This document shows, in pieces, positions 1-64,000 of a stretch of DNA of 64,000 nucleotides (position 1 is its first letter; each line of letters starts with the position of its first letter). The DNA lies in assembly GCF_020923435.1 (NCBI RefSeq), contig NZ_CP087263.1, positions 1,693,970-1,757,969 of the forward strand. The letters run 5' to 3'. The translations under genes were made by a program, and so were the position numbers. The notes below the pieces were generated by a model that worked only from the letters and a program-made list of their open reading frames with translations, was not told where the DNA came from and did no database searches. The stretch is from Brevibacillus humidisoli. Lineage in GTDB: Bacteria > Bacillota > Bacilli > Brevibacillales > Brevibacillaceae.

Positions 1-1
1 G

Positions 2-604
2 TTTGGGGTGGATGATCCGCCCTCATTTGACGACTATGCACGTGTCATCTGCGACACGGTAAGCCGACAGTTGACTTCCTATGGCCTGACTCCGCTTTTA
101 ATACTGGAACCGGGTGTTTCGCTCGTCGCTGACACGTTCCACTTTATTTGTCAGGTTATCGATCTGAAACAGATTGGCGATCAGACGTTCGTTCTGGTAG
201 ATGGGAGTGTCCACAATGTGAAACCTACCATGCACAAAAAACCGCTGCCCGTTCAGGTGATCCGTCAGAACAACAACGATAATCGTCAGAGCGAACAGCT
301 TTTTCACGTTGTCGGTTACACCTGCATGGAAAAAGATTATCTGAGTGAAAATTGTTTGGCGCCGCTGCCTCAGCCAGGCGATTTTTTGCAATTTGGACAT
401 GTTGGTGCCTACACGATTGTGTTTCAGCCCCCGTTCATCCGGGAACGTCCTCCGATCGTGGCGGCAAGCGATGGAGGATATCTTTTAGTCAGGAAAAAAG
501 AGAGGTTTGACCAGTTCTTCCCCGATCAGCTGCGGGAGTATCATCACGAGCTGCTGTTGCGTGATGTGCGTAGGGGGGTTGATGATGAATATTCTGCTCT
601 GTAG
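2..604 (+). CDS. LysA/ODC-type PLP-dependent decarboxylase, C-terminal part (5' end outside window)
   Basis: The reading frame is open from base 2, so this is the 3' part of a longer gene. It resembles the C-terminal beta domain of fold-III PLP decarboxylases (diaminopimelate/ornithine decarboxylase family). An EPG motif (LEPGVSLVAD) matches the phosphate-gripping EPGR region, CMEKDYL occupies the place of the catalytic CESxD loop, and GAYTIVFQPPF the place of the GAY segment near the C-terminus. Arg of EPGR and Ser of CES are replaced, so the substrate is probably not plain diaminopimelate. The N-terminal barrel with the PLP lysine is not in the window. The next gene, an ATP-grasp ligase, overlaps its end by 20 bases, so the two are probably co-translated and act in one pathway, perhaps making an amino-acid-like decoration for the glycan encoded downstream (inference). 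Confidence 0.82.
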   Translation, partial: FGVDDPPSFDDYARVICDTVSRQLTSYGLTPLLILEPGVSLVADTFHFICQVIDLKQIGDQTFVLVDGSVHNVKPTMHKKPLPVQVIRQNNNDNRQSEQLFHVVGYTCMEKDYLSENCLAPLPQPGDFLQFGHVGAYTIVFQPPFIRERPPIVAASDGGYLLVRKKERFDQFFPDQLREYHHELLLRDVRRGVDDEYSAL

Positions 605-1550
605 TGTCGGCCGGCGGGTCCCAATCGTCGAGTACTTCTGTCGGGAGTTGGCAGGCAGCGGCAAAGTAGTGGCTGTCGACTGCAGCCGTTATGCTCCTGC
701 CCTCTACGTCGCCGATCATTACGAAATCGTTCCGGCAATTGACGACCCCGCTTACCTCCCTGCTTTGCTGAAGATCTGTCGGCGGCATCGGATTCGTGGT
801 GTGCTCTCCTTGATTGACCCAGAGCTGTCGCGGCTTTCTGCCGCTCGGGATGTTCTGCAAGAGGAAGGTGTGGAGTTGGTCGCTTCCTGTTATGAAGTGA
901 ATGAACTCTGCCTCGACAAAAAGGCGATGTATGATTTTCTGACCAAACATGCGCTGCCCGCTGTTCCTACCTATGATCAGCTCGACGAGATTTTCGATGC
1001 CCTTGATAGCGGCAAACTCTCTTTTCCCTTGCTCTGTAAGCCGCGATGGGGGAGTGCCAGTATCGGCCTCCGACGTATCGACTCTCTCCAGCAGTTGGAC
1101 AGCCTGTGGTCCGATCCATCCCATCCGCATCTGGTTGTACAACCGTTTCTTACCGCTGCGGAGTACGGAATCGATGCGTACGTCGACCTTCACTCCAGTG
1201 AGCTCATCTCCATGTTTTGCAAGCAAAAAATCAATATGCGTGCCGGTGAAACGGATAAAGCAGTTTCGGTTCATAATCAATCGCTTGAGCAGTTAACGAC
1301 AGATTTGCTGTACGCGCTGCCGCTCAGAGGACCGATCGACATCGACTGCTTTCAAACCGATACGGGCTTCGTCATATCCGAGATCAATCCGCGCTTTGGA
1401 GGGGGATATCCACATGCTTACGAATGCGGTGTCAACTTTATCCGACTAATCCTCCACAATCTTGCCGGGATAGCCAACGTGCCCGGCGATTGCCGCACAT
1501 ATCCCGATGGAAGCATCATGGTCAAGTATGAGCAGATCCGGTTGCTGTAA
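585..1550 (+). CDS. ATP-grasp ligase, carbamoyl-phosphate-synthase-like
   Basis: About 321 residues. The N-terminus (MNILLCSVGRRVPIVEYF) is the pre-ATP-grasp Rossmann-like domain typical of CarB-like single-domain ATP-grasp proteins. The middle holds the lysine/glycine-rich ATP grip (CKPRWGSASIGLRRI), and near the end EINPRFGGGYP is the Mg-binding E-N-R motif. The family forms amide or acyl-phosphate bonds using ATP, and members occur in polysaccharide loci. The frame is open from 507, but an AGGGGGG ribosome site at 572-577 and the typical N-terminus favour ATG at 585 (582 is also possible). It overlaps the decarboxylase gene and precedes the nucleotide-sugar dehydratase by under 100 bases. 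The substrate cannot be told from sequence. Confidence 0.88.
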   Translation: MNILLCSVGRRVPIVEYFCRELAGSGKVVAVDCSRYAPALYVADHYEIVPAIDDPAYLPALLKICRRHRIRGVLSLIDPELSRLSAARDVLQEEGVELVASCYEVNELCLDKKAMYDFLTKHALPAVPTYDQLDEIFDALDSGKLSFPLLCKPRWGSASIGLRRIDSLQQLDSLWSDPSHPHLVVQPFLTAAEYGIDAYVDLHSSELISMFCKQKINMRAGETDKAVSVHNQSLEQLTTDLLYALPLRGPIDIDCFQTDTGFVISEINPRFGGGYPHAYECGVNFIRLILHNLAGIANVPGDCRTYPDGSIMVKYEQIRLL

Positions 1551-1586
1551 AAAAATGCTGCTCATAAGAAAGGACGAAGGACATAA

Positions 1587-1630
1587 GTCCCAAATGGCTG
1601 GCATAGATAGAAAGTAAAACGAGTTGGGAC
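1587..1630 (+). promoter_or_regulatory. Inverted repeat next to the start of the dehydratase gene
   Basis: GTCCCAA at 1587-1593 is the exact reverse complement of TTGGGAC at 1624-1630. The right arm contains the only ribosome-site-like GGGA before ATG 1639, so pairing would hide it. A smaller GGAC-ATAA-GTCC hairpin overlaps the left arm, allowing two alternative folds. A translational switch is possible, but a 7-bp repeat can arise by chance. Confidence 0.25.
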
Positions 1631-1638
1631 GTGTTTTT

Positions 1639-3582
1639 ATGGGTTATCGACAAAGGCTGCTGTTCATGGGGTTGTCGGATGTGGCAATCGTTAGTCTGGC
1701 TGTTGCAATCGCTTATCTGGTATTGTCCGATCTATTTCGAATGTTTGACTCCCTTGTGATGTTTTACATACTGATTGGGCAAATCGGCTTTGTGATCGGT
1801 CTGCTTGCTTGGACAGAAATGTATCGCCCCGTGTTTAAGTACGCCAGTTATACGGAACTGATCGCAATCATCAAATCCGTCACAGTGGCAGAAGTATTGT
1901 TTTTTTGCTCTACATCGGTTGTACAGTATGCATTGTCGCAGATAGCCATTCCGCCGTCCTTCTATCTGATCTCATGGTCTTTTACGATTATTGGCATTGG
2001 TGGGTCCCGTTTTATCTGGAGGGTAGTGAACGACACCTACCGGAGACGAAAACCTCGTCGATACAGGACCTTGATTGTCGGGGCAGGGAATGCAGGAGTG
2101 TTAGTAGCGAGAGAACTGACATTGTCGGGCGAATCGGACTATCTGCCCGTCGCTTTTGTCGATGATGATCCCAGAATACTGAACCTGCATGTGTATGGAC
2201 TACCTGTTGTTGGCAAACGGATCGATATTCCGGAAGTGGTTAAGCGGTATGCGATTGCCAAGGTGGTGTTGGCCATGCCGTCTGCTCCGAAGGAGACCAT
2301 TACGGATACACTTGCAATATGCAAAGAGTGCAACGTGGAAGTAAGGATTCTGCCGCGCGTCTCAGACCTCCTTTGCAGCGATGTATCGATCAAGATGATC
2401 CGGGAAGTGAAGATAGAAGATCTGCTCGGCAGAGAACCGGTACAGCTTGATCCGCTTAAAATTTCCCAGTATCTGAGAGAGGAAGTCGTACTGGTCACCG
2501 GGGCTGGCGGATCGATTGGCTCGGAACTGTGCCGTCAGATTGCCTCATTTGGACCGCGCAAGCTGCTGCTGGTTGGAAGAGGTGAATACAGCATCTTTCA
2601 GATAGAGCAAGAGTTGAGCGGCAAGTTTCCAACTGTCGAACAGGTGGCCATTATCGCTGATATCAAAGACCGCAAGCGGATTCGGGATGTGATGACGACT
2701 TATCGACCATCCGTTGTATTTCATGCCGCTGCTCACAAACATGTTCCCTTGATGGAGTTGAACCCGGAAGAAGCGGTGAAGAACAACATCTTCGGGACGA
2801 AAAACGTTGCTGAGTGCGCCGTGGAATGCGGCGTAAGCAAGTTTGTGCTGATCTCCACCGACAAAGCGGTCAATCCTACCAGTGTGATGGGAGCTACCAA
2901 ACGGATAGCAGAGATGTTGATACAAGGACTCAACGATCAGTGCGAGACGAAGTTCGTCGCTGTGCGCTTCGGTAACGTACTTGGCAGTAGGGGGAGTGTG
3001 ATTCCGATTTTTAAGCGGCAGATCCAGCAAGGAGGCCCACTGACCGTCACCCATCCAGAGATGATGCGCTTTTTTATGACAATCACAGAAGCGGCACAGC
3101 TGGTGATTCAGGCTGGTGCACTGGCCGAGGGAGGTGAGATTTTTATCCTCGACATGGGCAAACCAGTCAAGATATCCGATCTGGCTCAGGACTTGGTCCG
3201 CCTGTCCGGACTTGTGCCTCATCAGGATGTGAGGATCGTCTACACTGGCATTCGTCCGGGAGAGAAGCTGCGTGAGGAACTGCTGACCAGCGAAGAAGGG
3301 ATGGGCGCAACGAATCACGACCGTATATTCGTCTGTAAACCGACTGGCCACTATTGGCCTGTTCTTTCAGAGCAGATCAAGGAGTTGGAGATGGTGGTCA
3401 CCCGCACTGATTATCACTGCAGCAAACATGATATTGTCGGAATGCTGCAGCAGATTGTTCCGACCTATCTGCACAATGGCCGACAGGGGGAGCCAGTGCC
3501 TGAAACGGCAGCCAACCAGAGTGCGCTTTCACTCCCTTCCCTGCGGTTTGATCAACCACAAGTAGAAGTGTCCGCCAAGTGA
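1639..3582 (+). CDS. EpsC/CapD/WbpM-type nucleotide-sugar 4,6-dehydratase, membrane-anchored
   Basis: About 647 residues, the usual size for the long FlaA1-like dehydratases. The first ~115 residues form four hydrophobic membrane segments. A first Rossmann-like domain follows (LIVGAGNAGVLVAREL), then the catalytic SDR domain with GAGGSIGSELCRQ, the STDKAVNPTSVMGATK segment carrying the Asp-Lys pair, and NVLGSRGSVIPIF. In this subclass the usual catalytic Tyr of YxxxK is commonly Met, as here (VMGATK). The family converts UDP-GlcNAc to UDP-4-keto-6-deoxy sugars for O-antigen, capsule and biofilm polysaccharide. TTG 1624 is an alternative start; ATG 1639 gives the usual MGYRQRLL N-terminus. The stop overlaps the next start by four bases. 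Confidence 0.93.
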   Translation: MGYRQRLLFMGLSDVAIVSLAVAIAYLVLSDLFRMFDSLVMFYILIGQIGFVIGLLAWTEMYRPVFKYASYTELIAIIKSVTVAEVLFFCSTSVVQYALSQIAIPPSFYLISWSFTIIGIGGSRFIWRVVNDTYRRRKPRRYRTLIVGAGNAGVLVARELTLSGESDYLPVAFVDDDPRILNLHVYGLPVVGKRIDIPEVVKRYAIAKVVLAMPSAPKETITDTLAICKECNVEVRILPRVSDLLCSDVSIKMIREVKIEDLLGREPVQLDPLKISQYLREEVVLVTGAGGSIGSELCRQIASFGPRKLLLVGRGEYSIFQIEQELSGKFPTVEQVAIIADIKDRKRIRDVMTTYRPSVVFHAAAHKHVPLMELNPEEAVKNNIFGTKNVAECAVECGVSKFVLISTDKAVNPTSVMGATKRIAEMLIQGLNDQCETKFVAVRFGNVLGSRGSVIPIFKRQIQQGGPLTVTHPEMMRFFMTITEAAQLVIQAGALAEGGEIFILDMGKPVKISDLAQDLVRLSGLVPHQDVRIVYTGIRPGEKLREELLTSEEGMGATNHDRIFVCKPTGHYWPVLSEQIKELEMVVTRTDYHCSKHDIVGMLQQIVPTYLHNGRQGEPVPETAANQSALSLPSLRFDQPQVEVSAK

Positions 3583-4580
3583 CGTACTCCAGAACGGTTA
3601 CCCGGCGTCAGGCCATTGACGCTAAGCGGCGTACCCAAAAGGTTCGTTTGCTGCGTTTCGCAGTTAGCTTGCTGCTCCTGCTGCTGGCGGCGATTGCTGC
3701 TTATCTGTACAGCTTCTATTACACGATCAAGCTGACGGCCGATCGAGTGTACCAACCACTCGACACCTCACCGACCGTGAGGCACAACAAGATGCCTATC
3801 CTTGTGAATGCAAAGCCGATTACGATACTGCTTTTTGGAGTGGATCAACGGGAAAATGACAGAGGGCGTTCCGATACATTGCTCCTCGCTGCCGTTCATC
3901 CTGCCAAAAAGACGACGCTTTTGGTCAGTATTCCGCGAGACACCCGAACCGAGTTGGTCGGACGTGGGACTTTAGACAAAATCAACCATGCGTATGCGTT
4001 CGGTGGAACGGAGATGACCATCAACACCGTACAGGCGTTTCTTGACATTTCGATTGATTACTATGTGTCTGTCAATATGGAAGGATTTGAGCAACTGATT
4101 GATGTCTTGGGTGGGATAGAGGTGCAGAATCAGACGGCTTACCAATATTGGGGATACCAATTCCCGGTGGGAACGATTCACCTTGACGGGGAAAGGGCGT
4201 TAGCCTACGCCAGGATGCGTTATTATGATCCCGCCGGCGATTTGGGACGGAATTTGCGGCAGCAGCAGGTGATCAAGGCGATTCTTGATAAGGCAAAGAT
4301 GTCGCTGGTGACAAATAACCATGAGATTCTTGAGCGGATTGGGGCAAGCGTGAAGACCAATCTACACTATGAGGAATGGAAAGAAGTGATCGGGCGCTAT
4401 CGGCCCGCTGCTGAAAACGTAGAGACGGATCAGTTGCGGGGAAGCGGCAAGGTCATCGATGGCATCTACTACTACATCGTAACACCAGAAGAGAGGGCGC
4501 GAGTTCATGACCGTTTTGAAGCGTTTCTGCTAGAGGATACGACAGAGCGGCACTGGCCTCTTGGAGGGGCAGTCCCGTGA
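3579..4580 (+). CDS. LytR-CpsA-Psr (LCP) family glycopolymer ligase
   Basis: 333 residues with a basic cytoplasmic N-terminus, one membrane anchor (about residues 26-50) and an extracellular LCP domain. Hallmarks are LLFGVDQRENDRGRSDTLLL (the Asp/Arg cluster that binds Mg and pyrophosphate), SIPRDTRTEL, KINHAYAFGG and the ALAYARMRYYDPAGDLGR-type motif (family R..R..DPxxDxxR). LCP enzymes move undecaprenyl-pyrophosphate-linked polymers such as teichoic acids, capsules and secondary wall glycans onto peptidoglycan or protein. GTG start in a GTGA overlap with the previous gene; its own stop overlaps the flippase start. Its place between the dehydratase and flippase suggests the product of this operon is attached to the wall. 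Confidence 0.93.
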   Translation: MTYSRTVTRRQAIDAKRRTQKVRLLRFAVSLLLLLLAAIAAYLYSFYYTIKLTADRVYQPLDTSPTVRHNKMPILVNAKPITILLFGVDQRENDRGRSDTLLLAAVHPAKKTTLLVSIPRDTRTELVGRGTLDKINHAYAFGGTEMTINTVQAFLDISIDYYVSVNMEGFEQLIDVLGGIEVQNQTAYQYWGYQFPVGTIHLDGERALAYARMRYYDPAGDLGRNLRQQQVIKAILDKAKMSLVTNNHEILERIGASVKTNLHYEEWKEVIGRYRPAAENVETDQLRGSGKVIDGIYYYIVTPEERARVHDRFEAFLLEDTTERHWPLGGAVP

Positions 4581-6007
4581 TCAATTATCTGCACCGCCTG
4601 CTTAACAGAGAACGGGACAGATGGAGGAGCGACCATGACTACGCTGAAGTGATGCGCTCCTCTACTGCCGCTTTCCTGTTGCGGTTTCTCTCGTTCGCTT
4701 TGATCTACCTGCTGCAGCTGCTGATCGCCCGAGTGTATGGCGCCGCAGAAGTAGGTGTGTTTCATCTGACCGTAACCATTCTCACGATCGGAATGGTGTT
4801 GATCTCAGCAGGAACGGACACCTCATTGATCAGGCTGATACCGGAGTTGCGTACAGAGGGATCGAGTCATCTGATCCCACATTTGGTCAACAAGGTGATT
4901 GCCGTCACTTCGATCGCAGCCGTCGTTGCGGGGATTGGGTTGTGGGCCAGTGCCGAATGGCTGGCGAGGGCAATCTTTACCGATGACCTGCTTATCGTGC
5001 CGCTGCAGATCGCCGCCCTACTGCTTCCCTGTGTGCTGCTGACACGACTGTATGCCGCTGCGTTTCGCGCCGAAAAGAAGACATCTTCTTCGATCTGGTT
5101 TGAAGTGTTGGCGATCCGTGTGCTGCACATTTCTGGACTGTTATTGATGTTGCTGCTCTTTCCGCTCGATTCGCTTTATGTGATGTACACGTATGGGCTG
5201 GCCGTTACAGTGACTGCGCTCTGGGGAGCGATAACGTGGCATCGGAAGGCAGCCGGTTCACAGGACAGCAACTCACACGGAATGGTGAAAGAGGGGGCAA
5301 CCACTACTTCAACCAGGATCGAAGTACACCAGATCTTGTCTCTGTCACTGCCGATGTACCTAAGTTCTTCAATGGTACTGCTCATGGACTGGACGGACAC
5401 CCTTCTGCTTGGCGTATTTACGACTCCAGAGATTGTTGGCATTTACAGTATCGTCCTCAAGTTGTCCCTGTTAACCAGTTTTTCCTTTGCCTCGATCAAT
5501 ACGATTTTGCTGCCCAAGTTTTCCGAGTTGTACTGGAGTGGTGACGTCACTCGTCTACAGAAGTTAGTCGGTACATCCAATCGGCTGTTGTTCTGGACTT
5601 CCGCTCCGATGCTTATTGGTTTGGCATTCTTTGCCGAGTCGTTTCTCTCTCTGTTTGGAGCGGAATTTGTTTCCGGAGGTCTCTCTCTGCTCATCTTGTG
5701 CGCAGGCCAGTTTATCAGTTCCATGACCGGCAACGTGATTGCTCTGCTCAATATGACGGGGCATCAGCGGCGGGCCAGAGATACGCTGCTGATCTCAGCT
5801 GCTGTCAACATTTTGGGCAACTGTCTGCTGATCCCGATTTGGGGGATGACAGGGGCGGCGGTTGCCACCTCCCTTAGTATGGGAGTAAGAGACCTGCTTG
5901 CGACCCGTTATGCATCACGCGTATTTGGTTTTCGGACATGGTACCTGCCGACACCTATCAGAAGGCTTGTCCCGATTACCCATTCGACAAGCGGTGAAAG
6001 GCGGTGA
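4577..6007 (+). CDS. Wzx-like lipid-linked oligosaccharide flippase (MOP superfamily)
   Basis: 476 residues, strongly hydrophobic, with about 12-14 membrane segments and a short charged linker near residues 210-245. It matches the polysaccharide-biosynthesis / MurJ-Wzx fold: LRFLSFALIYLLQLLIARVYGAAEVGVFHL at the start, written here as the position 28-57 segment, and the conserved G.FTTPEIVGIYSI region in the middle. Such proteins flip undecaprenyl-PP-linked repeat units across the membrane. GTG start overlapping the LCP stop by four bases. No Wzy-type polymerase or ABC exporter was recognised in the window, so this is the only visible export route. Confidence 0.9.
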   Translation: MINYLHRLLNRERDRWRSDHDYAEVMRSSTAAFLLRFLSFALIYLLQLLIARVYGAAEVGVFHLTVTILTIGMVLISAGTDTSLIRLIPELRTEGSSHLIPHLVNKVIAVTSIAAVVAGIGLWASAEWLARAIFTDDLLIVPLQIAALLLPCVLLTRLYAAAFRAEKKTSSSIWFEVLAIRVLHISGLLLMLLLFPLDSLYVMYTYGLAVTVTALWGAITWHRKAAGSQDSNSHGMVKEGATTTSTRIEVHQILSLSLPMYLSSSMVLLMDWTDTLLLGVFTTPEIVGIYSIVLKLSLLTSFSFASINTILLPKFSELYWSGDVTRLQKLVGTSNRLLFWTSAPMLIGLAFFAESFLSLFGAEFVSGGLSLLILCAGQFISSMTGNVIALLNMTGHQRRARDTLLISAAVNILGNCLLIPIWGMTGAAVATSLSMGVRDLLATRYASRVFGFRTWYLPTPIRRLVPITHSTSGERR

Positions 6008-6013
6008 ACAGAT

Positions 6014-6751
6014 GTGGGAAATCAGTATCCGACATTGGCGATCGACGATGAACGTTGGTTAGCCAGACGACGACAGGTGCAAAAACCATGGGACAGGGAA
6101 GAATTCTGGTCATTTTACGTGACGCGGCGTCTTTCCATCTACGTTAGTTGGTGGCTTGCCCAACGGACGGCAGTATCGCCTAACTCCTTGACCGTAGCTG
6201 GCATTCTGAGTGGACTGACCGCGGCGGCCTTCTTTATGGCCGGTTCGGCAACATCCGTTCTGTTAGGCTGTTTTTTCTATCAGTTGGCCTATCTCTTTGA
6301 TTGCTTGGACGGTGAAGTGGCTCGATTCAAGGGAAAGACAAGCAGCGGCGGTTTGTGGCTCGATATTGGACTAAACTATGCGCTATATATCAGCTTTTTT
6401 GGTATTGTCTACGGTCTCTTCCACGATGCGGCTGGTGCATATCTCCTGTACGTGTCGCTGTTCGCCATCTTTGCCGAAATTATGGCTTCGGACGGATCGA
6501 TGCTTGCTTTTCCACAGTCGAACGTGACCGCTCAAAGTGTCTCATCCCGTAAAAAAAGCAAGTGGCTGGACGGCGTAATCTTCCTCTTGCTCACGGCAAC
6601 CGGTTTTCAGTTCGGATTGTTTCTGTTCGGCCTGATTTGGTTTGCAGCAGGCGTCAAGTGGCCGATTCTAGTCTGGACGTTGTACCACCTGATCATCGCA
6701 GTGCTCCGCGCGCTGTATAAAATCAAGTTAAACTTGGCTTATCTCAAATAG
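6014..6751 (+). CDS. CDP-alcohol phosphotransferase family membrane enzyme (variant active site)
   Basis: 245 residues with about five or six membrane segments after a ~50-residue soluble N-terminus. The family signature D-x2-DG-x2-AR-x8-G-x3-D-x3-D is present as D96, D99, G100, A103, R104, G113, D117 and then N121: the last Asp, normally the catalytic base, is Asn. These enzymes displace CMP from a CDP-alcohol and pass the phospho-alcohol to another hydroxyl, making phospholipids or di-myo-inositol phosphate. The neighbouring cytidylyltransferase-like gene and the inositol-phosphate synthase at 10334 suggest a CDP-polyol, perhaps CDP-inositol, as partner. GTG start with AAGGCGGTG ahead. The D-to-N change could mean altered chemistry or a non-catalytic role. 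Confidence 0.87.
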   Translation: MGNQYPTLAIDDERWLARRRQVQKPWDREEFWSFYVTRRLSIYVSWWLAQRTAVSPNSLTVAGILSGLTAAAFFMAGSATSVLLGCFFYQLAYLFDCLDGEVARFKGKTSSGGLWLDIGLNYALYISFFGIVYGLFHDAAGAYLLYVSLFAIFAEIMASDGSMLAFPQSNVTAQSVSSRKKSKWLDGVIFLLLTATGFQFGLFLFGLIWFAAGVKWPILVWTLYHLIIAVLRALYKIKLNLAYLK

Positions 6752-6805
6752 ATGCCAGCTGCAAGTGGATCTGCTGTCTTGCATGAACAATGAGGGGGGC
6801 TTTCC

Positions 6806-7522
6806 ATGAAAGCGGTACTGATGGCTGCCGGGATGGGGACGAGGGTTAGCAAGGAGATCAAGAGCATTCCGAAATGCACCGTTCGGGTGGGAGAAAAAAC
6901 GCTGATCGAACACACGATCAGCCAGCTGCGAAGAAAAGAGGTAAAGGAGATCGCGGTCGTCGTTGGCTATCAAGCCAACCGCCTGTGTGATCTGCTCAAA
7001 GGGGAAGGGCTGCATATCTATCACAATCCGTTCTTTGATATGACAAACAGTATTGCCTCCCTCTGGTTTGCTCGCGAATTTCTCCACGGCGACGACTTTT
7101 TGCTGCTTAATGCCGATCTGTACATGGAGGAGAGAGTCCTGGACGAGATTTTGGCTGACGAGGCAAGCCCTGTTCTGTTCTCCGACGGGACGCGACGAAA
7201 GGAAGCAGACTATAAGCTGTCCTACCGCGATGGAGTCCTGCAAAAGCATGGGAAAGAACTGGACGGAGATGAGGTAACCGGTGAATATCTGGGAATCGCC
7301 AAGATTTGCCGTCCGTTTCTGCCGCTCTTCAAAGAGCGGATGGAGCAGTTGATCAACCGGCAGCAGCATCATTTGTGGTGGGAGAATGTGTTGTATTCTT
7401 TCATCGGAGAACGGGATGTATATGTAGAGGAGATCCCTCCCGGTTTGTTCTGGGCAGAAGTGGATACTCTGCGCGATTACGAACGAATTCTCGAGTATGC
7501 AAACAAGTTGGCGAAAGTATGA
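6806..7522 (+). CDS. Nucleotidyltransferase, CTP:inositol-phosphate or phosphocholine cytidylyltransferase type
   Basis: 238 residues of the GT-A nucleotidyltransferase fold: N-terminal AAGMGTRV nucleotide loop, LIEHTISQL, VVVGYQANRL, LNADLYME (metal-binding Asp) and C-terminal FWAEVDTLRDYERI. The EVDT-DYER ending and GEYLGIAKI are shared with LicC and archaeal inositol-1-phosphate cytidylyltransferase rather than with hexose-1-phosphate enzymes. It would join CTP to a phospho-alcohol or phospho-polyol. It lies 54 bases after a CDP-alcohol phosphotransferase, the same pairing that is fused in di-myo-inositol-phosphate synthesis enzymes of Archaeoglobus. Phosphocholine, glycerol phosphate or a phosphonate are possible alternative substrates. 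Confidence 0.85.
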   Translation: MKAVLMAAGMGTRVSKEIKSIPKCTVRVGEKTLIEHTISQLRRKEVKEIAVVVGYQANRLCDLLKGEGLHIYHNPFFDMTNSIASLWFAREFLHGDDFLLLNADLYMEERVLDEILADEASPVLFSDGTRRKEADYKLSYRDGVLQKHGKELDGDEVTGEYLGIAKICRPFLPLFKERMEQLINRQQHHLWWENVLYSFIGERDVYVEEIPPGLFWAEVDTLRDYERILEYANKLAKV

Positions 7523-8562
7523 GGAGAAGAGAACTGGAGCAGATCGAGAAGCGAGGAATCCTGGTCATATCCCTTGACTTTGAACTGTACTGGGGGATAC
7601 GGGATCAATGGCCCTTACGCAGTTGTCAGGAGATGCTGATCGGCGCCCGCAGAGCCGTTTCTTCCATCTTGGAGCTGTTTTCTGCGTATGAGATTCACGC
7701 CACGTGGGCAACCGTGGGCTTTCTGTTTTGTTCGTCTCGGTGGCAGCTGCTGCAAAGTTTGCCGGAAAGGCGTCCCCAGTACAATCGTCGGAGATTGTCG
7801 CCCTATTTGTACATCGAGGAGGAGCTACTCGGTGCAGACGAACAGGACGATCCGTATCACTACGCTCCATCGTTGCTGAGACAGATTCTCTCTACACCAC
7901 ACCAGAGGATTGGCACGCATACGTTTTCTCATTACTACTGTCTAGAAGACGGGCAAACGCTTGCCGACTTTGACCAGGATCTCACCTGTGCGGTCAAGGT
8001 GGCAGCCGCATCCGGGGTGCACTTTGAGAGCATTGTTTTTCCACGCAATCAGTGCAATCCTGCTTACTTGTCTGTTTGCGCTGAACATGGAATCCAATCG
8101 TATCGGGGAAATCAGCCGCATTGGCTGTATGAAGCAGCCAGTGAACAAAACGAGTCCCTGTTGAAACGGGGACTGCGCTTAGTCGATGCTTATTGCAATG
8201 TGTCAGGACATAACTGTTACCATCCTGCTCAACTGGTTGGTCAGATGCCATGCAACATCCCCGCTAGCCGATTTCTGCGTCCGTATGGGAGGAAGCTGGC
8301 TCTGCTGGAACCGCTGCGCCAGAGAAGAATCATGAAGAGCATGGAGCACGCCGCCCGTCACGGCATGATCTATCACCTATGGTGGCATCCGCATAACTTT
8401 GGCAACCACCTGCAGGAGAATCTCGATCTCCTGCGGAGGATTCTTGACCATTATGCCCATATGTCCTCAGCATATGGGATGATCAGCATGAACATGGAAG
8501 AGGTGGTAGAGTACCTTCAGGCTAAGTCTTATCCTTTCAGTGATTCCAACCATTCGGCATAA
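7519..8562 (+). CDS. Polysaccharide deacetylase-like (NodB-fold) protein
   Basis: 347 residues. ISLDFELYWGIRD (about residues 17-29) supplies the first acidic motif, here D-x-E rather than Asp-Asp. HATWATVGFLF and GTHTFSHYYC give the H-x3-H metal motif, and MIYHLWWHPHNFG near residue 285 a late His motif. NodB-fold enzymes remove N- or O-acetyl groups from sugars. The D-x-E form is common in a soluble subgroup found beside sugar-nucleotide and glycosyltransferase genes. No signal peptide is seen, so it likely acts in the cytoplasm on a precursor. Start chosen at ATG 7519, which overlaps the preceding stop (ATGA); the frame is open further upstream. The last 34 bases overlap a small gene on the other strand. 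Confidence 0.87.
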   Translation: MRRRELEQIEKRGILVISLDFELYWGIRDQWPLRSCQEMLIGARRAVSSILELFSAYEIHATWATVGFLFCSSRWQLLQSLPERRPQYNRRRLSPYLYIEEELLGADEQDDPYHYAPSLLRQILSTPHQRIGTHTFSHYYCLEDGQTLADFDQDLTCAVKVAAASGVHFESIVFPRNQCNPAYLSVCAEHGIQSYRGNQPHWLYEAASEQNESLLKRGLRLVDAYCNVSGHNCYHPAQLVGQMPCNIPASRFLRPYGRKLALLEPLRQRRIMKSMEHAARHGMIYHLWWHPHNFGNHLQENLDLLRRILDHYAHMSSAYGMISMNMEEVVEYLQAKSYPFSDSNHSA

Positions 8563-8666
8563 CAGGAATCGCAGAGCGGCTCATCGTGCTCCCCATCGTG
8601 TTCATAAAAGGTCACATAGCGCACACGTTCACTGTCATGATCACAGTAATAGCAGGTAACGGACAT
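8529..8666 (-). CDS. Small CxxC...CxxC zinc-ribbon-like protein
   Basis: 45 residues: MSVTCYYCDHDSERVRYV, then FYEHDGEHDEPLCDSCYAEWLESLKG. Two CxxC pairs about 30 residues apart suggest one bound zinc. The start is supported by an AGGAGGTG ribosome site seven bases upstream on the minus strand. The gene is convergent with and overlaps the end of the deacetylase-like gene. Function unknown; such miniature zinc ribbons are common in Bacillota as conserved hypothetical proteins. The frame could run further upstream, but there is no ribosome site there. Confidence 0.7.
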   Translation of the reverse strand: MSVTCYYCDHDSERVRYVTFYEHDGEHDEPLCDSCYAEWLESLKG

Positions 8667-8693
8667 TGCTTTTCCACCTCCTGAAAAATGACG

Positions 8694-8718
8694 GTCCCGC
8701 TTCACCGGGATCTTTTTT
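8694..8718 (+). terminator. Weak intrinsic terminator after the first glycan operon
   Basis: TCCCG (8695-8699), loop CTTCAC, CGGGA (8706-8710), with one possible G-T pair outside, followed by CTTTTTT. The stem is short. It lies about 130 bases after the deacetylase-like gene and upstream of the small minus-strand gene. From here to 8914 I see no gene, only two direct copies of GTACTAT (8848 and 8884). Confidence 0.45.
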
Positions 8719-8913
8719 GTGTAGTGTGTCCCGTAAAACAGATATGCCATCTGGTAACTTTAGGGTGAAGAGAGACTGACGCTTCTCTTCTTGCGTGGTT
8801 TGTATGGGCGGGTGGGTGCCGCACTTTTCCTTTGCCTTTCGATCTTGTACTATTAAGGAGTAGTTAAATGGTAAAAGTATCAGGTACTATTTACATGGAA
8901 GGGAATCGCTGCT

Positions 8914-9507
8914 ATGCTCACTATCCAAAATCACTCCGACACCGCCCTATTCGTCCTGCATGAAATCTATGGCATCAATCGCCATATGGAGCATGTGTGC
9001 AAGACTTTATCCAACCATGGATTTGACGTGTTTTGCCCTAATCTGCTCAACAGGGATCAGCCCTTTGACTACTGTGAGGAAGAAGCTGCCTACCAGCATT
9101 TTGTTCATCAGGTCGGTTTTGAAGCAGCAGCAAGGAAAGTGCGCTCTGTCATCGACAGCAGTCGCTCACGATACCGAAGAGTTTTTATCATTGGTTACAG
9201 TGTGGGTGCGACGATTGCCTGGTTGTTGAGCGGGGAGACGCTGCTTTGCTCCGGGGTTGTCTGTTATTACGGCTCTCGTATCAGGGATTATCTGGAGATT
9301 CAGCCGATCACCCCTGTTCTGCTTTTCTTGCCGCAGCAGGAAAAGTCGTTTGACGTGGGTCAACTGCTCGCGAAGCTTCGGGACAAGGAAAACGTAACCC
9401 CCCATCAGCTGCCCGGACTGCATGGATGCTCTGATCCCTTCTCACCTCATTACAATCAAGACGCGTATCGTCAGTCGTTTGAGAAAATGCTGCTTTTTTT
9501 GAATTGA
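8914..9507 (+). CDS. Dienelactone hydrolase-family alpha/beta hydrolase
   Basis: 197 residues, near the usual ~200-240 for the family. LHEIYGINRHM matches the dienelactone hydrolase segment containing the Glu that contacts the nucleophile. The nucleophile elbow is GYSVGA with Ser96 (classical members use Cys), the acid is likely near residue 148, and His170 is in LPGLHGC. It probably hydrolyses an ester or lactone; the substrate is unknown. Ribosome site GAAGGGAA. It is followed after 23 bases by an O-methyltransferase and probably forms a two-gene unit outside the glycan operon. Confidence 0.85.
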   Translation: MLTIQNHSDTALFVLHEIYGINRHMEHVCKTLSNHGFDVFCPNLLNRDQPFDYCEEEAAYQHFVHQVGFEAAARKVRSVIDSSRSRYRRVFIIGYSVGATIAWLLSGETLLCSGVVCYYGSRIRDYLEIQPITPVLLFLPQQEKSFDVGQLLAKLRDKENVTPHQLPGLHGCSDPFSPHYNQDAYRQSFEKMLLFLN

Positions 9508-9530
9508 GCTGATTTCAGGAGGGATGGAAC

Positions 9531-10160
9531 ATGGAGAAAGTGGAATATATTCGTTCCTTATTTGTGGGCGAGGATCCTGTTTTGGCAGATGTGCTCCAGA
9601 CGATCAAAGAAAAAAACATGCCGCAGATCTCTGTCGCTCCCGAGTGCGGGAAGCTGCTCACGATGCTCGTACGGATTTCCGGGGCGAAGCAGATCCTGGA
9701 GATCGGTGCGCTGGGAGGATACAGCGGCATTTGCCTGCTGCGCGGTACACAGCCCGACGGCCGTCTCACCTCATTGGAACTGGAGCCGGAGTATGCAGCA
9801 TTGGCCGGGGGGAACCTGCGTCGGGCTGGCTTTGGCGAGCAGGTGACATATCTGTTGGGGGATGCATTGGACAGCCTGGCCCGGCTAAAACAAGAGCAAA
9901 AACGATTTGACTTCTTCTTCATTGACGCTGACAAAATAAACTACCCGCAATACCTGGAGTGGTCGATTCGCCTAGCGAATCCCGGCGCTTTGATTGTAGC
10001 CGACAACGTCCTCAGGAACGGACGGGTCATAGATGAGACCAATCAGGATCCGGCGATAGAAGCGCTGCGCACGTTTAACCAACAGTTAGCTGACCATCCT
10101 CGCCTCGAGTCGCTCTTGATCCCGATCGGTGACGGGCTGGCAGTAGCCCGGGTCGGATAA
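9531..10160 (+). CDS. SAM-dependent O-methyltransferase (caffeoyl-CoA OMT / YrrM family)
   Basis: 209 residues, normal for this family. LEIGALGGYSGICL is the SAM-binding motif I, LTSLELEPEYAALA motif II, and DFFFIDADKINYPQYLEW contains the metal-binding Asp pair of cation-dependent O-methyltransferases; VADNVLRNG follows. It would methylate a hydroxyl on a small molecule, possibly a catechol-like or tRNA wobble substrate as proposed for relatives. Good ribosome site (CAGGAGGGATGG). It ends in front of a strong terminator hairpin. Confidence 0.9.
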   Translation: MEKVEYIRSLFVGEDPVLADVLQTIKEKNMPQISVAPECGKLLTMLVRISGAKQILEIGALGGYSGICLLRGTQPDGRLTSLELEPEYAALAGGNLRRAGFGEQVTYLLGDALDSLARLKQEQKRFDFFFIDADKINYPQYLEWSIRLANPGALIVADNVLRNGRVIDETNQDPAIEALRTFNQQLADHPRLESLLIPIGDGLAVARVG

Positions 10161-10199
10161 CAGCTGCGGCGATCCATCAAAACGATCGAAGGTACAAGT

Positions 10200-10234
10200 A
10201 AACGACCGTTTCCCGTGTAGGGGAACGGTCGTTT
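10200..10234 (+). terminator. Strong intrinsic terminator hairpin
   Basis: A 15-bp stem (AAACGACCGTTTCCC with GGGGAACGGTCGTTT, one G-T pair) around the loop GTGTA, ending in TTT. It closes the hydrolase/methyltransferase unit and insulates the inositol-phosphate synthase. Because the arms begin with A's and end with T's, it may work in both directions. Confidence 0.85.
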
Positions 10235-10333
10235 CACTTAGACATTGACTCCTGCATAGACTGTGATAACAGTCGTAACAAGCCAGTGCTGCAGTTGGGA
10301 AAGACGTGTGTTTAGACTACGGGAGGGATCGTT

Positions 10334-11428
10334 TTGTCAGGAATCAGGGTAGCGATTGTGGGGGTTGGAAATTGTGCATCTTCATTAATACAAGGGATTG
10401 ATCATTACAAAAAACGTCGCGATGGGGATCATGTGGGATTGATGCACACCTCCATTGGCGGCTATGCACCGTGGGACATAGAGGTTGTCACGGCCTTTGA
10501 CGTAGATCGTCGCAAAGTGGGAAAACCGCTGCATGAGGCGATTTTCGCTCCGCCAAATTGTACAAAAATGATCGCGGAACATGTGGAGCCCTCATCCGTG
10601 GTCGTGAAAAAAGGGCGCCTGCTGGACGGGTTCTCTAGTCATCTGCAATCCTATCCGGAAGCAAGACGGTTTGTTCTGTCGGAACAGCAGGAGTGTGATG
10701 TGGTTTCTGAATTAAAGGAGAGTGGAGCAGAAATCCTGATCAACTTTTTGCCGGTAGGAAGTGTAGAGGCAGTGGAGTTTTATGCCGAATGCGCACTACA
10801 GGCAGGTGTTGCTTTTATTAATTGCATTCCCGTTTTTATCGGTTCCGACCCGGACTGGGTATCCAGATTTGCACGAGCCGGACTGCCCATCATTGGCGAT
10901 GACATCAAATCGCAACTGGGCGCCACCATTGTGCACAGGGTGCTAACCCGATTGTGTCAAGAGCGAGGGGTGCGAATCGACCGCACCTATCAGCTAAATA
11001 TTGGCGGCAATACCGACTTTCTCAACATGGTAAATCGCGAACGACTCTCGCTCAAGAAAACATCAAAAACCGAGGCGGTTCAATCCCAATTGCACACACC
11101 TCTCACAGAGGAGAACATCCACATCGGACCCAGCGATTACGTGCCGTGGCTCGGCGATAACAAGATCTGTTATTTGCGGATCGAGGGAACCACTTTTGGC
11201 GGAGCACGAATCGATCTAGATCTTCAGATGAAGGTGGACGATTCTCCCAACAGCGCAGGTGTGGTAATCGACGTGATACGCTGCTGCAAGCTGGCATTGG
11301 AGCGAGGCGTGTCAGGGGCCGTGCCCTCTGTTGCCGCTTATACGATGAAACATCCGCTTGTGCAGTATACGGATGAAGAGGCAAGGGATCGGATCGAGCA
11401 ATTTATTGCAGGAAACCTGGAAAGATAA
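10334..11428 (+). CDS. ino1: myo-Inositol-1-phosphate synthase (Ino1)
   Basis: 364 residues, matching the short actinobacterial/archaeal Ino1 type rather than the ~500-residue eukaryotic one. [17 protein letters not shown] is the NAD-binding Rossmann motif. INFLPVGS, the conserved [11 protein letters not shown] segment and [12 protein letters not shown] follow, all hallmarks of the synthase that turns glucose-6-phosphate into 1L-myo-inositol-1-phosphate. TTG start with GGGAGGG seven bases before. It is a single-gene unit bounded by hairpins at 10200 and 11436. Ino1 is not widespread in Bacillota; together with the cytidylyltransferase-like and CDP-alcohol genes at 6014-7522 it points to a CDP-inositol route (inference). 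Confidence 0.93.
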
Positions 11429-11435
11429 CCAGATT

Positions 11436-11470
11436 GCCTCGTCCTATTTGAGGGCGGGGCATCTTGTTTT
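11436..11470 (+). terminator. Intrinsic terminator after ino1
   Basis: GCCTCGTCC (11436-11444), loop TATTTGA, GGGCGGGGC (11452-11460), nine pairs with two G-T pairs, followed by ATCTTGTTTTC. It lies eight bases after the ino1 stop and faces a convergent glycosyltransferase gene. The rest of the gap to 11587 shows nothing else. Confidence 0.7.
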
Positions 11471-11586
11471 CTGGCTTAGAGAGGGACAAGCGCCGTTTCC
11501 GTCTGCAACAAGGATTCATATAGTGAAAATACAAATGGCGGTGCCTGTAAGACAGCACAATCGACTCCTCCCAGCAGACGCGGCAA

Positions 11587-12618
11587 TCAATTGCACCATT
11601 CCACAAACTTTTGCTCCAGCTCCTTTACCAGGTCTTGGCAGGTATATTGTGAAAGAGATCGTTCCCTCGCCTGGCTGCTCATCTTTTGCCAAGCAGTAGG
11701 ATTGTGCAGCAGCTCTATCACTGCGTTAGCGAACGTTTCATAAAATAGGGGATTATGGTCAGGCAAGGAGTATATCAATCTACCTGTCTCGCCATCTCGA
11801 ACAGTTGTCGTAAGCGCCCCCTGACTAGTAGCTACAGTGGGGGTTCCGGCAGCTTGACACTCCATAGAGGCCAAACAGAACATTTCATAAGGTCCATCAC
11901 AAGGGTAGATGTGGATCACACTCGTTTTTTGCTCTTCGATCAACTGCTGACGGGATATGTTCCCTAGGTAATTGACGCCATCCAATCCTTTAAATAAATC
12001 CCGGTATTGTTCGATCCCAGGATCAAATCCCCACAGACTGTAATCCATGGTGATGACCAGAGATGCGTCAGACACTTGTTGTTTGATGAGGGTGTAAATA
12101 TGCGGCACATGCTGCAGTCCTCTCTCCGGAGCAGAACAAAAGATTAATTTGTTTTTCTGTTTTGGTCGTACTTCCTCGTACTCATCAGCGTCGATTCCCA
12201 GACGGGCTTCATAGATCTTGCTGCGATCGATATGAAAAATGTTCTTCATGATTCTGGTGTGGAATGGGCTAATGGTAATGATTTTATCGATATAGGGCAT
12301 GTCTTTCTCAACCGTATTGTCACCAGGATCGATACACCAGTGAATCTTGCAGCATGCTTTGACGGGGGCAGGTACTGCACAGCGAAAACTGATAAATACA
12401 TCCCAATGCTCTTCCAGATTCAACCCGGAGTAGTGGCGATACGCTACCCGGTTGTATACCCCTTCACGGGAAGTGCTGTTGTATACCGTCACGTCATGTC
12501 GTTTGGCCAGTTCGCGGGTGATCCTGATCAGTGCCAATTGGGATCCGCCAACTCCCTTTGTTTCCAGATCACAATCATTCCAATCAAAAGAGGAGTCGTA
12601 ATAAAAGGCGATTTTCAT
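11587..12618 (-). CDS. GT4-family glycosyltransferase
   Basis: About 343 residues of GT-B fold. The N-terminus MKIAFYYDSSFDWND leads into a G-rich loop (KGVGGSQLALI); FCSAPERGLQHVPHI lies at the inter-domain position, and the C-terminal donor site has PYEMFCLASMECQAAGTPTVAT, the E-x7-E-like motif of GT4 enzymes. It would transfer a sugar from a nucleotide donor to a lipid- or protein-linked glycan in the cytoplasm. ATG 12618 is preferred over GTG 12627 because AAGGAC then sits at proper distance. It is one of the few minus-strand genes in the island, convergent with ino1 and divergent from the next GT2 gene. Confidence 0.9.
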   Translation of the reverse strand: MKIAFYYDSSFDWNDCDLETKGVGGSQLALIRITRELAKRHDVTVYNSTSREGVYNRVAYRHYSGLNLEEHWDVFISFRCAVPAPVKACCKIHWCIDPGDNTVEKDMPYIDKIITISPFHTRIMKNIFHIDRSKIYEARLGIDADEYEEVRPKQKNKLIFCSAPERGLQHVPHIYTLIKQQVSDASLVITMDYSLWGFDPGIEQYRDLFKGLDGVNYLGNISRQQLIEEQKTSVIHIYPCDGPYEMFCLASMECQAAGTPTVATSQGALTTTVRDGETGRLIYSLPDHNPLFYETFANAVIELLHNPTAWQKMSSQARERSLSQYTCQDLVKELEQKFVEWCN

Positions 12619-12703
12619 AGATACCACTGTCCTTACGCATGTTTTAAGACAGTGTATGTGATAGGCCAGTACGAGTTGACTTCTCTAGCCGGGTGAGATA
12701 CCG

Positions 12704-13846
12704 ATGAGTGAAAAGCATCATTCTGAGACGTTCATAAGCGTGATCATCCCCACGTTAAACCACTCTGAATTACTAGAGATCTGCATCTCCAGCTTTTCGC
12801 AAACAGCAGCGCATGAACAATATGAACTGATTGTGGTGGATGACGGAAGCGAACAAGCGGAAAAAGAGAGAATCCGTCTGCTCTCATCCCAATACGACTG
12901 TACCTTGCTTGAACTGCCGATCCGCCAAAGCTATGCGAAAGCAGTCAATATGGGGCTGAGAGCGGCATCTGGCAACTACATTCTGCTTCTAAACAACGAT
13001 GTGGCTTTTGAGCAATCCGACTGGTTGCGGCTGATGCTAAACACAGCACAGCAAGCGTGGAATATTGGCATCGTAGGATGCCGCCTGCTGTATCCCGACG
13101 GAACGATTCAACACGGCGGCGGTATTTTGTATCCGCAGAGGCACTACGATCACCTGCACAGGGGCAGACCGGGTGATGAGCCGGCTGCTTTGTTGACGTA
13201 TGATGTCCCAGCTGTTACCGGTGCTCTCATGTTGATAAAAAAAGAGGTATTGGACGATATCGGCCTTCTCAGTGAAGACTACCTCCTCTCGTTTGAAGAC
13301 GTAGACTTTTGTCTGCGGGCGAGACAATCGGGTTGGAGGGTTGTTTATTGCGGGCAGGCGGCCGCGATTCACGACGAAGGATCGACCAGAGGCAGCAGCA
13401 GGGAAAAAAAGCCGGATTCCTGGTACCAAGAGGAACTGCGATCCCTGATCACATTCTGGTCGCGATGGCAACATTACTCGTCGATCAGTCCTCTGCAATC
13501 TTGGACATTACTCTTTGCTCTAGATAAACAGCTTTCCTATCCCTCAGAACAGATCATGACGAAACTGATTTCCGGTTTGCGAGAACATGGATGCAGCATC
13601 CATCTGGAAAGCGTGAATCATCCCGATGACCTGCAGAAGCTCATAGAGCTGCAAAAATCCGTCATCCAAGGAGTGATTTTTACGAATTCGCCAGACATCT
13701 GCCGCCAAATCAAACCGCATCAGGTAGACCACATACCCTGTATTCCGATTGAGCCGTCACAGTGGAAACTGCGACATGATGCACAAGATCTATTTGAATG
13801 GATCAACAGGGCTTGCAAATATGTAAGAATGCCTAAAAAATCGTAG
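12704..13846 (+). CDS. GT2-family glycosyltransferase with C-terminal extension
   Basis: 380 residues. Residues ~10-235 form a GT-A domain of rhamnosyltransferase-like GT2 enzymes: SVIIPTLNHSELL, LIVVDDGSE, LLLNNDVAFE (DxD-like NDV), GGGILYP and FEDVDFCLRARQSGWRV. The last ~120 residues (from about 260) have no recognisable motif and may be a second partial GT-B-like domain: TLLFALDKQLSYPSEQIMTK resembles the start of glycan-binding modules. Ribosome site GGGTGAG. First gene of a plus-strand glycosyltransferase run reaching to 19076. Confidence 0.9.
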   Translation: MSEKHHSETFISVIIPTLNHSELLEICISSFSQTAAHEQYELIVVDDGSEQAEKERIRLLSSQYDCTLLELPIRQSYAKAVNMGLRAASGNYILLLNNDVAFEQSDWLRLMLNTAQQAWNIGIVGCRLLYPDGTIQHGGGILYPQRHYDHLHRGRPGDEPAALLTYDVPAVTGALMLIKKEVLDDIGLLSEDYLLSFEDVDFCLRARQSGWRVVYCGQAAAIHDEGSTRGSSREKKPDSWYQEELRSLITFWSRWQHYSSISPLQSWTLLFALDKQLSYPSEQIMTKLISGLREHGCSIHLESVNHPDDLQKLIELQKSVIQGVIFTNSPDICRQIKPHQVDHIPCIPIEPSQWKLRHDAQDLFEWINRACKYVRMPKKS

Positions 13847-13915
13847 TTTCATAACCGTTTCGATAGACAAGACATACGCTATGAGTGGCGGAGAGTGTTA
13901 AAAGGGGAATGACAC

Positions 13916-15037
13916 ATGAAACTTACCTTTATCTGCCCTGTATTTGACGCGTCCGGTTATGCGCATGTCGCCCGTTCGATCATTTTCGGCCTGCTTGAAC
14001 GAGGCTTTTTGATCCGCATTCTTCCTAGTAACGGGAATAAGCTAGATGCCGGCCTCCCTCCCGCGCAAAGAGAGAGATTGCAGACGTTATGCCAATCCAA
14101 CATCCTACCGGAAGGACCAATTGTGCAAATCGGTCTGGTACAAAATTTCTTGCTTTTCCCCAATCGGATCAATATCGGCATGACCATGTTGGAGTCGGAC
14201 CACGTCCCCGCCCATTGGGTGGAAACCTGTAACCGGATGGATCAAATCTGGGTGCCGTCCACGTTTAACCAAACTACGTTTGTCAAAAGCGGAGTGAGAC
14301 CGGAAAAAGTAGCGGTTGTACCGATCGGTGTCGACGTCAACCGATTTCATCCAAGGGTTGCCCCACTCAAAGTGGGGCCGTTCGAGAACCGTTTGGTGTT
14401 TCTGTCAAATTTTGAGTGGGTGATCCGAAAAGGATATGATCTGCTGCTGCAGGCGTATCTCGAAGAGTTTTCCCAATCGGATCCGGTAGCGCTGGTGATC
14501 AAAACATACGAAGGAAGCCATTTTGATCCGAGCGGTAAAAAAATGCGAGCAGTTTGGAAAGAGATGATTCAGCGGTACGGGATCAGGCGACCTCCGCTGC
14601 TGGAATGGATCACAGACGGCATCGCTGATGAAGATATGCCGTCCTTCTATACAGCGGGAGATTGCTACATTATTCCCAGCCGCGGGGAAGGGTGGAATCT
14701 GCCTGCTCTTGAAGCCATGTCCTGCGGGATCCCCGTCATTACGACCAATTGGTCTGCACACGTCGATTTTGTACAGGAACAAACGGGTTATTTGATTCGC
14801 GTAGAGGGTTTTGAGCCGATTCCCCAATCCGGGAGCCCCAATGATCAGATATACCGCGGTGCCAGGTGGGCGGTTCCTTCTCTCTCTGATCTGCGCGAGC
14901 GGATGCGGCATGCTCTGGAACATCCTGATGAAATCAGGGAAAAAGGAAAATGCGCTAGGGAACATGCGGTCCGGTACTGGAGCACATCAAACATGATCGA
15001 ACGAATCGAAGCCTTGTTGGGTGCTGTAGGGGGATAG
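13916..15037 (+). CDS. GT4-family glycosyltransferase
   Basis: 373 residues. The N-terminal acceptor domain begins KLTFICPVFDASGYAHVAR; the WVPSTFNQTTFVKSG segment and VPIGVDVNRFHP mark the middle; the donor domain has PSRGEGWNLPALEAMSCGIP with the E-x7-E motif. This is the GT4 subgroup often found in S-layer and spore glycan loci. Ribosome site AAAAGGGGAATG. The next gene starts two bases after its stop, so the two are co-transcribed and probably add successive sugars. Confidence 0.92.
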   Translation: MKLTFICPVFDASGYAHVARSIIFGLLERGFLIRILPSNGNKLDAGLPPAQRERLQTLCQSNILPEGPIVQIGLVQNFLLFPNRINIGMTMLESDHVPAHWVETCNRMDQIWVPSTFNQTTFVKSGVRPEKVAVVPIGVDVNRFHPRVAPLKVGPFENRLVFLSNFEWVIRKGYDLLLQAYLEEFSQSDPVALVIKTYEGSHFDPSGKKMRAVWKEMIQRYGIRRPPLLEWITDGIADEDMPSFYTAGDCYIIPSRGEGWNLPALEAMSCGIPVITTNWSAHVDFVQEQTGYLIRVEGFEPIPQSGSPNDQIYRGARWAVPSLSDLRERMRHALEHPDEIREKGKCAREHAVRYWSTSNMIERIEALLGAVGG

Positions 15038-15039
15038 CG

Positions 15040-16077
15040 ATGATGGTCAAGGTTGGAATGGTGGTTCCCACATGGGGAAAGGAATGCGGGATTGCCGATT
15101 ATACCAAGCAGCTAATCGATCACACGCAAAACGAGTCTATTCAGTTTTTCGTTTATTCCGATCTGGATGACTATTTTATACCAACCATACAAGCCAATAT
15201 GATTGATGTTGTCCATTTGCAATACGATTATGCCCTCTACGAACTGGATCTGTTGGCGCCCATCTTAAAAGAGTTGCACCGCCTGAGGATCCCGGTCATA
15301 ACCACTCTTCACTCGTGGTGCCACGGGTTAATCCGGCATAATCGGCTGATTTCGGAGCAGAGCAGCATCGTGATTGCACACTCCCAAGAAGTGATGCGAC
15401 TTTGTCTGGAACATGGATATCACCAGGATAACGTGATCGTAATGCCGATGGGCTGTCGTTCATTTCGCTTGCCCCAGAGCGAGCCGGTGGAAGCGGTCTG
15501 TCCCAATGGCGGCCTCTGTATCGGTTTTTTTGGCTTCCCATTTCCACACAAGGGAATGCTGCAGCTGATTGAAGCCATTCATATGTTGCAGGCAGAATGT
15601 CCTGGGATAAGGGGCTGCTTCTTAGCCCATTACCCCAATTCCCTTGACCATACACACCCCTTTTATTCGTTTCAACAGGAACTGCAGACTCATTTAGACA
15701 AACATCCGTATTTGACGTGGATACAAGAGTACCTGCCAGAATCATCGATCGTACAACACCTTCATGCCATGGATCTTAACGTTCTTCCTTATGCAACTCT
15801 TCCGTATCAAGGTGTATCCTCAGCCGTTCGATTTCTGCTGGCTGCGAGGCGGCCGATTATTACGACCGACAACCTGTTTTTTTCAGACTTGACCGAGGAG
15901 GTTTACAAGATCCCGGACAATTCGGCAGAGACCATAGCAAGCGCCATACGTCGTGTTATCTCGGACAAAACACTGCAGCAACAACTGGTTGAAAAGGGGG
16001 GGTTGTTTCTCAAGCAAAACAGTTGGGAGCAAATCGGATATCGATATCGAGAACTTTACCAACAATCATTTAGATGA
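15040..16077 (+). CDS. GT4-family glycosyltransferase
   Basis: 345 residues. VGMVVPTWGKECGIADYTKQL is the glycine-rich N-terminal loop (positions about 4-24), and TTLHSWCHGLIRHNRLI and VMPMGCRSF follow. The donor half is less canonical: GFFGFPFPHKGMLQLIEAI, then LNVLPYATLPYQGVSSAVRFLLAARRPIITT, in which the usual Glu of E-x7-E is replaced by Ser/Gln residues. ATG 15040 or 15043 can serve as start after GGGGGATAG. It sits in the same operon as the GT4 before and the GDP-sugar SDR after it. Confidence 0.88.
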   Translation: MMVKVGMVVPTWGKECGIADYTKQLIDHTQNESIQFFVYSDLDDYFIPTIQANMIDVVHLQYDYALYELDLLAPILKELHRLRIPVITTLHSWCHGLIRHNRLISEQSSIVIAHSQEVMRLCLEHGYHQDNVIVMPMGCRSFRLPQSEPVEAVCPNGGLCIGFFGFPFPHKGMLQLIEAIHMLQAECPGIRGCFLAHYPNSLDHTHPFYSFQQELQTHLDKHPYLTWIQEYLPESSIVQHLHAMDLNVLPYATLPYQGVSSAVRFLLAARRPIITTDNLFFSDLTEEVYKIPDNSAETIASAIRRVISDKTLQQQLVEKGGLFLKQNSWEQIGYRYRELYQQSFR

Positions 16078-16095
16078 AGGTGAGGAGAAACAACC

Positions 16096-17055
16096 ATGAC
16101 AAACGTTTTGATTACAGGCATTACCGGATTTGCCGGCAGCCATCTGGCAGAGTGGATCTTGCGTAACAAACCAGGCATCCATGTATACGGCACCTATCGC
16201 CCGCGCAGTAGGATGGAGAATATCACGAGCATACGAAACGAGATTCATCTAGTGGTATGCGAATTAAAGGATTCCCATTCGGTGAACGAAATGATCCGAA
16301 CGGTTAGACCTGACTACATCTTTCACCTGGCTGCGCAAAGTTTTGTACCGACTTCATGGAACGCGCCGGCTGAAACATTGCTGGTCAATCAACTGGGACA
16401 GGTCAACCTGTTTGAAGCAGTCCTGAAATACGACCTGAATTGTACGATTCAAATCGCTTGTTCCAGTGAGGAATACGGTCATGTATACCCGCATGAGGTT
16501 CCGATCAAGGAGGAAAATCCGCTACGTCCACTTAGCCCTTACGCGGTGAGCAAGATGGCACAGGATTTTCTCGGTTATCAATACTTTAAAAGTTACGGTC
16601 TAAAGGTGATACGGACTCGCACCTTTAATCACACTGGCCCGCGGCGGGGTGAAGTGTTTGTCACATCCAACTTTGCAAAGCAGATTGCCGAAATTGAGAA
16701 AGGCCACAAAAAGCCGATCCTCTACGTTGGCAATTTGCAAGCAAAACGAGATTTTACCGATGTGAGGGATGTGGTGAGGGCTTATTGGCTGGCGGTGGAA
16801 AAAGGGGTGCCCGGAGAGGTGTATAACATCGCTTCCGGCAGCGCTTATTCCATCGAAGAGATGCTCAATAAACTGCTTCTTCTCACTCCGGTGAGGATTC
16901 AAATCCAGCAAGATCCTAGCCGAATGAGGCCATCGGACGTGGAAATCTTGCTTGGGGATTATGATAAGTTTCATCGACAAACCGGTTGGAAACCAGAGAT
17001 CCCGTTTGAACACACGCTGCAGGATTTGCTCGACTATTGGCGGGGCAGGGTGTAG
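16096..17055 (+). CDS. Rmd/Gmd-like GDP-sugar SDR (GDP-4-keto-6-deoxymannose reductase or GDP-mannose 4,6-dehydratase)
   Basis: 319 residues of the extended SDR family: LITGITGFAGSHLAEW NAD(P) loop, FHLAAQSFVPTSW, the catalytic SSEEYG, YAVSK as Y-x3-K, then TFNHTGPRRGEVFVT and RDFTDVRDVVRAYW. These segments strongly recall Rmd of Aneurinibacillus thermoaerophilus, which makes GDP-D-rhamnose, while PRRGE-FVT is also seen in GDP-mannose dehydratases. The length favours Rmd. Donor GDP-mannose could come from ManC at 49150. If it is Rmd, the matching Gmd is not in the window. Ribosome site GGTGAGGAG; co-directional with the glycosyltransferases around it. Confidence 0.88.
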   Translation: MTNVLITGITGFAGSHLAEWILRNKPGIHVYGTYRPRSRMENITSIRNEIHLVVCELKDSHSVNEMIRTVRPDYIFHLAAQSFVPTSWNAPAETLLVNQLGQVNLFEAVLKYDLNCTIQIACSSEEYGHVYPHEVPIKEENPLRPLSPYAVSKMAQDFLGYQYFKSYGLKVIRTRTFNHTGPRRGEVFVTSNFAKQIAEIEKGHKKPILYVGNLQAKRDFTDVRDVVRAYWLAVEKGVPGEVYNIASGSAYSIEEMLNKLLLLTPVRIQIQQDPSRMRPSDVEILLGDYDKFHRQTGWKPEIPFEHTLQDLLDYWRGRV

Positions 17056-17069
17056 CAGGTGGTTGCGCA

Positions 17070-18227
17070 ATGTTGGAAAAGGTGATGCTGATTAGCCATG
17101 ATGCAAACCTGGAGATGGTATCCGGCTCAGAGAAGGCATTGCTCACATTTGGGGCCGCGTGTCAAGAACTGCCATGCAAGCTGGTTTGGATCAGTCCAAG
17201 GCCAGGGATGTCTTTAGACAGGGCCGTGCAGATGGGAATGGAGGCCAAAGCGATTCCTTTTCCGTTGTTGTGGAGCTTGATTCATTTTCCGCAGCGGCTG
17301 CGAGAGGAGATCCTGCTGCTTGAACAGACATTAGACGAGAATCCTTTACATCGCGAGATTGCCAACGTATCACCTGATCTGATCGTGTCCAACAGCGTCA
17401 TCAATGCATTGCCTGCACTGATTGCGCGGAGGAGAGGAGTACCTGTTTGGTGGTACATCCATGAAGTAATGACGCGATTTGAACCGGCCGATGACCTACG
17501 GCGCGTGATCCATTCTCATGCCGACCGGATTCTCGTCCCATCTGCCTCAGTGGCAAAGTCAGTTTCACTGAGCAACGAACCATCAAACAAAATCGAACTG
17601 CTCCCCTATGGCGTTAAGCTGCCTTCTGCAGAAACGATTGCCGACAGTCGGAAACGGGTCCGGGACGCTGAGGGCTGGACGGGGAATCACATCGTCATCG
17701 GATGGTTTGGATCGATTTATGCCGGCAAGGGACTTGTGGATTTCATTCGGGCTGCCGCTCGATTAGCAAACGGAGATAAAACGATTGTCATCCTAGCCGC
17801 GGGCAATGTGATTCATCCAGGCTACTTTCACATTTGCCAACAAGAAGCAAAAAACATTAAAACAGCGGTGTGCCGCTATGTAGGACCACTCGCCACGATC
17901 GATGAGATGCTGCCTGCTGTGGATCTTGTAGTGATTCCCAGTCGTGTCGAGGAGGCATTTCCAAATGTTGCCTTGGAGGCGATGGCGTACGCAAAACCGG
18001 TCGTCGGCTATCAATCGGGCGGTCTGAAGGAAATCGTAGTCCATGGAGAAACCGGGCTTTTGGTTCGTACCGGTGAGATTGGTTTATTAGCTGCCTCGCT
18101 GCAGGCGTTGATCGATGATCCTGACAAAAGCGGAGAAATGGGGACCAAGGGACGGGAGCGGGTTGGCAGACTGTATGAGGCACCGCTGTTCGCAAGCCGG
18201 GTCAGACGCATGTTAACGCAATCCTAG
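17070..18227 (+). CDS. GT4-family glycosyltransferase
   Basis: 385 residues. N-terminus VMLISHDANLEMVSGSEKALL. WYIHEVMTRFEPADDLRR and LLPYGVKLPSA follow, then a typical donor domain: GWFGSIYAGKGLVDFIRAA, GPLATIDEMLPAVDLVVIPSRVEEAFPNVALEAMAYAKPVV with the E-x7-E motif, and GETGLLV. ATG 17070 is chosen because AGGTGG stands nine bases before; the frame extends to 17037, overlapping the SDR gene. Last glycosyltransferase of this run; the donor sugar is unknown. Confidence 0.91.
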   Translation: MLEKVMLISHDANLEMVSGSEKALLTFGAACQELPCKLVWISPRPGMSLDRAVQMGMEAKAIPFPLLWSLIHFPQRLREEILLLEQTLDENPLHREIANVSPDLIVSNSVINALPALIARRRGVPVWWYIHEVMTRFEPADDLRRVIHSHADRILVPSASVAKSVSLSNEPSNKIELLPYGVKLPSAETIADSRKRVRDAEGWTGNHIVIGWFGSIYAGKGLVDFIRAAARLANGDKTIVILAAGNVIHPGYFHICQQEAKNIKTAVCRYVGPLATIDEMLPAVDLVVIPSRVEEAFPNVALEAMAYAKPVVGYQSGGLKEIVVHGETGLLVRTGEIGLLAASLQALIDDPDKSGEMGTKGRERVGRLYEAPLFASRVRRMLTQS

Positions 18228-18254
18228 ATTCAACGAGAAGATGAGGGGATCGGA

Positions 18255-19076
18255 ATGTATGAAAATTTGAGATGCAAGTTACTGGTGACTTGCTGCAATG
18301 AACAGGGCGGGCTCTATCAGATTTTATTTCAAAAGAACACCTATTCCGTCACCAAAGTTCAATACGGGCATTTTACAGGGATCGCCAAGTATCGAGATCA
18401 ATATGTGATAGCCAATCCGGCACAAGTTTTTCTTTTCGACCGGCAGTTTCAGGTGTTAGCCGCGTCAGACGAAATCTATCTGGATATACATGGGGTTGCC
18501 GTTTACAAGGATAATGCCTTTGTTGTGGAGACAATGAAAAACTCGATCGGTATTTATGATTTGCCAAGTCTGAAGAGAAGCAGTGAAATACGCTTTCATC
18601 CTTCCGATATCGATGTGTATCACATCAATGATCTGTATGTTGCAGGAGACCGTTTGTTTATATCGATGTTTTCTCCGCTTGACGAGTGGCTGCCGCAATG
18701 TGGTCATGGGGGAGTCATTGTAGAGTACGATTTGTTGGAAAACAAAGTAAAGAAGATTCACCATGATCACTTAAACCAGCCGCATAGTGTGCTCTATCAC
18801 GATGGACAAATCTTCTATTGCAATTCAAGGCCTTATGAAGTGAAGAGAGGCGGAGAAGTGATTTTCACGACAGCGTCCTATACCAGAGGCCTGGCGATAA
18901 ACGCTCCCTATCTGTTTGTTGGTCAAAGTATCTCCAGAAACATGGGGGAAGAAGCAACAGAAGCGGCAAAGAATCATGGGATGATATGCGGAATCTATGT
19001 GTTCAATTATGTGGAGCGAGCCAGCGAGTTTATATCGTTACCGTCCAGAGAAGTTTACGGTATGGTGATTGAATGA
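18255..19076 (+). CDS. Putative beta-propeller-like protein of unknown function
   Basis: 273 residues without signal peptide or membrane segment. It shows repeating short blade-like units (HFTGIAKYRDQYVIANPA, DIHGVAVYKDNAFVVETM, INDLYVAGDRLFISMFS, QPHSVLYHDGQIFYCNS, TRGLAINAPYLFVGQS), each ending in aromatic or hydrophobic beta strands and often with a central His. This resembles cytosolic propellers of the DUF4915/TIGR03032 kind that are encoded beside glycosyltransferases. That match is from memory of the repeat style and is tentative. It is the last gene before a terminator, so it is co-transcribed with the glycan genes. It could scaffold or regulate the glycosyltransferases, or act on a sugar. 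Confidence 0.75.
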   Translation: MYENLRCKLLVTCCNEQGGLYQILFQKNTYSVTKVQYGHFTGIAKYRDQYVIANPAQVFLFDRQFQVLAASDEIYLDIHGVAVYKDNAFVVETMKNSIGIYDLPSLKRSSEIRFHPSDIDVYHINDLYVAGDRLFISMFSPLDEWLPQCGHGGVIVEYDLLENKVKKIHHDHLNQPHSVLYHDGQIFYCNSRPYEVKRGGEVIFTTASYTRGLAINAPYLFVGQSISRNMGEEATEAAKNHGMICGIYVFNYVERASEFISLPSREVYGMVIE

Positions 19077-19103
19077 AACAAGCAACTATGCGTACCTGCA
19101 GTA

Positions 19104-19130
19104 AGCCTGAGCAGCTGCAGGCTCTTTTTT
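19104..19130 (+). terminator. Intrinsic terminator
   Basis: AGCCTG (19104-19109), loop AGCAGCTG, CAGGCT (19118-19123), then CTTTTTT. It closes the 12.7-19.1 kb glycosyltransferase operon. The following ~160 bases up to the next gene contain no coding sequence; a promoter for the pseudaminic-acid operon is expected there, but no clear -35/-10 pair was found. Confidence 0.75.
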
Positions 19131-19288
19131 GATTCGGCGTCTCTATCCTGTCTAGATGCCGATACATTTTTTCAGTCAAAGCCATACGCCGTGTCCCTCT
19201 TTTTTTCCTTTTCATAACGTATGAGTGTGCTTGCAATCCAGAGATTGTAAACCGAAAGTAGACATCAAACCCCAGGGAGTGCCAATCA

Positions 19289-20728
19289 ATGGATATGTAT
19301 CGTCGACATTATTGGTCTTTGTTCTTAGATTTCATCGATGCGTTCAAAAGTTTGAATCATAAAGGAATTCCTCTGCCGCTATTGTCTCATTTCAACGAAT
19401 ATCTGGCGGTCAGTAAAGAGGCACGGAACGAGTTGATGAAACCGGGACTGGAACAACATATCAAAGCGAAGCTGCATTCGAATGAACAGATCCAACATGG
19501 TTTTGACTCTCTCATGAAAACGATTAAGAGAGATCGTGGAAGCAAACGGAGATCGGGAAAAATCCTGCTCTGCATGGGTGGCGCTTTGCGCATCCCAGAT
19601 CAAACGCTTCAACAATTTTTTGACCCGTCCCAAACAGTATTTGTATCTTCCTGGAAAATACAGAATCCACACTATTGCGGTATACCCATCCACTCTCTTC
19701 CTGATTACGGTGCGGATGTGAGGGACCTGACGCACCAGCTCGCAACAAAAGCAAAAGCAATCTTTTCCGCTTGCGGGGATCACCCGGTGTTTGGAAATCC
19801 ACTCTTTCAGCAGAAGTTTTTGGATGAAATCCCTTTGATGGTAGAAGGAGTAGACGCTGCTTATCATTATTTGAATCAAGTGCCGGCAAAGTGTGTCATT
19901 GTCGGAACGACAGCACTCATGCCGGAACGGATTCTCACCATCATTGCCGCTTCGCAAGGAATCCCCAGCATTTGCCTGCAGCATGGCGTGGTGATGGGGG
20001 AGCCGGGGTATATGCCGGTATTCGCTTCAAAAATGGCTGTATACGGGCATTACGAAAGAGAATGGTACCTAGACCGGGGTGTCTCGGATGATTGTATTGA
20101 AATCACCGGACACCCGCGGTTTGACCGTATTTTTACCGAATCATTCATGTCCCAGAGCCATCTCAGCGAGCAGCTCGGTTTACATCCACAAAAAAAGTCA
20201 GTCCTGATCATCACGCAAGATAACGATGATTTTTGGCCTCAGTTTGTAGACCTGCTGGTACAGCATTCGTGGATGGAAATCATCATCAAACCTCACCCTC
20301 AAGAAATCGTGATGGGACGGTTGCCGATTTATGAAGCGATTTGCGAGAAGCACCCGTCAGTCAAGCTGCTGCGGCCCCGCTTCAAAGCAGAAAAGGTGTT
20401 TGATTTTGAGGTGGGACTGTACGACTTGCTGCCAAATGTCGATCTCATCGCAGTTGGATCGTCAACGGTTGGATTAGAAGCGATGTTATTTGGCAAACCT
20501 GTGGTATTCCTAAACAGCATCGGAGATTATTACAACCAGCAGAGACTGGATCCTTTCGTGCAGAGAGATCCGGAAAAACTGATCCAGATTATGAAGGGAT
20601 TAATCGACGATGTTGCTGTGCAAAACGATGCGGATAAGAAGCGAAAAGCGTTTGTCGAGTACGCTTATCCCGTGAAATGTTCCGGAAAAAAACTGATGGA
20701 GTTAATCGATAAACTGGCTGGCGCGTAG
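19289..20728 (+). CDS. GT-B-fold surface-glycan transferase (capsule/CDP-glycerol-transferase-like)
   Basis: 479 residues, no membrane segments. The C-terminal half has the GT-B pattern of KpsS/LipB-like and CDP-glycerol-transferase-like proteins: ICLQHGVVMGEPGY, YGHYEREWYLDRGV, EITGHPRFDRI, LIITQDNDDFW, EIIIKPHPQEI and AVGSSTVGLEAMLFGKPVV. The HG and HP-E motifs are those used to bind the phospho-donor in this superfamily, which includes sialyl- and Kdo-transferases. Lying directly before the nonulosonate genes, it is a candidate CMP-nonulosonate transferase (inference). Ribosome site GGGAG at good distance; ATG 19295 is an alternative start. Confidence 0.8.
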   Translation: MDMYRRHYWSLFLDFIDAFKSLNHKGIPLPLLSHFNEYLAVSKEARNELMKPGLEQHIKAKLHSNEQIQHGFDSLMKTIKRDRGSKRRSGKILLCMGGALRIPDQTLQQFFDPSQTVFVSSWKIQNPHYCGIPIHSLPDYGADVRDLTHQLATKAKAIFSACGDHPVFGNPLFQQKFLDEIPLMVEGVDAAYHYLNQVPAKCVIVGTTALMPERILTIIAASQGIPSICLQHGVVMGEPGYMPVFASKMAVYGHYEREWYLDRGVSDDCIEITGHPRFDRIFTESFMSQSHLSEQLGLHPQKKSVLIITQDNDDFWPQFVDLLVQHSWMEIIIKPHPQEIVMGRLPIYEAICEKHPSVKLLRPRFKAEKVFDFEVGLYDLLPNVDLIAVGSSTVGLEAMLFGKPVVFLNSIGDYYNQQRLDPFVQRDPEKLIQIMKGLIDDVAVQNDADKKRKAFVEYAYPVKCSGKKLMELIDKLAGA

Positions 20729-20758
20729 CCGTCGTGTAAGGAGGGAGGGGGCAGAAAC

Positions 20759-21763
20759 GTGTTTTTTAAAGAGAAGAAGGTCTTGCTAATTGGCGGAACG
20801 GGTACGATCGGTCAAAGTTTGCTGCGGTGGATCCTGGCAGAAGAGCCTACTGTCGTTCGAATCTTCAGTCGGGACGAACACAAACAATATTTGATGCAGG
20901 ACGAATATGGAACACGAGAAGAGATCCGTTTCCTGATCGGGGACGTTCGGGATTATGACAGAGTCTATAAGGCGATGGAAGATATCGACTACGTGTTTCA
21001 CGTCGCTGCGATGAAGCATGTGCCTTCGTGCGAGTACAATCCCTATGAAGCGGTGATGACCAATATTGTCGGCACCCATCATGTGATCAGAGCGGCGATT
21101 GCAAGAAAGGTAAAGAAGGTCGTATTTACCAGTTCGGACAAAGCGATCTCTCCCACCAACACGTATGGTGCAACCAAACTGACTGCCGAACGTCTCGTTG
21201 CGGCTGCTCAATACAGCAGAGGGAGAAGTCAAACCACGTTTGCAACAGTCAGATTTGGCAACGTGATGGGTTCGCGGGGTTCGGTAATCCCGTTGTTCGT
21301 GAAACAGATACTGGAGAATCAAAGAATCACGGTGACGAATCTGGCGATGAGCCGGTTTATGATGACCCTCGACCAGGCAACCAGGTTGACGATCAAAGCC
21401 TTAAAGGAATCCAAGGGAGGAGAAGTATTCGTTTTAAAAATGCCTGTTGTGATCCTGAAAGACTTGGTCGCGGTTGTGGTTGAAGAGACGTGCAAGAAAT
21501 ACCAGATTGCACCTGAACAGATCAAAATCGATGAGATTGGACTGCGAAAGGGAGAAAAGATGTACGAAGAGCTGATGACCTATGACGAATCGACAATTGC
21601 CTGGGAACTTCCGGATATGTTTGTGATCCCGTCGTTGTTTACGGATGAATACCAGTATTCCGCAGCCAAACAGGCGAGTCCCGGGTCTTATACCTCAAAC
21701 ACCCAGGAACCGCTCTCCCTCGGTCTTGTTCGTGAGTTGATCCAAGGTGAAAAGTTAATCTGA
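20759..21763 (+). CDS. pseB: UDP-GlcNAc 4,6-dehydratase (5-inverting), PseB-type
   Basis: 334 residues, standard for PseB. The NAD loop is GGTGTIG (residues 12-18). FTSSDKAISPTNTYGATK supplies T124, D127, K128 and Y136-x3-K140, the PseB/FlaA1 catalytic set, and RFGNVMGSRGSVIPLF follows. It removes water from UDP-GlcNAc and inverts C5 to give the 4-keto-6-deoxy-L-sugar, the first step to pseudaminic acid. GTG start after GGAGGGAGGGGGC. First pathway gene of the nonulosonate operon; PseC, F, G, I and H follow on the same strand. Confidence 0.9.
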   Translation: MFFKEKKVLLIGGTGTIGQSLLRWILAEEPTVVRIFSRDEHKQYLMQDEYGTREEIRFLIGDVRDYDRVYKAMEDIDYVFHVAAMKHVPSCEYNPYEAVMTNIVGTHHVIRAAIARKVKKVVFTSSDKAISPTNTYGATKLTAERLVAAAQYSRGRSQTTFATVRFGNVMGSRGSVIPLFVKQILENQRITVTNLAMSRFMMTLDQATRLTIKALKESKGGEVFVLKMPVVILKDLVAVVVEETCKKYQIAPEQIKIDEIGLRKGEKMYEELMTYDESTIAWELPDMFVIPSLFTDEYQYSAAKQASPGSYTSNTQEPLSLGLVRELIQGEKLI

Positions 21764-21781
21764 CAGAAAGGGGAGATCCGA

Positions 21782-22726
21782 TTGCGAGCTTTGGTAACCG
21801 GTGGAGCAGGATTTATCGGACGATCGGTGGTGAAGCAATTGCTGAGAGACGGTCACGATGTTTGGGTACTGGATAACTTCTCCAATGGGAGAGAAGTGAA
21901 TCTGGAAGAGTTTGCGGGACATCCGCATTTGCAGGATGTGCTCAAGGGAGACATCAAGGATCGCACCCTATTGACCGATTTGTTTCAGCATCGCTTCGAC
22001 GTTTGCTACCATCTGGCGGCCAGTATTAATGTACAGGACAGCATCGACGATCCGCAAACCACCTTTGAAAACGATACGATCGGTACGTTCAATGTGTTGG
22101 AAGAGGCGAAGAAGCATCAAGTGAAAACCGTCTTTATGAGCACCTGCATGGTGTACGACAGGGCGCTTAACGACGACGGCATTCGCGAAACACACCCGAC
22201 CAAGCCCGCCTCCCCCTATGCGGGTTCAAAGCTGGCGGCGGAACATATGGTCCTGTCGTATTTCTTCGCCTATGGTCTGCCAACGGTTGTCATTCGTCCT
22301 TTCAACACGTACGGCCCATTTCAAAAAACGGGAGGAGAAGGGGGCGTCGTCGCCATATTCATCAAGCGCAAATTGGCGGGGGAAGATCTCTATATTTACG
22401 GGGATGGAACACAGACACGCGATCTGCTCTATGTGGAGGACTGCGCCCATTTTGTCGTCCAATCCGGTTATTCCGATAGAGCTAACGGTCAAATCATCAA
22501 TGCGGGACTGGGTCAAGATGTTAGCATCAATCATTTGGCGAAAATGATTGTCCGCGATGAGTCGCGCATCAAACACGTTGAGCATATTCATCCGCAAAGC
22601 GAGATCGCACGGTTGTTGTGCAATAACGATAAGGCGAAACAACTGCTGAACTGGGAGCCCCAGGTGGGACTTGCGGAAGGGCTGCGCAGAACGGAAGACT
22701 GGATTCAAGCAACAAGCCTGCTGTAG
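21782..22726 (+). CDS. NAD-dependent epimerase/dehydratase (extended SDR, LegB-like)
   Basis: 314 residues: LVTGGAGFIGRSVVKQL loop, YHLAASINVQDSIDDP, FMSTCMVYDRA (Thr/Ser of the triad), SPYAGSKLAAEHM as Y-x3-K, RPFNTYGP, and YGDGTQTRDLLYVEDCA. The pattern is that of UDP/GDP-sugar 4-epimerases and 4,6-dehydratases, and it resembles LegB of the legionaminic pathway. TTG start with AAAGGGGAGATCC before it. It is not one of the six standard pseudaminic-acid enzymes although it lies between pseB and pseC, so it either changes the product or serves a second sugar. Exact reaction unknown. Confidence 0.85.
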   Translation: MRALVTGGAGFIGRSVVKQLLRDGHDVWVLDNFSNGREVNLEEFAGHPHLQDVLKGDIKDRTLLTDLFQHRFDVCYHLAASINVQDSIDDPQTTFENDTIGTFNVLEEAKKHQVKTVFMSTCMVYDRALNDDGIRETHPTKPASPYAGSKLAAEHMVLSYFFAYGLPTVVIRPFNTYGPFQKTGGEGGVVAIFIKRKLAGEDLYIYGDGTQTRDLLYVEDCAHFVVQSGYSDRANGQIINAGLGQDVSINHLAKMIVRDESRIKHVEHIHPQSEIARLLCNNDKAKQLLNWEPQVGLAEGLRRTEDWIQATSLL

Positions 22727-22737
22727 GGAGCCAAGGC

Positions 22738-23940
22738 ATGATGAGAGATAAACACAAGCTAGCCATTCACGGGGGGCAGCCGGTCAGGGAGCGCTATCTC
22801 CCGTATGGACGACAGTGGATAGACGAAGATGACGTGCAAGCAGTGGTTGATGTGCTGAGAGGCGATTATTTGACAACCGGCCCTGAGCTTGCCCGATTTG
22901 AACAAAGCATCGCCAGCTACGTGGGTGCCAAATACGCGGTTGCCTTTGCAAACGGTACGGCTGCGCTGCACGCTGCCTGTTATGCTGCGGGAATCTCTCC
23001 TGGCGACGAGGTGATTACCACAGCGATCACATTTGCCGCAACGGCCAACTGCATCCTGTACCAGGGCGGCATCCCCGTTTTTGCTGATATTGAACCGCGG
23101 ACGTGCAACGTTGACCCCCAATCAATCAGCGACCTGATTACCGAGAAGACAAAAGCGATCATTCCTGTTGATTACACGGGCCAACCAGTTGACCTGGACG
23201 CGATTCGAAAGATTGCAGCAGACTACAATCTGGTCGTGATCGAAGACGCTGCCCATGCACTAGGGGCGACGTACAAAGGTCAAAAGATTGGTTCGCTCAG
23301 CGATATGACGATGTTTAGTTTTCATCCGGTCAAACAGATCACAACGGGAGAAGGCGGCGTCATCACAACCAACAGCACCGATTACTATGAGAAACTGCTG
23401 CAGTTTCGAACGCACGGCATCACCCGCGATCCCACAAAACTGTCGCTCCCGGGGGGGCCCTGGTATTACGAGATGCAGTTTTTGGGGCTTAACTATCGGC
23501 TGACAGATATGCAGGCTGCCTTGGGAACAAGTCAATTGCAAAAGATCGACAGATTTATACGACGTCGCCAAACGTATGCAGGTATCTACAACGCAGCTTT
23601 CCAGCCTCTGCGCCAACTCCGCCTGCCGTATCAGTCGCAGGATGGCGTATCCAGTTGGCACTTGTATATCATTCGCCTCAACTTGGATCAGCTGACTGTA
23701 GGACGCAGAGAGATTTTTGAAGCGTTGCAGCAAGAAAATATAGGCGTCAATGTTCACTATCTGCCGGTTTATTGGCATCCGTACTATCAAAAACTTGGAT
23801 ACAAAAAAGGGCTTTGTCCAAATGCGGAAACATTGTACGAAGAAATGATCACCTTGCCATTGTATGCTGCCATGACAGAGCGGGATGTGCAAGATGTGAT
23901 CACAGGGGTAAAGAAGGTAGTCGCCCACTTTGCCAGGTAA
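22738..23940 (+). CDS. pseC: UDP-4-amino-4,6-dideoxy-N-acetyl-beta-L-altrosamine transaminase, PseC-type
   Basis: 400 residues of the DegT/DnrJ/EryC1 aminotransferase family (PLP fold I). LPYGRQWIDEDDVQAVVDVL near the start and the TTGPELARFE segment are typical of PseC. VIEDAAHALGA carries the PLP-ring Asp, and the PLP lysine is K199 in FHPVKQITTGEGG. It puts an amino group on C4 of the PseB product using glutamate. ATG 22738 or 22741 can be used. It lies 11 bases after the SDR gene and is co-directional with the whole pathway. Confidence 0.9.
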   Translation: MMRDKHKLAIHGGQPVRERYLPYGRQWIDEDDVQAVVDVLRGDYLTTGPELARFEQSIASYVGAKYAVAFANGTAALHAACYAAGISPGDEVITTAITFAATANCILYQGGIPVFADIEPRTCNVDPQSISDLITEKTKAIIPVDYTGQPVDLDAIRKIAADYNLVVIEDAAHALGATYKGQKIGSLSDMTMFSFHPVKQITTGEGGVITTNSTDYYEKLLQFRTHGITRDPTKLSLPGGPWYYEMQFLGLNYRLTDMQAALGTSQLQKIDRFIRRRQTYAGIYNAAFQPLRQLRLPYQSQDGVSSWHLYIIRLNLDQLTVGRREIFEALQQENIGVNVHYLPVYWHPYYQKLGYKKGLCPNAETLYEEMITLPLYAAMTERDVQDVITGVKKVVAHFAR

Positions 23941-23965
23941 GCTCCAGACGATTGAGGGATGAGAG

Positions 23966-24871
23966 ATGAAAGTAGGGATCGGCACCGTTCAGTTCGGAAT
24001 GGCGTACGGCGCGTTCAACAGGCACGGCCGGACGACAATCGATGAGGTTTCGTCCATCTTGAGAGAAGCGATGAAATGGGGAGTCTCGATCATTGACACC
24101 GCTCCCGCTTACGGAAGCAGCGAAGATGTGCTTGGTCAGTGTTTGCCCGACCCGCACCCCTTTTTCATCGTGACAAAAACACCCGTGTTTCAAACGACCG
24201 TCATAACGGAGGAACAGGCTCAGCAACTGAAAGCGACGTTGATGAGATCATTGGAAAAACTGGGCCAGTCCAGTATCTACGGTCTGCTGATCCATCACGC
24301 CGATGATTTGCTGGCAGAAGGTGGGCAGCATCTATACGAAGCACTGCAGGAGTTGAAGTATAAAGGCTTGGTGCAAAAAATCGGTGTTTCACTGTATACG
24401 GCAAGACAAATAGAAGTGATCTTTTCTCACTATCAAATGGATCTCGTTCAGGTGCCGGTGAACATGCTCGACCAGCGGTTGATCCAAGGCGGGTATTTAA
24501 AAAGACTGAAAATGTGCGGGGTAGAGGTGCATGCAAGGTCTGCCTTTTTACAAGGGTTGCTGCTAACGCCCCCTGAACAACTCCCTCCGTACTTTTACCG
24601 CATTAGACACCATTTGCGCGAGTACCACCGCTTCCTGCAAAGCCAAGGACTTTCCTCAGAACAAGCCGCCTTGGCTTTTTTGGCCAACCTGCCGGAAATC
24701 GACACGATCATTGTAGGAGTGGAAACAGCTGAACAGATGAAACAAAATTTGGCCTCGGTGCAGAAGCATCTACCCACGGTCGATTGGGCCCAATTCGCAA
24801 TTGACGATCCGGAGATGGTGGACCCGAGATATTGGCTATCACCATTTCCAAATGCGGAGGAATCTTCATGA
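23966..24871 (+). CDS. Aldo/keto reductase in the nonulosonate operon
   Basis: 301 residues. The AKR barrel signature GIGTVQFGMAYGAFN is followed by IIDTAPAYGSSE (catalytic Asp and Tyr), FFIVTKTPVF (Lys) and YGLLIHHADD (His), so the D-Y-K-H set is complete. C-terminal LPEIDTIIVGVETAEQM is the NADPH-phosphate side. AKRs of this kind often lie in pseudaminic and legionaminic loci next to the cytidylyltransferase, but their step is not part of the established pathway. They might reduce a keto group to give a variant nonulosonate. Its stop overlaps the next start by four bases (ATGA). Confidence 0.88.
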   Translation: MKVGIGTVQFGMAYGAFNRHGRTTIDEVSSILREAMKWGVSIIDTAPAYGSSEDVLGQCLPDPHPFFIVTKTPVFQTTVITEEQAQQLKATLMRSLEKLGQSSIYGLLIHHADDLLAEGGQHLYEALQELKYKGLVQKIGVSLYTARQIEVIFSHYQMDLVQVPVNMLDQRLIQGGYLKRLKMCGVEVHARSAFLQGLLLTPPEQLPPYFYRIRHHLREYHRFLQSQGLSSEQAALAFLANLPEIDTIIVGVETAEQMKQNLASVQKHLPTVDWAQFAIDDPEMVDPRYWLSPFPNAEESS

Positions 24872-25608
24872 TAGTTGGGATCTTGCAGGCCAGATGTTCG
24901 TCGACGCGTCTTCCGGCAAAGGTGATGCTTCCGATTCTCGGCGTACCGATGCTGCTGCGCCAGATAGAGAGGGTGCAGCGTTCCGCGTTAATCGGCCACT
25001 TGCTCGTTGCCACAAGCGATGATCCCACAGACGACCGAATTGAAACCTTATGCCGAGAAAATGGCATCATTTGTTATCGCGGCAAGCTGTGCGACGTGCT
25101 CGACCGATACTATCAGGCGGCTCAGCTCTTACGTCCCGAGCATATCGTCCGCCTGACGGGTGACTGTCCGCTTGCTGATTCTGTCTTGATCGACCAGGTG
25201 ATTCGCTATCATCTGAATGGCGGATACGATTATACAAGCAATGCGCTGGAGCCGACATTTCCCGATGGATTGGACGTTGAAGTGATTCGCTATGATTGCC
25301 TGGAAACAGCCTGGAAGGAAGCGGTGTCGCCTTCCCACCGAGAGCATGTCACGCCTTTTTTCTACCAGCACCCCGAAAGGTTTTCCATCGGAATCTTCAA
25401 AAACCAAACCGATCTGTCAGCCCTTCGGCTCACGGTTGACGAACAGCTCGATTTTCAACTGATCACAACCATTTATGAAGCCCTGTACCCTCAAAATCCA
25501 GCTTTCACCATCCAAGACGTTTTGGACTTCCTGGACCAGCATCCTGAGACAAAAAGGCTAAACGGATCAATTAAACGAAACGAAGGATTTCGAGCAGAGG
25601 AGGGGTGA
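24868..25608 (+). CDS. pseF: Nonulosonate cytidylyltransferase, PseF/SpsF-type
   Basis: 246 residues of the CMP-NeuAc synthetase-like GT-A fold: GILQARCSSTRLPAKVM is the CTP loop, then ATSDDPTDDRI, VRLTGDCPLAD (metal-binding Asp), EHVTPFFYQHPERF and RLTVDEQLDFQLI. This is the SpsF form known from spore-coat and flagellin-glycan loci. It would couple the nonulosonate to CMP, the last activation step. ATG 24868 fits the ATGA overlap and the GGAGGAATC ribosome site; the frame is open from 24832. Confidence 0.88.
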   Translation: MIVGILQARCSSTRLPAKVMLPILGVPMLLRQIERVQRSALIGHLLVATSDDPTDDRIETLCRENGIICYRGKLCDVLDRYYQAAQLLRPEHIVRLTGDCPLADSVLIDQVIRYHLNGGYDYTSNALEPTFPDGLDVEVIRYDCLETAWKEAVSPSHREHVTPFFYQHPERFSIGIFKNQTDLSALRLTVDEQLDFQLITTIYEALYPQNPAFTIQDVLDFLDQHPETKRLNGSIKRNEGFRAEEG

Positions 25609-25611
25609 TCG

Positions 25612-26901
25612 GTGTCAGTCCGCTATCGATGTTCGGAAGAGATGCTGCAGCGAGCGTTACGAACGATTCCGTTGGGAAGTCAAACTTTTAGCAAGAGCAA
25701 AACCCAATACCCGTTCGGCGTCTCCCCCTATTTTCTGCTCAGAGGAGCAGGCAGTCGGGTGTGGGACGTAGACGGAAACGAATATATTGATTTCGTCAAT
25801 GGCCTGGCCTCGATCAACCTGGGCTACAACGACCCGGATGTTACGGCCGCAGTAAAAGCACAGTTGGAAGACGGGGTGATTTTCTCGCTGCCCCACCCTC
25901 TGGAACACCAGGTATCGGAAAAAATAAGCGAGCTGGTGCCGTGCGCGGAAATGGTTCGGTTCGGAAAGAACGGTTCAGATGCGACAGCGGGAGCGATCCG
26001 CCTGGCACGGGCCTATACCAAGCGGGATCATGTGGCGGTTTGCGGGTATCACGGCTGGCAGGATTGGTATATCGGGACGACACCCAGAAACCGGGGAGTG
26101 CCGCAAGCAGTCCGGAATCTCAGTCATCCATTTTCCTACAACGACATCGATTCGCTCGCAACCTTGTTCAAGCAGTGGCCGGACCAGATCGCTGCTGTCA
26201 TTATGGAACCGATGAATGCAGTTCCGCCAGAAAATCACTTTTTGGAGAACATCAAAGATCTGAGTCGCCAAAACGGGGCGCTGCTGATTTTTGACGAGAC
26301 CATTACGGGATTTCGCTATGCGAAAGGCGGAGCGCAGGAGCTTTTCGGGGTTACTCCCGACTTGGCCACGTTTGGCAAGGGCATGGCAAATGGATACCCT
26401 ATCTCTGCGATCGCTGGTAAAGCGGAGATCATGCGTTTGATGGAAGAGATTTTCTTCTCGTTCACGTTTGGCGGTGAAACGCTGTCACTGGCAGCCGCTC
26501 TTGCAACGATGCAGAAGATAGAGACGCAGCCGGTGATCCAAACGTTGAGGGAGCAGGGGCAAAAGGTAGTCAGCGGTGTTCAGGATTTGATCAAACGCCA
26601 TTCGATTGAGCATCTTCTCTCTGTATCAGGGGATCCTACCTGGTCATTTTTCCATTTTAGTGATGTGGGAGCGTACAGCCAGTGGCAGATCAAAACGTTG
26701 TTCCTGCAAGAGGTGTTTGCCCGCGGCATTCTCACGGTCGGTACTCATAATCTCAGCTATGCCCATAGCGATAGCGATCTTGAGAAGCTGATGGCTGTTT
26801 ACGATGAAGTGTTCGCCGTTCTAAATATGGCGGTAGATCAGTCCAAACTGGATCAGCTGCTCACCTGCCCGCCACTGGAACCGTTATTCCGAATTCGCTA
26901 A
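25612..26901 (+). CDS. Class-III aminotransferase (glutamate-1-semialdehyde aminomutase-like)
   Basis: 429 residues, PLP fold I. FVNGLASINLGYNDPDV, RFGKNGSDATAGAIRLARAYT and GYHGWQDWYIG resemble glutamate-1-semialdehyde 2,1-aminomutase. LLIFDETITGFRYAKGG supplies the PLP-ring Asp, and the PLP lysine is K256 in FGKGMANGYPI. A heme-pathway role is unlikely because no heme gene is near. Relatives lie in Pse/Leg loci of Gram-positives and may aminate a sugar or its side chain. GTG start with GAGGAGGGG; four bases after the cytidylyltransferase. A second aminotransferase besides PseC suggests a product with an additional amino group. Confidence 0.9.
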   Translation: MSVRYRCSEEMLQRALRTIPLGSQTFSKSKTQYPFGVSPYFLLRGAGSRVWDVDGNEYIDFVNGLASINLGYNDPDVTAAVKAQLEDGVIFSLPHPLEHQVSEKISELVPCAEMVRFGKNGSDATAGAIRLARAYTKRDHVAVCGYHGWQDWYIGTTPRNRGVPQAVRNLSHPFSYNDIDSLATLFKQWPDQIAAVIMEPMNAVPPENHFLENIKDLSRQNGALLIFDETITGFRYAKGGAQELFGVTPDLATFGKGMANGYPISAIAGKAEIMRLMEEIFFSFTFGGETLSLAAALATMQKIETQPVIQTLREQGQKVVSGVQDLIKRHSIEHLLSVSGDPTWSFFHFSDVGAYSQWQIKTLFLQEVFARGILTVGTHNLSYAHSDSDLEKLMAVYDEVFAVLNMAVDQSKLDQLLTCPPLEPLFRIR

Positions 26902-26913
26902 GGGGTATGCTCT

Positions 26914-27996
26914 GTGAACGTATTCTTTCGTGTTGATGCATCCATTTCAATTGGCACAGGTCACGTGATGCGCTGCCTATCGCTTGCTGAGGAACTTCGC
27001 GCAAGAGGTGCCAGCATTTCGTTTCTGTGCCGGAAGCTCACAGGCGATCTATGTGGACAGATTGAGCAGAAGGGTTTTCCCGTCTACCGGATCAGCGATG
27101 GAGACTCTGATGTGGAACGATCGATCGCTGTTCTGCAGCGAGAGTCAGCAGTGGTCGACTGGCTGATCGTCGATCATTACGGCCTTGACGCGAAGTGGGA
27201 ACGTCGGGTGCGACCATATGTGAAGAAACTGCTAGTGATCGATGATTTGGCAAACCGGCCTCACGACTGTGATCTGCTGCTGGATCAAAATATATATGAA
27301 CAGATGGAGTCTCGTTATGATCAACGGGTTCCTCCTCACTGCATCAAACTGTTGGGGCCGCGTTTTGCCCTGCTGCGGACTGAATTCAGAGAAGTTCGAA
27401 AACAAATGAGGCAACGTCACGAGCTCCATCGCATTTTCATATTTTTCGGCGGAAGCGATCCGACCAACGAAACGCGAAAAGCGCTCGAAGCCATTCAAGC
27501 TTGGCACGGGAAAAGGCTTGCCGTTGACGTGGTTGTCGGCGGGATCAATCCGCACAAAGAACAGATCAGACACTTCTGCGCATCACTGCCGCATGCACAG
27601 TATCATTGCCAGATTCCCCATATCGCTGCGTTGATGGCGCGGGCTGACCTCGCCATTTGCGCGGGCGGGACCGTGACATGGGAGAGGTTCTGTCTGGGAC
27701 TGCCGGCGATCGTCATCGCTGTGGCGGAGAACCAGATGGCACTCGCGCAAAACACGCATCAACTTGGGATCGACTGCTATCTGGGAAGATCAGCAGATGT
27801 GACGCCTGAGCGGATTCAGCTGGAACTGAGCAATCTGGCGGAAAACTCATCCAGACTGATGCAGGCTGGGCGGAGGGCGATTGCGTTGGTGGACGGGTAC
27901 GGTGTCTCACGTGTTATTACCCATATGAAAGAACTTCTACACGAACGGGTAAAGGGAGGGGCGGACATTGCCAGTGACCGTTCAGATCGGGGCTAA
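26914..27996 (+). CDS. pseG: UDP-2,4-diacetamido-2,4,6-trideoxy-L-altropyranose hydrolase, PseG-type
   Basis: 360 residues, MurG-like GT-B fold. FFRVDASISIGTGHVMRCLSLA contains the catalytic His and the GTGH motif that marks PseG. LIVDHYGLDAKWER, FIFFGGSDPTNETRKAL and ICAGGTVTWERFCLGLPAIV follow. It cleaves UDP from the diacetamido sugar, the step that most clearly separates the pseudaminic route (PseG) from the legionaminic one (NeuC-like epimerase). GTG start with AAGGGG. The last 29 bases overlap the synthase start, indicating translational coupling. Confidence 0.92.
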   Translation: MNVFFRVDASISIGTGHVMRCLSLAEELRARGASISFLCRKLTGDLCGQIEQKGFPVYRISDGDSDVERSIAVLQRESAVVDWLIVDHYGLDAKWERRVRPYVKKLLVIDDLANRPHDCDLLLDQNIYEQMESRYDQRVPPHCIKLLGPRFALLRTEFREVRKQMRQRHELHRIFIFFGGSDPTNETRKALEAIQAWHGKRLAVDVVVGGINPHKEQIRHFCASLPHAQYHCQIPHIAALMARADLAICAGGTVTWERFCLGLPAIVIAVAENQMALAQNTHQLGIDCYLGRSADVTPERIQLELSNLAENSSRLMQAGRRAIALVDGYGVSRVITHMKELLHERVKGGADIASDRSDRG

Positions 27997-29002
27997 ATCT
28001 GTCGGAGAAGATCATCCCTGCTTCATCATTGCTGAGGCAGGGTCCAACCACAACCAGGACAAACAATTGGCGAAAGAATTGATCGATGTTGCAGCCGAAG
28101 CCGGAGCAGATGCGGTCAAATTCCAAACGTTCAGCGCTGATAAACTATACTCCAAGAAAGCACCCAGGTTTACCTATCTGAAAGACGCAAATGTGTACGA
28201 GTTGATCAAAAGCATCGAACTGCCCCGTGAATGGCAGCAAGAGTTGGCCGATTACGCAAGAGCGAAACAAATCATGTTTATGTCAACGCCGTTTGACACG
28301 GAGGCGGTCGACCAATTGGACGCAATCGGAGTGGAAGCGTTCAAAATGGCCTCTTTTGAGCTGGTCGACCTGGAGCTATTGGCTTATACCGCGCAAAAAC
28401 AGAAACCGGTCATCATTTCGACCGGAATGGCCACTCTCGGCGACATTGAAGATGCCTTGTATGCCATCCGCAAAACGGGAAACGAACAGATCATCCTATT
28501 GCATTGCAACTCGCTCTATCCGACACCTGAACATGTGGTCAATTTGCGGGCGATCGAGACGATGAAGCGTGCTTTCCAACTTCCGGTCGGTTTTTCTGAC
28601 CATACCTTGGGGACGGTAATCCCGACGGCCGCCGCCGCCAGAGGGGCCCATGTGATTGAGAAGCATTTTACCTTAGATCGGCAGCTTGCAGGGCCAGATC
28701 ACCAATTTGCATTGGAACCGGATGAGCTAAAACAAATGATTGCCCATATCCGTACCGTCGAATCCGCCTTGGGCAGCGGCGTCAAAGCGCGTGCGCCAGA
28801 AGAAGCTGAAATGTTTCACAAAGCCCGGCGCAGCCTAGTGGCAGCGCGAAAGATTGCCGCCGGGACCAGAATTACGGAAGAGATGGTGGCGGTCAAACGC
28901 CCTGGGTACGGGATATTGCCCAAGTATAAAAAGCTTGTCGTGGGCAGAGTTGCCCAGATGGACATTGACGAAGACGATATCTTGACCTGGGACATGGTCT
29001 AA
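27968..29002 (+). CDS. pseI: Pseudaminic acid synthase, PseI/NeuB family
   Basis: 344 residues. An N-terminal NeuB TIM barrel (residues ~15-265: CFIIAEAGSNHNQD, ADAVKFQTF, FMSTPFDTEAVD, KPVIISTGMATL, LLHCNSLYPTPEHVVNL, GFSDHTLG, VIEKHFTLDR) is followed by a C-terminal SAF/antifreeze-like domain (RRSLVAARKIAAGTRI). It condenses the six-carbon sugar with phosphoenolpyruvate to the nine-carbon acid. NeuB, LegI and PseI are hard to tell apart; PseG and PseB next to it favour PseI. TTG 27968 has the best spacing to GGGAGGGG; GTG 27974 is possible. Confidence 0.92.
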   Translation: MPVTVQIGAKSVGEDHPCFIIAEAGSNHNQDKQLAKELIDVAAEAGADAVKFQTFSADKLYSKKAPRFTYLKDANVYELIKSIELPREWQQELADYARAKQIMFMSTPFDTEAVDQLDAIGVEAFKMASFELVDLELLAYTAQKQKPVIISTGMATLGDIEDALYAIRKTGNEQIILLHCNSLYPTPEHVVNLRAIETMKRAFQLPVGFSDHTLGTVIPTAAAARGAHVIEKHFTLDRQLAGPDHQFALEPDELKQMIAHIRTVESALGSGVKARAPEEAEMFHKARRSLVAARKIAAGTRITEEMVAVKRPGYGILPKYKKLVVGRVAQMDIDEDDILTWDMV

Positions 29003-29026
29003 AATCCGGAGGGAGGAGAAAACCAA

Positions 29027-29461
29027 GTGGTCATCCGGGAGGCGACGATGGAGGATGCACAGCTTTTGTTTGACTGGCGTAACGATCCGGTAACCAGAGC
29101 CAATTCTTTTCACTCCGAGCCATTGGGATGGGAAACACATGTCGCATGGTTGCAACAGGCAGTTAGCAGAGACGACCTCCACATCTTTGTCGTTGAGGAT
29201 CAGGAACAACCCATCGGGACGTTTCGGTTGAACCGGATCGACAGCGGTAGGGCCGAGATCAGCATCACCGTTGCCCCTCCATGCAGGGGAAAGGGGTTCG
29301 GCGGGCAAATCCTGACGGAAGCGGCACGAGTGGCAAGAGACCAGCTAGGGTATACCTGCTTGCAGGCACATGTAAAAGAAAGCAACATTGCGTCCAGAAA
29401 AGCGTTTTTTCGAGCAGGATATACCATTGCTTCTTATGTTCTCGAGCTTGAACTAAAGTAG
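29027..29461 (+). CDS. pseH: GNAT N-acetyltransferase, PseH-type
   Basis: 144 residues. VIREATMEDAQLLFDWRND is the PseH/RimJ-like start, PIGTFRLNR and AEISITVAPPCRGKGFGGQIL carry the acetyl-CoA loop (R/Q-x-x-G-x-G form), and SNIASRKAFFRAGY the C-terminal motif. It would acetylate the 4-amino group made by PseC, before PseG acts. GTG start after GGAGGGAGGAG, 24 bases downstream of the synthase. It completes the six-enzyme pathway in this operon. The acyl group need not be acetyl; related loci use other acyl donors. Confidence 0.87.
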   Translation: MVIREATMEDAQLLFDWRNDPVTRANSFHSEPLGWETHVAWLQQAVSRDDLHIFVVEDQEQPIGTFRLNRIDSGRAEISITVAPPCRGKGFGGQILTEAARVARDQLGYTCLQAHVKESNIASRKAFFRAGYTIASYVLELELK

Positions 29462-29470
29462 ACCATCGGC

Positions 29471-29485
29471 CATGTATCATACATG
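29471..29485. promoter_or_regulatory. Perfect palindrome between pseH and the next glycosyltransferase
   Basis: CATGTAT-C-ATACATG, two perfect 7-base arms around a single base, six bases before the ribosome site of the following gene. It could be an operator or an RNA processing hairpin; with a one-base centre it suits a protein dimer better than an RNA loop. No second copy was noticed. Confidence 0.3.
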
Positions 29486-29502
29486 TAAGCGAGGGAATGA
29501 AA

Positions 29503-31500
29503 ATGGAAAGCAGAGAGAACCAAAAGGAATACCTGAGAATGTTTTTGCAGGAAAAGGTAACGATCTTCCTGAAAAATCAGGCATCCGTGATGACGTTTCC
29601 TACATCTGAACAACCCGATATCTCAATCATTCTAGTCGTGTACAACAAAGCGGAATATACCTATCAATGTCTCGAAACAATCAAGGCTCATGCGGACGTC
29701 CCTTATGAAATCATCATTGTAGACAACGGATCGAGCGATCAAACATCGGCACTGTTGAGCAAAGTGGAAAACGTAACACTTGTAAAAAACAACGAAAATG
29801 CAGGATTTTTAAAAGGCTGCAACCAAGGAGCGAACGTTGCCCGCGGGAAGTGGCTTCTGTTTCTAAACAATGACACGCAAATCATGCCCGGTTTGCTCTC
29901 ATCCCTGCTGCATACAGGAGAGACGACGCCGCAGTGCGCGGCCGTCGGGGGAAAGCTGATCTTTCCGGATGGAAAGCTGCAGGAAGCGGGGAGCATCATC
30001 TGGAGCGACGGATCGTGCCTAGGCTACGGAAGAGATGATGATCCGTTCAAACCGGAATACTCCTATTTGAAAGAGGTCGACTTTTGTTCGGGTGCCTGTT
30101 TGTTGGTCAAGACCGAAATTTTTCGTCAAGCTGGCATGTTCGATAAAACCTTTGCACCCGCATACTACGAAGAGGCTGACCTGTGCATGAACATCCGTGA
30201 ATTGGGATATAAGGTGATCTTTCAACCTGCGGCAGTTGCTATCCATTATGAGTTCGGCAGTTCCAGTTCAATGGAGGAGGCGATTGCCCTTCAAGTACAG
30301 AACCGAACAGCGTTTGTTGGAAAATGGAAAAAACAGCTCTGCAAGTTTTATCCGCCAGCTTTTGAAAATATCCTGTACGCCAGAGAGCATGGCAGCCGCC
30401 AAAAATACCGGGTACTGGTGGTTGATGATCGAATTCCGGTTGCCGAGTTGGGGTCAGGTTTTCCGAGAAGTCTCAGCATCCTGGACGGTCTTGCGGAAGC
30501 TGGATTTCAGGTAACGCTGTTTCCCTTGCAGATTCCGCAAAAAGTAGAGCCGTATACCTATCGCTTGCACCAAAAAGGAATAGAGGCTTTCTTCAACACC
30601 ATTGAGGAGAAACTGCGGTTCGAGGAGTTCTTGGAAAGCCGTAAACATTATTATCATGCGGTATGGATCAGCCGGCCGCATAACATGACAGAAGTCGTGG
30701 ATGTCATTAAAAAAGTAAATCCCAACCAGCGAATCATCTATGATGCCGAAGCACTCTATTCAGATAGGGAGATTCTTCAATTGGAACTAAATGGTGATCG
30801 GCTATCAGAAAAAGAAAAACGAGAGATGGTCAAAAAAGAAATGGAGTTGATCTATCAAGCAGATGCAGTCGTTACCGTCTCGGAGCGTGAACGGCAAACG
30901 ATCATCCGTAACGGATTTAAAGAAGTGGAGGTACTGGCGCACAGCGTCAATCTTCGGGTTACGCCCAATGGGTTTGGTGAGAGGCAAGACATCCTATTTG
31001 TCGGGGGATTTCTGGCCTCGCCTTCTCCGAATGAGGATGCTATTTACTATTTCGTCCGAGAGATATTTGAGCAGGTCCATGCTGAAACGGGAGCAAAACT
31101 ATGGATCGTCGGAACCAATTATCTCGATTCGATCAAATCGTTGGCTTCCGAGAGGATTATCGTTACCGATCAGGTAGACGATGTGGGGGAGTATTACAAC
31201 AAGTGCCGGGTGTTTGTCGTTCCAACACGGTATGCGGCTGGAATCCCCATTAAACTGTTGGAATGCATGGCCCATGGTGTGCCTGCGGTGGTAACTCCTT
31301 TGATCTCCGAGCAGTTGGGACTAAAGGATGAAGTGGTACTAGTGGGAAATACGCCCCGCGTATTTAGCGAAAAAGTAGTTTCTTGCTATTCAGACAAGAA
31401 CATGTGGAACCGTCTCCGACAAAACGGGATCAACTATGTAAAAAACAACTTTCATGCGGATCAGTTTAAAGCAACGTTGAAAAAATTGATTAAACCCTAA
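29503..31500 (+). CDS. Two-domain glycosyltransferase (GT2 fused to GT4)
   Basis: About 665 residues. Residues ~40-270 are a GT2 domain: ISIILVVYNKAEYTYQ, EIIIVDNGSSD, LFLNNDTQIMPG (DxD-like), GGKLIFPDGKLQEAG and YYEEADLCMNIRELGY. Residues ~300-665 are a GT4-like domain: YRVLVVDDRIPVAELGSGFP, IIYDAEALYSDREI, VVTVSERER, ILFVGGFLASPSPNEDAI, VPTRYAAGIPIKLLECMAHGVPAVVT with the E-x7-E-like end. Such fusions probably add two sugars in sequence. ATG 29503 has better spacing to GAGGG than ATG 29497. The GT4 half is closely related to the next gene. Confidence 0.92.
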   Translation: MESRENQKEYLRMFLQEKVTIFLKNQASVMTFPTSEQPDISIILVVYNKAEYTYQCLETIKAHADVPYEIIIVDNGSSDQTSALLSKVENVTLVKNNENAGFLKGCNQGANVARGKWLLFLNNDTQIMPGLLSSLLHTGETTPQCAAVGGKLIFPDGKLQEAGSIIWSDGSCLGYGRDDDPFKPEYSYLKEVDFCSGACLLVKTEIFRQAGMFDKTFAPAYYEEADLCMNIRELGYKVIFQPAAVAIHYEFGSSSSMEEAIALQVQNRTAFVGKWKKQLCKFYPPAFENILYAREHGSRQKYRVLVVDDRIPVAELGSGFPRSLSILDGLAEAGFQVTLFPLQIPQKVEPYTYRLHQKGIEAFFNTIEEKLRFEEFLESRKHYYHAVWISRPHNMTEVVDVIKKVNPNQRIIYDAEALYSDREILQLELNGDRLSEKEKREMVKKEMELIYQADAVVTVSERERQTIIRNGFKEVEVLAHSVNLRVTPNGFGERQDILFVGGFLASPSPNEDAIYYFVREIFEQVHAETGAKLWIVGTNYLDSIKSLASERIIVTDQVDDVGEYYNKCRVFVVPTRYAAGIPIKLLECMAHGVPAVVTPLISEQLGLKDEVVLVGNTPRVFSEKVVSCYSDKNMWNRLRQNGINYVKNNFHADQFKATLKKLIKP

Positions 31501-31541
31501 GTGTCGGTAGAAAGTGAGCAGAAGGGAGGCTAGATCGGGAA

Positions 31542-32681
31542 ATGGATCACGGGATGGAACCAAAGATGACCAAAAAAACCGGGCAAGAACCATACAAAGT
31601 ACTGGTCATCGACGACCGCATACCGGTTCCAGAGCTAGGCTGCGGTTACCCGAGAAGTCTGGGCATTCTGGAAGGGATGGCAGATGTAGGGTATTGCGTG
31701 ACACTCTTTCCGCTGCAGTTTCCCGACCCGGTTGAGCCCTACAGATCGCGTCTGACGCAAAAAGGGATCGAAGTGCTGTACAGCGTAAATCACCATAAGA
31801 TAAACTTCAGCCGCTTTTATACCGTGCGAAAAAACGTCTACGATGCCGTTTTCATCAGCCGACCGCACAACATGAAGGAAGTGGTCGATCTCATTAAAAC
31901 ACTAAATCCGGATCAGCGAATCATCTACGATGCGGAAGCCCTTTTTGCACAGCGGGAAATTCTCAGACTGGAACTACAAGAAATTCGTTTGCCGGAACAT
32001 GAAAAGAAGGTATTGATCCAAGAAGAAATCGACTTAATGTCCAAAGCGGATCTTGTTGTCACCGTCTCCGAACACGAAAAGCAGCTGATCGAACGCCACC
32101 GGATCGTCAATGTAAAGGTATTGAGTCACTGTGTTGACGCTGTGGCAACGTCAAAATCGTTTGAACAGCGGAAAGATATCTTGTTCCTCGGTGGTTTTAC
32201 ACCCGCTTCTCCCAATGAAGATGCGATACTCTCGTTTGTGCGTGACGCGTTTCCGGCTGTCCATCAACGAACAGGAGTGAAGCTTTGGATTGTTGGGACG
32301 AATTTCTTGGAATCGATTCAACAGTTGTCATCGGATCGTATTATCGTCACTGGTAGGGTGGAGAATGTGCGGGAGTACTATGAACGCTGCAAGCTCTTTG
32401 TCGTTCCTACCAGATACGCAGCCGGTATTTCCCTGAAACTTCTGGAATCCTTGGCACATGGAGTTCCTGCCGTCGTTACGCCGTTAATCGCCCGGCAGAT
32501 GGGATTGGATGAGAACGTGGTATTGATCGGGAAGGATCCACAAGATTTCACTGAAAAAATTGTCCGGTGCTATACGGAAAAAGAAACCTGGAGCCGTCTG
32601 AGGAACAACGGATTGAACTACATTGTATCGAAATACAACAGGAGGATATTCACCCAAACACTACGAGAATTAATGATGTAG
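31542..32681 (+). CDS. GT4-family glycosyltransferase, paralogue of the preceding C-terminal domain
   Basis: 379 residues that align end to end with the GT4 half of the preceding gene: YKVLVIDDRIPVPELGCGYP, VFISRPHNMKEVVDLIK, QRIIYDAEALFAQREIL, DILFLGGFTPASPNEDAI, KLFVVPTRYAAGISLKLLES and AHGVPAVVTPLIARQMGL. By eye about half of the residues agree, so this is an old tandem duplication with one copy fused to a GT2 domain. Ribosome site AGAAGGGAGG. Likely transfers a different or repeated sugar of the same glycan. Confidence 0.9.
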   Translation: MDHGMEPKMTKKTGQEPYKVLVIDDRIPVPELGCGYPRSLGILEGMADVGYCVTLFPLQFPDPVEPYRSRLTQKGIEVLYSVNHHKINFSRFYTVRKNVYDAVFISRPHNMKEVVDLIKTLNPDQRIIYDAEALFAQREILRLELQEIRLPEHEKKVLIQEEIDLMSKADLVVTVSEHEKQLIERHRIVNVKVLSHCVDAVATSKSFEQRKDILFLGGFTPASPNEDAILSFVRDAFPAVHQRTGVKLWIVGTNFLESIQQLSSDRIIVTGRVENVREYYERCKLFVVPTRYAAGISLKLLESLAHGVPAVVTPLIARQMGLDENVVLIGKDPQDFTEKIVRCYTEKETWSRLRNNGLNYIVSKYNRRIFTQTLRELMM

Positions 32682-32767
32682 ATAGCTGTCGATTTTTGCA
32701 AATTTGGTTGGAATGATCATGTTGCCAGCTAGTAAACAAGCATACAAATAGTTTGAGGTGAAAAGGT

Positions 32768-33376
32768 ATGATCTCCAAATCAACCGACATATGCTGGCAC
32801 GATTCAAAAGTAAATAAGGAGGATCGTCGAACCTTAAACGGCCACAAAAGTTGCGTGCTGTGGTTCACCGGTTTATCCGGCTCTGGAAAGTCAACATTGG
32901 CAACTGAATTGGAAAAAGAGCTCTATCAACGCAGGATACGAACCTACGTCCTGGACGGTGATAATCTTCGTTATGGCTTAAACAGGGATCTCGGTTTCAG
33001 TCGGGAAGAGAGAACCGAAAACATTCGCCGAATCGGCGAGTTATCCAAGTTGTTTGTCGATGCCGGTCTGATCACCTTATGCGCCATCATCTCACCCTTT
33101 AGGGGAGATCGGGATCAGGTCCGTTGTCTCTTTGAACCAGGAGAGTTTATCGAAATTTACGTAAAGTGCCCGCTCAGTGAATGCGAGAGAAGAGATCCAA
33201 AAGGATTGTACCAAAAAGCGAGAGCTGGGCAAATCCAAAACTTCACCGGCATCTCAGCTCCGTATGAAGTGCCCGACCAACCTGACATGATCATTGAAAC
33301 AGATAAACAATCCGTAAGCCAATCTGTGGAGCAGTTGCTCACTTATTTGCGAGAGCACAACTATATCGGAACTTAA
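32768..33376 (+). CDS. cysC: Adenylylsulfate (APS) kinase
   Basis: 202 residues, normal for CysC. The Walker A loop is WFTGLSGSGKSTLATEL (near residue 36); LDGDNLRYGLNRDLGFS, REERTENIRRIGE, CAIISPFRGDRD and FIEIYVKCPLSECERRDPKGLYQKARAG follow, all APS-kinase hallmarks. It phosphorylates APS to PAPS, the sulfate donor of sulfotransferases. No APS/PAPS reductase or sulfite reductase gene is in the window, while two sulfotransferase genes are (42293, 45279), so a role in glycan sulfation is more likely than cysteine synthesis (inference). ATG with AGGTGAAAAGG ahead. Confidence 0.94.
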   Translation: MISKSTDICWHDSKVNKEDRRTLNGHKSCVLWFTGLSGSGKSTLATELEKELYQRRIRTYVLDGDNLRYGLNRDLGFSREERTENIRRIGELSKLFVDAGLITLCAIISPFRGDRDQVRCLFEPGEFIEIYVKCPLSECERRDPKGLYQKARAGQIQNFTGISAPYEVPDQPDMIIETDKQSVSQSVEQLLTYLREHNYIGT

Positions 33377-33404
33377 TCTGCTTGTTGTTGATAGGAGAAG
33401 TCCC

Positions 33405-34166
33405 ATGGATATCTGGTTGATCATAAGCGGGTGGTGCGTCGGGATTGTGATCGGAGCTACCGGGATGGGTGGGGGGCTAATCATGACCCCTTTGTTAATA
33501 CTCGGTTTTGGCGTTCCACCAAAAGTAGCTGTCGCGACTGACTTGATTTTTGCTTCTGTCACCAAGCTGTTTGGCGCATGGCAGCACTGGCGCCAACAAA
33601 CAGTTGACTATGTGTTGTTGAAACGGGTGCTGCTGGGCAGTATTCCCGGGACGTTGATCGGTATTGTCGTATTAAAGTGGCTCGCAGATGGACATGAGAA
33701 TTTGCCGGACGAATTCATCAGCAAGACGTTGGCCATCGTGTTTTTTGTGATCGTTGCAATCATGATTCTGCAGTCCGCAAAAAAACGGATGGGGGAACAA
33801 CTGGCAGACGGGACACAGATGAAGCTGGCTAGAGTAGCCATCATCGGTTTCGTGGTCGGTTTTTTGGTCGCCGTCACCTCTGTTGGCAGCGGCAGCTTGT
33901 TTGCCGCTTTGCTGTTTTTGACCTACCCCTTTTCTGCTGCACGCCTGGTGGGCACCGATATTGTCCATGGTGTCTTGATTACTGGATTAGCTGGACTGTC
34001 CCACTTCTTTTTGGGAACGATTGACCTCGCGTTGGCCGGAAACCTGTTGCTCGGGTCGGTTCCTGGCGTGTTGATCGGAAGCAAGCTTGGTGCGGTATTG
34101 CCGGATCGGGTCATTCGTCTTGGGTTGATCGTGATGTTACTCGTCTCGGCCGTCAAACTATGGTGA
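33405..34166 (+). CDS. TauE/SafE-family membrane permease
   Basis: 253 residues with about eight hydrophobic segments in two repeated halves. Each half carries the family's glycine-rich stretch: GIVIGATGMGGGLIMTPLL, and FLVAVTSVGSGSLFAALLF. The family moves sulfite, sulfonates, sulfate or related anions. Placed between APS kinase and ATP sulfurylase (29 and 76 bases away), it most likely brings sulfate in for PAPS synthesis; export of a sulfur compound cannot be excluded. Confidence 0.9.
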   Translation: MDIWLIISGWCVGIVIGATGMGGGLIMTPLLILGFGVPPKVAVATDLIFASVTKLFGAWQHWRQQTVDYVLLKRVLLGSIPGTLIGIVVLKWLADGHENLPDEFISKTLAIVFFVIVAIMILQSAKKRMGEQLADGTQMKLARVAIIGFVVGFLVAVTSVGSGSLFAALLFLTYPFSAARLVGTDIVHGVLITGLAGLSHFFLGTIDLALAGNLLLGSVPGVLIGSKLGAVLPDRVIRLGLIVMLLVSAVKLW

Positions 34167-34242
34167 TATTTGTTTTGATTTCGTGTTGTTTGGAAAACAG
34201 TGCACGCTTTGCTAGGGAATGCAACGTCGAGGAGGAACAAAC

Positions 34243-35412
34243 ATGAATGTGACAAAGCGCTCAAGCATTTCTCCTCATGGCGGAGAACTGATTCAACGAA
34301 CTGTGACAGGCGAGGAAAGAGATGAGGTGCTGAAAAAAGCAGCAGGATTGAAGAAATTGTACATCGACACTTGGATACGATCAGACTTGGAGTTGATTGC
34401 CAATGGAGCGTTTAGTCCGTTGACCGGATTTATGGGGCAACAGGACTATTTTCATGTCCTGCGAGAGATGCGGCTCTCCTCCGGTTTGGTTTGGACACTT
34501 CCCGTGACGCTGCCCGTATCGAGGAAAGAGGCTGCAGACTTGCAAGTAGGGCAAGAGATCGCCTTAATCGGTGAAGGTGGCATCGTATATGGGATTCTGC
34601 ATCTGCATGAAAAGTATTCTTATAACAAGGAAGAAGAAGCACGATTGGTATACGGGACTGTGGATCCTGCCCATCCAGGTGTGAAAAAGATCCGGGAAAA
34701 AGGGGAGATCTATCTCGCGGGACCGATCTGGTTGTTGAATGAACCTTCGCACCACCCGTTTGAATCGTTCTATTTATCCCCAAAACAGACGCGCGATTTG
34801 TTTGCCGAGCTGGGGTGGAAGAGGATTGTTGGTTTTCAGACCAGAAATCCGATCCATCGCGCCCATGAGTATATACAGAAAGCCGCCTTGGAAACGGTAG
34901 ACGGTTTGCTGCTCCATCCATTAGTCGGGGAGACCAAGTCTGACGATATTCCTGCGCCCATTCGGATGGAAAGCTATCAGGTCTTGATGGCCAACTACTA
35001 TCCAAGCAATCGTGTACGGCTGGTGATCTTTCCAGCGGCGATGCGTTATGCGGGTCCGAGGGAGGCGATTTTTCACGCGCTTGTCCGCAAGAATTACGGA
35101 TGTACGCACTTCATTGTAGGACGGGATCACGCTGGGGTTAAAAATTATTACGGTCCTTATGACGCACAGCGGATTTTTGATCAGTTTCCAGCAGCAGATA
35201 TAGGGATTGTACCGCTCTTTTTTGAACACAGTTTTTACTGCAAAACGTGTAGCAGCATGGCTTCTGCCAAAACATGTCCGCATCCCGAAGCAGATCGGCT
35301 GACGTTAAGTGGGACGAAAGTAAGGGAGATGCTAGCGGCAGGGACCGTTCCGCCGGCAGAATTCACTCGTCCCGAGGTAGCGGATGTATTGATCAGAGGG
35401 ATGAAAGAGTAA
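34243..35412 (+). CDS. sat: Sulfate adenylyltransferase (ATP sulfurylase)
   Basis: 389 residues, typical for the single-subunit bacterial Sat without a kinase tail. [19 protein letters not shown] is the N-terminal part, [20 protein letters not shown] holds the QxRNPxHxxH nucleotide motif, and [18 protein letters not shown] the second active-site loop. A Cys/His cluster ([19 protein letters not shown]) binds metal in bacterial enzymes. It makes APS from ATP and sulfate; CysC then makes PAPS. ATG 34243 after GAGGAGG is preferred to ATG 34219. Confidence 0.95.
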
Positions 35413-35541
35413 CGATGAGCCATCTCGCAATTTGGGTGATTCGATCATGTCCTTCCTTTTCTCGCATGCATAGAGTACTCAAGGATCAAGTGATTCTGAT
35501 TGAACCATGTGCACCATAGCAGGGGAATGGAGGGAGTGAAT

Positions 35542-36303
35542 GTGAAAGGTGTAATTCTCGCTGGTGGCACCGGCTCCCGCCTGTTTCCGCTGACCAAGGT
35601 GACGAATAAACACCTGCTGCCGATCGGCAAGTACCCGATGATTTACCATGCCATCTACAAACTGCGTGAGGCAGGCATCGAAAGCCTGTTGATCGTTACC
35701 GGACGGGAGCATATGGGTGATGTAGTCAGCTTGTTAGGCAGCGGACAAGAGTTTGGAGTGACGTTAACGTACAAGGTGCAGGATGAACCAGGAGGAATAG
35801 CCCAAGCATTGGGATTGGCAGAAGACTTTGCAAATGGTGAACAAATGACGGTCATCTTGGCAGACAATGTTTTTTCCGATACTCTCCTCCCCTATGTGGA
35901 TCATTTTAGAAAACAAGGCACAGGGGCCAAGATTCTGCTTGCGAAAGTGGCCGATCCCTCCCGATTCGGCGTCCCCCAACTGCACGGAGACAAGATTACC
36001 TTGATCGAAGAAAAACCGTGTACGCCCAAAAGCGATTATGCGGTAACAGGCATTTATATGTATGACAGCAGTGTATTTGACATCATCAAAACCTTAACTC
36101 CTTCCGGACGCGGCGAGCTGGAGATTACAGATGTGAACAATGCTTATATCCAGCGCAGGCAATTGACGTATGACGTCATGACGGGATGGTGGACGGATGC
36201 CGGGACCCATGCCTCCTTCTTTCGTGCCAACGAACTGGCCAAAGATCTTGATTTTGGAGATTTTGGCAGAACGAAGAACGCTGGAAAGGATGAGTCTGCT
36301 TGA
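35542..36303 (+). CDS. rmlA: Glucose-1-phosphate thymidylyltransferase-like
   Basis: About 253 residues, the shorter RmlA form. KGVILAGGTGSRLFPLTKVTNKHLLPIGKYPMIYH (residues ~2-36) carries the nucleotide loop and catalytic Lys; ILADNVFSD provides the metal-binding Asp, and EEKPCTPKSDYAVTGIYMYD the sugar contact. It activates glucose-1-phosphate to dTDP-glucose. GTG 35542 is chosen because GGAGGG stands seven bases before; upstream in-frame ATGs overlap that site. Starts the rmlACBD set. Confidence 0.93.
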   Translation: MKGVILAGGTGSRLFPLTKVTNKHLLPIGKYPMIYHAIYKLREAGIESLLIVTGREHMGDVVSLLGSGQEFGVTLTYKVQDEPGGIAQALGLAEDFANGEQMTVILADNVFSDTLLPYVDHFRKQGTGAKILLAKVADPSRFGVPQLHGDKITLIEEKPCTPKSDYAVTGIYMYDSSVFDIIKTLTPSGRGELEITDVNNAYIQRRQLTYDVMTGWWTDAGTHASFFRANELAKDLDFGDFGRTKNAGKDESA

Positions 36304-36755
36304 TTGATGGTGTCAGAGTGAAAAAGCTGCTGAAACACATGGATGACCGAGGATACTTTATGGAGGTAGTGAGAGACGACGACAATCTGCTGGAACGATT
36401 CGGCCAACTTTCGGCATCTCTCAGCTATCCTGGCGTGATTAAAGCGTTTCATTACCACAAACATCAAGATGACATCTGGTTTTTCCCGAAAGGCAACGCA
36501 CAGGTGGTTCTGTATGATCGGCGCCCTGCATCGCCGACCGTGGGACAGACGGATGTCTACTACATGGGGGAGCATAACCTGATCTCCCTCTTGATTCCGC
36601 GAGGCGTTGCCCACGGCTACCGGGTATTGGGAAACGAACCCGCGATCATCACGTATTTGACCAATCAATCGTATGATCCCGACAATCCTGACGAGTACCG
36701 GATCGCTCACAATGACCCGGAGATCGGGTTTGATTGGAATACAAAATTCAAATAA
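36300..36755 (+). CDS. rmlC: dTDP-4-dehydrorhamnose 3,5-epimerase, short form
   Basis: 151 residues, shorter than the classical ~180. A cupin fold is indicated by KAFHYHKHQDDIWFF, with the catalytic His in place of the RGLHYQ segment, GVAHGYRVLG, TYLTNQSYDPDNPDEYRIAHNDPEIGFDW. In classical RmlC a Tyr in the equivalent of ITYLTN is the acid. It inverts C3 and C5 of the keto sugar. TTG start overlaps the rmlA stop, with AAGGATGAG before it. The exact sugar could be a rhamnose variant because the active-site loop differs from canonical enzymes. Confidence 0.87.
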   Translation: MIDGVRVKKLLKHMDDRGYFMEVVRDDDNLLERFGQLSASLSYPGVIKAFHYHKHQDDIWFFPKGNAQVVLYDRRPASPTVGQTDVYYMGEHNLISLLIPRGVAHGYRVLGNEPAIITYLTNQSYDPDNPDEYRIAHNDPEIGFDWNTKFK

Positions 36756-36821
36756 GAGACGTATTGAATCGGATTAGTTAGCGGGTGTCAGCGAAAGAGG
36801 GAAACAGAGGAGGGAGGGTCT

Positions 36822-37853
36822 GTGAAATGCTTGATAACGGGCGGGGCAGGATTTATCGGCAGTCATTTTATCCGATATCTGCTGAATAAATATCCTCATT
36901 ATCATGTGATTAATCTTGATTTGCTCACCTATGCCGGTAATCTGGAGAACCTCAGAGAACTTCAATCCCATCCCCATTACCGCTTTGTAAAAGGGGACAT
37001 TTGTGATCGCCGTCTAATAGAATCGCTTCAACCAGTTGATGTGATCGTCAATTTTGCGGCGGGATCGCATGTGGATCGCAGCATCGCGGATCCTGACATC
37101 TTCGTTCGGAGCAATGTGCAGGGAGTGCAAGTGCTGCTTGATGTTGCCCGCAGACACGGGATAAAGAAGTTCGTACAGGTGTCCACAGACGAGGTATATG
37201 GCAGTTTGGGTGATTCAGGTTATTTTTCGGAAGAGACGCCGCTTGCCCCCAATAGTCCTTATTCAGCCAGTAAAGCGGCTGCAGATCTCCTCGTCCGTGC
37301 CTATTATCAGACATACGGACTGCCGGTTATGATCACACGCTGTTCTAACAATTACGGACCCAACCAGTTTCCGGAAAAGCTGATCCCGCTTATCATCACC
37401 CATGCGCTTGCGGACAAGGAGATCCCGGTTTACGGTGACGGAGGCAACGTACGGGATTGGCTGCACGTCTACGACCACTGTGCAGCAATCGATCTGGTCA
37501 TCCACAGGGGGATACACGGCTCGGTCTACAATGTGGGCGGCAGCAACGAATGGACCAATCTAGCCATCGTCAGGAAGATTTTGTCGCTGTTGCAGAAACC
37601 GGAGCGGTTGATCCGATTTGTCGAGGATCGCCCAGGCCACGATCGCCGGTATGCGATAGACGCTGCCAAGATCCGGAGGGAACTGGGGTGGAAGCCGCAC
37701 TACGACTTTGCGACCGGCATAGCAGAAACGATCCAGTGGTACATCAATAACCGAGAATGGTGGTTAGGAATCAAGAGTATGGCAGACCAGCCGTTGCAAG
37801 GTGGAAATGGTGGAATGACGAGGCAGATGCGCGCAGGAGATGCGAAGCGATGA
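36822..37853 (+). CDS. rmlB: dTDP-glucose 4,6-dehydratase
   Basis: 343 residues. LITGGAGFIGSHFIRYLL NAD loop, VNFAAGSHVDRSIADP, QVSTDEVYGSLG (Thr-Asp-Glu of the active site), YSASKAAADLLVRAY (Y-x3-K), RCSNNYGPNQFPEKLIPL and YGDGGNVRDWLHV are all diagnostic for RmlB. It turns dTDP-glucose into the 4-keto-6-deoxy intermediate. GTG start after GGAGGGAGGG. Its stop overlaps the rmlD start by four bases. Confidence 0.96.
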   Translation: MKCLITGGAGFIGSHFIRYLLNKYPHYHVINLDLLTYAGNLENLRELQSHPHYRFVKGDICDRRLIESLQPVDVIVNFAAGSHVDRSIADPDIFVRSNVQGVQVLLDVARRHGIKKFVQVSTDEVYGSLGDSGYFSEETPLAPNSPYSASKAAADLLVRAYYQTYGLPVMITRCSNNYGPNQFPEKLIPLIITHALADKEIPVYGDGGNVRDWLHVYDHCAAIDLVIHRGIHGSVYNVGGSNEWTNLAIVRKILSLLQKPERLIRFVEDRPGHDRRYAIDAAKIRRELGWKPHYDFATGIAETIQWYINNREWWLGIKSMADQPLQGGNGGMTRQMRAGDAKR

Positions 37854-38689
37854 GAGTGTTGATTACAGGAGCAAATGGACAACTGGGTACCGACCTGGCT
37901 CTGAATTTGTCGCTTCACCATCAAGTATTAGCCTATGGCCGACAGCAACTGGATGTTGCCGACTTTTCCCGGGTCGTTGAAACCGTTCGGTCCGTCAAGC
38001 CAGATGTGATTATTCACGCAGCCGCCTATACCAGAGTGGATGAAGCGGAGTCTCAAGCGGATAAGGCGTTTCTGGTGAATGCCTACGGCACCCGCAACTT
38101 GGCTGTAGCTGCTGAGCAGACGGGAGCGAAAATCATCTATATCAGCACAGACTACGTATTTGACGGACGAAGTTGTAAGCCCTACGGTGAGTTTGATCCG
38201 GTCGGTCCCCTTGGCGTATACGGCAAATCGAAACTGGCTGGCGAGAAAATGGTGAAGTCGCTGACGCGCAGCTATTTCATCGTGAGAACCTCTTGGCTCT
38301 ATGGCAAGCATGGCCAGAATTTTGTCAAGACCATACTGCAATTAGCCAAGGAGCGTAATCAACTGAAGGTGGTTGACGATCAGACAGGAACGCCCACCTA
38401 TACGGTCGATCTGGCTGATTTTTTACAGAAGCTGATGCTGACGGACAAATACGGCATCTACCACGCTTCCAACCAAGGCAGCTGCTCCTGGTATCAGTTC
38501 GCCAGAGCGATTGCTGCAGATGCGAGGCTCAACATCGAGATAACGCCTGTCGCAACGCAAGAATTTCCCCGTCCGGCACCCAGGCCAGCTTATTCTGTTC
38601 TTGACCACATGGCTATCCGTTTAAACGGCTTTGACCAGTTTCGACACTGGAGAGAGGCACTACAAGCGTTCATCAGCGATTATCTGTAA
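37850..38689 (+). CDS. rmlD: dTDP-4-dehydrorhamnose reductase
   Basis: 279 residues, usual length. VLITGANGQLGTDLAL loop, HAAAYTRVDEAES (the VDxAE signature), IYISTDYVFDG, VYGKSKLAGEKMV (Y-x3-K), VRTSWLYGKHGQNFVKTI and DQTGTPTYTVDLA identify RmlD. It makes dTDP-L-rhamnose with NAD(P)H. ATG 37850 forms the ATGA overlap with rmlB; the frame is open from 37757. Confidence 0.95.
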   Translation: MRVLITGANGQLGTDLALNLSLHHQVLAYGRQQLDVADFSRVVETVRSVKPDVIIHAAAYTRVDEAESQADKAFLVNAYGTRNLAVAAEQTGAKIIYISTDYVFDGRSCKPYGEFDPVGPLGVYGKSKLAGEKMVKSLTRSYFIVRTSWLYGKHGQNFVKTILQLAKERNQLKVVDDQTGTPTYTVDLADFLQKLMLTDKYGIYHASNQGSCSWYQFARAIAADARLNIEITPVATQEFPRPAPRPAYSVLDHMAIRLNGFDQFRHWREALQAFISDYL

Positions 38690-38739
38690 GGAGCAGATGG
38701 TACTACAATCATGTGCGAAGGGAGAAGGGGGGAAAGCGG

Positions 38740-39711
38740 GTGATCACAGTTTCCATCATTCTCCCCACTTACAATGGTATCGAGTATATTGAGGAGGTAC
38801 TACAAGCTGTTTTTGGGCAACGCACCCGTTTTCGTTTTGAAATGATCGTGATTGACTCTGGTTCTACAGATGGAACGCTGGATGTGATCAAACAATATCC
38901 GGTGCGACTGTATCAAATCGAAAAAAGTGAATTTGGTCACGGTAAAACAAGGAACTACGGAGCAGAACTGGCGCAGGGAAACTTCCTCGTGTTCATCACA
39001 CAGGATGCTACGCCGGCAGATGATGATTGGCTGGAAGAACTAATCATGGGATTTGTTCTCGACCCTTTGGTCGGCTGCGTTTTTGGAAAGCAGATCCCGA
39101 GACCGGGTTGCGATCCCATCACCAAGCGCGATCTGTTGCTGCATTTTGAGGCGTTTTCTAAAACGGATGCACCGCTTCTCCAGCAAATGGAGAACACCCC
39201 TGAGGGGTGGAAGCTGTTTGCGCAAAGACCGTATTGGTACGGGTTTAATTCCAATGTCAACTCCGCGCTGAAAAAAGATGTTTGGCAGAAAATAAGGTTT
39301 CGGGACGTTCTCTATACGGAGGATCAGTTAATCGGCCGAGAGATTATTACGAGCGGGTATAAAAAGGTGTACGCGCCGAAAGCTGCCGTTTTTCATTCGC
39401 ACAGCTATCCCACTTTTTTTCAGTATTTTCAGCGTTTCTTTGATGAATTAAGAGGGATGGAAATGGCCTTTGGCTACAAAGAAGATGTGCGTTTGCTCAG
39501 GCTGATTCCAGATACCTTCAGCATCACACTCAAAGATGCGCGGTACATCTTTGAAGAGACCGAATTACCGTTCGCCGACAAGATTTACTGGGTGTATTTT
39601 CGGTGGTGGATTAATTTTTACCGCAGGTTGGGCGCGTATTTCGGCTGCCGGCACAAGCGGTTGCCACCCATGATCAGAAAAGCATTTTCACGGGAGAAGA
39701 ACCCTGGCTGA
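38740..39711 (+). CDS. GT2-family glycosyltransferase, probable rhamnosyltransferase
   Basis: 323 residues. ITVSIILPTYNGIEYIEEVL, MIVIDSGSTDGTLDVIK, EFGHGKTRNYGAELA and FITQDATPADDDWLEEL (the QDA variant of the metal motif) are typical of RfbN/RfbF-type rhamnosyltransferases, as is FNSNVNSALKKDVW. GTG 38740 is preferred since an AGAAGGGGGG ribosome site lies just before; ATG 38713 has none. Directly behind rmlD, which supports dTDP-L-rhamnose as donor. Confidence 0.91.
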   Translation: MITVSIILPTYNGIEYIEEVLQAVFGQRTRFRFEMIVIDSGSTDGTLDVIKQYPVRLYQIEKSEFGHGKTRNYGAELAQGNFLVFITQDATPADDDWLEELIMGFVLDPLVGCVFGKQIPRPGCDPITKRDLLLHFEAFSKTDAPLLQQMENTPEGWKLFAQRPYWYGFNSNVNSALKKDVWQKIRFRDVLYTEDQLIGREIITSGYKKVYAPKAAVFHSHSYPTFFQYFQRFFDELRGMEMAFGYKEDVRLLRLIPDTFSITLKDARYIFEETELPFADKIYWVYFRWWINFYRRLGAYFGCRHKRLPPMIRKAFSREKNPG

Positions 39712-39752
39712 CCGTCTGGTTCAAACCGACAGCAAGATGAGAGGTGTTCAAG

Positions 39753-40796
39753 ATGCGGATTGCCATCGCCACCGTACAAGTGCCGTTTGAATACGGAGGA
39801 GCCGAATTCCTTGCTGCCAATCTGAAACATCAGTTGCTGCGCCGTGGGTTTGAAGCGGAAATCGTGACAATGCCGTTTAAATGGTATCCGTCAGCAAGCC
39901 TTCTCGGCAGCATCCGGATTGCCCGTCTGCTTGATTTATCGGAAGTAAAAGGGAAGCCGATCGATTTGCTGATCGCCCTCAAGTTCCCCATCTACCTGGC
40001 GGAACATCAAAATAAAGTGCTTTGGCTGCTGCATCAGCATCGGGAAGCCTATGACTTGTGGGGAACCGAGTATGAGGGGCTGCACACGATGCCGCATCGG
40101 GACCGGCTGCGCAAACTGATCATGGACTACGACCGCAAGCACATTTCCCGGTGCCAAAAAATTTATACGATTTCAGCCACGGTTTCGACAAGGCTGCGTC
40201 AATATAACGGGATTGCATCAACCCCGGTTTACCATCCTCCGTTTGGCTATGAATCTTTCCGCTTCGAATCAGTTGGCGACTATATCTTTTGCCCGGCCAG
40301 ACTGGAAGAGCTAAAAAGGCAGCATCTCTTGATAGAGTCGCTCCGTTATGTGAAAAGTCCGGTCAAGGTGCTGCTTGCCGGAGTTGGAAAGCAGAGCTAT
40401 ATCGATCGCCTGGAATCACTGATCGAAAAGTACGCGTTGCGAGACAAGGTTCATCTGATTGGTTGGATCAGTGAAGAAGAGAAGGCGAGCTACTATGCCA
40501 ACGCTTTGGCAGTGTATTACGCACCGTTTCAAGAAGATTACGGATACGTTACCCTGGAAGCTTTTTTCTCGGGAAAAGCGGTGATTACCTGTACGGATTC
40601 CGGCGGTCCGCTTGAATTCGTCCAACAGGGAACAAACGGTTTTACGGTACCTCCCGACCCCATGGCAGTCGCGGAAACCATCGATCAACTCTATCAGCAT
40701 AAACGGATAGCGAAAACCATGGGCATGAACGGGCAGGATTTGCTCAAGCATTTGAATCTCAGCTGGGACGCCGTGATCGAGAGACTGACAGCATGA
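39753..40796 (+). CDS. GT4-family glycosyltransferase
   Basis: 347 residues. RIAIATVQVPFEYGGAEFLA is the N-terminal glycine loop, LKFPIYLAEHQNKVLWLLHQHREAYDLWG a typical acceptor-side segment. The donor domain has FCPARLEELKRQHLLIES, APFQEDYGYVTLEAFFSGKAVITC with E-x7-E, and SGGPLEFVQQGTNGFTVPPDP. ATG 39753 is chosen over GTG 39744 by spacing to GAGAGG. It follows the rhamnosyltransferase on the same strand and is probably the next enzyme of repeat-unit assembly. Confidence 0.91.
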   Translation: MRIAIATVQVPFEYGGAEFLAANLKHQLLRRGFEAEIVTMPFKWYPSASLLGSIRIARLLDLSEVKGKPIDLLIALKFPIYLAEHQNKVLWLLHQHREAYDLWGTEYEGLHTMPHRDRLRKLIMDYDRKHISRCQKIYTISATVSTRLRQYNGIASTPVYHPPFGYESFRFESVGDYIFCPARLEELKRQHLLIESLRYVKSPVKVLLAGVGKQSYIDRLESLIEKYALRDKVHLIGWISEEEKASYYANALAVYYAPFQEDYGYVTLEAFFSGKAVITCTDSGGPLEFVQQGTNGFTVPPDPMAVAETIDQLYQHKRIAKTMGMNGQDLLKHLNLSWDAVIERLTA

Positions 40797-40823
40797 AGGA
40801 TGGTTCACAGGGGGGTGATTGTG

Positions 40824-41612
40824 ATGATCGATGACGAGTTTACCGGACGATATCAGGACGGCTGGGTGTCGAGACGGTTTGTTCTTCCCTTGCGACATAT
40901 CAAAAAGGAATCCCCTTTAATCATCCACGGCCGTCGTTTCCCATACCCGAAGAAGCTGACCATCTCTGTTTATGTAAATGGAACCTTGATTCAACAAGCT
41001 GTGAACCCGGACAGTAAGTTTACGATTCGCGCCGTGGTTCCGCCGATGATCAGGGGAACATTGGAGATCGTGGCAAGCGACTACTTCGTTCCCAAGGAAA
41101 AAGGGATCAATGAGGATGTGCGGAAGCTGTGTTTTTATCTGGACGAGGTGCTGGTACCCGGGCTGCCTGACCTGATGGAGCCCTACGTTCATTTGTTTGA
41201 CTTCAAACCATCCAAGAAGGTGTATTTTCTGGACGATGACGTTTGGGACCTGGTTTCTTATATGCTCTCTGACAATTACAAGATACCTTTCCGCAAGATG
41301 ATGAACCCGCTCAAAGAGACGGAATGGTGGGAGAGCGTGAAACCTGTGGCTGATACGTCCATCCAGGGCACAGTTTACCATAAATTTTCGGGTCTTCCAC
41401 TACAGGAGGGCGAAGTGCAGCTCTTGGACGGCGACAAGCAGCTTGTCATGCAAACCGTGATTGATGATAAAGGAACCTATTCCTTTAAAGAAGTCGTCCC
41501 TGGGGACTATCTTATCTGTGGGAGTGCGACAGCGTACGGTGAACAGCAAATACGTATACGGAAGGACAACTACGGCAAGGTGATACACATTCCAATGCTG
41601 CCGTTGGTGTAG
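40824..41612 (+). CDS. Unknown protein with C-terminal carboxypeptidase-regulatory-like beta-sandwich domain
   Basis: About 262 residues, no signal peptide or membrane segment. The N-terminal ~85 residues look like a beta-sandwich (GWVSRRFVLPLRHIKKESPL, LTISVYVNGTLIQQA, GTLEIVASDYFVPKEKG), followed by an unassigned middle (about 90-165). The C-terminal ~80 residues (IQGTVYHKFSGLPLQEGEVQLLDGD, then GTYSFKEVVPGDYLICGSA) match the transthyretin/Cna-B-like carboxypeptidase-regulatory repeat. It may bind glycan and modulate its neighbours (inference). ATG 40824 has AGGGGGGTGA ahead. It lies between a GT4 and a methyltransferase gene. Confidence 0.8.
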   Translation: MIDDEFTGRYQDGWVSRRFVLPLRHIKKESPLIIHGRRFPYPKKLTISVYVNGTLIQQAVNPDSKFTIRAVVPPMIRGTLEIVASDYFVPKEKGINEDVRKLCFYLDEVLVPGLPDLMEPYVHLFDFKPSKKVYFLDDDVWDLVSYMLSDNYKIPFRKMMNPLKETEWWESVKPVADTSIQGTVYHKFSGLPLQEGEVQLLDGDKQLVMQTVIDDKGTYSFKEVVPGDYLICGSATAYGEQQIRIRKDNYGKVIHIPMLPLV

Positions 41613-41646
41613 CGGCAGTACACCATAGAAATGGGAGGAACGTAAC

Positions 41647-42261
41647 ATGAGCAAACAACCGATGAAAAGCCGGGAGGAACTGTACAACTATTGGCGCAAT
41701 CCGGAAGAGGGGAACCATCCTGACAAATATATTGTACCAGTGGAAAGAAGCCGCTTTCTGCATCAGTACATCAAAAAATACGTCACAGATCCCAACGCAA
41801 GCATTCTCGAACCAGGCTGTAACGTAGGGAGAAACCTCAACTATCTTTATCAAGCCGGTTATAAAGATCTGACAGGGATTGAGATCAGTGAGAACGCAGT
41901 AAACCTGCTCAAAGAAACGTACCCCGACCTAGCCCGCGAAGCCGCGATCTACAACGCCCCGATCGAAGACGTAATCGCCACATTTAAGACGAACCAGTTT
42001 GACATGGTATACGCGATGGCTGTCTTGGAGCACATTCACCCTGACAGTGATTGGATTTTTGCTGAAATGGCGAGAATCGCCAAATCGTATATTATCACGA
42101 TAGAAGCCGAAAGCTCAGTCACCGAGAGACATTTCCCGCGAAATTACAAGCTGGTTTTTGAACCGTTTGGATTTCAGCAGATCGAAGAAGAAACCAACTG
42201 CATCAGGGCTGGCTTGGGACAGGATTTTATTGCACGGGTTTTCGAAAACAAGTGTAAGTGA
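41647..42261 (+). CDS. SAM-dependent class-I methyltransferase
   Basis: 204 residues. SILEPGCNVGRNLNYLYQAGY is SAM motif I, LTGIEISENAVNLL motif II, and FDMVYAMAVLEHIHPDSDW motif IV. The end (FGFQQIEEETNCIRAGLGQD) is as in small glycan-locus methyltransferases. It probably O-methylates a sugar of the glycan, though the acceptor cannot be read from sequence. Ribosome site GGGAGGAACG. Next to a sulfotransferase, suggesting consecutive decorations. Confidence 0.88.
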   Translation: MSKQPMKSREELYNYWRNPEEGNHPDKYIVPVERSRFLHQYIKKYVTDPNASILEPGCNVGRNLNYLYQAGYKDLTGIEISENAVNLLKETYPDLAREAAIYNAPIEDVIATFKTNQFDMVYAMAVLEHIHPDSDWIFAEMARIAKSYIITIEAESSVTERHFPRNYKLVFEPFGFQQIEEETNCIRAGLGQDFIARVFENKCK

Positions 42262-42292
42262 ATCGCCAATAGCGAGAGAAAGGAGTTTTGTA

Positions 42293-43018
42293 GTGAAACC
42301 AGCCAAGGAGCATACAGAGCGGTTGATCTTCTTTATCCATCTGCCGAAAACGTCCGGGACCACTTTGCTTGAGCTTATGACGAACCAGTATCCGTCGAGT
42401 GCTTTGCAGTTGGTTTATGGCAATGAAAAAGAGGCAATGACGAATCTCTCACAGGATACCACAGGAAACATACGATGTGTTTATGGCCACTTTATGTTCG
42501 GTTTGCATCAGTATACTTCCAGACCTTTTTCCTATGCAGCGATGCTGCGCGACCCTGTAGACAGGGTCATTTCATTGTATTACTTTCACAAAGAGAAACT
42601 GAGTCATACGACATTGCAGCAGTTTGTTTCATCCGACTTCCCTGAAGTAGAGAACCATCAGACTCTTTACCTGGCAGGCGGACAGTTTGACCTGCAACGT
42701 GCCAAAGCAAACCTGGCAACCTATTTTACGGTTGTTGGGATCACGGAGAGATTTGCTGACTCGTTGTTTTTGTTGATAAAGGAATTGGGTTGGAGCAACA
42801 TTGATGCCTATTGGTTCACCAATAGAACACCCAATCGCCCCCATAAGGATGAGATCTCCCGGGATGCGCTTGAGTTAATCATGAAGAAGAATCAACTGGA
42901 TCTTCAACTATATGCGTATGCAAAACAACTGTTTGAAGAGAAAATGGCTAACCTTGACGCTTCTACCCGCATGGAACGCGATCACTTTTTGAAAAATGTA
43001 AAAGCAATAGGAGGCTGA
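42293..43018 (+). CDS. Sulfotransferase (heparan-sulfate-type, PAPS-dependent)
   Basis: 241 residues. LIFFIHLPKTSGTTLLELM near the start is the 5'-phosphosulfate loop (PK-x-x-x-TT) of eukaryote-like carbohydrate sulfotransferases, and AAMLRDPVDRVISLYYFHKEK the 3'-phosphate loop (RDPxxR...S). The length suits a single catalytic domain without membrane anchor, so it acts in the cytoplasm on nucleotide- or lipid-linked sugar. GTG 42293 has AAAGGAG eight bases before; the frame is open from 42158, overlapping the methyltransferase gene. PAPS would come from sat/cysC at 32768-35412. Confidence 0.9.
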   Translation: MKPAKEHTERLIFFIHLPKTSGTTLLELMTNQYPSSALQLVYGNEKEAMTNLSQDTTGNIRCVYGHFMFGLHQYTSRPFSYAAMLRDPVDRVISLYYFHKEKLSHTTLQQFVSSDFPEVENHQTLYLAGGQFDLQRAKANLATYFTVVGITERFADSLFLLIKELGWSNIDAYWFTNRTPNRPHKDEISRDALELIMKKNQLDLQLYAYAKQLFEEKMANLDASTRMERDHFLKNVKAIGG

Positions 43019-43064
43019 TCGAGAGATTCACCGCGGGAGGCGAGCGTCTATTATACCAAACAAA

Positions 43065-43093
43065 AAATGAGGTGCTGCTGAGGCACCTCATTT
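43065..43093 (-). terminator. Intrinsic terminator shared by convergent genes
   Basis: AAATGAGGTGC and GCACCTCATTT form a perfect 11-bp stem around TGCTGAG. On the minus strand the stem runs into TTTTTTG, so it is strongest for the minus-strand glycosyltransferase, whose stop codon lies inside the stem. On the plus strand (TTTCTTCTG) it may also stop the sulfotransferase transcript. Confidence 0.82.
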
Positions 43094-44302
43094 CTTCTGT
43101 TCTCCTATCACGTGTTGATACACAGCAAGTGTTCGCTCCACCATATTATCGGGATGCCAGTATTTCCTCGCCCATTTCCTACTGTTTTCAGACAAGCTTT
43201 TCCGTAAGTCGGGATCCCTTATAACCATCAAAATGGCCTGATATAATTCCTCGCTGTTTCTAGGCTCAACCAGCAATCCAGTATGATGGGGTGTGAGCAG
43301 TTCCGCATTTCCGCCAACCCGGGTTGTAATCACCGGCAGTCCGATCACTTGTGCCTCCATGACAGCGAGGGAGTGGTTTTCCACAAGTGTGGGGAGTACG
43401 AATATATCGGCCTGTTTCAGCAGGTGGTAGATATCTTTGCGGTTGCCTAGAAATTGAACATTGTCCTGCAGATGAAGCTGCTGGGCCATTCTCTCCAGTT
43501 TTGGTCTGTCAACCCCGTCGCCGGCAAACAGGCATATAAAATGAGACTCCTCTTTGACTAGTTTGGCAAGAGCTTCTATCAGATAACGTTGCCCTTTGTA
43601 AGGGACGATTCGCGCGGGACAGATCATCACCAACCTGCCGTCAGATCGCGGGATGCGTTCAATCGATGCCGTCTCCTGGATAATTCTTTCCGTATTCAAT
43701 CCATAGGGAATCACCGTCAATTTTTCTGGAGGGGCGAAAAAACGATTAATATACTCTCTGCGAAGCCATTCACTAGGAAGAATCGTTGCGTCAGCCAAAG
43801 AAGCTCCGAGATGTTCTTCAACAAAACTGTATTTCCAACGGATCGACCCTTCTTGTTTGATTTCACCGGTTATAAAAAATTCTTCCATCAATAATCCATG
43901 CAGGGTAGCAACATGGGGGGTCTCAGGGGGGATGACGCGTGAAAAGGCTCTGGTTGAAATCACGTCATGCGTATGGATTACGTCATATTCTTTCAAACCA
44001 AGCAAGACAGAGGCCATTTCAAAAACGTAACTCTCAATTTCTCGAAATCGGGCCCAGTCTTCCAGCTCAGGGAGTTCCTGATCAAAATAATCCATCATCA
44101 TGTCGTAAAGGGGGTAGAGGATCGGTTTCTTTTCGATGATCCGTTCCTCTCCGAGTAGGTAAACATGATTCATATGCGGGTGATGGGAAAGCACATCCGC
44201 ATGATGTCCGCGTTCTTCCAGTCCTTGTTTTAACACGTTCAGATAGGTGTGAACACCACCTACATGAGGCAGGTACCAGTAAGTAGCGTGCAAGATTCTC
44301 AT
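43088..44302 (-). CDS. GT4-family glycosyltransferase
   Basis: 404 residues. RILHATYWYLPHVGGVHTYLNVL is the classical GT4 start (GG loop). THDVISTRAFSR and VIPYGLNTERI follow. The donor domain contains ICPARIVPYKGQRYLIEAL, LFAGDGVDRPKLERM, VQFLGNRKDIYHLLKQADIFVLPTLVENHSLAVMEAQVIGLPVITT (E-x7-E) and GLLVEPRNSEELYQAIL. ATG 44302 has GGAGGG at proper distance. It reads opposite to the surrounding glycan genes, with a divergent methyltransferase gene upstream and its own terminator. Confidence 0.92.
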   Translation of the reverse strand: MRILHATYWYLPHVGGVHTYLNVLKQGLEERGHHADVLSHHPHMNHVYLLGEERIIEKKPILYPLYDMMMDYFDQELPELEDWARFREIESYVFEMASVLLGLKEYDVIHTHDVISTRAFSRVIPPETPHVATLHGLLMEEFFITGEIKQEGSIRWKYSFVEEHLGASLADATILPSEWLRREYINRFFAPPEKLTVIPYGLNTERIIQETASIERIPRSDGRLVMICPARIVPYKGQRYLIEALAKLVKEESHFICLFAGDGVDRPKLERMAQQLHLQDNVQFLGNRKDIYHLLKQADIFVLPTLVENHSLAVMEAQVIGLPVITTRVGGNAELLTPHHTGLLVEPRNSEELYQAILMVIRDPDLRKSLSENSRKWARKYWHPDNMVERTLAVYQHVIGEQKK

Positions 44303-44456
44303 GAATACCCTCCAGTGCAACATTCGCTCATACTCCTACGGTATTCGGATGCTGCGGCTTTTGCTCTCCGCTGATTACACGTTAACCGCTGGTTGCGCCC
44401 TATGATAGGCAGCGGTCAATGGATGCGAAAAAGGCTCTTATCCAAGGAAGAATGCC

Positions 44457-45227
44457 GTGTCCCTGTATGGGAATATGTTCATACCCTATCCTATAACACA
44501 GTTCTTGCTTCGGTTCTTCTGGGAGGGTTCTCATTTGTGGAATCAATATGAACGGTTGTCATTGACAAAACAAGAGATAGCAAACGGGAAACATAGAGAA
44601 GCAGTTGGCGGACTCTGGGATGAAATCGGATGCCTGCAGTTTGCCTATTTGGTGAAAAACGGCCTGCAACCGGAACACCATTTCCTTGATGTAGGCTGCG
44701 GCAGTTTACGAGGGGGCATCCACTTTATTCGTTATCTAAACAAGGGACATTACTACGGCTTGGATATCAATTCATCCCTGATAGAAGCCGGATGGAAGGA
44801 ACTGGAGGAGCAAGCCTTGCTAGATCGGCTGCCTTCGCTGGTTGTGAACGATTGTTTTCAGTTTGATCAGTTCGGAGTGAAGTTTGACTTTGCCATTGCC
44901 CATTCCGTTTTTACTCATCTTCCAGCAAATGTGATTCATCGGTGTTTGGTGAATATAGATAAAGTGCTGAAACCGGGGGGCAAATTTTTCACCACTTTTT
45001 TTGAAGTGAATGACAAGTTTCACCTTGATGAGATATGGCAAAATCAAGAACTGAAAACCTACCTTGACAAGGATCCCTATCATTATCATCGTTCGCTGTT
45101 TGCGTATCTGGTCGACGGACTCTCCTTGCATATGGAGTATATTGGTGACTGGGGACACCCCCGCAATCAAAAAATGTTATCTTTTCGCAAAGGACAAGAG
45201 ACCATGCCCACACAAATCATACCATGA
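44457..45227 (+). CDS. SAM-dependent class-I methyltransferase
   Basis: 256 residues. HHFLDVGCGSLRGGIHFIRYL is SAM motif I, YGLDINSSLIEAGWKEL motif II, FDFAIAHSVFTHLPANVI motif IV, and LKPGGKFFTTFFEVND post-motif. Similar proteins lie in glycan and nonribosomal loci. GTG 44457 has AAGGAAG six bases before; ATG 44475 is possible. The gene and the following sulfotransferase look more AT-rich than the neighbouring rml genes, which may mean separate acquisition (impression from reading, not a computed value). Confidence 0.85.
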   Translation: MSLYGNMFIPYPITQFLLRFFWEGSHLWNQYERLSLTKQEIANGKHREAVGGLWDEIGCLQFAYLVKNGLQPEHHFLDVGCGSLRGGIHFIRYLNKGHYYGLDINSSLIEAGWKELEEQALLDRLPSLVVNDCFQFDQFGVKFDFAIAHSVFTHLPANVIHRCLVNIDKVLKPGGKFFTTFFEVNDKFHLDEIWQNQELKTYLDKDPYHYHRSLFAYLVDGLSLHMEYIGDWGHPRNQKMLSFRKGQETMPTQIIP

Positions 45228-45278
45228 TATCCGGCAAGGGATCCCGTATAAAGCCAAGGAACCGGAGGTCGGCAAAAC

Positions 45279-47123
45279 ATGGGGCAAAGATCGAAGGCAA
45301 TTGGCATTGTTGGTATGCACCGAAGTGGAACGTCCATGGTGACTGGAGCCTTGCATATTCTTGGGGCCTATCTTGGTAAAAGGGAAGATCTTGTGCCGCC
45401 TGGAGAGGACAATCCCGAAGGCTTTTGGGAACATGCCAGAATTGTTGATATACACGAAAGGATATTATCTGTTTTGAATCGAACCTGGCACACAACAGTT
45501 CCTCTTCCGGACAAATGGTGGAAAAGCCCCGTACTTCGCCCATTGCGTGAGGAATTAACTGATTTCATTCAAGCGGAACTTTTGCCACAAGAGTTGTGGG
45601 CTTGGAAGGACCCGAGAACCAGTTTATTGTTGCCGCTATGGCATGACATCTTAGAGCGATTACAGGTTGATCCTTTTTACGTGATTTGTATCAGAAACCC
45701 ATTGGATGTTGCTCATTCGCTAAAAAAGAGAGACGGCTTTTCGATAGAGAAATCGTTAGGAGTCTGGAATCTATATACACTCTCATCGTTGTATTGGCTG
45801 CGGGACAAACCAAAAATTATCGTACATTACGATCATTTTTTAGAGGACTGGGAGACAAATCTAAAGCGTATAGCAAATACGTTTCATCTGTTGTGGCCGC
45901 AACAGATCAGCGAGTTGCAGCATCGCATGTCACGGTTTTTAAAACCGGAGCTCAGGCACACCAAAACTGAACTGCAACAGTTGTTTGACCACGAACAGAT
46001 TGGATCATCGCTTACCAACACGTACAAGTTGTGTCTTCAGGCAGAGCATTCTGTGCAGGTTTTGGCTTCTGATGAATTCAATCAGCAAATCAACGATTTT
46101 TATCTTGACTACCGCGCTGCAGCCAACATGATCTCTGCCGATGGAGAAGACAGCAACTGTCGCATTCAAATTTTTTTGCCCTCGAACGGTCATTACTCCG
46201 AGCAGCATTCTACTGTGGCAAGGGTGTTTCCTGACGGAAAGTTCCACACGTATGAGCTTGCGTTCACAGATGATTTGTCGGGAGATTTGCGGATAGACCC
46301 AGTCAATATACCCTCCTATGTTGAAATCAAGTCGATAGAGGTAATCGATGAAAAACGGACCGTACTCATGCACAGGTCGGCAAGCAACCATTTTGCGGGG
46401 ATCACGTTCGGTCATGGAACGCTTCCCTTAGGGGAGCAAAGCACCTCGCTTTCTTTTCTCTCGACCAATCATGACCCACAACTGTATGTGAGAAATCTCC
46501 CCAAAATTACGAATGCCTCCCCCTTTCGTGTACGAATCCAAATGTGTGTATACAAACAAATCTCCCCATCCCTTGGAGAAAAAATAGATGCAGTCTTTAC
46601 AGCTTTGGATCGCCGGGTCAAAACCTTGTCGTATGAGATAGCGAACAAGGAGAGGATGATACAGAGTAGAGAAGGGTCGCTCCAAAGAATAGAGGACCAA
46701 CTGCGTGATAGGGATGAATTGTTACGACAAATAAAAGATTTTCTCCTGAATCAAATCGTTGTGGAGCAGTTTGTCGACGATCATCGTGACCTGACCGGTT
46801 ATTTTGATCGTGTCGATGCAAAAGGGAACAAAATTTTTGGCTATGGCTGGGCGAGAAATCCATTCAATGCGACGGTTTCCTCCGAGGTCATTCTGACTGC
46901 TGATGCAGAGAATGTGTTGATTGGACATTGTGTGGCCAATAAAGAGAGGAAAGATGTAGCCAACGTCTTTCGAGACAAAAGAATGAGTCGGTCCGGCTGG
47001 GAGATCGTTCTTGATAAAACAGTTTTGCAGCCTGGCCTCCATACGATCAAGGCGTATATGTATTTCAGGAATCAAAAGAAAGCATACAAACTGAATGGAG
47101 AATTTTGTATTACGATTGAATAA
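45279..47123 (+). CDS. Multidomain sulfotransferase with coiled coil and C-terminal beta-sandwich modules
   Basis: 614 residues. Residues ~1-245 form a PAPS-dependent sulfotransferase: IGIVGMHRSGTSMVTGALHILG is the 5'-phosphosulfate loop, WAWKDPRTSLLLPLW a conserved contact, and YVICIRNPLDVAHSLKKRDGF the 3'-phosphate loop. Residues ~280-425 look like a beta-sandwich carbohydrate-binding-like region (FPDGKFHTYELAFTDDLSGDLRIDP). Residues ~435-495 are rich in charged heptads (KTLSYEIANKERMIQSREGS, LQRIEDQLRDRDELLRQIKD), a likely coiled coil. The last ~110 residues (GYFDRVDAKGNKIFGYGWA...) form a second beta-rich domain. The tail may hold the enzyme on its glycan or on a partner. No signal peptide. 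Confidence 0.88.
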   Translation: MGQRSKAIGIVGMHRSGTSMVTGALHILGAYLGKREDLVPPGEDNPEGFWEHARIVDIHERILSVLNRTWHTTVPLPDKWWKSPVLRPLREELTDFIQAELLPQELWAWKDPRTSLLLPLWHDILERLQVDPFYVICIRNPLDVAHSLKKRDGFSIEKSLGVWNLYTLSSLYWLRDKPKIIVHYDHFLEDWETNLKRIANTFHLLWPQQISELQHRMSRFLKPELRHTKTELQQLFDHEQIGSSLTNTYKLCLQAEHSVQVLASDEFNQQINDFYLDYRAAANMISADGEDSNCRIQIFLPSNGHYSEQHSTVARVFPDGKFHTYELAFTDDLSGDLRIDPVNIPSYVEIKSIEVIDEKRTVLMHRSASNHFAGITFGHGTLPLGEQSTSLSFLSTNHDPQLYVRNLPKITNASPFRVRIQMCVYKQISPSLGEKIDAVFTALDRRVKTLSYEIANKERMIQSREGSLQRIEDQLRDRDELLRQIKDFLLNQIVVEQFVDDHRDLTGYFDRVDAKGNKIFGYGWARNPFNATVSSEVILTADAENVLIGHCVANKERKDVANVFRDKRMSRSGWEIVLDKTVLQPGLHTIKAYMYFRNQKKAYKLNGEFCITIE

Positions 47124-47127
47124 CAAC

Positions 47128-47152
47128 GGATCCTTCGCGAAAACGGAGGACC
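47128..47152. terminator. Possible terminator hairpin between convergent genes
   Basis: GGATCCTTCG (47128-47137) pairs with CGGAGGACC (47144-47152) apart from one bulged A, around CGAAAA. The surrounding CAAC and GTTG can extend it. There is no clear T-run on either strand, so its strength is uncertain. It lies between the sulfotransferase and phosphohexomutase stops. Confidence 0.4.
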
Positions 47153-47189
47153 CGCTGTTGTGTTGCACTGGCCGGTGGTTTGGAAGAAA

Positions 47190-48932
47190 TCACGTGATCC
47201 ATTCATTGATTTTGCAGATGACAGATTCTTTTAGACACGCTAGTCTGTGCCCGCTCTCCTCCCACGATGTTCCTCTCACGCCAAGGTACAATTTTATTTT
47301 TGGTTCCGTACCCGACGGTCGCAGACAAAACCACGATCCGTCGGCAAGGTAATACTTCAGTACGTTTGATTTCGGCAGGGAAATGATCTCAACGGCGGAA
47401 GCGTCCATCTGTTTCCTCTCACCGGTTAGATAATCTTCGATTGCGGTAATCTGTTGGCCGGCTACCTCTGCCAGTCCACTTTGCCGAAAGGAAGTCATCA
47501 GAGCAGATATCTGGCCCAGTCCTGCTTTGCCTTTCCTCGTAATCGAGTACAAACTCTCACGATAAAATCCGTATGTCCGATACAGGTCGGCTAAAACCTG
47601 ATGCAACGATTTTCCACGTGCCTTAAAGTAGGCACACATGTCTGCGGCAATTACCGCCGTTTGGATAGCATCTTTATCCCGTACAAAGTCGCCGATCACA
47701 TAGCCGTTGCTCTCTTCCATTCCCAAAAGAAAGCGATGCTCACCCGATTGCTCATATTCACTCATCTTTTCGCCGATATACTTAAATCCGGTCAGGGTAT
47801 CAACCGTCTTAACTCCAAAGTCGGTGGCAATCTCTCGGGCCAGTTCCGTGGTGACAATCGTTTTCAGTAGGACTCCGTCGGCAGGCAGTGTGCCTGCCTC
47901 TTTTCGCGCCGTCAACAGGTAGTACAGCAGCAGTGAACCAATCTGATTGCCATTGAGCACGATGTACGGACCAGGCTCTCTTTTGACAGCCAATCCTAGC
48001 CGATCAGCATCTGGATCGGTGGCGATCAGCAGATCGGCGTTGTTTCGTCCGCCGTACTCAAGGGCGAGCAAAAATGCCTGTCGTTCTTCCGGATTGAGGG
48101 AGGCAGCATGCGTAAAGTTGGGATCCGGGTCTGCTTGTTCCCGAACGACGGTCACGTGTCGATAGCCAAAGTGACGCAAACCGCACATAATCGTTTGATA
48201 GGAAGTACCATGCAACGGGGTAAACACGATGTGTACCTGCGGGTTTGCGGCGGCTGAACGCTGATCATGTATGCGTATGGTATGGAGGCAGGACAAATAA
48301 GCCTGTAAAATCTCATCATAGACCAGTCTAAACTGATCAATCCGATCGTAGTCGACCACTTCCGATACACTGATGGACAGTTCGTCTGTTACCTCGTTTA
48401 TTTTCGCTGTTACCAGTTTGGCAGCCGCAGGGGTTAGCTGTCCGCCCTCTGCACCATACACTTTATACCCATTGTATTCGGGGGGATTATGACTGGCTGT
48501 GATCATGACTCCGGCGAATGCACGCAAATAGCGAATCGCGAACGATAGAAGCGGGGTTGGACACAAACGGTCGAACAAATAGACGAGAATATCGTGTTTT
48601 CTGAGCACCTTCGCCGCCTCACGGGCAAAATCGGCTGATTTTTGCCTTGAATCATAGCCAATCACAACTCCGCGACGTTTTGCCGCTTGCCCGTGATCGC
48701 CGATATAGCGAGCCAGGCCTTCTGATGTTTTGCGAACCGTATACACGTTCATGCGATTGGTACCCGGCCCCACTTCTCCACGAATCCCGCCCGTCCCGAA
48801 CTCCAGGTGTTTATAAAAGCAATCTTCGAGGACATGCTCGTTTTCCCGCAAATCTTTCAGCTGTTGACGGAGGTCGCTCTCCAACTGTGAGAAATGGAGC
48901 CAGCGTTGGTATCGCTTTTTCCAATTGGTCAT
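47190..48932 (-). CDS. Phosphohexomutase (phosphomannomutase/phosphoglucomutase)
   Basis: About 580 residues, the length of the PgcA/PGM2-like alpha-phosphohexomutases. LEFGTGGIRGEVGPGTNRMN is the N-terminal sugar-phosphate region, ITASHNPPEYNGYKVYG holds the phosphoserine, LLIATDPDADRLGLAV the metal loop, GMEESNGYVIGDFVRDKDA the sugar-specificity loop, and CLRPSGTEPKIKLYL the phosphate-binding loop. It interconverts hexose-6- and hexose-1-phosphates and so feeds both RmlA (Glc-1-P) and ManC (Man-1-P). ATG 48932 has AGGAGGTG before it; the frame is open to 49073. Divergent from manC with about 220 bases between, which must hold both promoters. Confidence 0.94.
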   Translation of the reverse strand: MTNWKKRYQRWLHFSQLESDLRQQLKDLRENEHVLEDCFYKHLEFGTGGIRGEVGPGTNRMNVYTVRKTSEGLARYIGDHGQAAKRRGVVIGYDSRQKSADFAREAAKVLRKHDILVYLFDRLCPTPLLSFAIRYLRAFAGVMITASHNPPEYNGYKVYGAEGGQLTPAAAKLVTAKINEVTDELSISVSEVVDYDRIDQFRLVYDEILQAYLSCLHTIRIHDQRSAAANPQVHIVFTPLHGTSYQTIMCGLRHFGYRHVTVVREQADPDPNFTHAASLNPEERQAFLLALEYGGRNNADLLIATDPDADRLGLAVKREPGPYIVLNGNQIGSLLLYYLLTARKEAGTLPADGVLLKTIVTTELAREIATDFGVKTVDTLTGFKYIGEKMSEYEQSGEHRFLLGMEESNGYVIGDFVRDKDAIQTAVIAADMCAYFKARGKSLHQVLADLYRTYGFYRESLYSITRKGKAGLGQISALMTSFRQSGLAEVAGQQITAIEDYLTGERKQMDASAVEIISLPKSNVLKYYLADGSWFCLRPSGTEPKIKLYLGVRGTSWEESGHRLACLKESVICKINEWIT

Positions 48933-49149
48933 GGCTGAACACCTCCTGATCCTTACGAAGGACATCTGATTCATCGTATGCTCTTCGCATGGAACCGCAA
49001 CGGACATGTATCCATTCCTTGAGTAAGGATGAGAACAGTACTTTTCCGCATGCTGTCCGGTTGATCTATCCACTCAACTTGCACCGGATCGTCATAGCAT
49101 ATTCCATGTACAAATTATGGGATTATGGCGAAAAAAGAGGTGTGTCAGC

Positions 49150-50523
49150 ATGAAGCTTGTACTGCTCTCGGGCGGATCGGGGAAACGACTGTGGCCGCTG
49201 TCGAGTGATGCCAGGCCAAAGCAATTTATCAAGAGATTAAAAAACGGCAGCGATCAATGGGAATCGATGCTGCAGCGAGTGTGGAGACAACTGGAGAGGA
49301 ACGATTTGTCCGAGATCACCTATATCTCGACGGGCGAGGCGCAGGTGGAACTCATTCACAGCCAATTGGGACAGCAGGTGCCCCTGATCATCGAACCAGA
49401 GCGCAGAGATACGTTTCCGGCGATTGCGCTTGCGGCATCGTACTTTAATTCGGCTGATGGCGACGACCTGGATGAAGTAATCACAGTGATGCCAGTTGAT
49501 CCATATGTGGAGGATCAATTCTTCGATAAAATAAAAGGGTTGGAGGATGTGATACACGATTCGGATGCCAATCTTGCCTTGATTGGAGTAATGCCGACAG
49601 ACCCTTCTACCAAATACGGTTATATTGTTCCTTCCCGTGAAACGAGTGACAGGAACCAGCCATTCGTAAATGTTGACTGCTTCAAAGAAAAACCGTCCAA
49701 ACAAGAGGCAAAACTCCTAATCCGGCAGCACGCACTGTGGAACTGCGGTGTTTTTTCCTTTCGATTACGATATTTGATTCAGCTTATGGAAGATAGGGGG
49801 CTGCCGACACAGTATGATGACCTCAAGCGTGAATACCAACAGCTGCCCACCACCAGCTTTGACTACGAAGTAGTCGAAAAAGCGGAACGAGTCGTTGTCG
49901 CTCCTTATTGTGGTTTGTGGAAAGATTTGGGGACGTGGAATGCGTTGACCGAAGATATGCAGACCAATCTGATCGGGAACGGATTGGTAAGCGAGGAGTG
50001 CGCCAATACCCATGTCATGAATGATCTGGACATCCCGATCACCGTATTGGGTGTCTCCAACGTAGTAGTGGCTGCAAGCCCGGACGGTATTTTGGTTTCA
50101 GACAAGTTGGCCAGCCATCGTGTAAAGGAACTAGTCGAGCGACTGGAACGAAGACCAATGTTCGAGGAGCGCCGGTGGGGCTGGTACCGGGTCCTCGATT
50201 ACAAAACGACGACCGAGCGGGAAGTGTTGACCAAGCGGCTATGTATTCATGCAGGGAAAAACATTAGCTATCAATATCACCAGATGCGGAGTGAAGTGTG
50301 GACGATTGTTGCCGGTACGGGTGAAGTTGCGCTGGACGGGCATTTGTACCAGGTGAAACCAGGGGATGTGCTGCAGATTCCAGTCGGTGCCAAGCACGGA
50401 GTAAAGGCGATCACAGAACTGGAAGTGATTGAAGTACAATTGGGAACCAAACTGGTTGAAGAAGATATTGTCCGCCTCTATTTGTCATGGGAAGAAATGA
50501 AAAACGCGTTTGAACTCTACTGA
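49150..50523 (+). CDS. manC: Mannose-1-phosphate guanylyltransferase with C-terminal cupin (ManC-like, GMP/PMI)
   Basis: 457 residues. The N-terminal transferase domain starts KLVLLSGGSGKRLWPLSSDARPKQF (family GGxGxRLWPLS-x-PKQF), with IIEPERRDTFPAIALAA, VMPVDPYVED and FKEKPSKQEA following. The C-terminal cupin (SEVWTIVAGTGEVALDGHLY, VKPGDVLQIPVGAKHGVKAI) corresponds to the phosphomannose-isomerase part of bifunctional enzymes. It makes GDP-mannose, precursor for the GDP-6-deoxy sugar enzyme at 16096. ATG 49150 follows AGAGGTG; the frame is open from 49117. Confidence 0.93.
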   Translation: MKLVLLSGGSGKRLWPLSSDARPKQFIKRLKNGSDQWESMLQRVWRQLERNDLSEITYISTGEAQVELIHSQLGQQVPLIIEPERRDTFPAIALAASYFNSADGDDLDEVITVMPVDPYVEDQFFDKIKGLEDVIHDSDANLALIGVMPTDPSTKYGYIVPSRETSDRNQPFVNVDCFKEKPSKQEAKLLIRQHALWNCGVFSFRLRYLIQLMEDRGLPTQYDDLKREYQQLPTTSFDYEVVEKAERVVVAPYCGLWKDLGTWNALTEDMQTNLIGNGLVSEECANTHVMNDLDIPITVLGVSNVVVAASPDGILVSDKLASHRVKELVERLERRPMFEERRWGWYRVLDYKTTTEREVLTKRLCIHAGKNISYQYHQMRSEVWTIVAGTGEVALDGHLYQVKPGDVLQIPVGAKHGVKAITELEVIEVQLGTKLVEEDIVRLYLSWEEMKNAFELY

Positions 50524-50572
50524 AAACATGATAATCTAGGAACAAGTGAAACCGTGGTACGGAGGGAACGTA

Positions 50573-50644
50573 ATGACACTCCAGATGGCCGGGTATTCTC
50601 GCTTACAACCGCATTGCCCTCGATCGGTGCCAGGCCGAACGTAG
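50573..50644 (+). CDS. Candidate 23-residue leader or small peptide
   Basis: ATG 50573 follows a strong GGAGGGAACG ribosome site, and the frame (MTLQMAGYSRLQPHCPRSVP + GRT) ends at TAG 50642. A terminator begins 14 bases later. This ribosome site / short frame / hairpin / T-run order is what an attenuator or a small-RNA-like transcript would look like. It may equally be chance in the manC trailer. No amino-acid run points to an attenuator signal. Confidence 0.35.
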   Translation: MTLQMAGYSRLQPHCPRSVPGRT

Positions 50645-50657
50645 CTCGTGGGAGATG

Positions 50658-50693
50658 ACTGCTGCGATGATGAGCCAGCAGTTTTTTCTTTTT
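50658..50693 (+). terminator. Intrinsic terminator before the lipid module
   Basis: ACTGCTG (50658-50664), an 11-base loop, CAGCAGT (50676-50682), then a T-rich tract of six T's, one C and five T's. It ends the manC transcript (or the short transcript described above) just before the promoter-like element at 50722. Confidence 0.85.
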
Positions 50694-50721
50694 GCACGAT
50701 AAGACGTTTGGACCGGAAACG

Positions 50722-50754
50722 GTGCAACTTTTTTGCAACCGCTTACGGTATAAC
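50722..50754 (+). promoter_or_regulatory. Promoter element with TGCAAC direct repeat and cre-like site, copy 1
   Basis: The 25-base core 50722-50746 (GTGCAACT, then TTTTTGCAACCGCTT, then AC) recurs at 58422 with only two differences. It contains TGCAAC twice, 11 bases apart. The second half, TGCAACCGCTTACG (50734-50747), fits the CcpA cre consensus TGNAANCGNTTNCA except for the last base. A -10-like TATAAC stands at 50749-50754, with no good -35, so activation at the repeats and repression at the cre are both plausible. It drives the acyl-CoA ligase operon. Confidence 0.65.
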
Positions 50755-50846
50755 AAAAGAGAACGCAAGCGGCTGCTGTCAGGGAAACGGTCATGGCGGC
50801 TGCTTCCCGATGTGTATTCAACCAATACCTCTGGGGAGGAACGAGA

Positions 50847-52346
50847 ATGAGTGCGGGAATGATTGATTGGTTGGCTGAACGGGCTGCCTTGACGCCAAAA
50901 CGGGTGGCGGTGACCGATCCGCAGACAGGAGAAGCGTGGTCGTACGGACAGTTAGAACAGCGTGCCAGCCGGATAGCCAGCTATCTCAGTGGTCAAGGGA
51001 TTGGAAAAGGGGATCGGGTCGCTTTACTTGCGCCCAACGATCTTTGCTATTTCGACGTGTTGTTTGCTTGTATCAAGCTAGGAGCTATTTTCGTGCCGCT
51101 TAACTGGCGCCTTTCGCTTGAGGAGCTTCAGCAGATTGTCACTGACTGCACGCCTAAGCTGCTGTTGTTTCACAAGAGACAGGAGCATACGGGCTCTGCC
51201 CTGTCGATCGCCAACAAACTGGCCGTCCATAGCGAGGTGTATCACTGCGCGCTGGGTACCGGGCCGGAGCTCTCACAAGCTGAAACGACAGCGGTAATTA
51301 CCGATGCTTGTATGATCTTGTACACTGGCGGTACGACAGGCAGAACGAAAGGAGTGGTGCTTTCCCATCAGGCGGTCATCTGGAACTGCCTGAATACCAT
51401 TGTCAGCTGGCAGCTTAGCGCAGATGACGTAACCCCTACCTTTTTGCCGATGTTTCACACGGGCGGCTTAAACTCTCTCTGCCTGCCGGTGCTGGCCATC
51501 GGCGGCAGGGTCGTGATCGCAAGAGAGTTCCAGCCGGAACAAGCGATTCACCTGTTGGAGCGGGAAGGCTGCACAATTGCGCTGATGGTGCCAACGATGT
51601 ACCACCTGGTGATCGGCTCCCCATCATTTGCCGCGGTGCAACTTCCTTCGATGCGGTCCTTTCTCTCGGGAGGGGCGCCTTGTCCACATGCCATTTACGA
51701 GGCGTTTGCCCGCAAAGGCCTCCCCTTTAAAGAAGGGTACGGACTGACAGAAGCGGGACCCAACAACTTTTATATCGATCCGCGCGAGGCGGCGGTGAAG
51801 CGTGGGTCAGTCGGCAAACCGATGTGGTTCAATCAGGTGAAACTGGTTACAGAGAACGGACGGGATGCAGAGCCGGGCGAGACGGGAGAACTGCTGATTG
51901 CCGGCCCCCACCTATTCAGCGGTTACTGGCGCCAGCCAGAAGCGACTGGTGAAGTATGGGTTGACGGTTGGCTGCGGACGGGAGATTTGGCACGACGAGA
52001 CGAGCAAGGTGATTACTTTATCGTTGGCCGCAAAAAAGAGATGATCATCAGCGGCGGGGAAAATGTGTACCCACAGGAAGTTGAACAGCGGTTATTGGAG
52101 CATCCGGATGTGCAGGAAGCAGTCGTTGTCGGCATGCCGGACGAAAAGTGGGGCGAACGAGTGACAGCGGTGATCGTGCCTTCTGCTGCTGACTTGCTGA
52201 CCGCTGATCAGGTACAAACATTTTGCGCCGCTAAGCTGGGGGGATACAAGGTCCCCAAACAAGTGGTGTTTGTGGATAAGCTTCCGCAAACCGGCGTTGG
52301 CAAGTTGGACAAGAAGCGGATACGGCAACTGCTGGCAGAAGCGTAG
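50847..52346 (+). CDS. AMP-forming acyl-CoA synthetase (FadD-like)
   Basis: 499 residues. The ANL-family P-loop is ILYTGGTTGRTKGVVLSH, the aromatic/Glu adenylate motif GYGLTEAGPNNF, then GWLRTGDLARRDEQGDYFIVGRKKEMIISGGENVYPQEVE (hinge), and the C-terminal catalytic Lys lies in QTGVGKLDKKRIRQLL. It activates a carboxylic acid to its CoA thioester; chain length is unknown. ATG 50847 has GGGGAGGAACG before it, and the frame is open from 50793. First gene of the lipid module, preceded by the repeated promoter element. Confidence 0.93.
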   Translation: MSAGMIDWLAERAALTPKRVAVTDPQTGEAWSYGQLEQRASRIASYLSGQGIGKGDRVALLAPNDLCYFDVLFACIKLGAIFVPLNWRLSLEELQQIVTDCTPKLLLFHKRQEHTGSALSIANKLAVHSEVYHCALGTGPELSQAETTAVITDACMILYTGGTTGRTKGVVLSHQAVIWNCLNTIVSWQLSADDVTPTFLPMFHTGGLNSLCLPVLAIGGRVVIAREFQPEQAIHLLEREGCTIALMVPTMYHLVIGSPSFAAVQLPSMRSFLSGGAPCPHAIYEAFARKGLPFKEGYGLTEAGPNNFYIDPREAAVKRGSVGKPMWFNQVKLVTENGRDAEPGETGELLIAGPHLFSGYWRQPEATGEVWVDGWLRTGDLARRDEQGDYFIVGRKKEMIISGGENVYPQEVEQRLLEHPDVQEAVVVGMPDEKWGERVTAVIVPSAADLLTADQVQTFCAAKLGGYKVPKQVVFVDKLPQTGVGKLDKKRIRQLLAEA

Positions 52347-52427
52347 CCCGTTGGGCACAACAGCACGTCGTTTTGGAGTAGCTTACATCGATCATACGGC
52401 AAATGGGAAGAGAGGAGGAGCCTATGC

Positions 52428-55400
52428 ATGATGCATCACGCCATTGTTAAAACCAAGCTAATGCCTCCGGCACTGCCAAAAACGGCAATCTGGCGGCCCC
52501 GGCTGATGAAGCAGCTGCGGCGACTGGTTGATCATCGGATTACACTCGTCTTTGCAGAAGTCGGCTATGGCAAAAGCACGGCGCTGTCCGCCTTTTTCCG
52601 CGACAGACGGCTGCCGGTCTGCTGGTACACGATTGGTCCTGAGGAACGTGATTTGTCTTTATTTGTTTCTTACCTGATTCACGCTGTAGAGTCGCAGTTT
52701 CCCTCGTTTGCCACAGCCAAATTGGAGTGGCCGGACCCGAGCGGCGGTGAACGTACGAAGGACGAACTTCATCGATTGTGCGCCTGGCTGGTCAACGTCC
52801 TGTGTACCAGGAACGAGCAATTCGCGATCTTGTTGGACGACTACCATTGGGTTGAACACGATGGTCCGGTCGATCGGTTTGTCCAGTGTCTGGCAGCGCA
52901 TCTGCCAGAACACGTCCATCTAGTGATTGTCACCAGAACCTACCCGGGCTGGGAGAAGATGAGCACCTACAAGCTAAAAAACCAACTGTTGGAGATTGGT
53001 TATGAGCAACTTGCCTTTGACCGGGAGGAAATCCAACTCCTGCTCGACGGGGATGATGTTATAACACTGTATCCAGATGCGGTAGAGCAAGTCTACCGTC
53101 AGACGGAAGGATGGGTTCTGGCAGCAGATGCGATGCGCCAACAGTGGAAGAGGCAGCGTCATGGGGTATCCATACGGGAGGGAGAAGAGACGTTTGACGA
53201 TCTGTTTCACTCGCTCCGCTCGGAAGTATGGCAGGGACAGCCGCAGGAGATTTGCCGTTTTCTATTGGAAACATCGGTCCTGGAGTGGATGAGTGGGACC
53301 TTGTGTGATGAACTGTGCGATTGGGGAGTGGGAGAGCAATTGCTTGCCTATATCCGGCGACAGGGATTGTTTGTCCGTTCCATCGACCGCGACAAATACT
53401 GTTACCATCCGCTGTTTCGATTGTTTCTGCAGCGGCAATCTTCTTGTGGAATTGCATCGACGACGAACGCACACCGGCGTGCTGCCTACTTTTTTTGGCA
53501 GCAGCAGGAGTATCTGCAGTCGATCGTCCACTTCATGGCGATCGATGACTATGATGCAGTGTCCAAACAGTTTCGTAGCCACAGTCAGATCATACTAGCA
53601 GTAGAAGACATAGAACGATTACAGTTGTTGATGCAACAGATTCCGCCAGCGGTAAAAGATCGCCATTATCACCTGTGGATCTCAGAAGGGGATCTCTACC
53701 GACGTCGCAATCAGTACGAGCAGGCTATCGCTTGCTATGCGAGGGGAGAGCGACTGGCAGAACAAGCAGGTATTCCGCTAGCTGACAATGCCGGTCTGGA
53801 AAGGAAGGCGCAAATCTTTCTGGATACGATTGAGCCGAACAAAGCGGAACAAGTACTGAAACAAGTTCTCGCCGCAGATGCAAATGGCGAGAGTGAGGTG
53901 GCTTCATCCAAGGTGGAATTGTATCAGCTAATTGCGGAAAATTTGCTCAATTCCGGAAAGAGTCTGGATGCAGAGCGGTGGTATCGTCGCTGTCAGCTGC
54001 TGCAAACCGACTTTTCAGATGAGCAGCTGGAGGCACGACTTTACTTGCGAACGGGCCGTCTTGAGCAGGCCCGTCGCTTGCTGGAGCAAAAATGGCGCAG
54101 GGAGAGCCGCGAGTGCGTCCGGCTGCGTTCCCAGACCCATCGGGATACAACGGTATTGCTCTCCTTTGTCGAATCGCTGATGGGAAACCCGGAAAATGCC
54201 AGGCAAATGGCTGAGTCCGCGATTGCGCAGGGTATGTCCGCACAAACTCCTTACCTGGAAGCGTGCGGGTGGATGAGGAAAGGCCACGCGATGCAGTTGC
54301 TGCCAGGATACGTGTCAGAACTGTCGCACATCTGCTATCGGACAGCACTGGAGTGTATGGAAGCGATTCATTTCAGACGCGGCAAGGCGGAGCCGCTAAT
54401 GGGCCTCTGCCTGCTTTTGGGCCGGTCAGGACAAACGCAGCAAGCAGTAGCCTACGGCAGGCGGGCGCTAGAAGAGACGGAGAGGGCAGACGACCGTTGG
54501 CTGTCTGCGTGGATTCGCTTAAGCATTGGTATTGCTGTCTTATACGGCAGACACTGGGCGGAGGCGTCCCGCCTTTTGGCCCAGTGTCGTGACGATTTTC
54601 AGGCGTGCGGTGATTCGTTTGGGGTGACCGTCTCGCTGCTCTGGCAGTCGCTGCTCACATACCATGCAGAGCCGGATCGGTTTGAGGATGTGATGACCGG
54701 TTTCCTCGAAATGGTCGACGAAGGGGGATATTACTTCCTGCTGACCGGACGTACTCTGTTTGGACCACGAGATGTGCGGCAGCTTGTCCCATTACTGTTG
54801 GTGGCGCATCAGAAGCTGCTGCAGGCTGAGGTTAGCTCCATGCTCATCACCAATCTCCACTTGCGAGATGTGAGCTATCATCCGGGGCATTCCCTGGAGG
54901 TTGCCTCACTTGGGACATTTCATGTGCAGTTAGGTGACAAAGAAGTAGCAGAGCGGGATTGGCACCGGGGCAAAGCGAAAGAACTGTTTCAACTGCTGAT
55001 TACCTGTAGGGAGCGTTTTCTGCCGAAAGAGGAGATCATTTCCCTGTTGTGGGGCAGCGCTGATGAAAAGGCGGCCAACCGAGATTTCAAAGTGGCCTTG
55101 CATGCTCTAAATGCGGCACTGGAGCCAAATCGTCAGGCTTGGTCACCCCCTTTTTTTATCGATCGCCAAGGATCCCTGTATCGGCTTCATCCTGCATCGG
55201 GCCTCACCTTGGATGCGGCTGACTTTGAACGTTGGATCAGACAAGGGCTGGGTACAGATGATGCAGAACAGGCGGAAGACTTGCTCCATACCGGACTGCG
55301 TCTCTACAAAGGAGACTATCTGCCAGATCGGCGCTATACGGATTGGTGCCGCGAGGAGCGGGAGCGCCTGCGGTTGCTATTTCTAAAAGGGGCGGAGCGC

Positions 55401-55643
55401 TTGGCGGCGATTTGTCTCTCTCGAGGGGCCTATGATCAAGCAATCTATTGGTGTGAACAGATCATCCGCAAAGATCCCTGCTGGGAAGAAGCGTACCAAA
55501 TGTTGATGAAAGCGCACGATGCCGCCCATAACAGACATCAAGCCATCAAGTGGTACCAGCGCCTGTGCGAGGTGCTGAAAACGGAGTTCGGCGTAGAACC
55601 GATGCACGCAACACAGCGAATCTACCATAACATCACTAGGTAG
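52428..55643 (+). CDS. MalT-like STAND regulator with C-terminal BTAD/winged-helix domain
   Basis: 1071 residues. N-terminal STAND NTPase: P-loop FAEVGYGKSTAL (about residues 43-54), Walker B ILLDDYHWVE near 136, and a GW-type winged region. The middle (~330-800) is a helical TPR-like superhelix with many paired-helix repeats. From ~822 on, LEVASLGTFHVQLGD...KAKELFQLL is an OmpR-type winged helix, followed by a bacterial transcriptional activator domain with the final EFGVEP motif of SARP/BTAD proteins. Such proteins activate transcription after binding an inducer and ATP. It lies inside the module it probably controls. ATG 52428 or 52431 after GGAGGAG. Confidence 0.92.
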   Translation: MMHHAIVKTKLMPPALPKTAIWRPRLMKQLRRLVDHRITLVFAEVGYGKSTALSAFFRDRRLPVCWYTIGPEERDLSLFVSYLIHAVESQFPSFATAKLEWPDPSGGERTKDELHRLCAWLVNVLCTRNEQFAILLDDYHWVEHDGPVDRFVQCLAAHLPEHVHLVIVTRTYPGWEKMSTYKLKNQLLEIGYEQLAFDREEIQLLLDGDDVITLYPDAVEQVYRQTEGWVLAADAMRQQWKRQRHGVSIREGEETFDDLFHSLRSEVWQGQPQEICRFLLETSVLEWMSGTLCDELCDWGVGEQLLAYIRRQGLFVRSIDRDKYCYHPLFRLFLQRQSSCGIASTTNAHRRAAYFFWQQQEYLQSIVHFMAIDDYDAVSKQFRSHSQIILAVEDIERLQLLMQQIPPAVKDRHYHLWISEGDLYRRRNQYEQAIACYARGERLAEQAGIPLADNAGLERKAQIFLDTIEPNKAEQVLKQVLAADANGESEVASSKVELYQLIAENLLNSGKSLDAERWYRRCQLLQTDFSDEQLEARLYLRTGRLEQARRLLEQKWRRESRECVRLRSQTHRDTTVLLSFVESLMGNPENARQMAESAIAQGMSAQTPYLEACGWMRKGHAMQLLPGYVSELSHICYRTALECMEAIHFRRGKAEPLMGLCLLLGRSGQTQQAVAYGRRALEETERADDRWLSAWIRLSIGIAVLYGRHWAEASRLLAQCRDDFQACGDSFGVTVSLLWQSLLTYHAEPDRFEDVMTGFLEMVDEGGYYFLLTGRTLFGPRDVRQLVPLLLVAHQKLLQAEVSSMLITNLHLRDVSYHPGHSLEVASLGTFHVQLGDKEVAERDWHRGKAKELFQLLITCRERFLPKEEIISLLWGSADEKAANRDFKVALHALNAALEPNRQAWSPPFFIDRQGSLYRLHPASGLTLDAADFERWIRQGLGTDDAEQAEDLLHTGLRLYKGDYLPDRRYTDWCREERERLRLLFLKGAERLAAICLSRGAYDQAIYWCEQIIRKDPCWEEAYQMLMKAHDAAHNRHQAIKWYQRLCEVLKTEFGVEPMHATQRIYHNITR

Positions 55644-55657
55644 GAGTGGATCAACTG

Positions 55658-56686
55658 ATGAAAATGGATAGAGAACCGATCGGGGTGCTCAGCACCGGTC
55701 TGTACATTCCAAACTCGTTTGTAACCAGCCAGGAGATCGGTCGCCTCTCAGGTTTGCCCCAGGATGTAGTAGAAGAAAAACTGGGAATCCTGCGCAAGCC
55801 AGTGCCTGGTGAGCAAGACCATAGTTGTGAGATGGGCATTCGCGCTGCCCGTCAGGCGGTAGAAAGAGCGCAGATCAATCCAACGGAGATCGACTTGGTC
55901 ATCTACATCGGGGAAGAGTACAAGGAATATCCGGTCTGGACAGCTAGCTTGAAGCTGCAGCAGGAGATAGGGGCGCTAAACGCCTGGTCGTTCGACGCGG
56001 CACTCCGCTGCTGTTCGACAGTGATGGCGTTAAACGTCGCTTGCAGCATGATGAGGGCAGATCCGTCGCTTCGAACCGTTTTGTTGGCAGGGGGATACCG
56101 CAATGGCGATCTGGTCGATTACCGCAACCCGCGCACGCGCTTTCTCTTAAACCTGGGAGCAGGCGGCGGAGCCATCCTTTTACGAAGGGGGCTACAGCGC
56201 AACCAGGTACTGGAAAGCCATCTGATGACCGATGCCTCCCTTTCTGAGGACGTTCTGATCGCCGCAGGTGGTACAAAGAATCCATTAACCGCTGAGGAAA
56301 TCAAGCGGGGACGAGCCTGCTTTGACGTGCCGCATCCGGAGAGAATGAAGCAGCGACTGGAGCAGTCAATGGACCGTTTTCTCACGGTGATTCGCCACTC
56401 GCTGGCCAAAAGCGGCGTAAGTGGACGCCAGATTGATTATTTGGCAGTCTTGCACATGAAAAAGTCGGCGCACGATCAATTGCTGCAAAAACTGGGGCTG
56501 GACCAAGACAACTCAATCTACCTCAACGAGTACGGCCACATCGGTCAATTTGATCAAATCCTGTCACTGGAGTTGGCAGCGGCCAGCGGGAAACTAAAAG
56601 ATGGCGATTTGGTTGTGCTGGTTAGCGCAGGGATCGGGTACGCCTGGGGAGCGACGACGATGAAATGGGGGGAGTGGAATGAGTAG
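55658..56686 (+). CDS. KAS III / thiolase-like condensing-enzyme homologue with altered active site
   Basis: 342 residues, FabH-like length. GVLSTGLYIPNSFVTSQEI is the typical start; WSFDAALRCCSTVMAL places a Cys (residue 118) at the nucleophile position of FabH; LHMKKSAHD gives the His, but the third residue, Asn in the YGNTS motif of FabH, is His here (NEYGHIGQFD). Thus the C-H-N triad is C-H-H. Substituted KAS III relatives include acyl-, ester- and amide-forming or hydrolytic enzymes. In this module it may make or split a beta-keto acyl compound. ATG 55658 (after AGGAG) is preferred to GTG 55646. Overlaps the next gene by eight bases. Confidence 0.87.
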   Translation: MKMDREPIGVLSTGLYIPNSFVTSQEIGRLSGLPQDVVEEKLGILRKPVPGEQDHSCEMGIRAARQAVERAQINPTEIDLVIYIGEEYKEYPVWTASLKLQQEIGALNAWSFDAALRCCSTVMALNVACSMMRADPSLRTVLLAGGYRNGDLVDYRNPRTRFLLNLGAGGGAILLRRGLQRNQVLESHLMTDASLSEDVLIAAGGTKNPLTAEEIKRGRACFDVPHPERMKQRLEQSMDRFLTVIRHSLAKSGVSGRQIDYLAVLHMKKSAHDQLLQKLGLDQDNSIYLNEYGHIGQFDQILSLELAAASGKLKDGDLVVLVSAGIGYAWGATTMKWGEWNE

Positions 56687-57596
56687 TGTAATTCTGGAAA
56701 CGATTGACCTGCCCAACGGGGAAACGCTGGGTTATCGCAAGCGGCCCGGCAAGGAAGAGGTGTTGCTCTTGCTGCACGGCAATATGACATCTTCGGCACA
56801 CTGGGATCTTTTCTTGGAAGCCTTCGCCCCGGATTATACGATCTATGCTGTCGATTTGCGCGGGTTTGGCCTCTCCAGCTACCGACGACCGATTGAGGGC
56901 CTGAGCGATTTTGCCGGCGACGTCAAAGCTTTGGTCGACGCGCTTTCGCTTCCTGCCTGCTCGCTGGTTGGCTGGTCGATGGGCGGCGGTGTAGCGATGC
57001 AGTATGCCGCCGATCATCCCGAATCTGTGCAACGATTGGTCCTGTTGGCCTCTCTCTCCACGCGCGGATATCCTTACTACCGTCCGGACCCTAAAGAAGC
57101 CGGCGGGGTAGGCATGGCGCGCTTGAAAAGCAGACAGGAGATTGCCCGCTTGCCTAAGATGCAGTTGGTTCAAGACGCCTATGCCAGAAGGGATAAAGCG
57201 TTTTTGCGCCAGCTGTGGGACGAAATGGTCTACACGTGTCAAAAACCGACGGAGAAGCGCTACGCAGCGTATTTAGAGGATATGCTGACCCAGCGCAACT
57301 TGTTGGACGTGTACGATGCGATGAACCGGTTCAATATCAGTCGGGAAGACCATGCTGTGGCAAAGGGCAGCGGAGCAGTCGGGCGGATTACGATGCCGAC
57401 CCTCGTCATATGGGGGAGGCAGGATCGTGTGATAAGCGAGCAGATGACACAGGAACTGCTGACTGATATCGGCAACCACGCCAAATGGGTAGTGCTGGAT
57501 GACTGTGGCCACTCACCGCTGGTCGATGCGCTGCCTGAAGTGCTGCAATCGATTGCTGCGTTTCTCTCATCGGATGATGCAGGAAAAAGACTGTGA
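56679..57596 (+). CDS. Alpha/beta hydrolase, possible intracellular esterase
   Basis: 305 residues, no signal peptide. LLLLHGNMTSSAHWD carries the oxyanion HG; the nucleophile elbow is GWSMGGG with Ser100, the acid Asp249 in IWGRQDRVIS, and His278 in DDCGHSPLV. The G-W-S-M-G box is the one reported for the intracellular 3-hydroxybutyrate depolymerase of Bacillus thuringiensis, but this box occurs in other esterases too. It overlaps the KAS-like gene and precedes the SDR, so it probably acts on the same acyl metabolite. A second hydrolase with the same box is at 59837. Confidence 0.9.
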   Translation: MSSVILETIDLPNGETLGYRKRPGKEEVLLLLHGNMTSSAHWDLFLEAFAPDYTIYAVDLRGFGLSSYRRPIEGLSDFAGDVKALVDALSLPACSLVGWSMGGGVAMQYAADHPESVQRLVLLASLSTRGYPYYRPDPKEAGGVGMARLKSRQEIARLPKMQLVQDAYARRDKAFLRQLWDEMVYTCQKPTEKRYAAYLEDMLTQRNLLDVYDAMNRFNISREDHAVAKGSGAVGRITMPTLVIWGRQDRVISEQMTQELLTDIGNHAKWVVLDDCGHSPLVDALPEVLQSIAAFLSSDDAGKRL

Positions 57597-57646
57597 ACGT
57601 CACAAAGATAGACAGCGATTCGTGTTGAGATAAGGGGGAGTCCGAA

Positions 57647-58387
57647 ATGAGGCTGGAAGGGAAGACAGCATTAATCACAGGCGGTGGAGGCGGCATTGGC
57701 CGGGAGACAGCACTCCTGTTTGCTAGGGAAGGGGCACGACTGGTGATTGCCGATTATCGTGTCGACAGCGCCCGCAGTGTAGTTGACGAGGTCGCGGCAA
57801 TCGGTAGCGAAGCGGAATGGATACAGGTGGACGTGTCAGACCAAGAGAGCGTCAAGCGGATGGCTGGAGAAGCTCTCTCTCGATTTGACGGAATTGACAT
57901 TCTGATCAACAATGCGGGAATCACACAGGACCGGATGCTGACCAAGCTGACCACTCAAGAGTGGCAGCAGGTAATCGATGTGAACCTGAGCGGCGTTTTC
58001 TACTGCACCCAGGTATTGGTGCCGCAGATGGTGGAGAGAGGCAACGGCAAGATTGTCAACACCGCCTCCATTGTCGGCGTGCACGGCAACATCGGTCAGA
58101 GCAATTACGCCGCTTCCAAAGCAGGAGTAATCGGCATGACCAAAACCTGGGCCAAAGAATTGGGACCCAAGGGCATTCAAGTTAATGCGGTTGCGCCGGG
58201 ATTTATTGAAACGGCGATGGTTGCCACCATTCCAGAGAAAGTCATCACCAAACTGCGGGAGAGTGTCCCGCTGCGACGGTTGGGCAGTCCGCTTGATGTA
58301 GCGTACGCATACCTCTTCCTCGCCTCATCGGAATCGGACTATGTAAATGGAACAGTGCTAGCAGTGGACGGTGGTCTGGTCATCTGA
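57647..58387 (+). CDS. Classical SDR, FabG/3-hydroxyacyl dehydrogenase-like
   Basis: 246 residues. TALITGGGGGIGRETALLF (TGxxxGxG), DILINNAGITQDRML (NNAG), IVNTASIVGVHGN (catalytic Ser), NYAASKAGVIGM (Y-x3-K), VAPGFIETAM and YVNGTVLAVDGG identify a FabG- or 3-hydroxybutyrate-dehydrogenase-like enzyme. It would oxidise or reduce a 3-hydroxy/3-keto acyl compound with NAD(P). Ribosome site AAGGGGGAG. It is the last gene before the second copy of the promoter element. Confidence 0.92.
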   Translation: MRLEGKTALITGGGGGIGRETALLFAREGARLVIADYRVDSARSVVDEVAAIGSEAEWIQVDVSDQESVKRMAGEALSRFDGIDILINNAGITQDRMLTKLTTQEWQQVIDVNLSGVFYCTQVLVPQMVERGNGKIVNTASIVGVHGNIGQSNYAASKAGVIGMTKTWAKELGPKGIQVNAVAPGFIETAMVATIPEKVITKLRESVPLRRLGSPLDVAYAYLFLASSESDYVNGTVLAVDGGLVI

Positions 58388-58421
58388 AAACGGGAAGCTG
58401 TAGCGGAAACGAGCGCGTCTT

Positions 58422-58455
58422 GTGCAACCTTTTTGCAACCGCTTTCTTTTATGAT
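58422..58455 (+). promoter_or_regulatory. Promoter element with TGCAAC direct repeat and cre-like site, copy 2
   Basis: Core 58422-58446 repeats the 50722 element (GTGCAACC, TTTTTGCAACCGCTT, TC) with two differences. TGCAACCGCTTTCT at 58434-58447 fits the cre consensus except for the last base. A -10-like TATGAT follows at 58450-58455, one base further than in copy 1. An inverted half (GGTTGC) lies at 58458. It precedes the secreted lipase gene and implies joint control with the acyl-CoA ligase operon. Confidence 0.65.
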
Positions 58456-58508
58456 TCGGTTGCGCTGTCTTTGTTTAAACAGCAGCACTTCGCGAAGGAG
58501 GAATGACC

Positions 58509-59768
58509 ATGAAGCGGTTGTTTTTTCTTTCTTTTCTGATTTTTTCTCTCTCAGTCAGCCTGATGTCAGTGCCGGCTAAAAAGGGTATGGCTTCTACTGC
58601 TACTTTGGAACGGGAACAGACGTTTACCAGCGTCAAGAACGGGTGGAGCAAAGTGGAGCGTTGGCATGACAGCAATCCATTATTTCAAGCGGAAGATTAC
58701 CCACCCGACGGACGAGGTGACCAAGAAGGGCAGCGGCTCACCTTTTTCGGCAACGTAAAGCAGCCCCATTCCAGTCGGTTTCTCCTCTACTACGGTCCCG
58801 ATTATGAGACGAATCCGATTGCAACCCCGGTCTTGTTGGTTCACGGTGCCAATGACAATGCCGATCGTGCCTGGGCCAATCCCAACGAGCTTGGTTCCTA
58901 TGGTTGCGGAGCTACCTCATGTCCCGATACCGGATTGATGCAGTATCTGGCAGACAGAGGATATAAAGTGTTTGCGGTCAACTTCAGCCACAAACAAGGT
59001 GACAATTACTATACGGCTGAACATATCCACAACGCCATCTCGATCGTCAAAAACGTGACCGGAGCCGACAAAGTGGATGTAGTTGGCTGGAGCAAAGGCG
59101 CTTTTGCTGCCCGCATGTACGCTTCCTCGGTGAAAAAAAGCGGTGGCACAGCGTACGCCGGTGATATCCGCAAGCTGGTTTTGCTCGGCAATCCTAACAA
59201 GGGATTTGACTACATCTTCCGGCACGGATGGTACCACAACTTCAGCATCTTTACCGAGTGCGGCGGTACGGTAAATGCGCCTGCACCGCATACGCAGATG
59301 GTCTGCTACGGCTTGTGGCGAAATCATCCCGAGCTCTCTATCTATACGACGGCAAAAGGGAATTTTTTCCCTGGCCAGAAACAGATGCTGGCCAAATGGG
59401 ATGATGTCTATCCACTGCCCATGGCAGAGCAGGACTGGTACACGACGTATTACGGCGGTCAAGGGTTTTATACCAAAGGAGATGGCATCGATACTGCGAT
59501 AGAGCAGGGATCACTGGTGCAAACGATCTTGGATGCAGGAGTGCCATCCAGCATTCATACGTACCTGCTCTCCGGCAATCAAAACGACATTCCGACGATC
59601 CACAATGAACACACAGGACCAAGCGATGGAGTCGTCTTTATCGACAGTGCAGCCTCAGAAGCGGGAATCGGCAATGTTGCCGACAATGTAACTGTACAGC
59701 TCAATCACTTGGAACTAGGTTGGGCACAGTCGGCGGCCAACCAGATTGAGCAGTGGCTGCGCGAGTAG
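58509..59768 (+). CDS. Secreted lipase-like alpha/beta hydrolase
   Basis: 419 residues with a Sec signal peptide (MKRLFFLSFLIFSLSVSLM, cleavage probably near the AKKGMAS segment). VLLVHGANDNADRAW holds the oxyanion HG, and DKVDVVGWSKGAFAARMYA the nucleophile Ser195 in GWSKG. A late His lies in QLNHLEL, and an Asp probably in PSDGVVF. Several cysteines (YGCGATSC, TECGG, MVCYG) may form disulfides, fitting an exported enzyme. It probably hydrolyses an extracellular ester, lipid or polyester to products used by the module. ATG 58509 is preferred because AAGGAGGA abuts ATG 58503. Confidence 0.87.
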   Translation: MKRLFFLSFLIFSLSVSLMSVPAKKGMASTATLEREQTFTSVKNGWSKVERWHDSNPLFQAEDYPPDGRGDQEGQRLTFFGNVKQPHSSRFLLYYGPDYETNPIATPVLLVHGANDNADRAWANPNELGSYGCGATSCPDTGLMQYLADRGYKVFAVNFSHKQGDNYYTAEHIHNAISIVKNVTGADKVDVVGWSKGAFAARMYASSVKKSGGTAYAGDIRKLVLLGNPNKGFDYIFRHGWYHNFSIFTECGGTVNAPAPHTQMVCYGLWRNHPELSIYTTAKGNFFPGQKQMLAKWDDVYPLPMAEQDWYTTYYGGQGFYTKGDGIDTAIEQGSLVQTILDAGVPSSIHTYLLSGNQNDIPTIHNEHTGPSDGVVFIDSAASEAGIGNVADNVTVQLNHLELGWAQSAANQIEQWLRE

Positions 59769-59836
59769 CGGAAGCGTGATAAATAGGATTGTCACGTACA
59801 TCAGGTAAACAGATTCTATAAGGGAGGAGTAGGCTT

Positions 59837-60898
59837 ATGAAAGAATTACTGGAACCAATCATGATTCAAACTGATCGTCTCCGCATCTCCGTGCTGGCGA
59901 TCGGCAGTCCATCTAACCCGCCGCTGATCCTGCTCCACGGAAATGTCTCATCCAACTTGTTTTGGCGGGAGACGATCCGAGCTATGGCGGACAACTATTA
60001 TCTGATCGCTCCTGATTTGCGGGGATATGGACAGACGGAAGCGCGGCCGATTGACGCCTCACGCGGTCTGAGAGACTGGTCGGATGATCTGTGGGCGCTC
60101 TGTACGGCGATGAGGATCGAACAGCCCATCAACGTAGTCGGTTGGTCAATGGGAGCGGGTGTGGCGATGCAGTATATGATCGACCATCCACAGGATGTTT
60201 CATCTCTGACGCTGGTTGCCCCTATGTCTCCTTTTGGCTTCGGAGGTACCAAGGATGTCGAGGGTACTCCCTGTTACCCTAACTACGCAGGGTCCGGCGG
60301 CGGTACGGCCAATCCCCAGTTTGTCCAGTGCATTGCGGTACAGGATCGCGGGGAAGCGGATGAGAACAGTCCACGCAATGTGATGAACCGATTTTACTTC
60401 CGCCCGCCGTTTCGAGCGGAGCGGGAAATCGAGGAGCTGTTCGTCGAAGCAATGCTCTCAACGCGAACTGGAATAGGGTATTACCCAGGTTCTTTTGAGA
60501 CGTGCCAACAGTGGCCGGGTGTGATCCCTGGCAGTGATGGCATCAATAATGCGATGTCTCCGAAGTACGTCAGCCTGACAGCTATTGTAGAAGCAGAACC
60601 GAAATGTCCAATACTCTGGATTCGTGGTGCTGAAGACGCCATCGTGTCCGATCAGTCGCTATTTGACTTCGGTACATTAGGCAAATTGGGGTTGGTGCCA
60701 GGCTGGCCTGGGGAAGACGTCTATCCGCCGCAGCCGATGGTCTCGCAAATGCGCCGCCTGCTTCAGCAATACCAGGAGGCGGGGGGAGTCTACAACGAGA
60801 TTGTAATTGAGGAGGCAGGACATGCGCCACATGTAGAAAAGCCAGAACGCTTTCTTACTGAACTGAGACGCTTTTTGTCCGTCCAATCGACGAAATAG
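59837..60898 (+). CDS. Alpha/beta hydrolase, second GWSMG-type enzyme
   Basis: 353 residues without signal peptide. LILLHGNVSSNLFWRE (oxyanion HG), DLRGYGQTEARP, nucleophile Ser104 in VVGWSMGAGVAMQY, Asp in WIRGAEDAIVS, and His in EEAGHAPHVEKP. Compared with the hydrolase at 56679 it has a long insertion (about residues 135-255, cysteine- and glycine-rich: GTPCYPNYAGSGGGTANPQF) that would form a different cap over the active site. Ribosome site AAGGGAGGAG. It follows the secreted lipase by ~70 bases and likely takes over its products inside the cell. Confidence 0.9.
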   Translation: MKELLEPIMIQTDRLRISVLAIGSPSNPPLILLHGNVSSNLFWRETIRAMADNYYLIAPDLRGYGQTEARPIDASRGLRDWSDDLWALCTAMRIEQPINVVGWSMGAGVAMQYMIDHPQDVSSLTLVAPMSPFGFGGTKDVEGTPCYPNYAGSGGGTANPQFVQCIAVQDRGEADENSPRNVMNRFYFRPPFRAEREIEELFVEAMLSTRTGIGYYPGSFETCQQWPGVIPGSDGINNAMSPKYVSLTAIVEAEPKCPILWIRGAEDAIVSDQSLFDFGTLGKLGLVPGWPGEDVYPPQPMVSQMRRLLQQYQEAGGVYNEIVIEEAGHAPHVEKPERFLTELRRFLSVQSTK

Positions 60899-60899
60899 C

Positions 60900-60928
60900 T
60901 TGACAATTTCGCTTTTTCACAGTATAAG
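60900..60928 (+). promoter_or_regulatory. Sigma-A promoter of trpB
   Basis: TTGACA at 60900-60905, a 17-base spacer, and TATAAG at 60923-60928: six of six and five of six consensus bases with ideal spacing. It begins directly after the hydrolase stop codon. The leader to the trpB start is only about 50 bases, with a small GTATC-GATAC repeat; no T-box or TRAP-type repeat is visible. Confidence 0.88.
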
Positions 60929-60988
60929 GTATATATTGTTCTGTATCTCCAACCGATACGAAGAGATGAGCAGAGGAGGAAGAAGAGA

Positions 60989-62158
60989 ATGAGCAGAGTA
61001 GAGTTTGCCAAAGGGTATTTTGGCCAGTTTGGTGGAAGTTTTGTACCGCCACAACTGCAAGAGGTGTTGGATTATCTAGCAGAGCAGTTCGAAACGTATA
61101 AGGATGATCCAACGTTCAACGAAGAGTACCGCTACTATTTGCGTGAATACGTGGGTCGGGAGAATCCGCTCACCTATGCCCGCCACCTGACGGAAAAACT
61201 AAACGGTGCCAAGATATACTTGAAGCGGGAAGATCTAAATCACACCGGAGCTCATAAGATCAACAACGTGATCGGGCAGATTTTGCTGGCCAAACGAATG
61301 GGAGCCAAGCGGGTCATAGCCGAAACGGGAGCCGGTCAACACGGAGTGGCGACCGCTACCGCCTGTGCCATGTTTGATATGGACTGTACGATCTACATGG
61401 GGGCAGAGGATACGAGACGCCAGGCGCTGAACGTATTTCGGATGGAATTGCTCGGAGCCAAGGTGATTCCCGTCTCAAAAGGGCAGGGACGCCTGAAGGA
61501 TGCCGTTGATGAAGCACTCGACGACCTCGTGGCGAATTACCGGGACACTTTTTACCTGTTGGGATCGGCCGTTGGACCCCACCCATTTCCCACGATGGTT
61601 AAGCACTTTCAATCGATTATCAGCGAAGAATCGAAAAGCCAGATCTTGGAGAAGGAAGGGCGTCTTCCTGATGCCGTGATCGCCTGCGCGGGTGGTGGAA
61701 GCAATGCGATCGGCGCTTTTGCCCACTATCTCCAGGACAAAGAGGTTCGCCTGATCGGAGTTGAACCGGAACAGGCCGCCACCCTGACCAAGGGGGTTCC
61801 CGCTGTTATCCATGGCTTCAAGTGTCTTGTTCTGCTTGATGAGAACGGTGATCCGCAGCCAACGTACTCGATTGCGGCTGGCCTGGACTACCCCGGGATC
61901 GGTCCGGAACACAGCTACTTAAAAGAATCAGGCAGAGCCGAATATCACGCCGTAACCAACGAAGAGGTACTGGAAGCGTTCCAAATCCTGTCCAAGACGG
62001 AAGGGATCATACCCGCTCTAGAGAGTTCACACGCTGTTGCGTACGCATTGAAACTGGCACCAACTATGGATAGGGACCAGATCATCATTGTCAATCTCTC
62101 CGGCAGAGGGGACAAAGATGTGGAACAAGTGTTTCAGATGCTGCGAAAGGAAAACTAG
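60989..62158 (+). CDS. trpB: Tryptophan synthase beta subunit, stand-alone
   Basis: 389 residues, TrpB1 length. [15 protein letters not shown] is the start, [16 protein letters not shown] carries the PLP lysine K90, [20 protein letters not shown] the Glu and glycine loop, [12 protein letters not shown] the phosphate-binding loop, and [15 protein letters not shown] follows. It joins indole and serine to tryptophan. No trpA or other trp gene is adjacent; it has its own promoter and terminator. This may be an extra copy for indole salvage, or serve another aromatic substrate. Confidence 0.94.
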
Positions 62159-62191
62159 AGACGCAGTCCAGATGCCATAACCGCACGCAAT

Positions 62192-62222
62192 GTCCCGTAT
62201 CACTGCACAAGTGGTACGGGAC
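62192..62222 (+). terminator. Intrinsic terminator after trpB
   Basis: GTCCCGTATCACT pairs with AGTGGTACGGGAC (13 bp, one G-T pair) around GCACA, followed by GTCTGTTTTA. The rest of the gap to 62290 holds only the leader of the kinase gene. Confidence 0.78.
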
Positions 62223-62289
62223 GTCTGTTTTAGAGGCAGGGTTGCTCGGTTGCAACACGACATCGCATAGGAAAAGGTGAGGAATCAAC

Positions 62290-63909
62290 ATGACAACGGG
62301 TGCCAAAAAGCGATTATCCTTGCAGACTCAAATGATCCTCTTGATTGGCTTTTTACTGGTGCTGCTCATCGCGTTAGTAGGATTGGCCTTTTCTTCGATC
62401 ATCTCTTCTACAATTGAGGAACAAATCGGCAAGCGGGCACTGTTGGTCGCTCGAACAGTGGCTACGATGCCGGAGGTTCGAGAGGCATTTCAATTGCCGG
62501 ACCCATCCAAGGTGATTCAACCGATCGCTGAACGAATACGGAGGAATACGGAAGCGGAGTTTATTGTTGTCGGCAATCGCGACGGGATACGTTATGCCCA
62601 CCCCTATCCAGACCGACTAGGTAAACAAATGGTTGGCGGAGACAATGAGCAGGCGCTTGTATACGGCCGTACGTATCTCTCCAAGGCGGTTGGCACACTT
62701 GGTCCTTCCCTACGCGGTAAAACACCTGTCCGGAACGATCGAGGGGAAGTGATCGGGATTGTTTCCGTTGGCTTTTTGCTGAAAGATATCGATCTGGCCA
62801 TTGCCGGGTACCTGAAGCAGGTCCTCGTGATCGCCTTCTTGGCAGTTATTGTCGGGATTTTCGGAGCCATCTTCTTGAGTCGACGCTTCAAACAAGCGAT
62901 ATTCGGATTGGAACCGGCAGAAATCGCCGCCCTGTTTGTCGAGCGCAACGCTGTACTGGAGTCGGTCAGAGAGGGCATTATCTCCATCAACCGGGAAGGA
63001 CAGGTCACGATGATGAATAAAGCGGCGAGCGCCATCCTGAACCTTCCGCAGGTTACAATTCAGGAAAAGCTCTCGATTGAGGAAGTGTTTCCGGCGACCA
63101 AGATGCCGGAAGTGCTGAAGACGGGCGAACAGCAGCTTGATCGCGAGATTGTCGTAGCGGGAAAAGAAATTATCGTCAATCGGATTCCGGTAAAGGTAAA
63201 TGAGCAGGTGATCGGGGTTGTCAGCAGCTTTCGTTTAAAATCCGAGATGGACCTGTTGGCCAAAGAGTTGTCTCAGGTGAGGCAGTATGCGGAAGCGCTG
63301 CGTTCCCAGACGCACGAGTTTCACAATCTGTTGTATACGATCTCGGGACTATTGCAACTCGGAGCGACACGAGAGGCAATTGAACTGATCACCCAGGAGA
63401 GTTCTACTCAGCAAGAATTGATCACCTTTCTTGTGAAAGCGCTTCACGATCCGTATGTAAGCGCATTCTTCGTAGGTATGCACAACCGGGCCAAGGAACT
63501 GAAGGTTCGGTTTACGATTGATCGTGACAGCAGTCTGCAGCGGCTTCCTGAGCATCTGCCGCATCAACTGATGATTATCCTGCTTGGCAACCTGATTCAA
63601 AACAGCTTTGACTCCGTACTGGATCAAGATCCGGCCAACAGAGAAGTTCTCTGTTATCTTTCTGACAGAGGAGATGACATCCTGCTGGAAGTTGAGGATT
63701 CAGGAAAAGGAATTCCTGAAGAGAAGGTGGAGAAGATTTTTGAGTACGGGTACTCCACAAAAGAAGGAGAACACCGCGGGATCGGTTTGACTAAGGTAAA
63801 ACAAATCGTCGATGATGCCAGGGGGTATATCCTTGTCAATCGGAGTGAATTAGGTGGTACTTTGTTTACGATCTCTTTGCCGAAAGTAAGGGAGGTAGTC
63901 GATGAATAA
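62290..63909 (+). CDS. DcuS/CitA-family sensor histidine kinase
   Basis: 539 residues. Membrane segment ~15-38, an extracytoplasmic sensor domain of the CitA/DcuS type (RNTEAEFIVVGNRDGIRYAHPYPDRLGK), a second membrane segment ~175-200, a PAS domain (~220-320), and a kinase core with H342 in QTHEFHNLLYT (the H-E-x-x-N form of this family), N box NLIQNSFDSV, G1 EDSGKGIPEE and G2 HRGIGLTKVK. The family senses citrate, C4-dicarboxylates or similar carboxylates. It overlaps the response-regulator gene by eight bases. No transporter target is visible within the window. Confidence 0.94.
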   Translation: MTTGAKKRLSLQTQMILLIGFLLVLLIALVGLAFSSIISSTIEEQIGKRALLVARTVATMPEVREAFQLPDPSKVIQPIAERIRRNTEAEFIVVGNRDGIRYAHPYPDRLGKQMVGGDNEQALVYGRTYLSKAVGTLGPSLRGKTPVRNDRGEVIGIVSVGFLLKDIDLAIAGYLKQVLVIAFLAVIVGIFGAIFLSRRFKQAIFGLEPAEIAALFVERNAVLESVREGIISINREGQVTMMNKAASAILNLPQVTIQEKLSIEEVFPATKMPEVLKTGEQQLDREIVVAGKEIIVNRIPVKVNEQVIGVVSSFRLKSEMDLLAKELSQVRQYAEALRSQTHEFHNLLYTISGLLQLGATREAIELITQESSTQQELITFLVKALHDPYVSAFFVGMHNRAKELKVRFTIDRDSSLQRLPEHLPHQLMIILLGNLIQNSFDSVLDQDPANREVLCYLSDRGDDILLEVEDSGKGIPEEKVEKIFEYGYSTKEGEHRGIGLTKVKQIVDDARGYILVNRSELGGTLFTISLPKVREVVDE

Positions 63910-64000
63910 GCAAATACGGGTACTCATTGTGGAGGATGATTTGCGAATTGCTGAGATCAATCGACGCTTTATAGAAAAAATCGAAGGATTTGAAATCGTC
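63902..64000 (+). CDS. Response regulator, CitB/DcuR type, N-terminal fragment
   Basis: Only the first 33 residues are in the window: MNKQIRVLIVEDDLRIAEIN, then RRFIEKIEGFEIV. The VEDD acidic pocket and the following helix are typical of receiver domains of the CitT/DcuR/MalR family paired with CitA-like kinases. The phosphorylated Asp and the DNA-binding domain lie outside. Overlap with the kinase stop by eight bases shows coupled expression. Confidence 0.9.
   Translation, partial: MNKQIRVLIVEDDLRIAEINRRFIEKIEGFEIV

Follow-up and report, generated by a model that had tools for sequence, protein, structure and literature searches.

Two additional enzymes in a Brevibacillus pseudaminic acid operon and a possible route to an 8-amino nonulosonic acid

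Introduction

What sugar is made by a pseudaminic acid (Pse) operon that also carries an aldo/keto reductase (AKR) and a class III aminotransferase (AT3)? The question is raised by a locus of Brevibacillus humidisoli, which lies within the 64,000-nucleotide stretch of DNA analysed here (the window). A preliminary description of the locus recognised six Pse genes and three non-canonical enzymes in one operon, and suggested a modified nonulosonate, for example one with another amino group. That suggestion is still the best reading, as predicted chemistry deduced from the genes.

Gene order and pathway enzymes

The ORF list of the window confirms the nine ORFs of the operon in a single order, all on the forward strand, with a candidate glycosyltransferase upstream:

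19289..20728, +, candidate glycosyltransferase, 479 aa, upstream of the operon (Pfam Glyphos_transf and Capsule_synth matches, sub-threshold)
20759..21763, +, Pen, UDP-GlcNAc 5,6-dehydratase (471 bits to PDB 6BWC)
21782..22726, +, Pal (470 bits to PDB 6BWL, "Pal")
22738..23940, +, PseC aminotransferase, DegT fold (TIGR03588, 494.5 bits, cut-off 423.5)
23966..24871, +, AKR, predicted C8 oxidoreductase (PF00248, alignment)
24868..25608, +, SpsF-type CTP_transf_3 protein, CMP-nonulosonate synthetase (PF02348, start codon)
25612..26901, +, AT3, predicted C8-ketone aminase (PF00202, alignment, model and structure match)
26914..27996, +, PseG UDP-sugar hydrolase (TIGR03590, 315.1 bits, cut-off 153.55)
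27968..29002, +, PseI/NeuB-type synthase (PF03102 and SAF domain)
29027..29461, +, PseH-like GNAT N-acetyltransferase (PseH model, 69.4 bits, cut-off 93.1)

The genes are as tightly spaced as was first described. The gaps are 18 bases (Pen–Pal), 11 (Pal–PseC), 25 (PseC–AKR), 12 (AT3–PseG) and 24 (PseI–PseH), and only 3 bases separate SpsF from AT3. If the ATG at 24868 is the start of SpsF, it shares 4 bases (ATGA) with the end of AKR, and GGAGG lies upstream; PseI, with its listed TTG start, overlaps PseG by 29 bases. AKR and AT3 flank the SpsF-type CMP-transferase, one on each side. A scan for promoters and terminators found 7 and 13, against 15.5 and 15.4 expected by chance. The two Pfam matches of the 479-residue candidate glycosyltransferase are under Pfam's cut-offs (E 8e-4 and 1e-3), and a second search gave no domain match at 1e-4; it has relatives in the Pse loci L017, L140 and L173, and a weak one in L168.

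Of the six Pse genes first named, PseC and PseG stand, both being above their curated cut-offs. The ORF at 20759, previously called PseB, scores 311.9 bits against that family, below the NCBIfam cut-off of 407.75, and is instead Pen, matching 6BWC, a structure named as Pen in PMC8987622. The SDR at 21782 had been described as LegB-like, which can be set aside (187.1 bits, cut-off 475): it is Pal. Both reference structures are crystal structures from Bacillus thuringiensis, matched by the window proteins at about 470 bits each. Pen and Pal together are a known route into Pse, Pal being the second enzyme on the way to UDP-4-keto-6-deoxy-L-AltNAc, and the SDR is therefore not an extra enzyme but a standard partner of Pen, leaving AKR and AT3 as the two extras. 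The ORF at 24868 is not a canonical PseF (TIGR03584, 23.7 bits, cut-off 205.7) but belongs to the SpsF type (CTP_transf_3). The synthase is borderline between PseI (337.1 bits, cut-off 340.25) and NeuB_NnaB (403.6, cut-off 399.65), and in the PseH-like protein, which is under the PseH cut-off, a GNAT domain was found.

As a control, 40 PseG neighbourhoods were fetched from the phylum of the window, assigned through its Spo0A. SpsF is the usual CMP-transferase there (33/40). Pal (at least 500 bits) is present in seven, none of which has AKR or AT3. The operon resembles the B. thuringiensis Pen/Pal pathway to CMP-Pse, in that Pen and Pal lie beside PseC, PseG, a PseI/NeuB-type synthase and a PseH-like protein; the likeness rests on Pen and Pal, and AKR and AT3 are additions.

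The AKR and AT3 proteins

In the AKR, residues D44, Y49, K71 and H110 are invariant in 14/14 aligned sequences, and we take these to be the AKR tetrad. Similarly, K256 of AT3, presumably the PLP lysine, is invariant in 17/17. The structure that the AT3 model matches best is FumI (Z 45.4), with GSAM level with it (Z 45.0), and profile and structure matches both indicate a GSAM-like family. It is not a true HemL, scoring 269.7 against TIGR00713 (cut-off 527.3) and 435.3 against PRK06209 (cut-off 486). In GSAM, the NSPVR segment near the N-terminus has a role in substrate binding; three alignments show that it is replaced in AT3 by a QTFSKS-type sequence.

A PLP aminotransferase with its conserved lysine, adjoining an oxidoreductase with conserved catalytic residues, is what would be expected of an oxidation–transamination pair of the GenQ/GenB1 or KdnB/KdnA kind, and the window has both. 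Counting against such a pair, AKRs usually reduce, and the window AKR would have to work in the oxidative direction unless the two proteins have other roles than those proposed here.

Occurrence in other genomes

The preliminary description had pointed to gene co-occurrence as a check. We collected 80 AT3 loci from many phyla, counting partners within 6 kb. Exactly one oxidoreductase partner is present in 66/80, this being an AKR in 38, a Gfo/Idh/MocA protein in 17 and a classical SDR in 11; one locus has two partners, making 67/80 with a partner, and 13 have none within this distance, although in L048 an AKR lies some 8 kb off. In the 40 control neighbourhoods an AKR is present in 5, Gfo in 0 and the SDR in 4. 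The CMP-transferase is of the SpsF type in 63 of the AT3 loci and of the PseF/NeuA type in eight, with neither in nine and both in none. A Pse-pathway gene lies within 6 kb in 69/80 (none in 11/80), which ties AKR and AT3 to the nonulosonate route, as had been proposed, and does so far beyond this genome. AT3 is fused to SpsF in 20/80 loci, including a Gfo~SpsF~AT3 fusion in L064, and to a Gfo/Idh/MocA protein in 2/80; L071 has a Gfo~AT3 fusion. On the AT3 tree, well-supported branches force at least seven AKR, at least seven Gfo and at least three SDR partner changes, as if different families were supplying one reaction.

A census of 299 genomes of the window's phylum gave eight AKR matches at E<=1e-30. 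Seven are strong, four beside SpsF and AT3, and three beside SpsF and an adh_short_C2 SDR. The eighth is weak and lies away from Pse genes.

Proposed product

The analysis shows which genes are present, that the catalytic residues of AKR and AT3 are conserved, and that the AKR/SpsF/AT3 unit recurs, with exchanged partners and with fusions. We infer from this that C8 of Pse is oxidised by AKR and then aminated by AT3, to give 8-amino-8-deoxy-Pse; both the reactions and the site are our proposal, and we put its chance at about even. Pen, Pal, PseC, PseH, PseG and PseI would build Pse, by steps known for these families. AKR would then oxidise the side-chain hydroxyl at C8, the carbon that bears the C9 methyl group, giving a methyl ketone, which AT3 would transaminate to an amine, and SpsF would couple the sugar to CMP, either before or after oxidation and amination. 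This would yield CMP-8-amino-8-deoxy-pseudaminic acid (5,7,8-triamino-3,5,7,8,9-pentadeoxynonulosonic acid), whose new C8 amine may be free or acylated later. Relative to Pse5Ac7Ac, the predicted ketone would be lighter by 2.016 Da and the predicted amine by 0.984 Da, the latter with a residue mass of 315.143.

KdnB/KdnA of Shewanella (Kdo8N) likewise oxidise and then transaminate the terminus of an ulosonic acid, with other enzyme folds and at C8 of an octulosonate. The same logic is seen in gentamicin biosynthesis, where the dehydrogenase GenQ and the class III aminotransferase GenB1 convert a secondary alcohol outside the ring, on a carbon that bears a methyl group, to an amine (PMC4039129). 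Unlike the system proposed here, the gentamicin pair works on an aminoglycoside without any CMP-sugar, and its dehydrogenase is a flavoprotein. Among the open-access literature matches listed, none reports 8-amino-Pse or a function for the AKR/AT3 pair, a statement that covers those matches and makes no claim of absence from print.

More broadly, there may be a widespread class of nonulosonic acids, 8-amino-8-deoxy-Pse and its relatives, in which C8 bears a third nitrogen. A portable unit of oxidoreductase, CMP-transferase and aminotransferase would make them, drawing on three interchangeable oxidoreductase families, in many bacterial phyla and in tailed phages; the AKR arm of this unit would lead to 8-epimers when paired with an SDR. 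Our confidence in this wider picture falls just short of even. If C8 is indeed aminated, the surface chemistry of bacteria would gain a triamino sialic-acid-like sugar, which could account for the way in which a phage or bacterium makes a negatively charged cap sugar a zwitterion.

It should be added that the 13/80 AT3 loci with no oxidoreductase partner and the 11/80 with no Pse-pathway gene, both counted within 6 kb, weigh against amination at C8.

The two enzymes might instead make a substituent: they would build an amino acid or a hydroxy acid, for transfer by an acyltransferase to a nitrogen of Pse. Within 6 kb of AT3 there is indeed a second-cluster GNAT in 28 of the 80 loci, a PIG-L deacetylase in 12, an amidotransferase-like gene in eight and a formyltransferase-like gene in 13; the last of these was identified by eye, and the single member searched against Pfam gave no match at 1e-10. 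We nevertheless consider a substituent unlikely, in view of the fusions of AT3 to the CMP-sugar transferase and to Gfo/Idh/MocA proteins described above, with no acyltransferase~AT3 fusion among the families modelled, and of the window operon itself, in which the ORF list and Pfam give the PseH-like protein as the single GNAT.

Comparison with EpaA and EpaB

In Acinetobacter baumannii prophages, EpaA and EpaB convert Pse to 8-epi-Pse by inversion at C8, as determined by NMR (PMC12053666). EpaA (542 aa) has a CTP_transf_3 domain at 5-192 and an AKR domain at 239-525, while EpaB is an adh_short_C2 protein (PMC12053666). We found the same architecture in L182 (546 aa, CTP 7-171, AKR 252-530), whose AKR is homologous to that of the window (26% over 262 residues), and the window AKR therefore appears to be linked to EpaA by architecture and through L182. 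As described in that work, a CTP_transf_3 domain and an AKR act jointly on Pse, and the two are paired likewise in the window, although as two separate overlapping genes rather than a fusion, and with a PLP aminotransferase in place of the classical SDR. There is no classical SDR in the operon, the sole match in the window being at 57647. A search of 50,697 phage records gave no match for AKR and one for SpsF, and none of the seven loci with AKR from the viral-contig scan has a CTP~AKR fusion.

Because the AKR-bearing EpaA/EpaB system acts at C8, it speaks against oxidation and amination at another carbon, whether C4 or through a GSAM-like shift of nitrogen between C7 and C8. Such a shift is suggested by the GSAM-like character of AT3, since an 8-keto-7-amino sugar would resemble the substrate of an aminomutase; against this, C7 is normally N-acetylated before PseG and PseI act in the established pathway, and the NSPVR segment is replaced. 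Taken together, these points make another carbon as improbable, in our judgement, as the substituent. We note that the C4 hydroxyl of Pse is also free, which counts against C8 as the site.

Viral loci

Phage contigs mostly carry AT3 without PseC, and this leaves some room for AT3 doing the job of PseC before condensation, duplicating or replacing it on the UDP-4-keto sugar. PseB (at least 200 bits) is present in 31/41 viral AT3 loci (at least 300 bits) and PseC in 0/31 of these, while L234, just under the thresholds, has all three (AT3 267, PseB 197, PseC 191). All 26 viral AT3 records searched are without a DegT protein (E<=1e-8) and without PseG (E<=1e-5), the five contigs with a PseC match (L203, L216, L221, L227 and L234) having been left out of this set. 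On the other hand, phages may use the PseC and PseG of the host, and the records themselves may be incomplete. In genomes, PseC lies within 6 kb of AT3 in 43/80 genome-contig loci, the window PseC is above its cut-off, and loci of the transketolase type have AT3 with NeuB, SpsF and SDR, in the absence of PseB or PseC. A PseC-like role for AT3 therefore seems distinctly improbable.

That the operon makes ordinary Pse5Ac7Ac, with AKR and AT3 in unrelated metabolism, is very improbable: both are dispensable for Pse5Ac7Ac, and the controls are without AKR in 35/40 and without AT3 in 37/40, but the cross-phylum association with fusions and swapped partners, and the tight packing of the window genes, speak against it.

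Aeromonas flagellins

Amination at C8 as proposed would bear on the polar flagellin glycosylation islands of Aeromonas. Group I (subgroups A to E) has the gene order of the window, and the account of these islands in PMC7874193 gives the AKR and AT3 genes no function. The Aeromonas loci L050 and L052-L054 match by sequence. The islands differ in having PseB in place of Pen/Pal, and in their flagellar setting (PMC7874193).

The flagellin of A. hydrophila AH-1 bears a sugar of 403 Da, whose nominal mass is odd; its oxonium ion appears at m/z 404, and certain fragments differ by one unit from those of a Pse derivative (PMC4691044). This strain likely carries AKR and AT3, because outside group II, 27 A. 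hydrophila strains belong to subgroup IA and two to IB, and the pse genes of AH-1 have no glycosyltransferases among them, according to the survey in PMC7874193. Either a triamino sugar or a diamino one carrying an acyl group with nitrogen would account for the odd mass, the latter being compatible with the substituent explanation above. The 403 Da sugar does not serve as proof: the formula ranked top by the authors, C19H32O9, is nitrogen-free (PMC4691044) and speaks against the proposal, and among the groups allowed, 43 diamino and 44 triamino combinations fit 402.9-403.45. If C8 is indeed aminated, two genes of the flagellar islands, printed without a function in the account cited, would gain one, and the predicted one-unit mass shift is testable on flagellins already studied.

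The operon and its pathway

Nine genes run on the + strand from 20759 to 29461, in a genome assembled as a single contig of 4.9 Mb. Spo0A is encoded in it; of 14 control genomes, Bacillus subtilis alone gives a Spo0A match, and we therefore take the genome to be of Bacillota. The preliminary description had seen here a pseudaminic acid (Pse) operon with three extra enzymes; the run of genes is confirmed, and one of the three enzymes turns out to belong to the pathway itself. The genes of most concern are:

20759 (start), + strand, Pen, the first gene
21782 (start), + strand, Pal, a short-chain dehydrogenase/reductase (SDR)
23966-24871, + strand, aldo/keto reductase (AKR)
24868 (start), + strand, SpsF-type CMP-transferase
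25612-26901, + strand, class III aminotransferase (AT3)

By NCBIfam and Pfam, PseC and PseG are secure assignments and PseI and PseH weaker ones, and the cytidylyltransferase, labelled PseF earlier, belongs to the SpsF kind. Against solved structures, the first gene, initially called PseB, scores 471 bits to 6BWC, named as Pen in a review (PMC8987622), and the second scores 470 bits to 6BWL, 'Pal'. As cited in that review, Pen and Pal of B. thuringiensis convert UDP-GlcNAc through a 5,6-ene to UDP-4-keto-6-deoxy-L-AltNAc, and the SDR at 21782 is therefore a normal pathway step. Controls came from 299 genomes of this phylum, whose 41 PseG matches, the window's own left out, give 40 neighbourhoods. 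Pal at 500 bits or more occurs in seven of these, five with a Pen-type first enzyme and none with AKR or AT3, and in none of the 11 control loci with a standard PseB of at least 500 bits.

Upstream of Pen, 19289-20728 encodes a protein without clear family which, from its relatives in three further Pse loci (L017, L140 and L173), may be a nonulosonate transferase. A second strong NeuB-family match lies distant from the window, at G000:C1:3830834-3831631 of the same genome.

A recurrent AKR and AT3 unit

The tight spacing reported earlier is borne out: the AKR gene overlaps the start of SpsF at 24868 as ATGA, and three bases separate the SpsF stop from the AT3 start. GTDB genome contigs were scanned with AT3 alone as query, and the best 80 of 591 stretches encoding a relative were taken as the close family, with gene families scored by models made from clusters within the loci themselves. 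On the AT3 tree the best 80 span 19 phylum labels, and many come from metagenome bins. Within 6 kb of AT3, PseB is found in 43 of them, PseC in 43, PseG in 40 and PseI in 55; at least one of the four is present in 69. Exactly one oxidoreductase partner lies within 6 kb in 66 (AKR 38, Gfo/Idh/MocA 17, classical SDR 11), two in one locus and none in 13. The CMP-transferase is SpsF in 63 and of PseF/NeuA type in eight, never both, with neither in nine; AKR, SpsF and AT3 occur together in 37, on one strand in 36 of these. Some contigs stop near AT3 (for example L039 and L074), so that absences arise partly from contig ends. AT3 forms a single chain with SpsF in 20 of the 80 and with a Gfo/Idh/MocA protein in L071, and L064 joins all three (Pfam run on L064). 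The 40 control neighbourhoods contain AKR in five, Gfo/Idh/MocA in none and SDR in four.

Among the 299 genomes, AT3 as a single-sequence query matches at E<=1e-70 in 12 and PseG in 39, with both in six (Fisher p 0.0017), the two lying on different contigs in G134 and G202. Nine AT3 matches fall outside the fetched PseG neighbourhoods. L186, from G134, alone has PseF, SDR and PseI nearby; around the other eight (L184, L185 and L187-L192; 324-477 bits) the models recognise no Pse-pathway gene, and these eight resemble class III enzymes of other kinds.

On a maximum-likelihood tree of 81 AT3 rows, whose bootstrap is not fully settled, the AKR label changes eight times (at least seven forced by well-supported branches), Gfo ten (seven forced), SDR three (three forced) and 'none' ten (eight forced). 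The total of 18 changes, against a shuffled mean of 37.9, shows that partner labels are clustered, as expected from descent. The oxidoreductase family has nevertheless been swapped repeatedly while AT3 was retained. We read this as one common reaction, in which an AKR, Gfo or SDR partner would oxidise a hydroxyl and so provide AT3 with its ketone.

The predicted site of modification

A census centred on AKR, independent of AT3 (AKR profile over the same 299 genomes, E<=1e-30), gave eight matches. Four adjoin SpsF and AT3, three (L145, L154 and L182) adjoin SpsF and a classical adh_short_C2 SDR, and one is weak (107 bits) and distant from any Pse gene. In the 40 PseG neighbourhoods, AT3 or SDR is present in 5/5 with AKR versus 2/35 without (Fisher p 3.2e-5, which is optimistic, the genomes being related). 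In L182 the CMP-transferase and AKR form one chain of 546 residues (7-171 and 252-530) adjoining an SDR of 267 residues. This is the published layout of EpaA (542 residues, domains 5-192 and 239-525) and EpaB (262 residues), a pair that inverts Pse at C8, as seen by NMR of the capsule (PMC12053666). The three SDR loci, one of them with the fusion, resemble EpaA/EpaB and are predicted to produce 8-epi-Pse. The window AKR is 26% identical to that of L182 over 262 residues and 32% to that of L145 over 299.

If AKR with SDR acts at C8, as EpaA and EpaB do, then by analogy AKR with AT3 would most simply act there too. In Pse, C8 bears a secondary alcohol and adjoins a methyl group. In gentamicin biosynthesis the class III enzyme GenB1, with GenQ, oxidises and transaminates a carbon of that type (PMC4039129). 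The Pen/Pal pathway would make Pse, and a C8 oxidation-transamination unit would convert it to 8-amino-8-deoxy-Pse. We give this description of operon and product roughly even chances. Of the earlier proposal that extra enzymes modify the nonulosonate, the part concerning AKR and AT3 is retained and that concerning the SDR is dropped.

The AKR and AT3 proteins

D44, Y49, K71 and H110 of AKR, which we take to be the catalytic tetrad, are invariant among 14 aligned sequences, as is K256 of AT3 among 17, three from viral contigs. The AlphaFold model of AT3 (17-row alignment as input) has a mean pLDDT of 89.3, with residues 148-159 below 50. It fits FumI (6hbv; Z 45.4, rmsd 1.8, 401 aligned) and glutamate-1-semialdehyde aminomutase (2hoz; Z 45.0, rmsd 1.9, 394 aligned) equally well. 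Like that of GenB1, the carbon on which FumI acts adjoins a methyl group. AT3 resembles the aminomutase but falls below every curated cut-off listed for it and is without the NSPVR segment, and this assignment was rejected.

Viral and transketolase-type loci

With the AT3 alignment as query, 45 IMG/VR contigs matched (L193-L237), 41 of them at 300 bits or more. Of these 41, 37 carry a nonulosonate gene and 15 a recognised oxidoreductase; PseB is present in 31, PseI in 25, SpsF in 30 and a GNAT in 26, so that the viral nonulosonate pathways are compact. L194 has AKR-SpsF-AT3-GNAT-PseI-PseB between terminase and portal genes and is therefore a phage; the viral status of most others is IMG/VR's own classing. 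PseC (at least 150 bits) is found in one of the 41 and PseG (at least 100 bits) in none; weaker PseC matches occur in L216, L221, L227 and L234. In 26 of the 45 records, chosen without those with PseC matches and possibly fragments, neither a DegT aminotransferase nor PseG was found. For the rival reading, in which AT3 would take over the role of PseC, these absences are the best evidence. However, PseC is kept within 6 kb of AT3 in 43 of the best 80 of 591 genome loci, and phages using the PseC and PseG of their host would also account for the viral absences.

Five further loci (L084, L090, L091, L094 and L096) share a recurrent cluster in which AT3 is accompanied by SpsF, a NeuB-like synthase, a HAD phosphatase, a classical SDR and parts of a transketolase (Pfam on L090 only), and their sequence stretches contain no PseB, PseC or PseG. 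They possibly make an unknown amino-ulosonic acid. Common to this pathway and that of Pse are synthase, CMP-transferase, oxidoreductase and AT3, which suggests that AT3 acts after condensation.

Published associations and neighbouring genes

The gene association is partly known already. A Vibrio cluster has an SpsF-AKR fusion protein followed by a dehydrogenase (PMC7371886), and an O-antigen table for Legionella pneumophila serogroup 6 lists PseG, glutamate-1-semialdehyde aminomutase and acylneuraminate cytidylyltransferase consecutively (PMC3694923). In the passages covered, the published accounts, these two included, do not assign the proposed function to AKR and AT3, and within the limits of the literature searched that function is a new proposal.

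Elsewhere in the window are:

32768-35412, genes for APS kinase and ATP sulfurylase on either side of one that looks permease-like by eye
42158-43018, Sulfotransfer_2 protein
45279-47123, protein sulfotransferase-like by eye, with no Pfam match at 1e-5

From these genes, the surface glycan may be sulfated.
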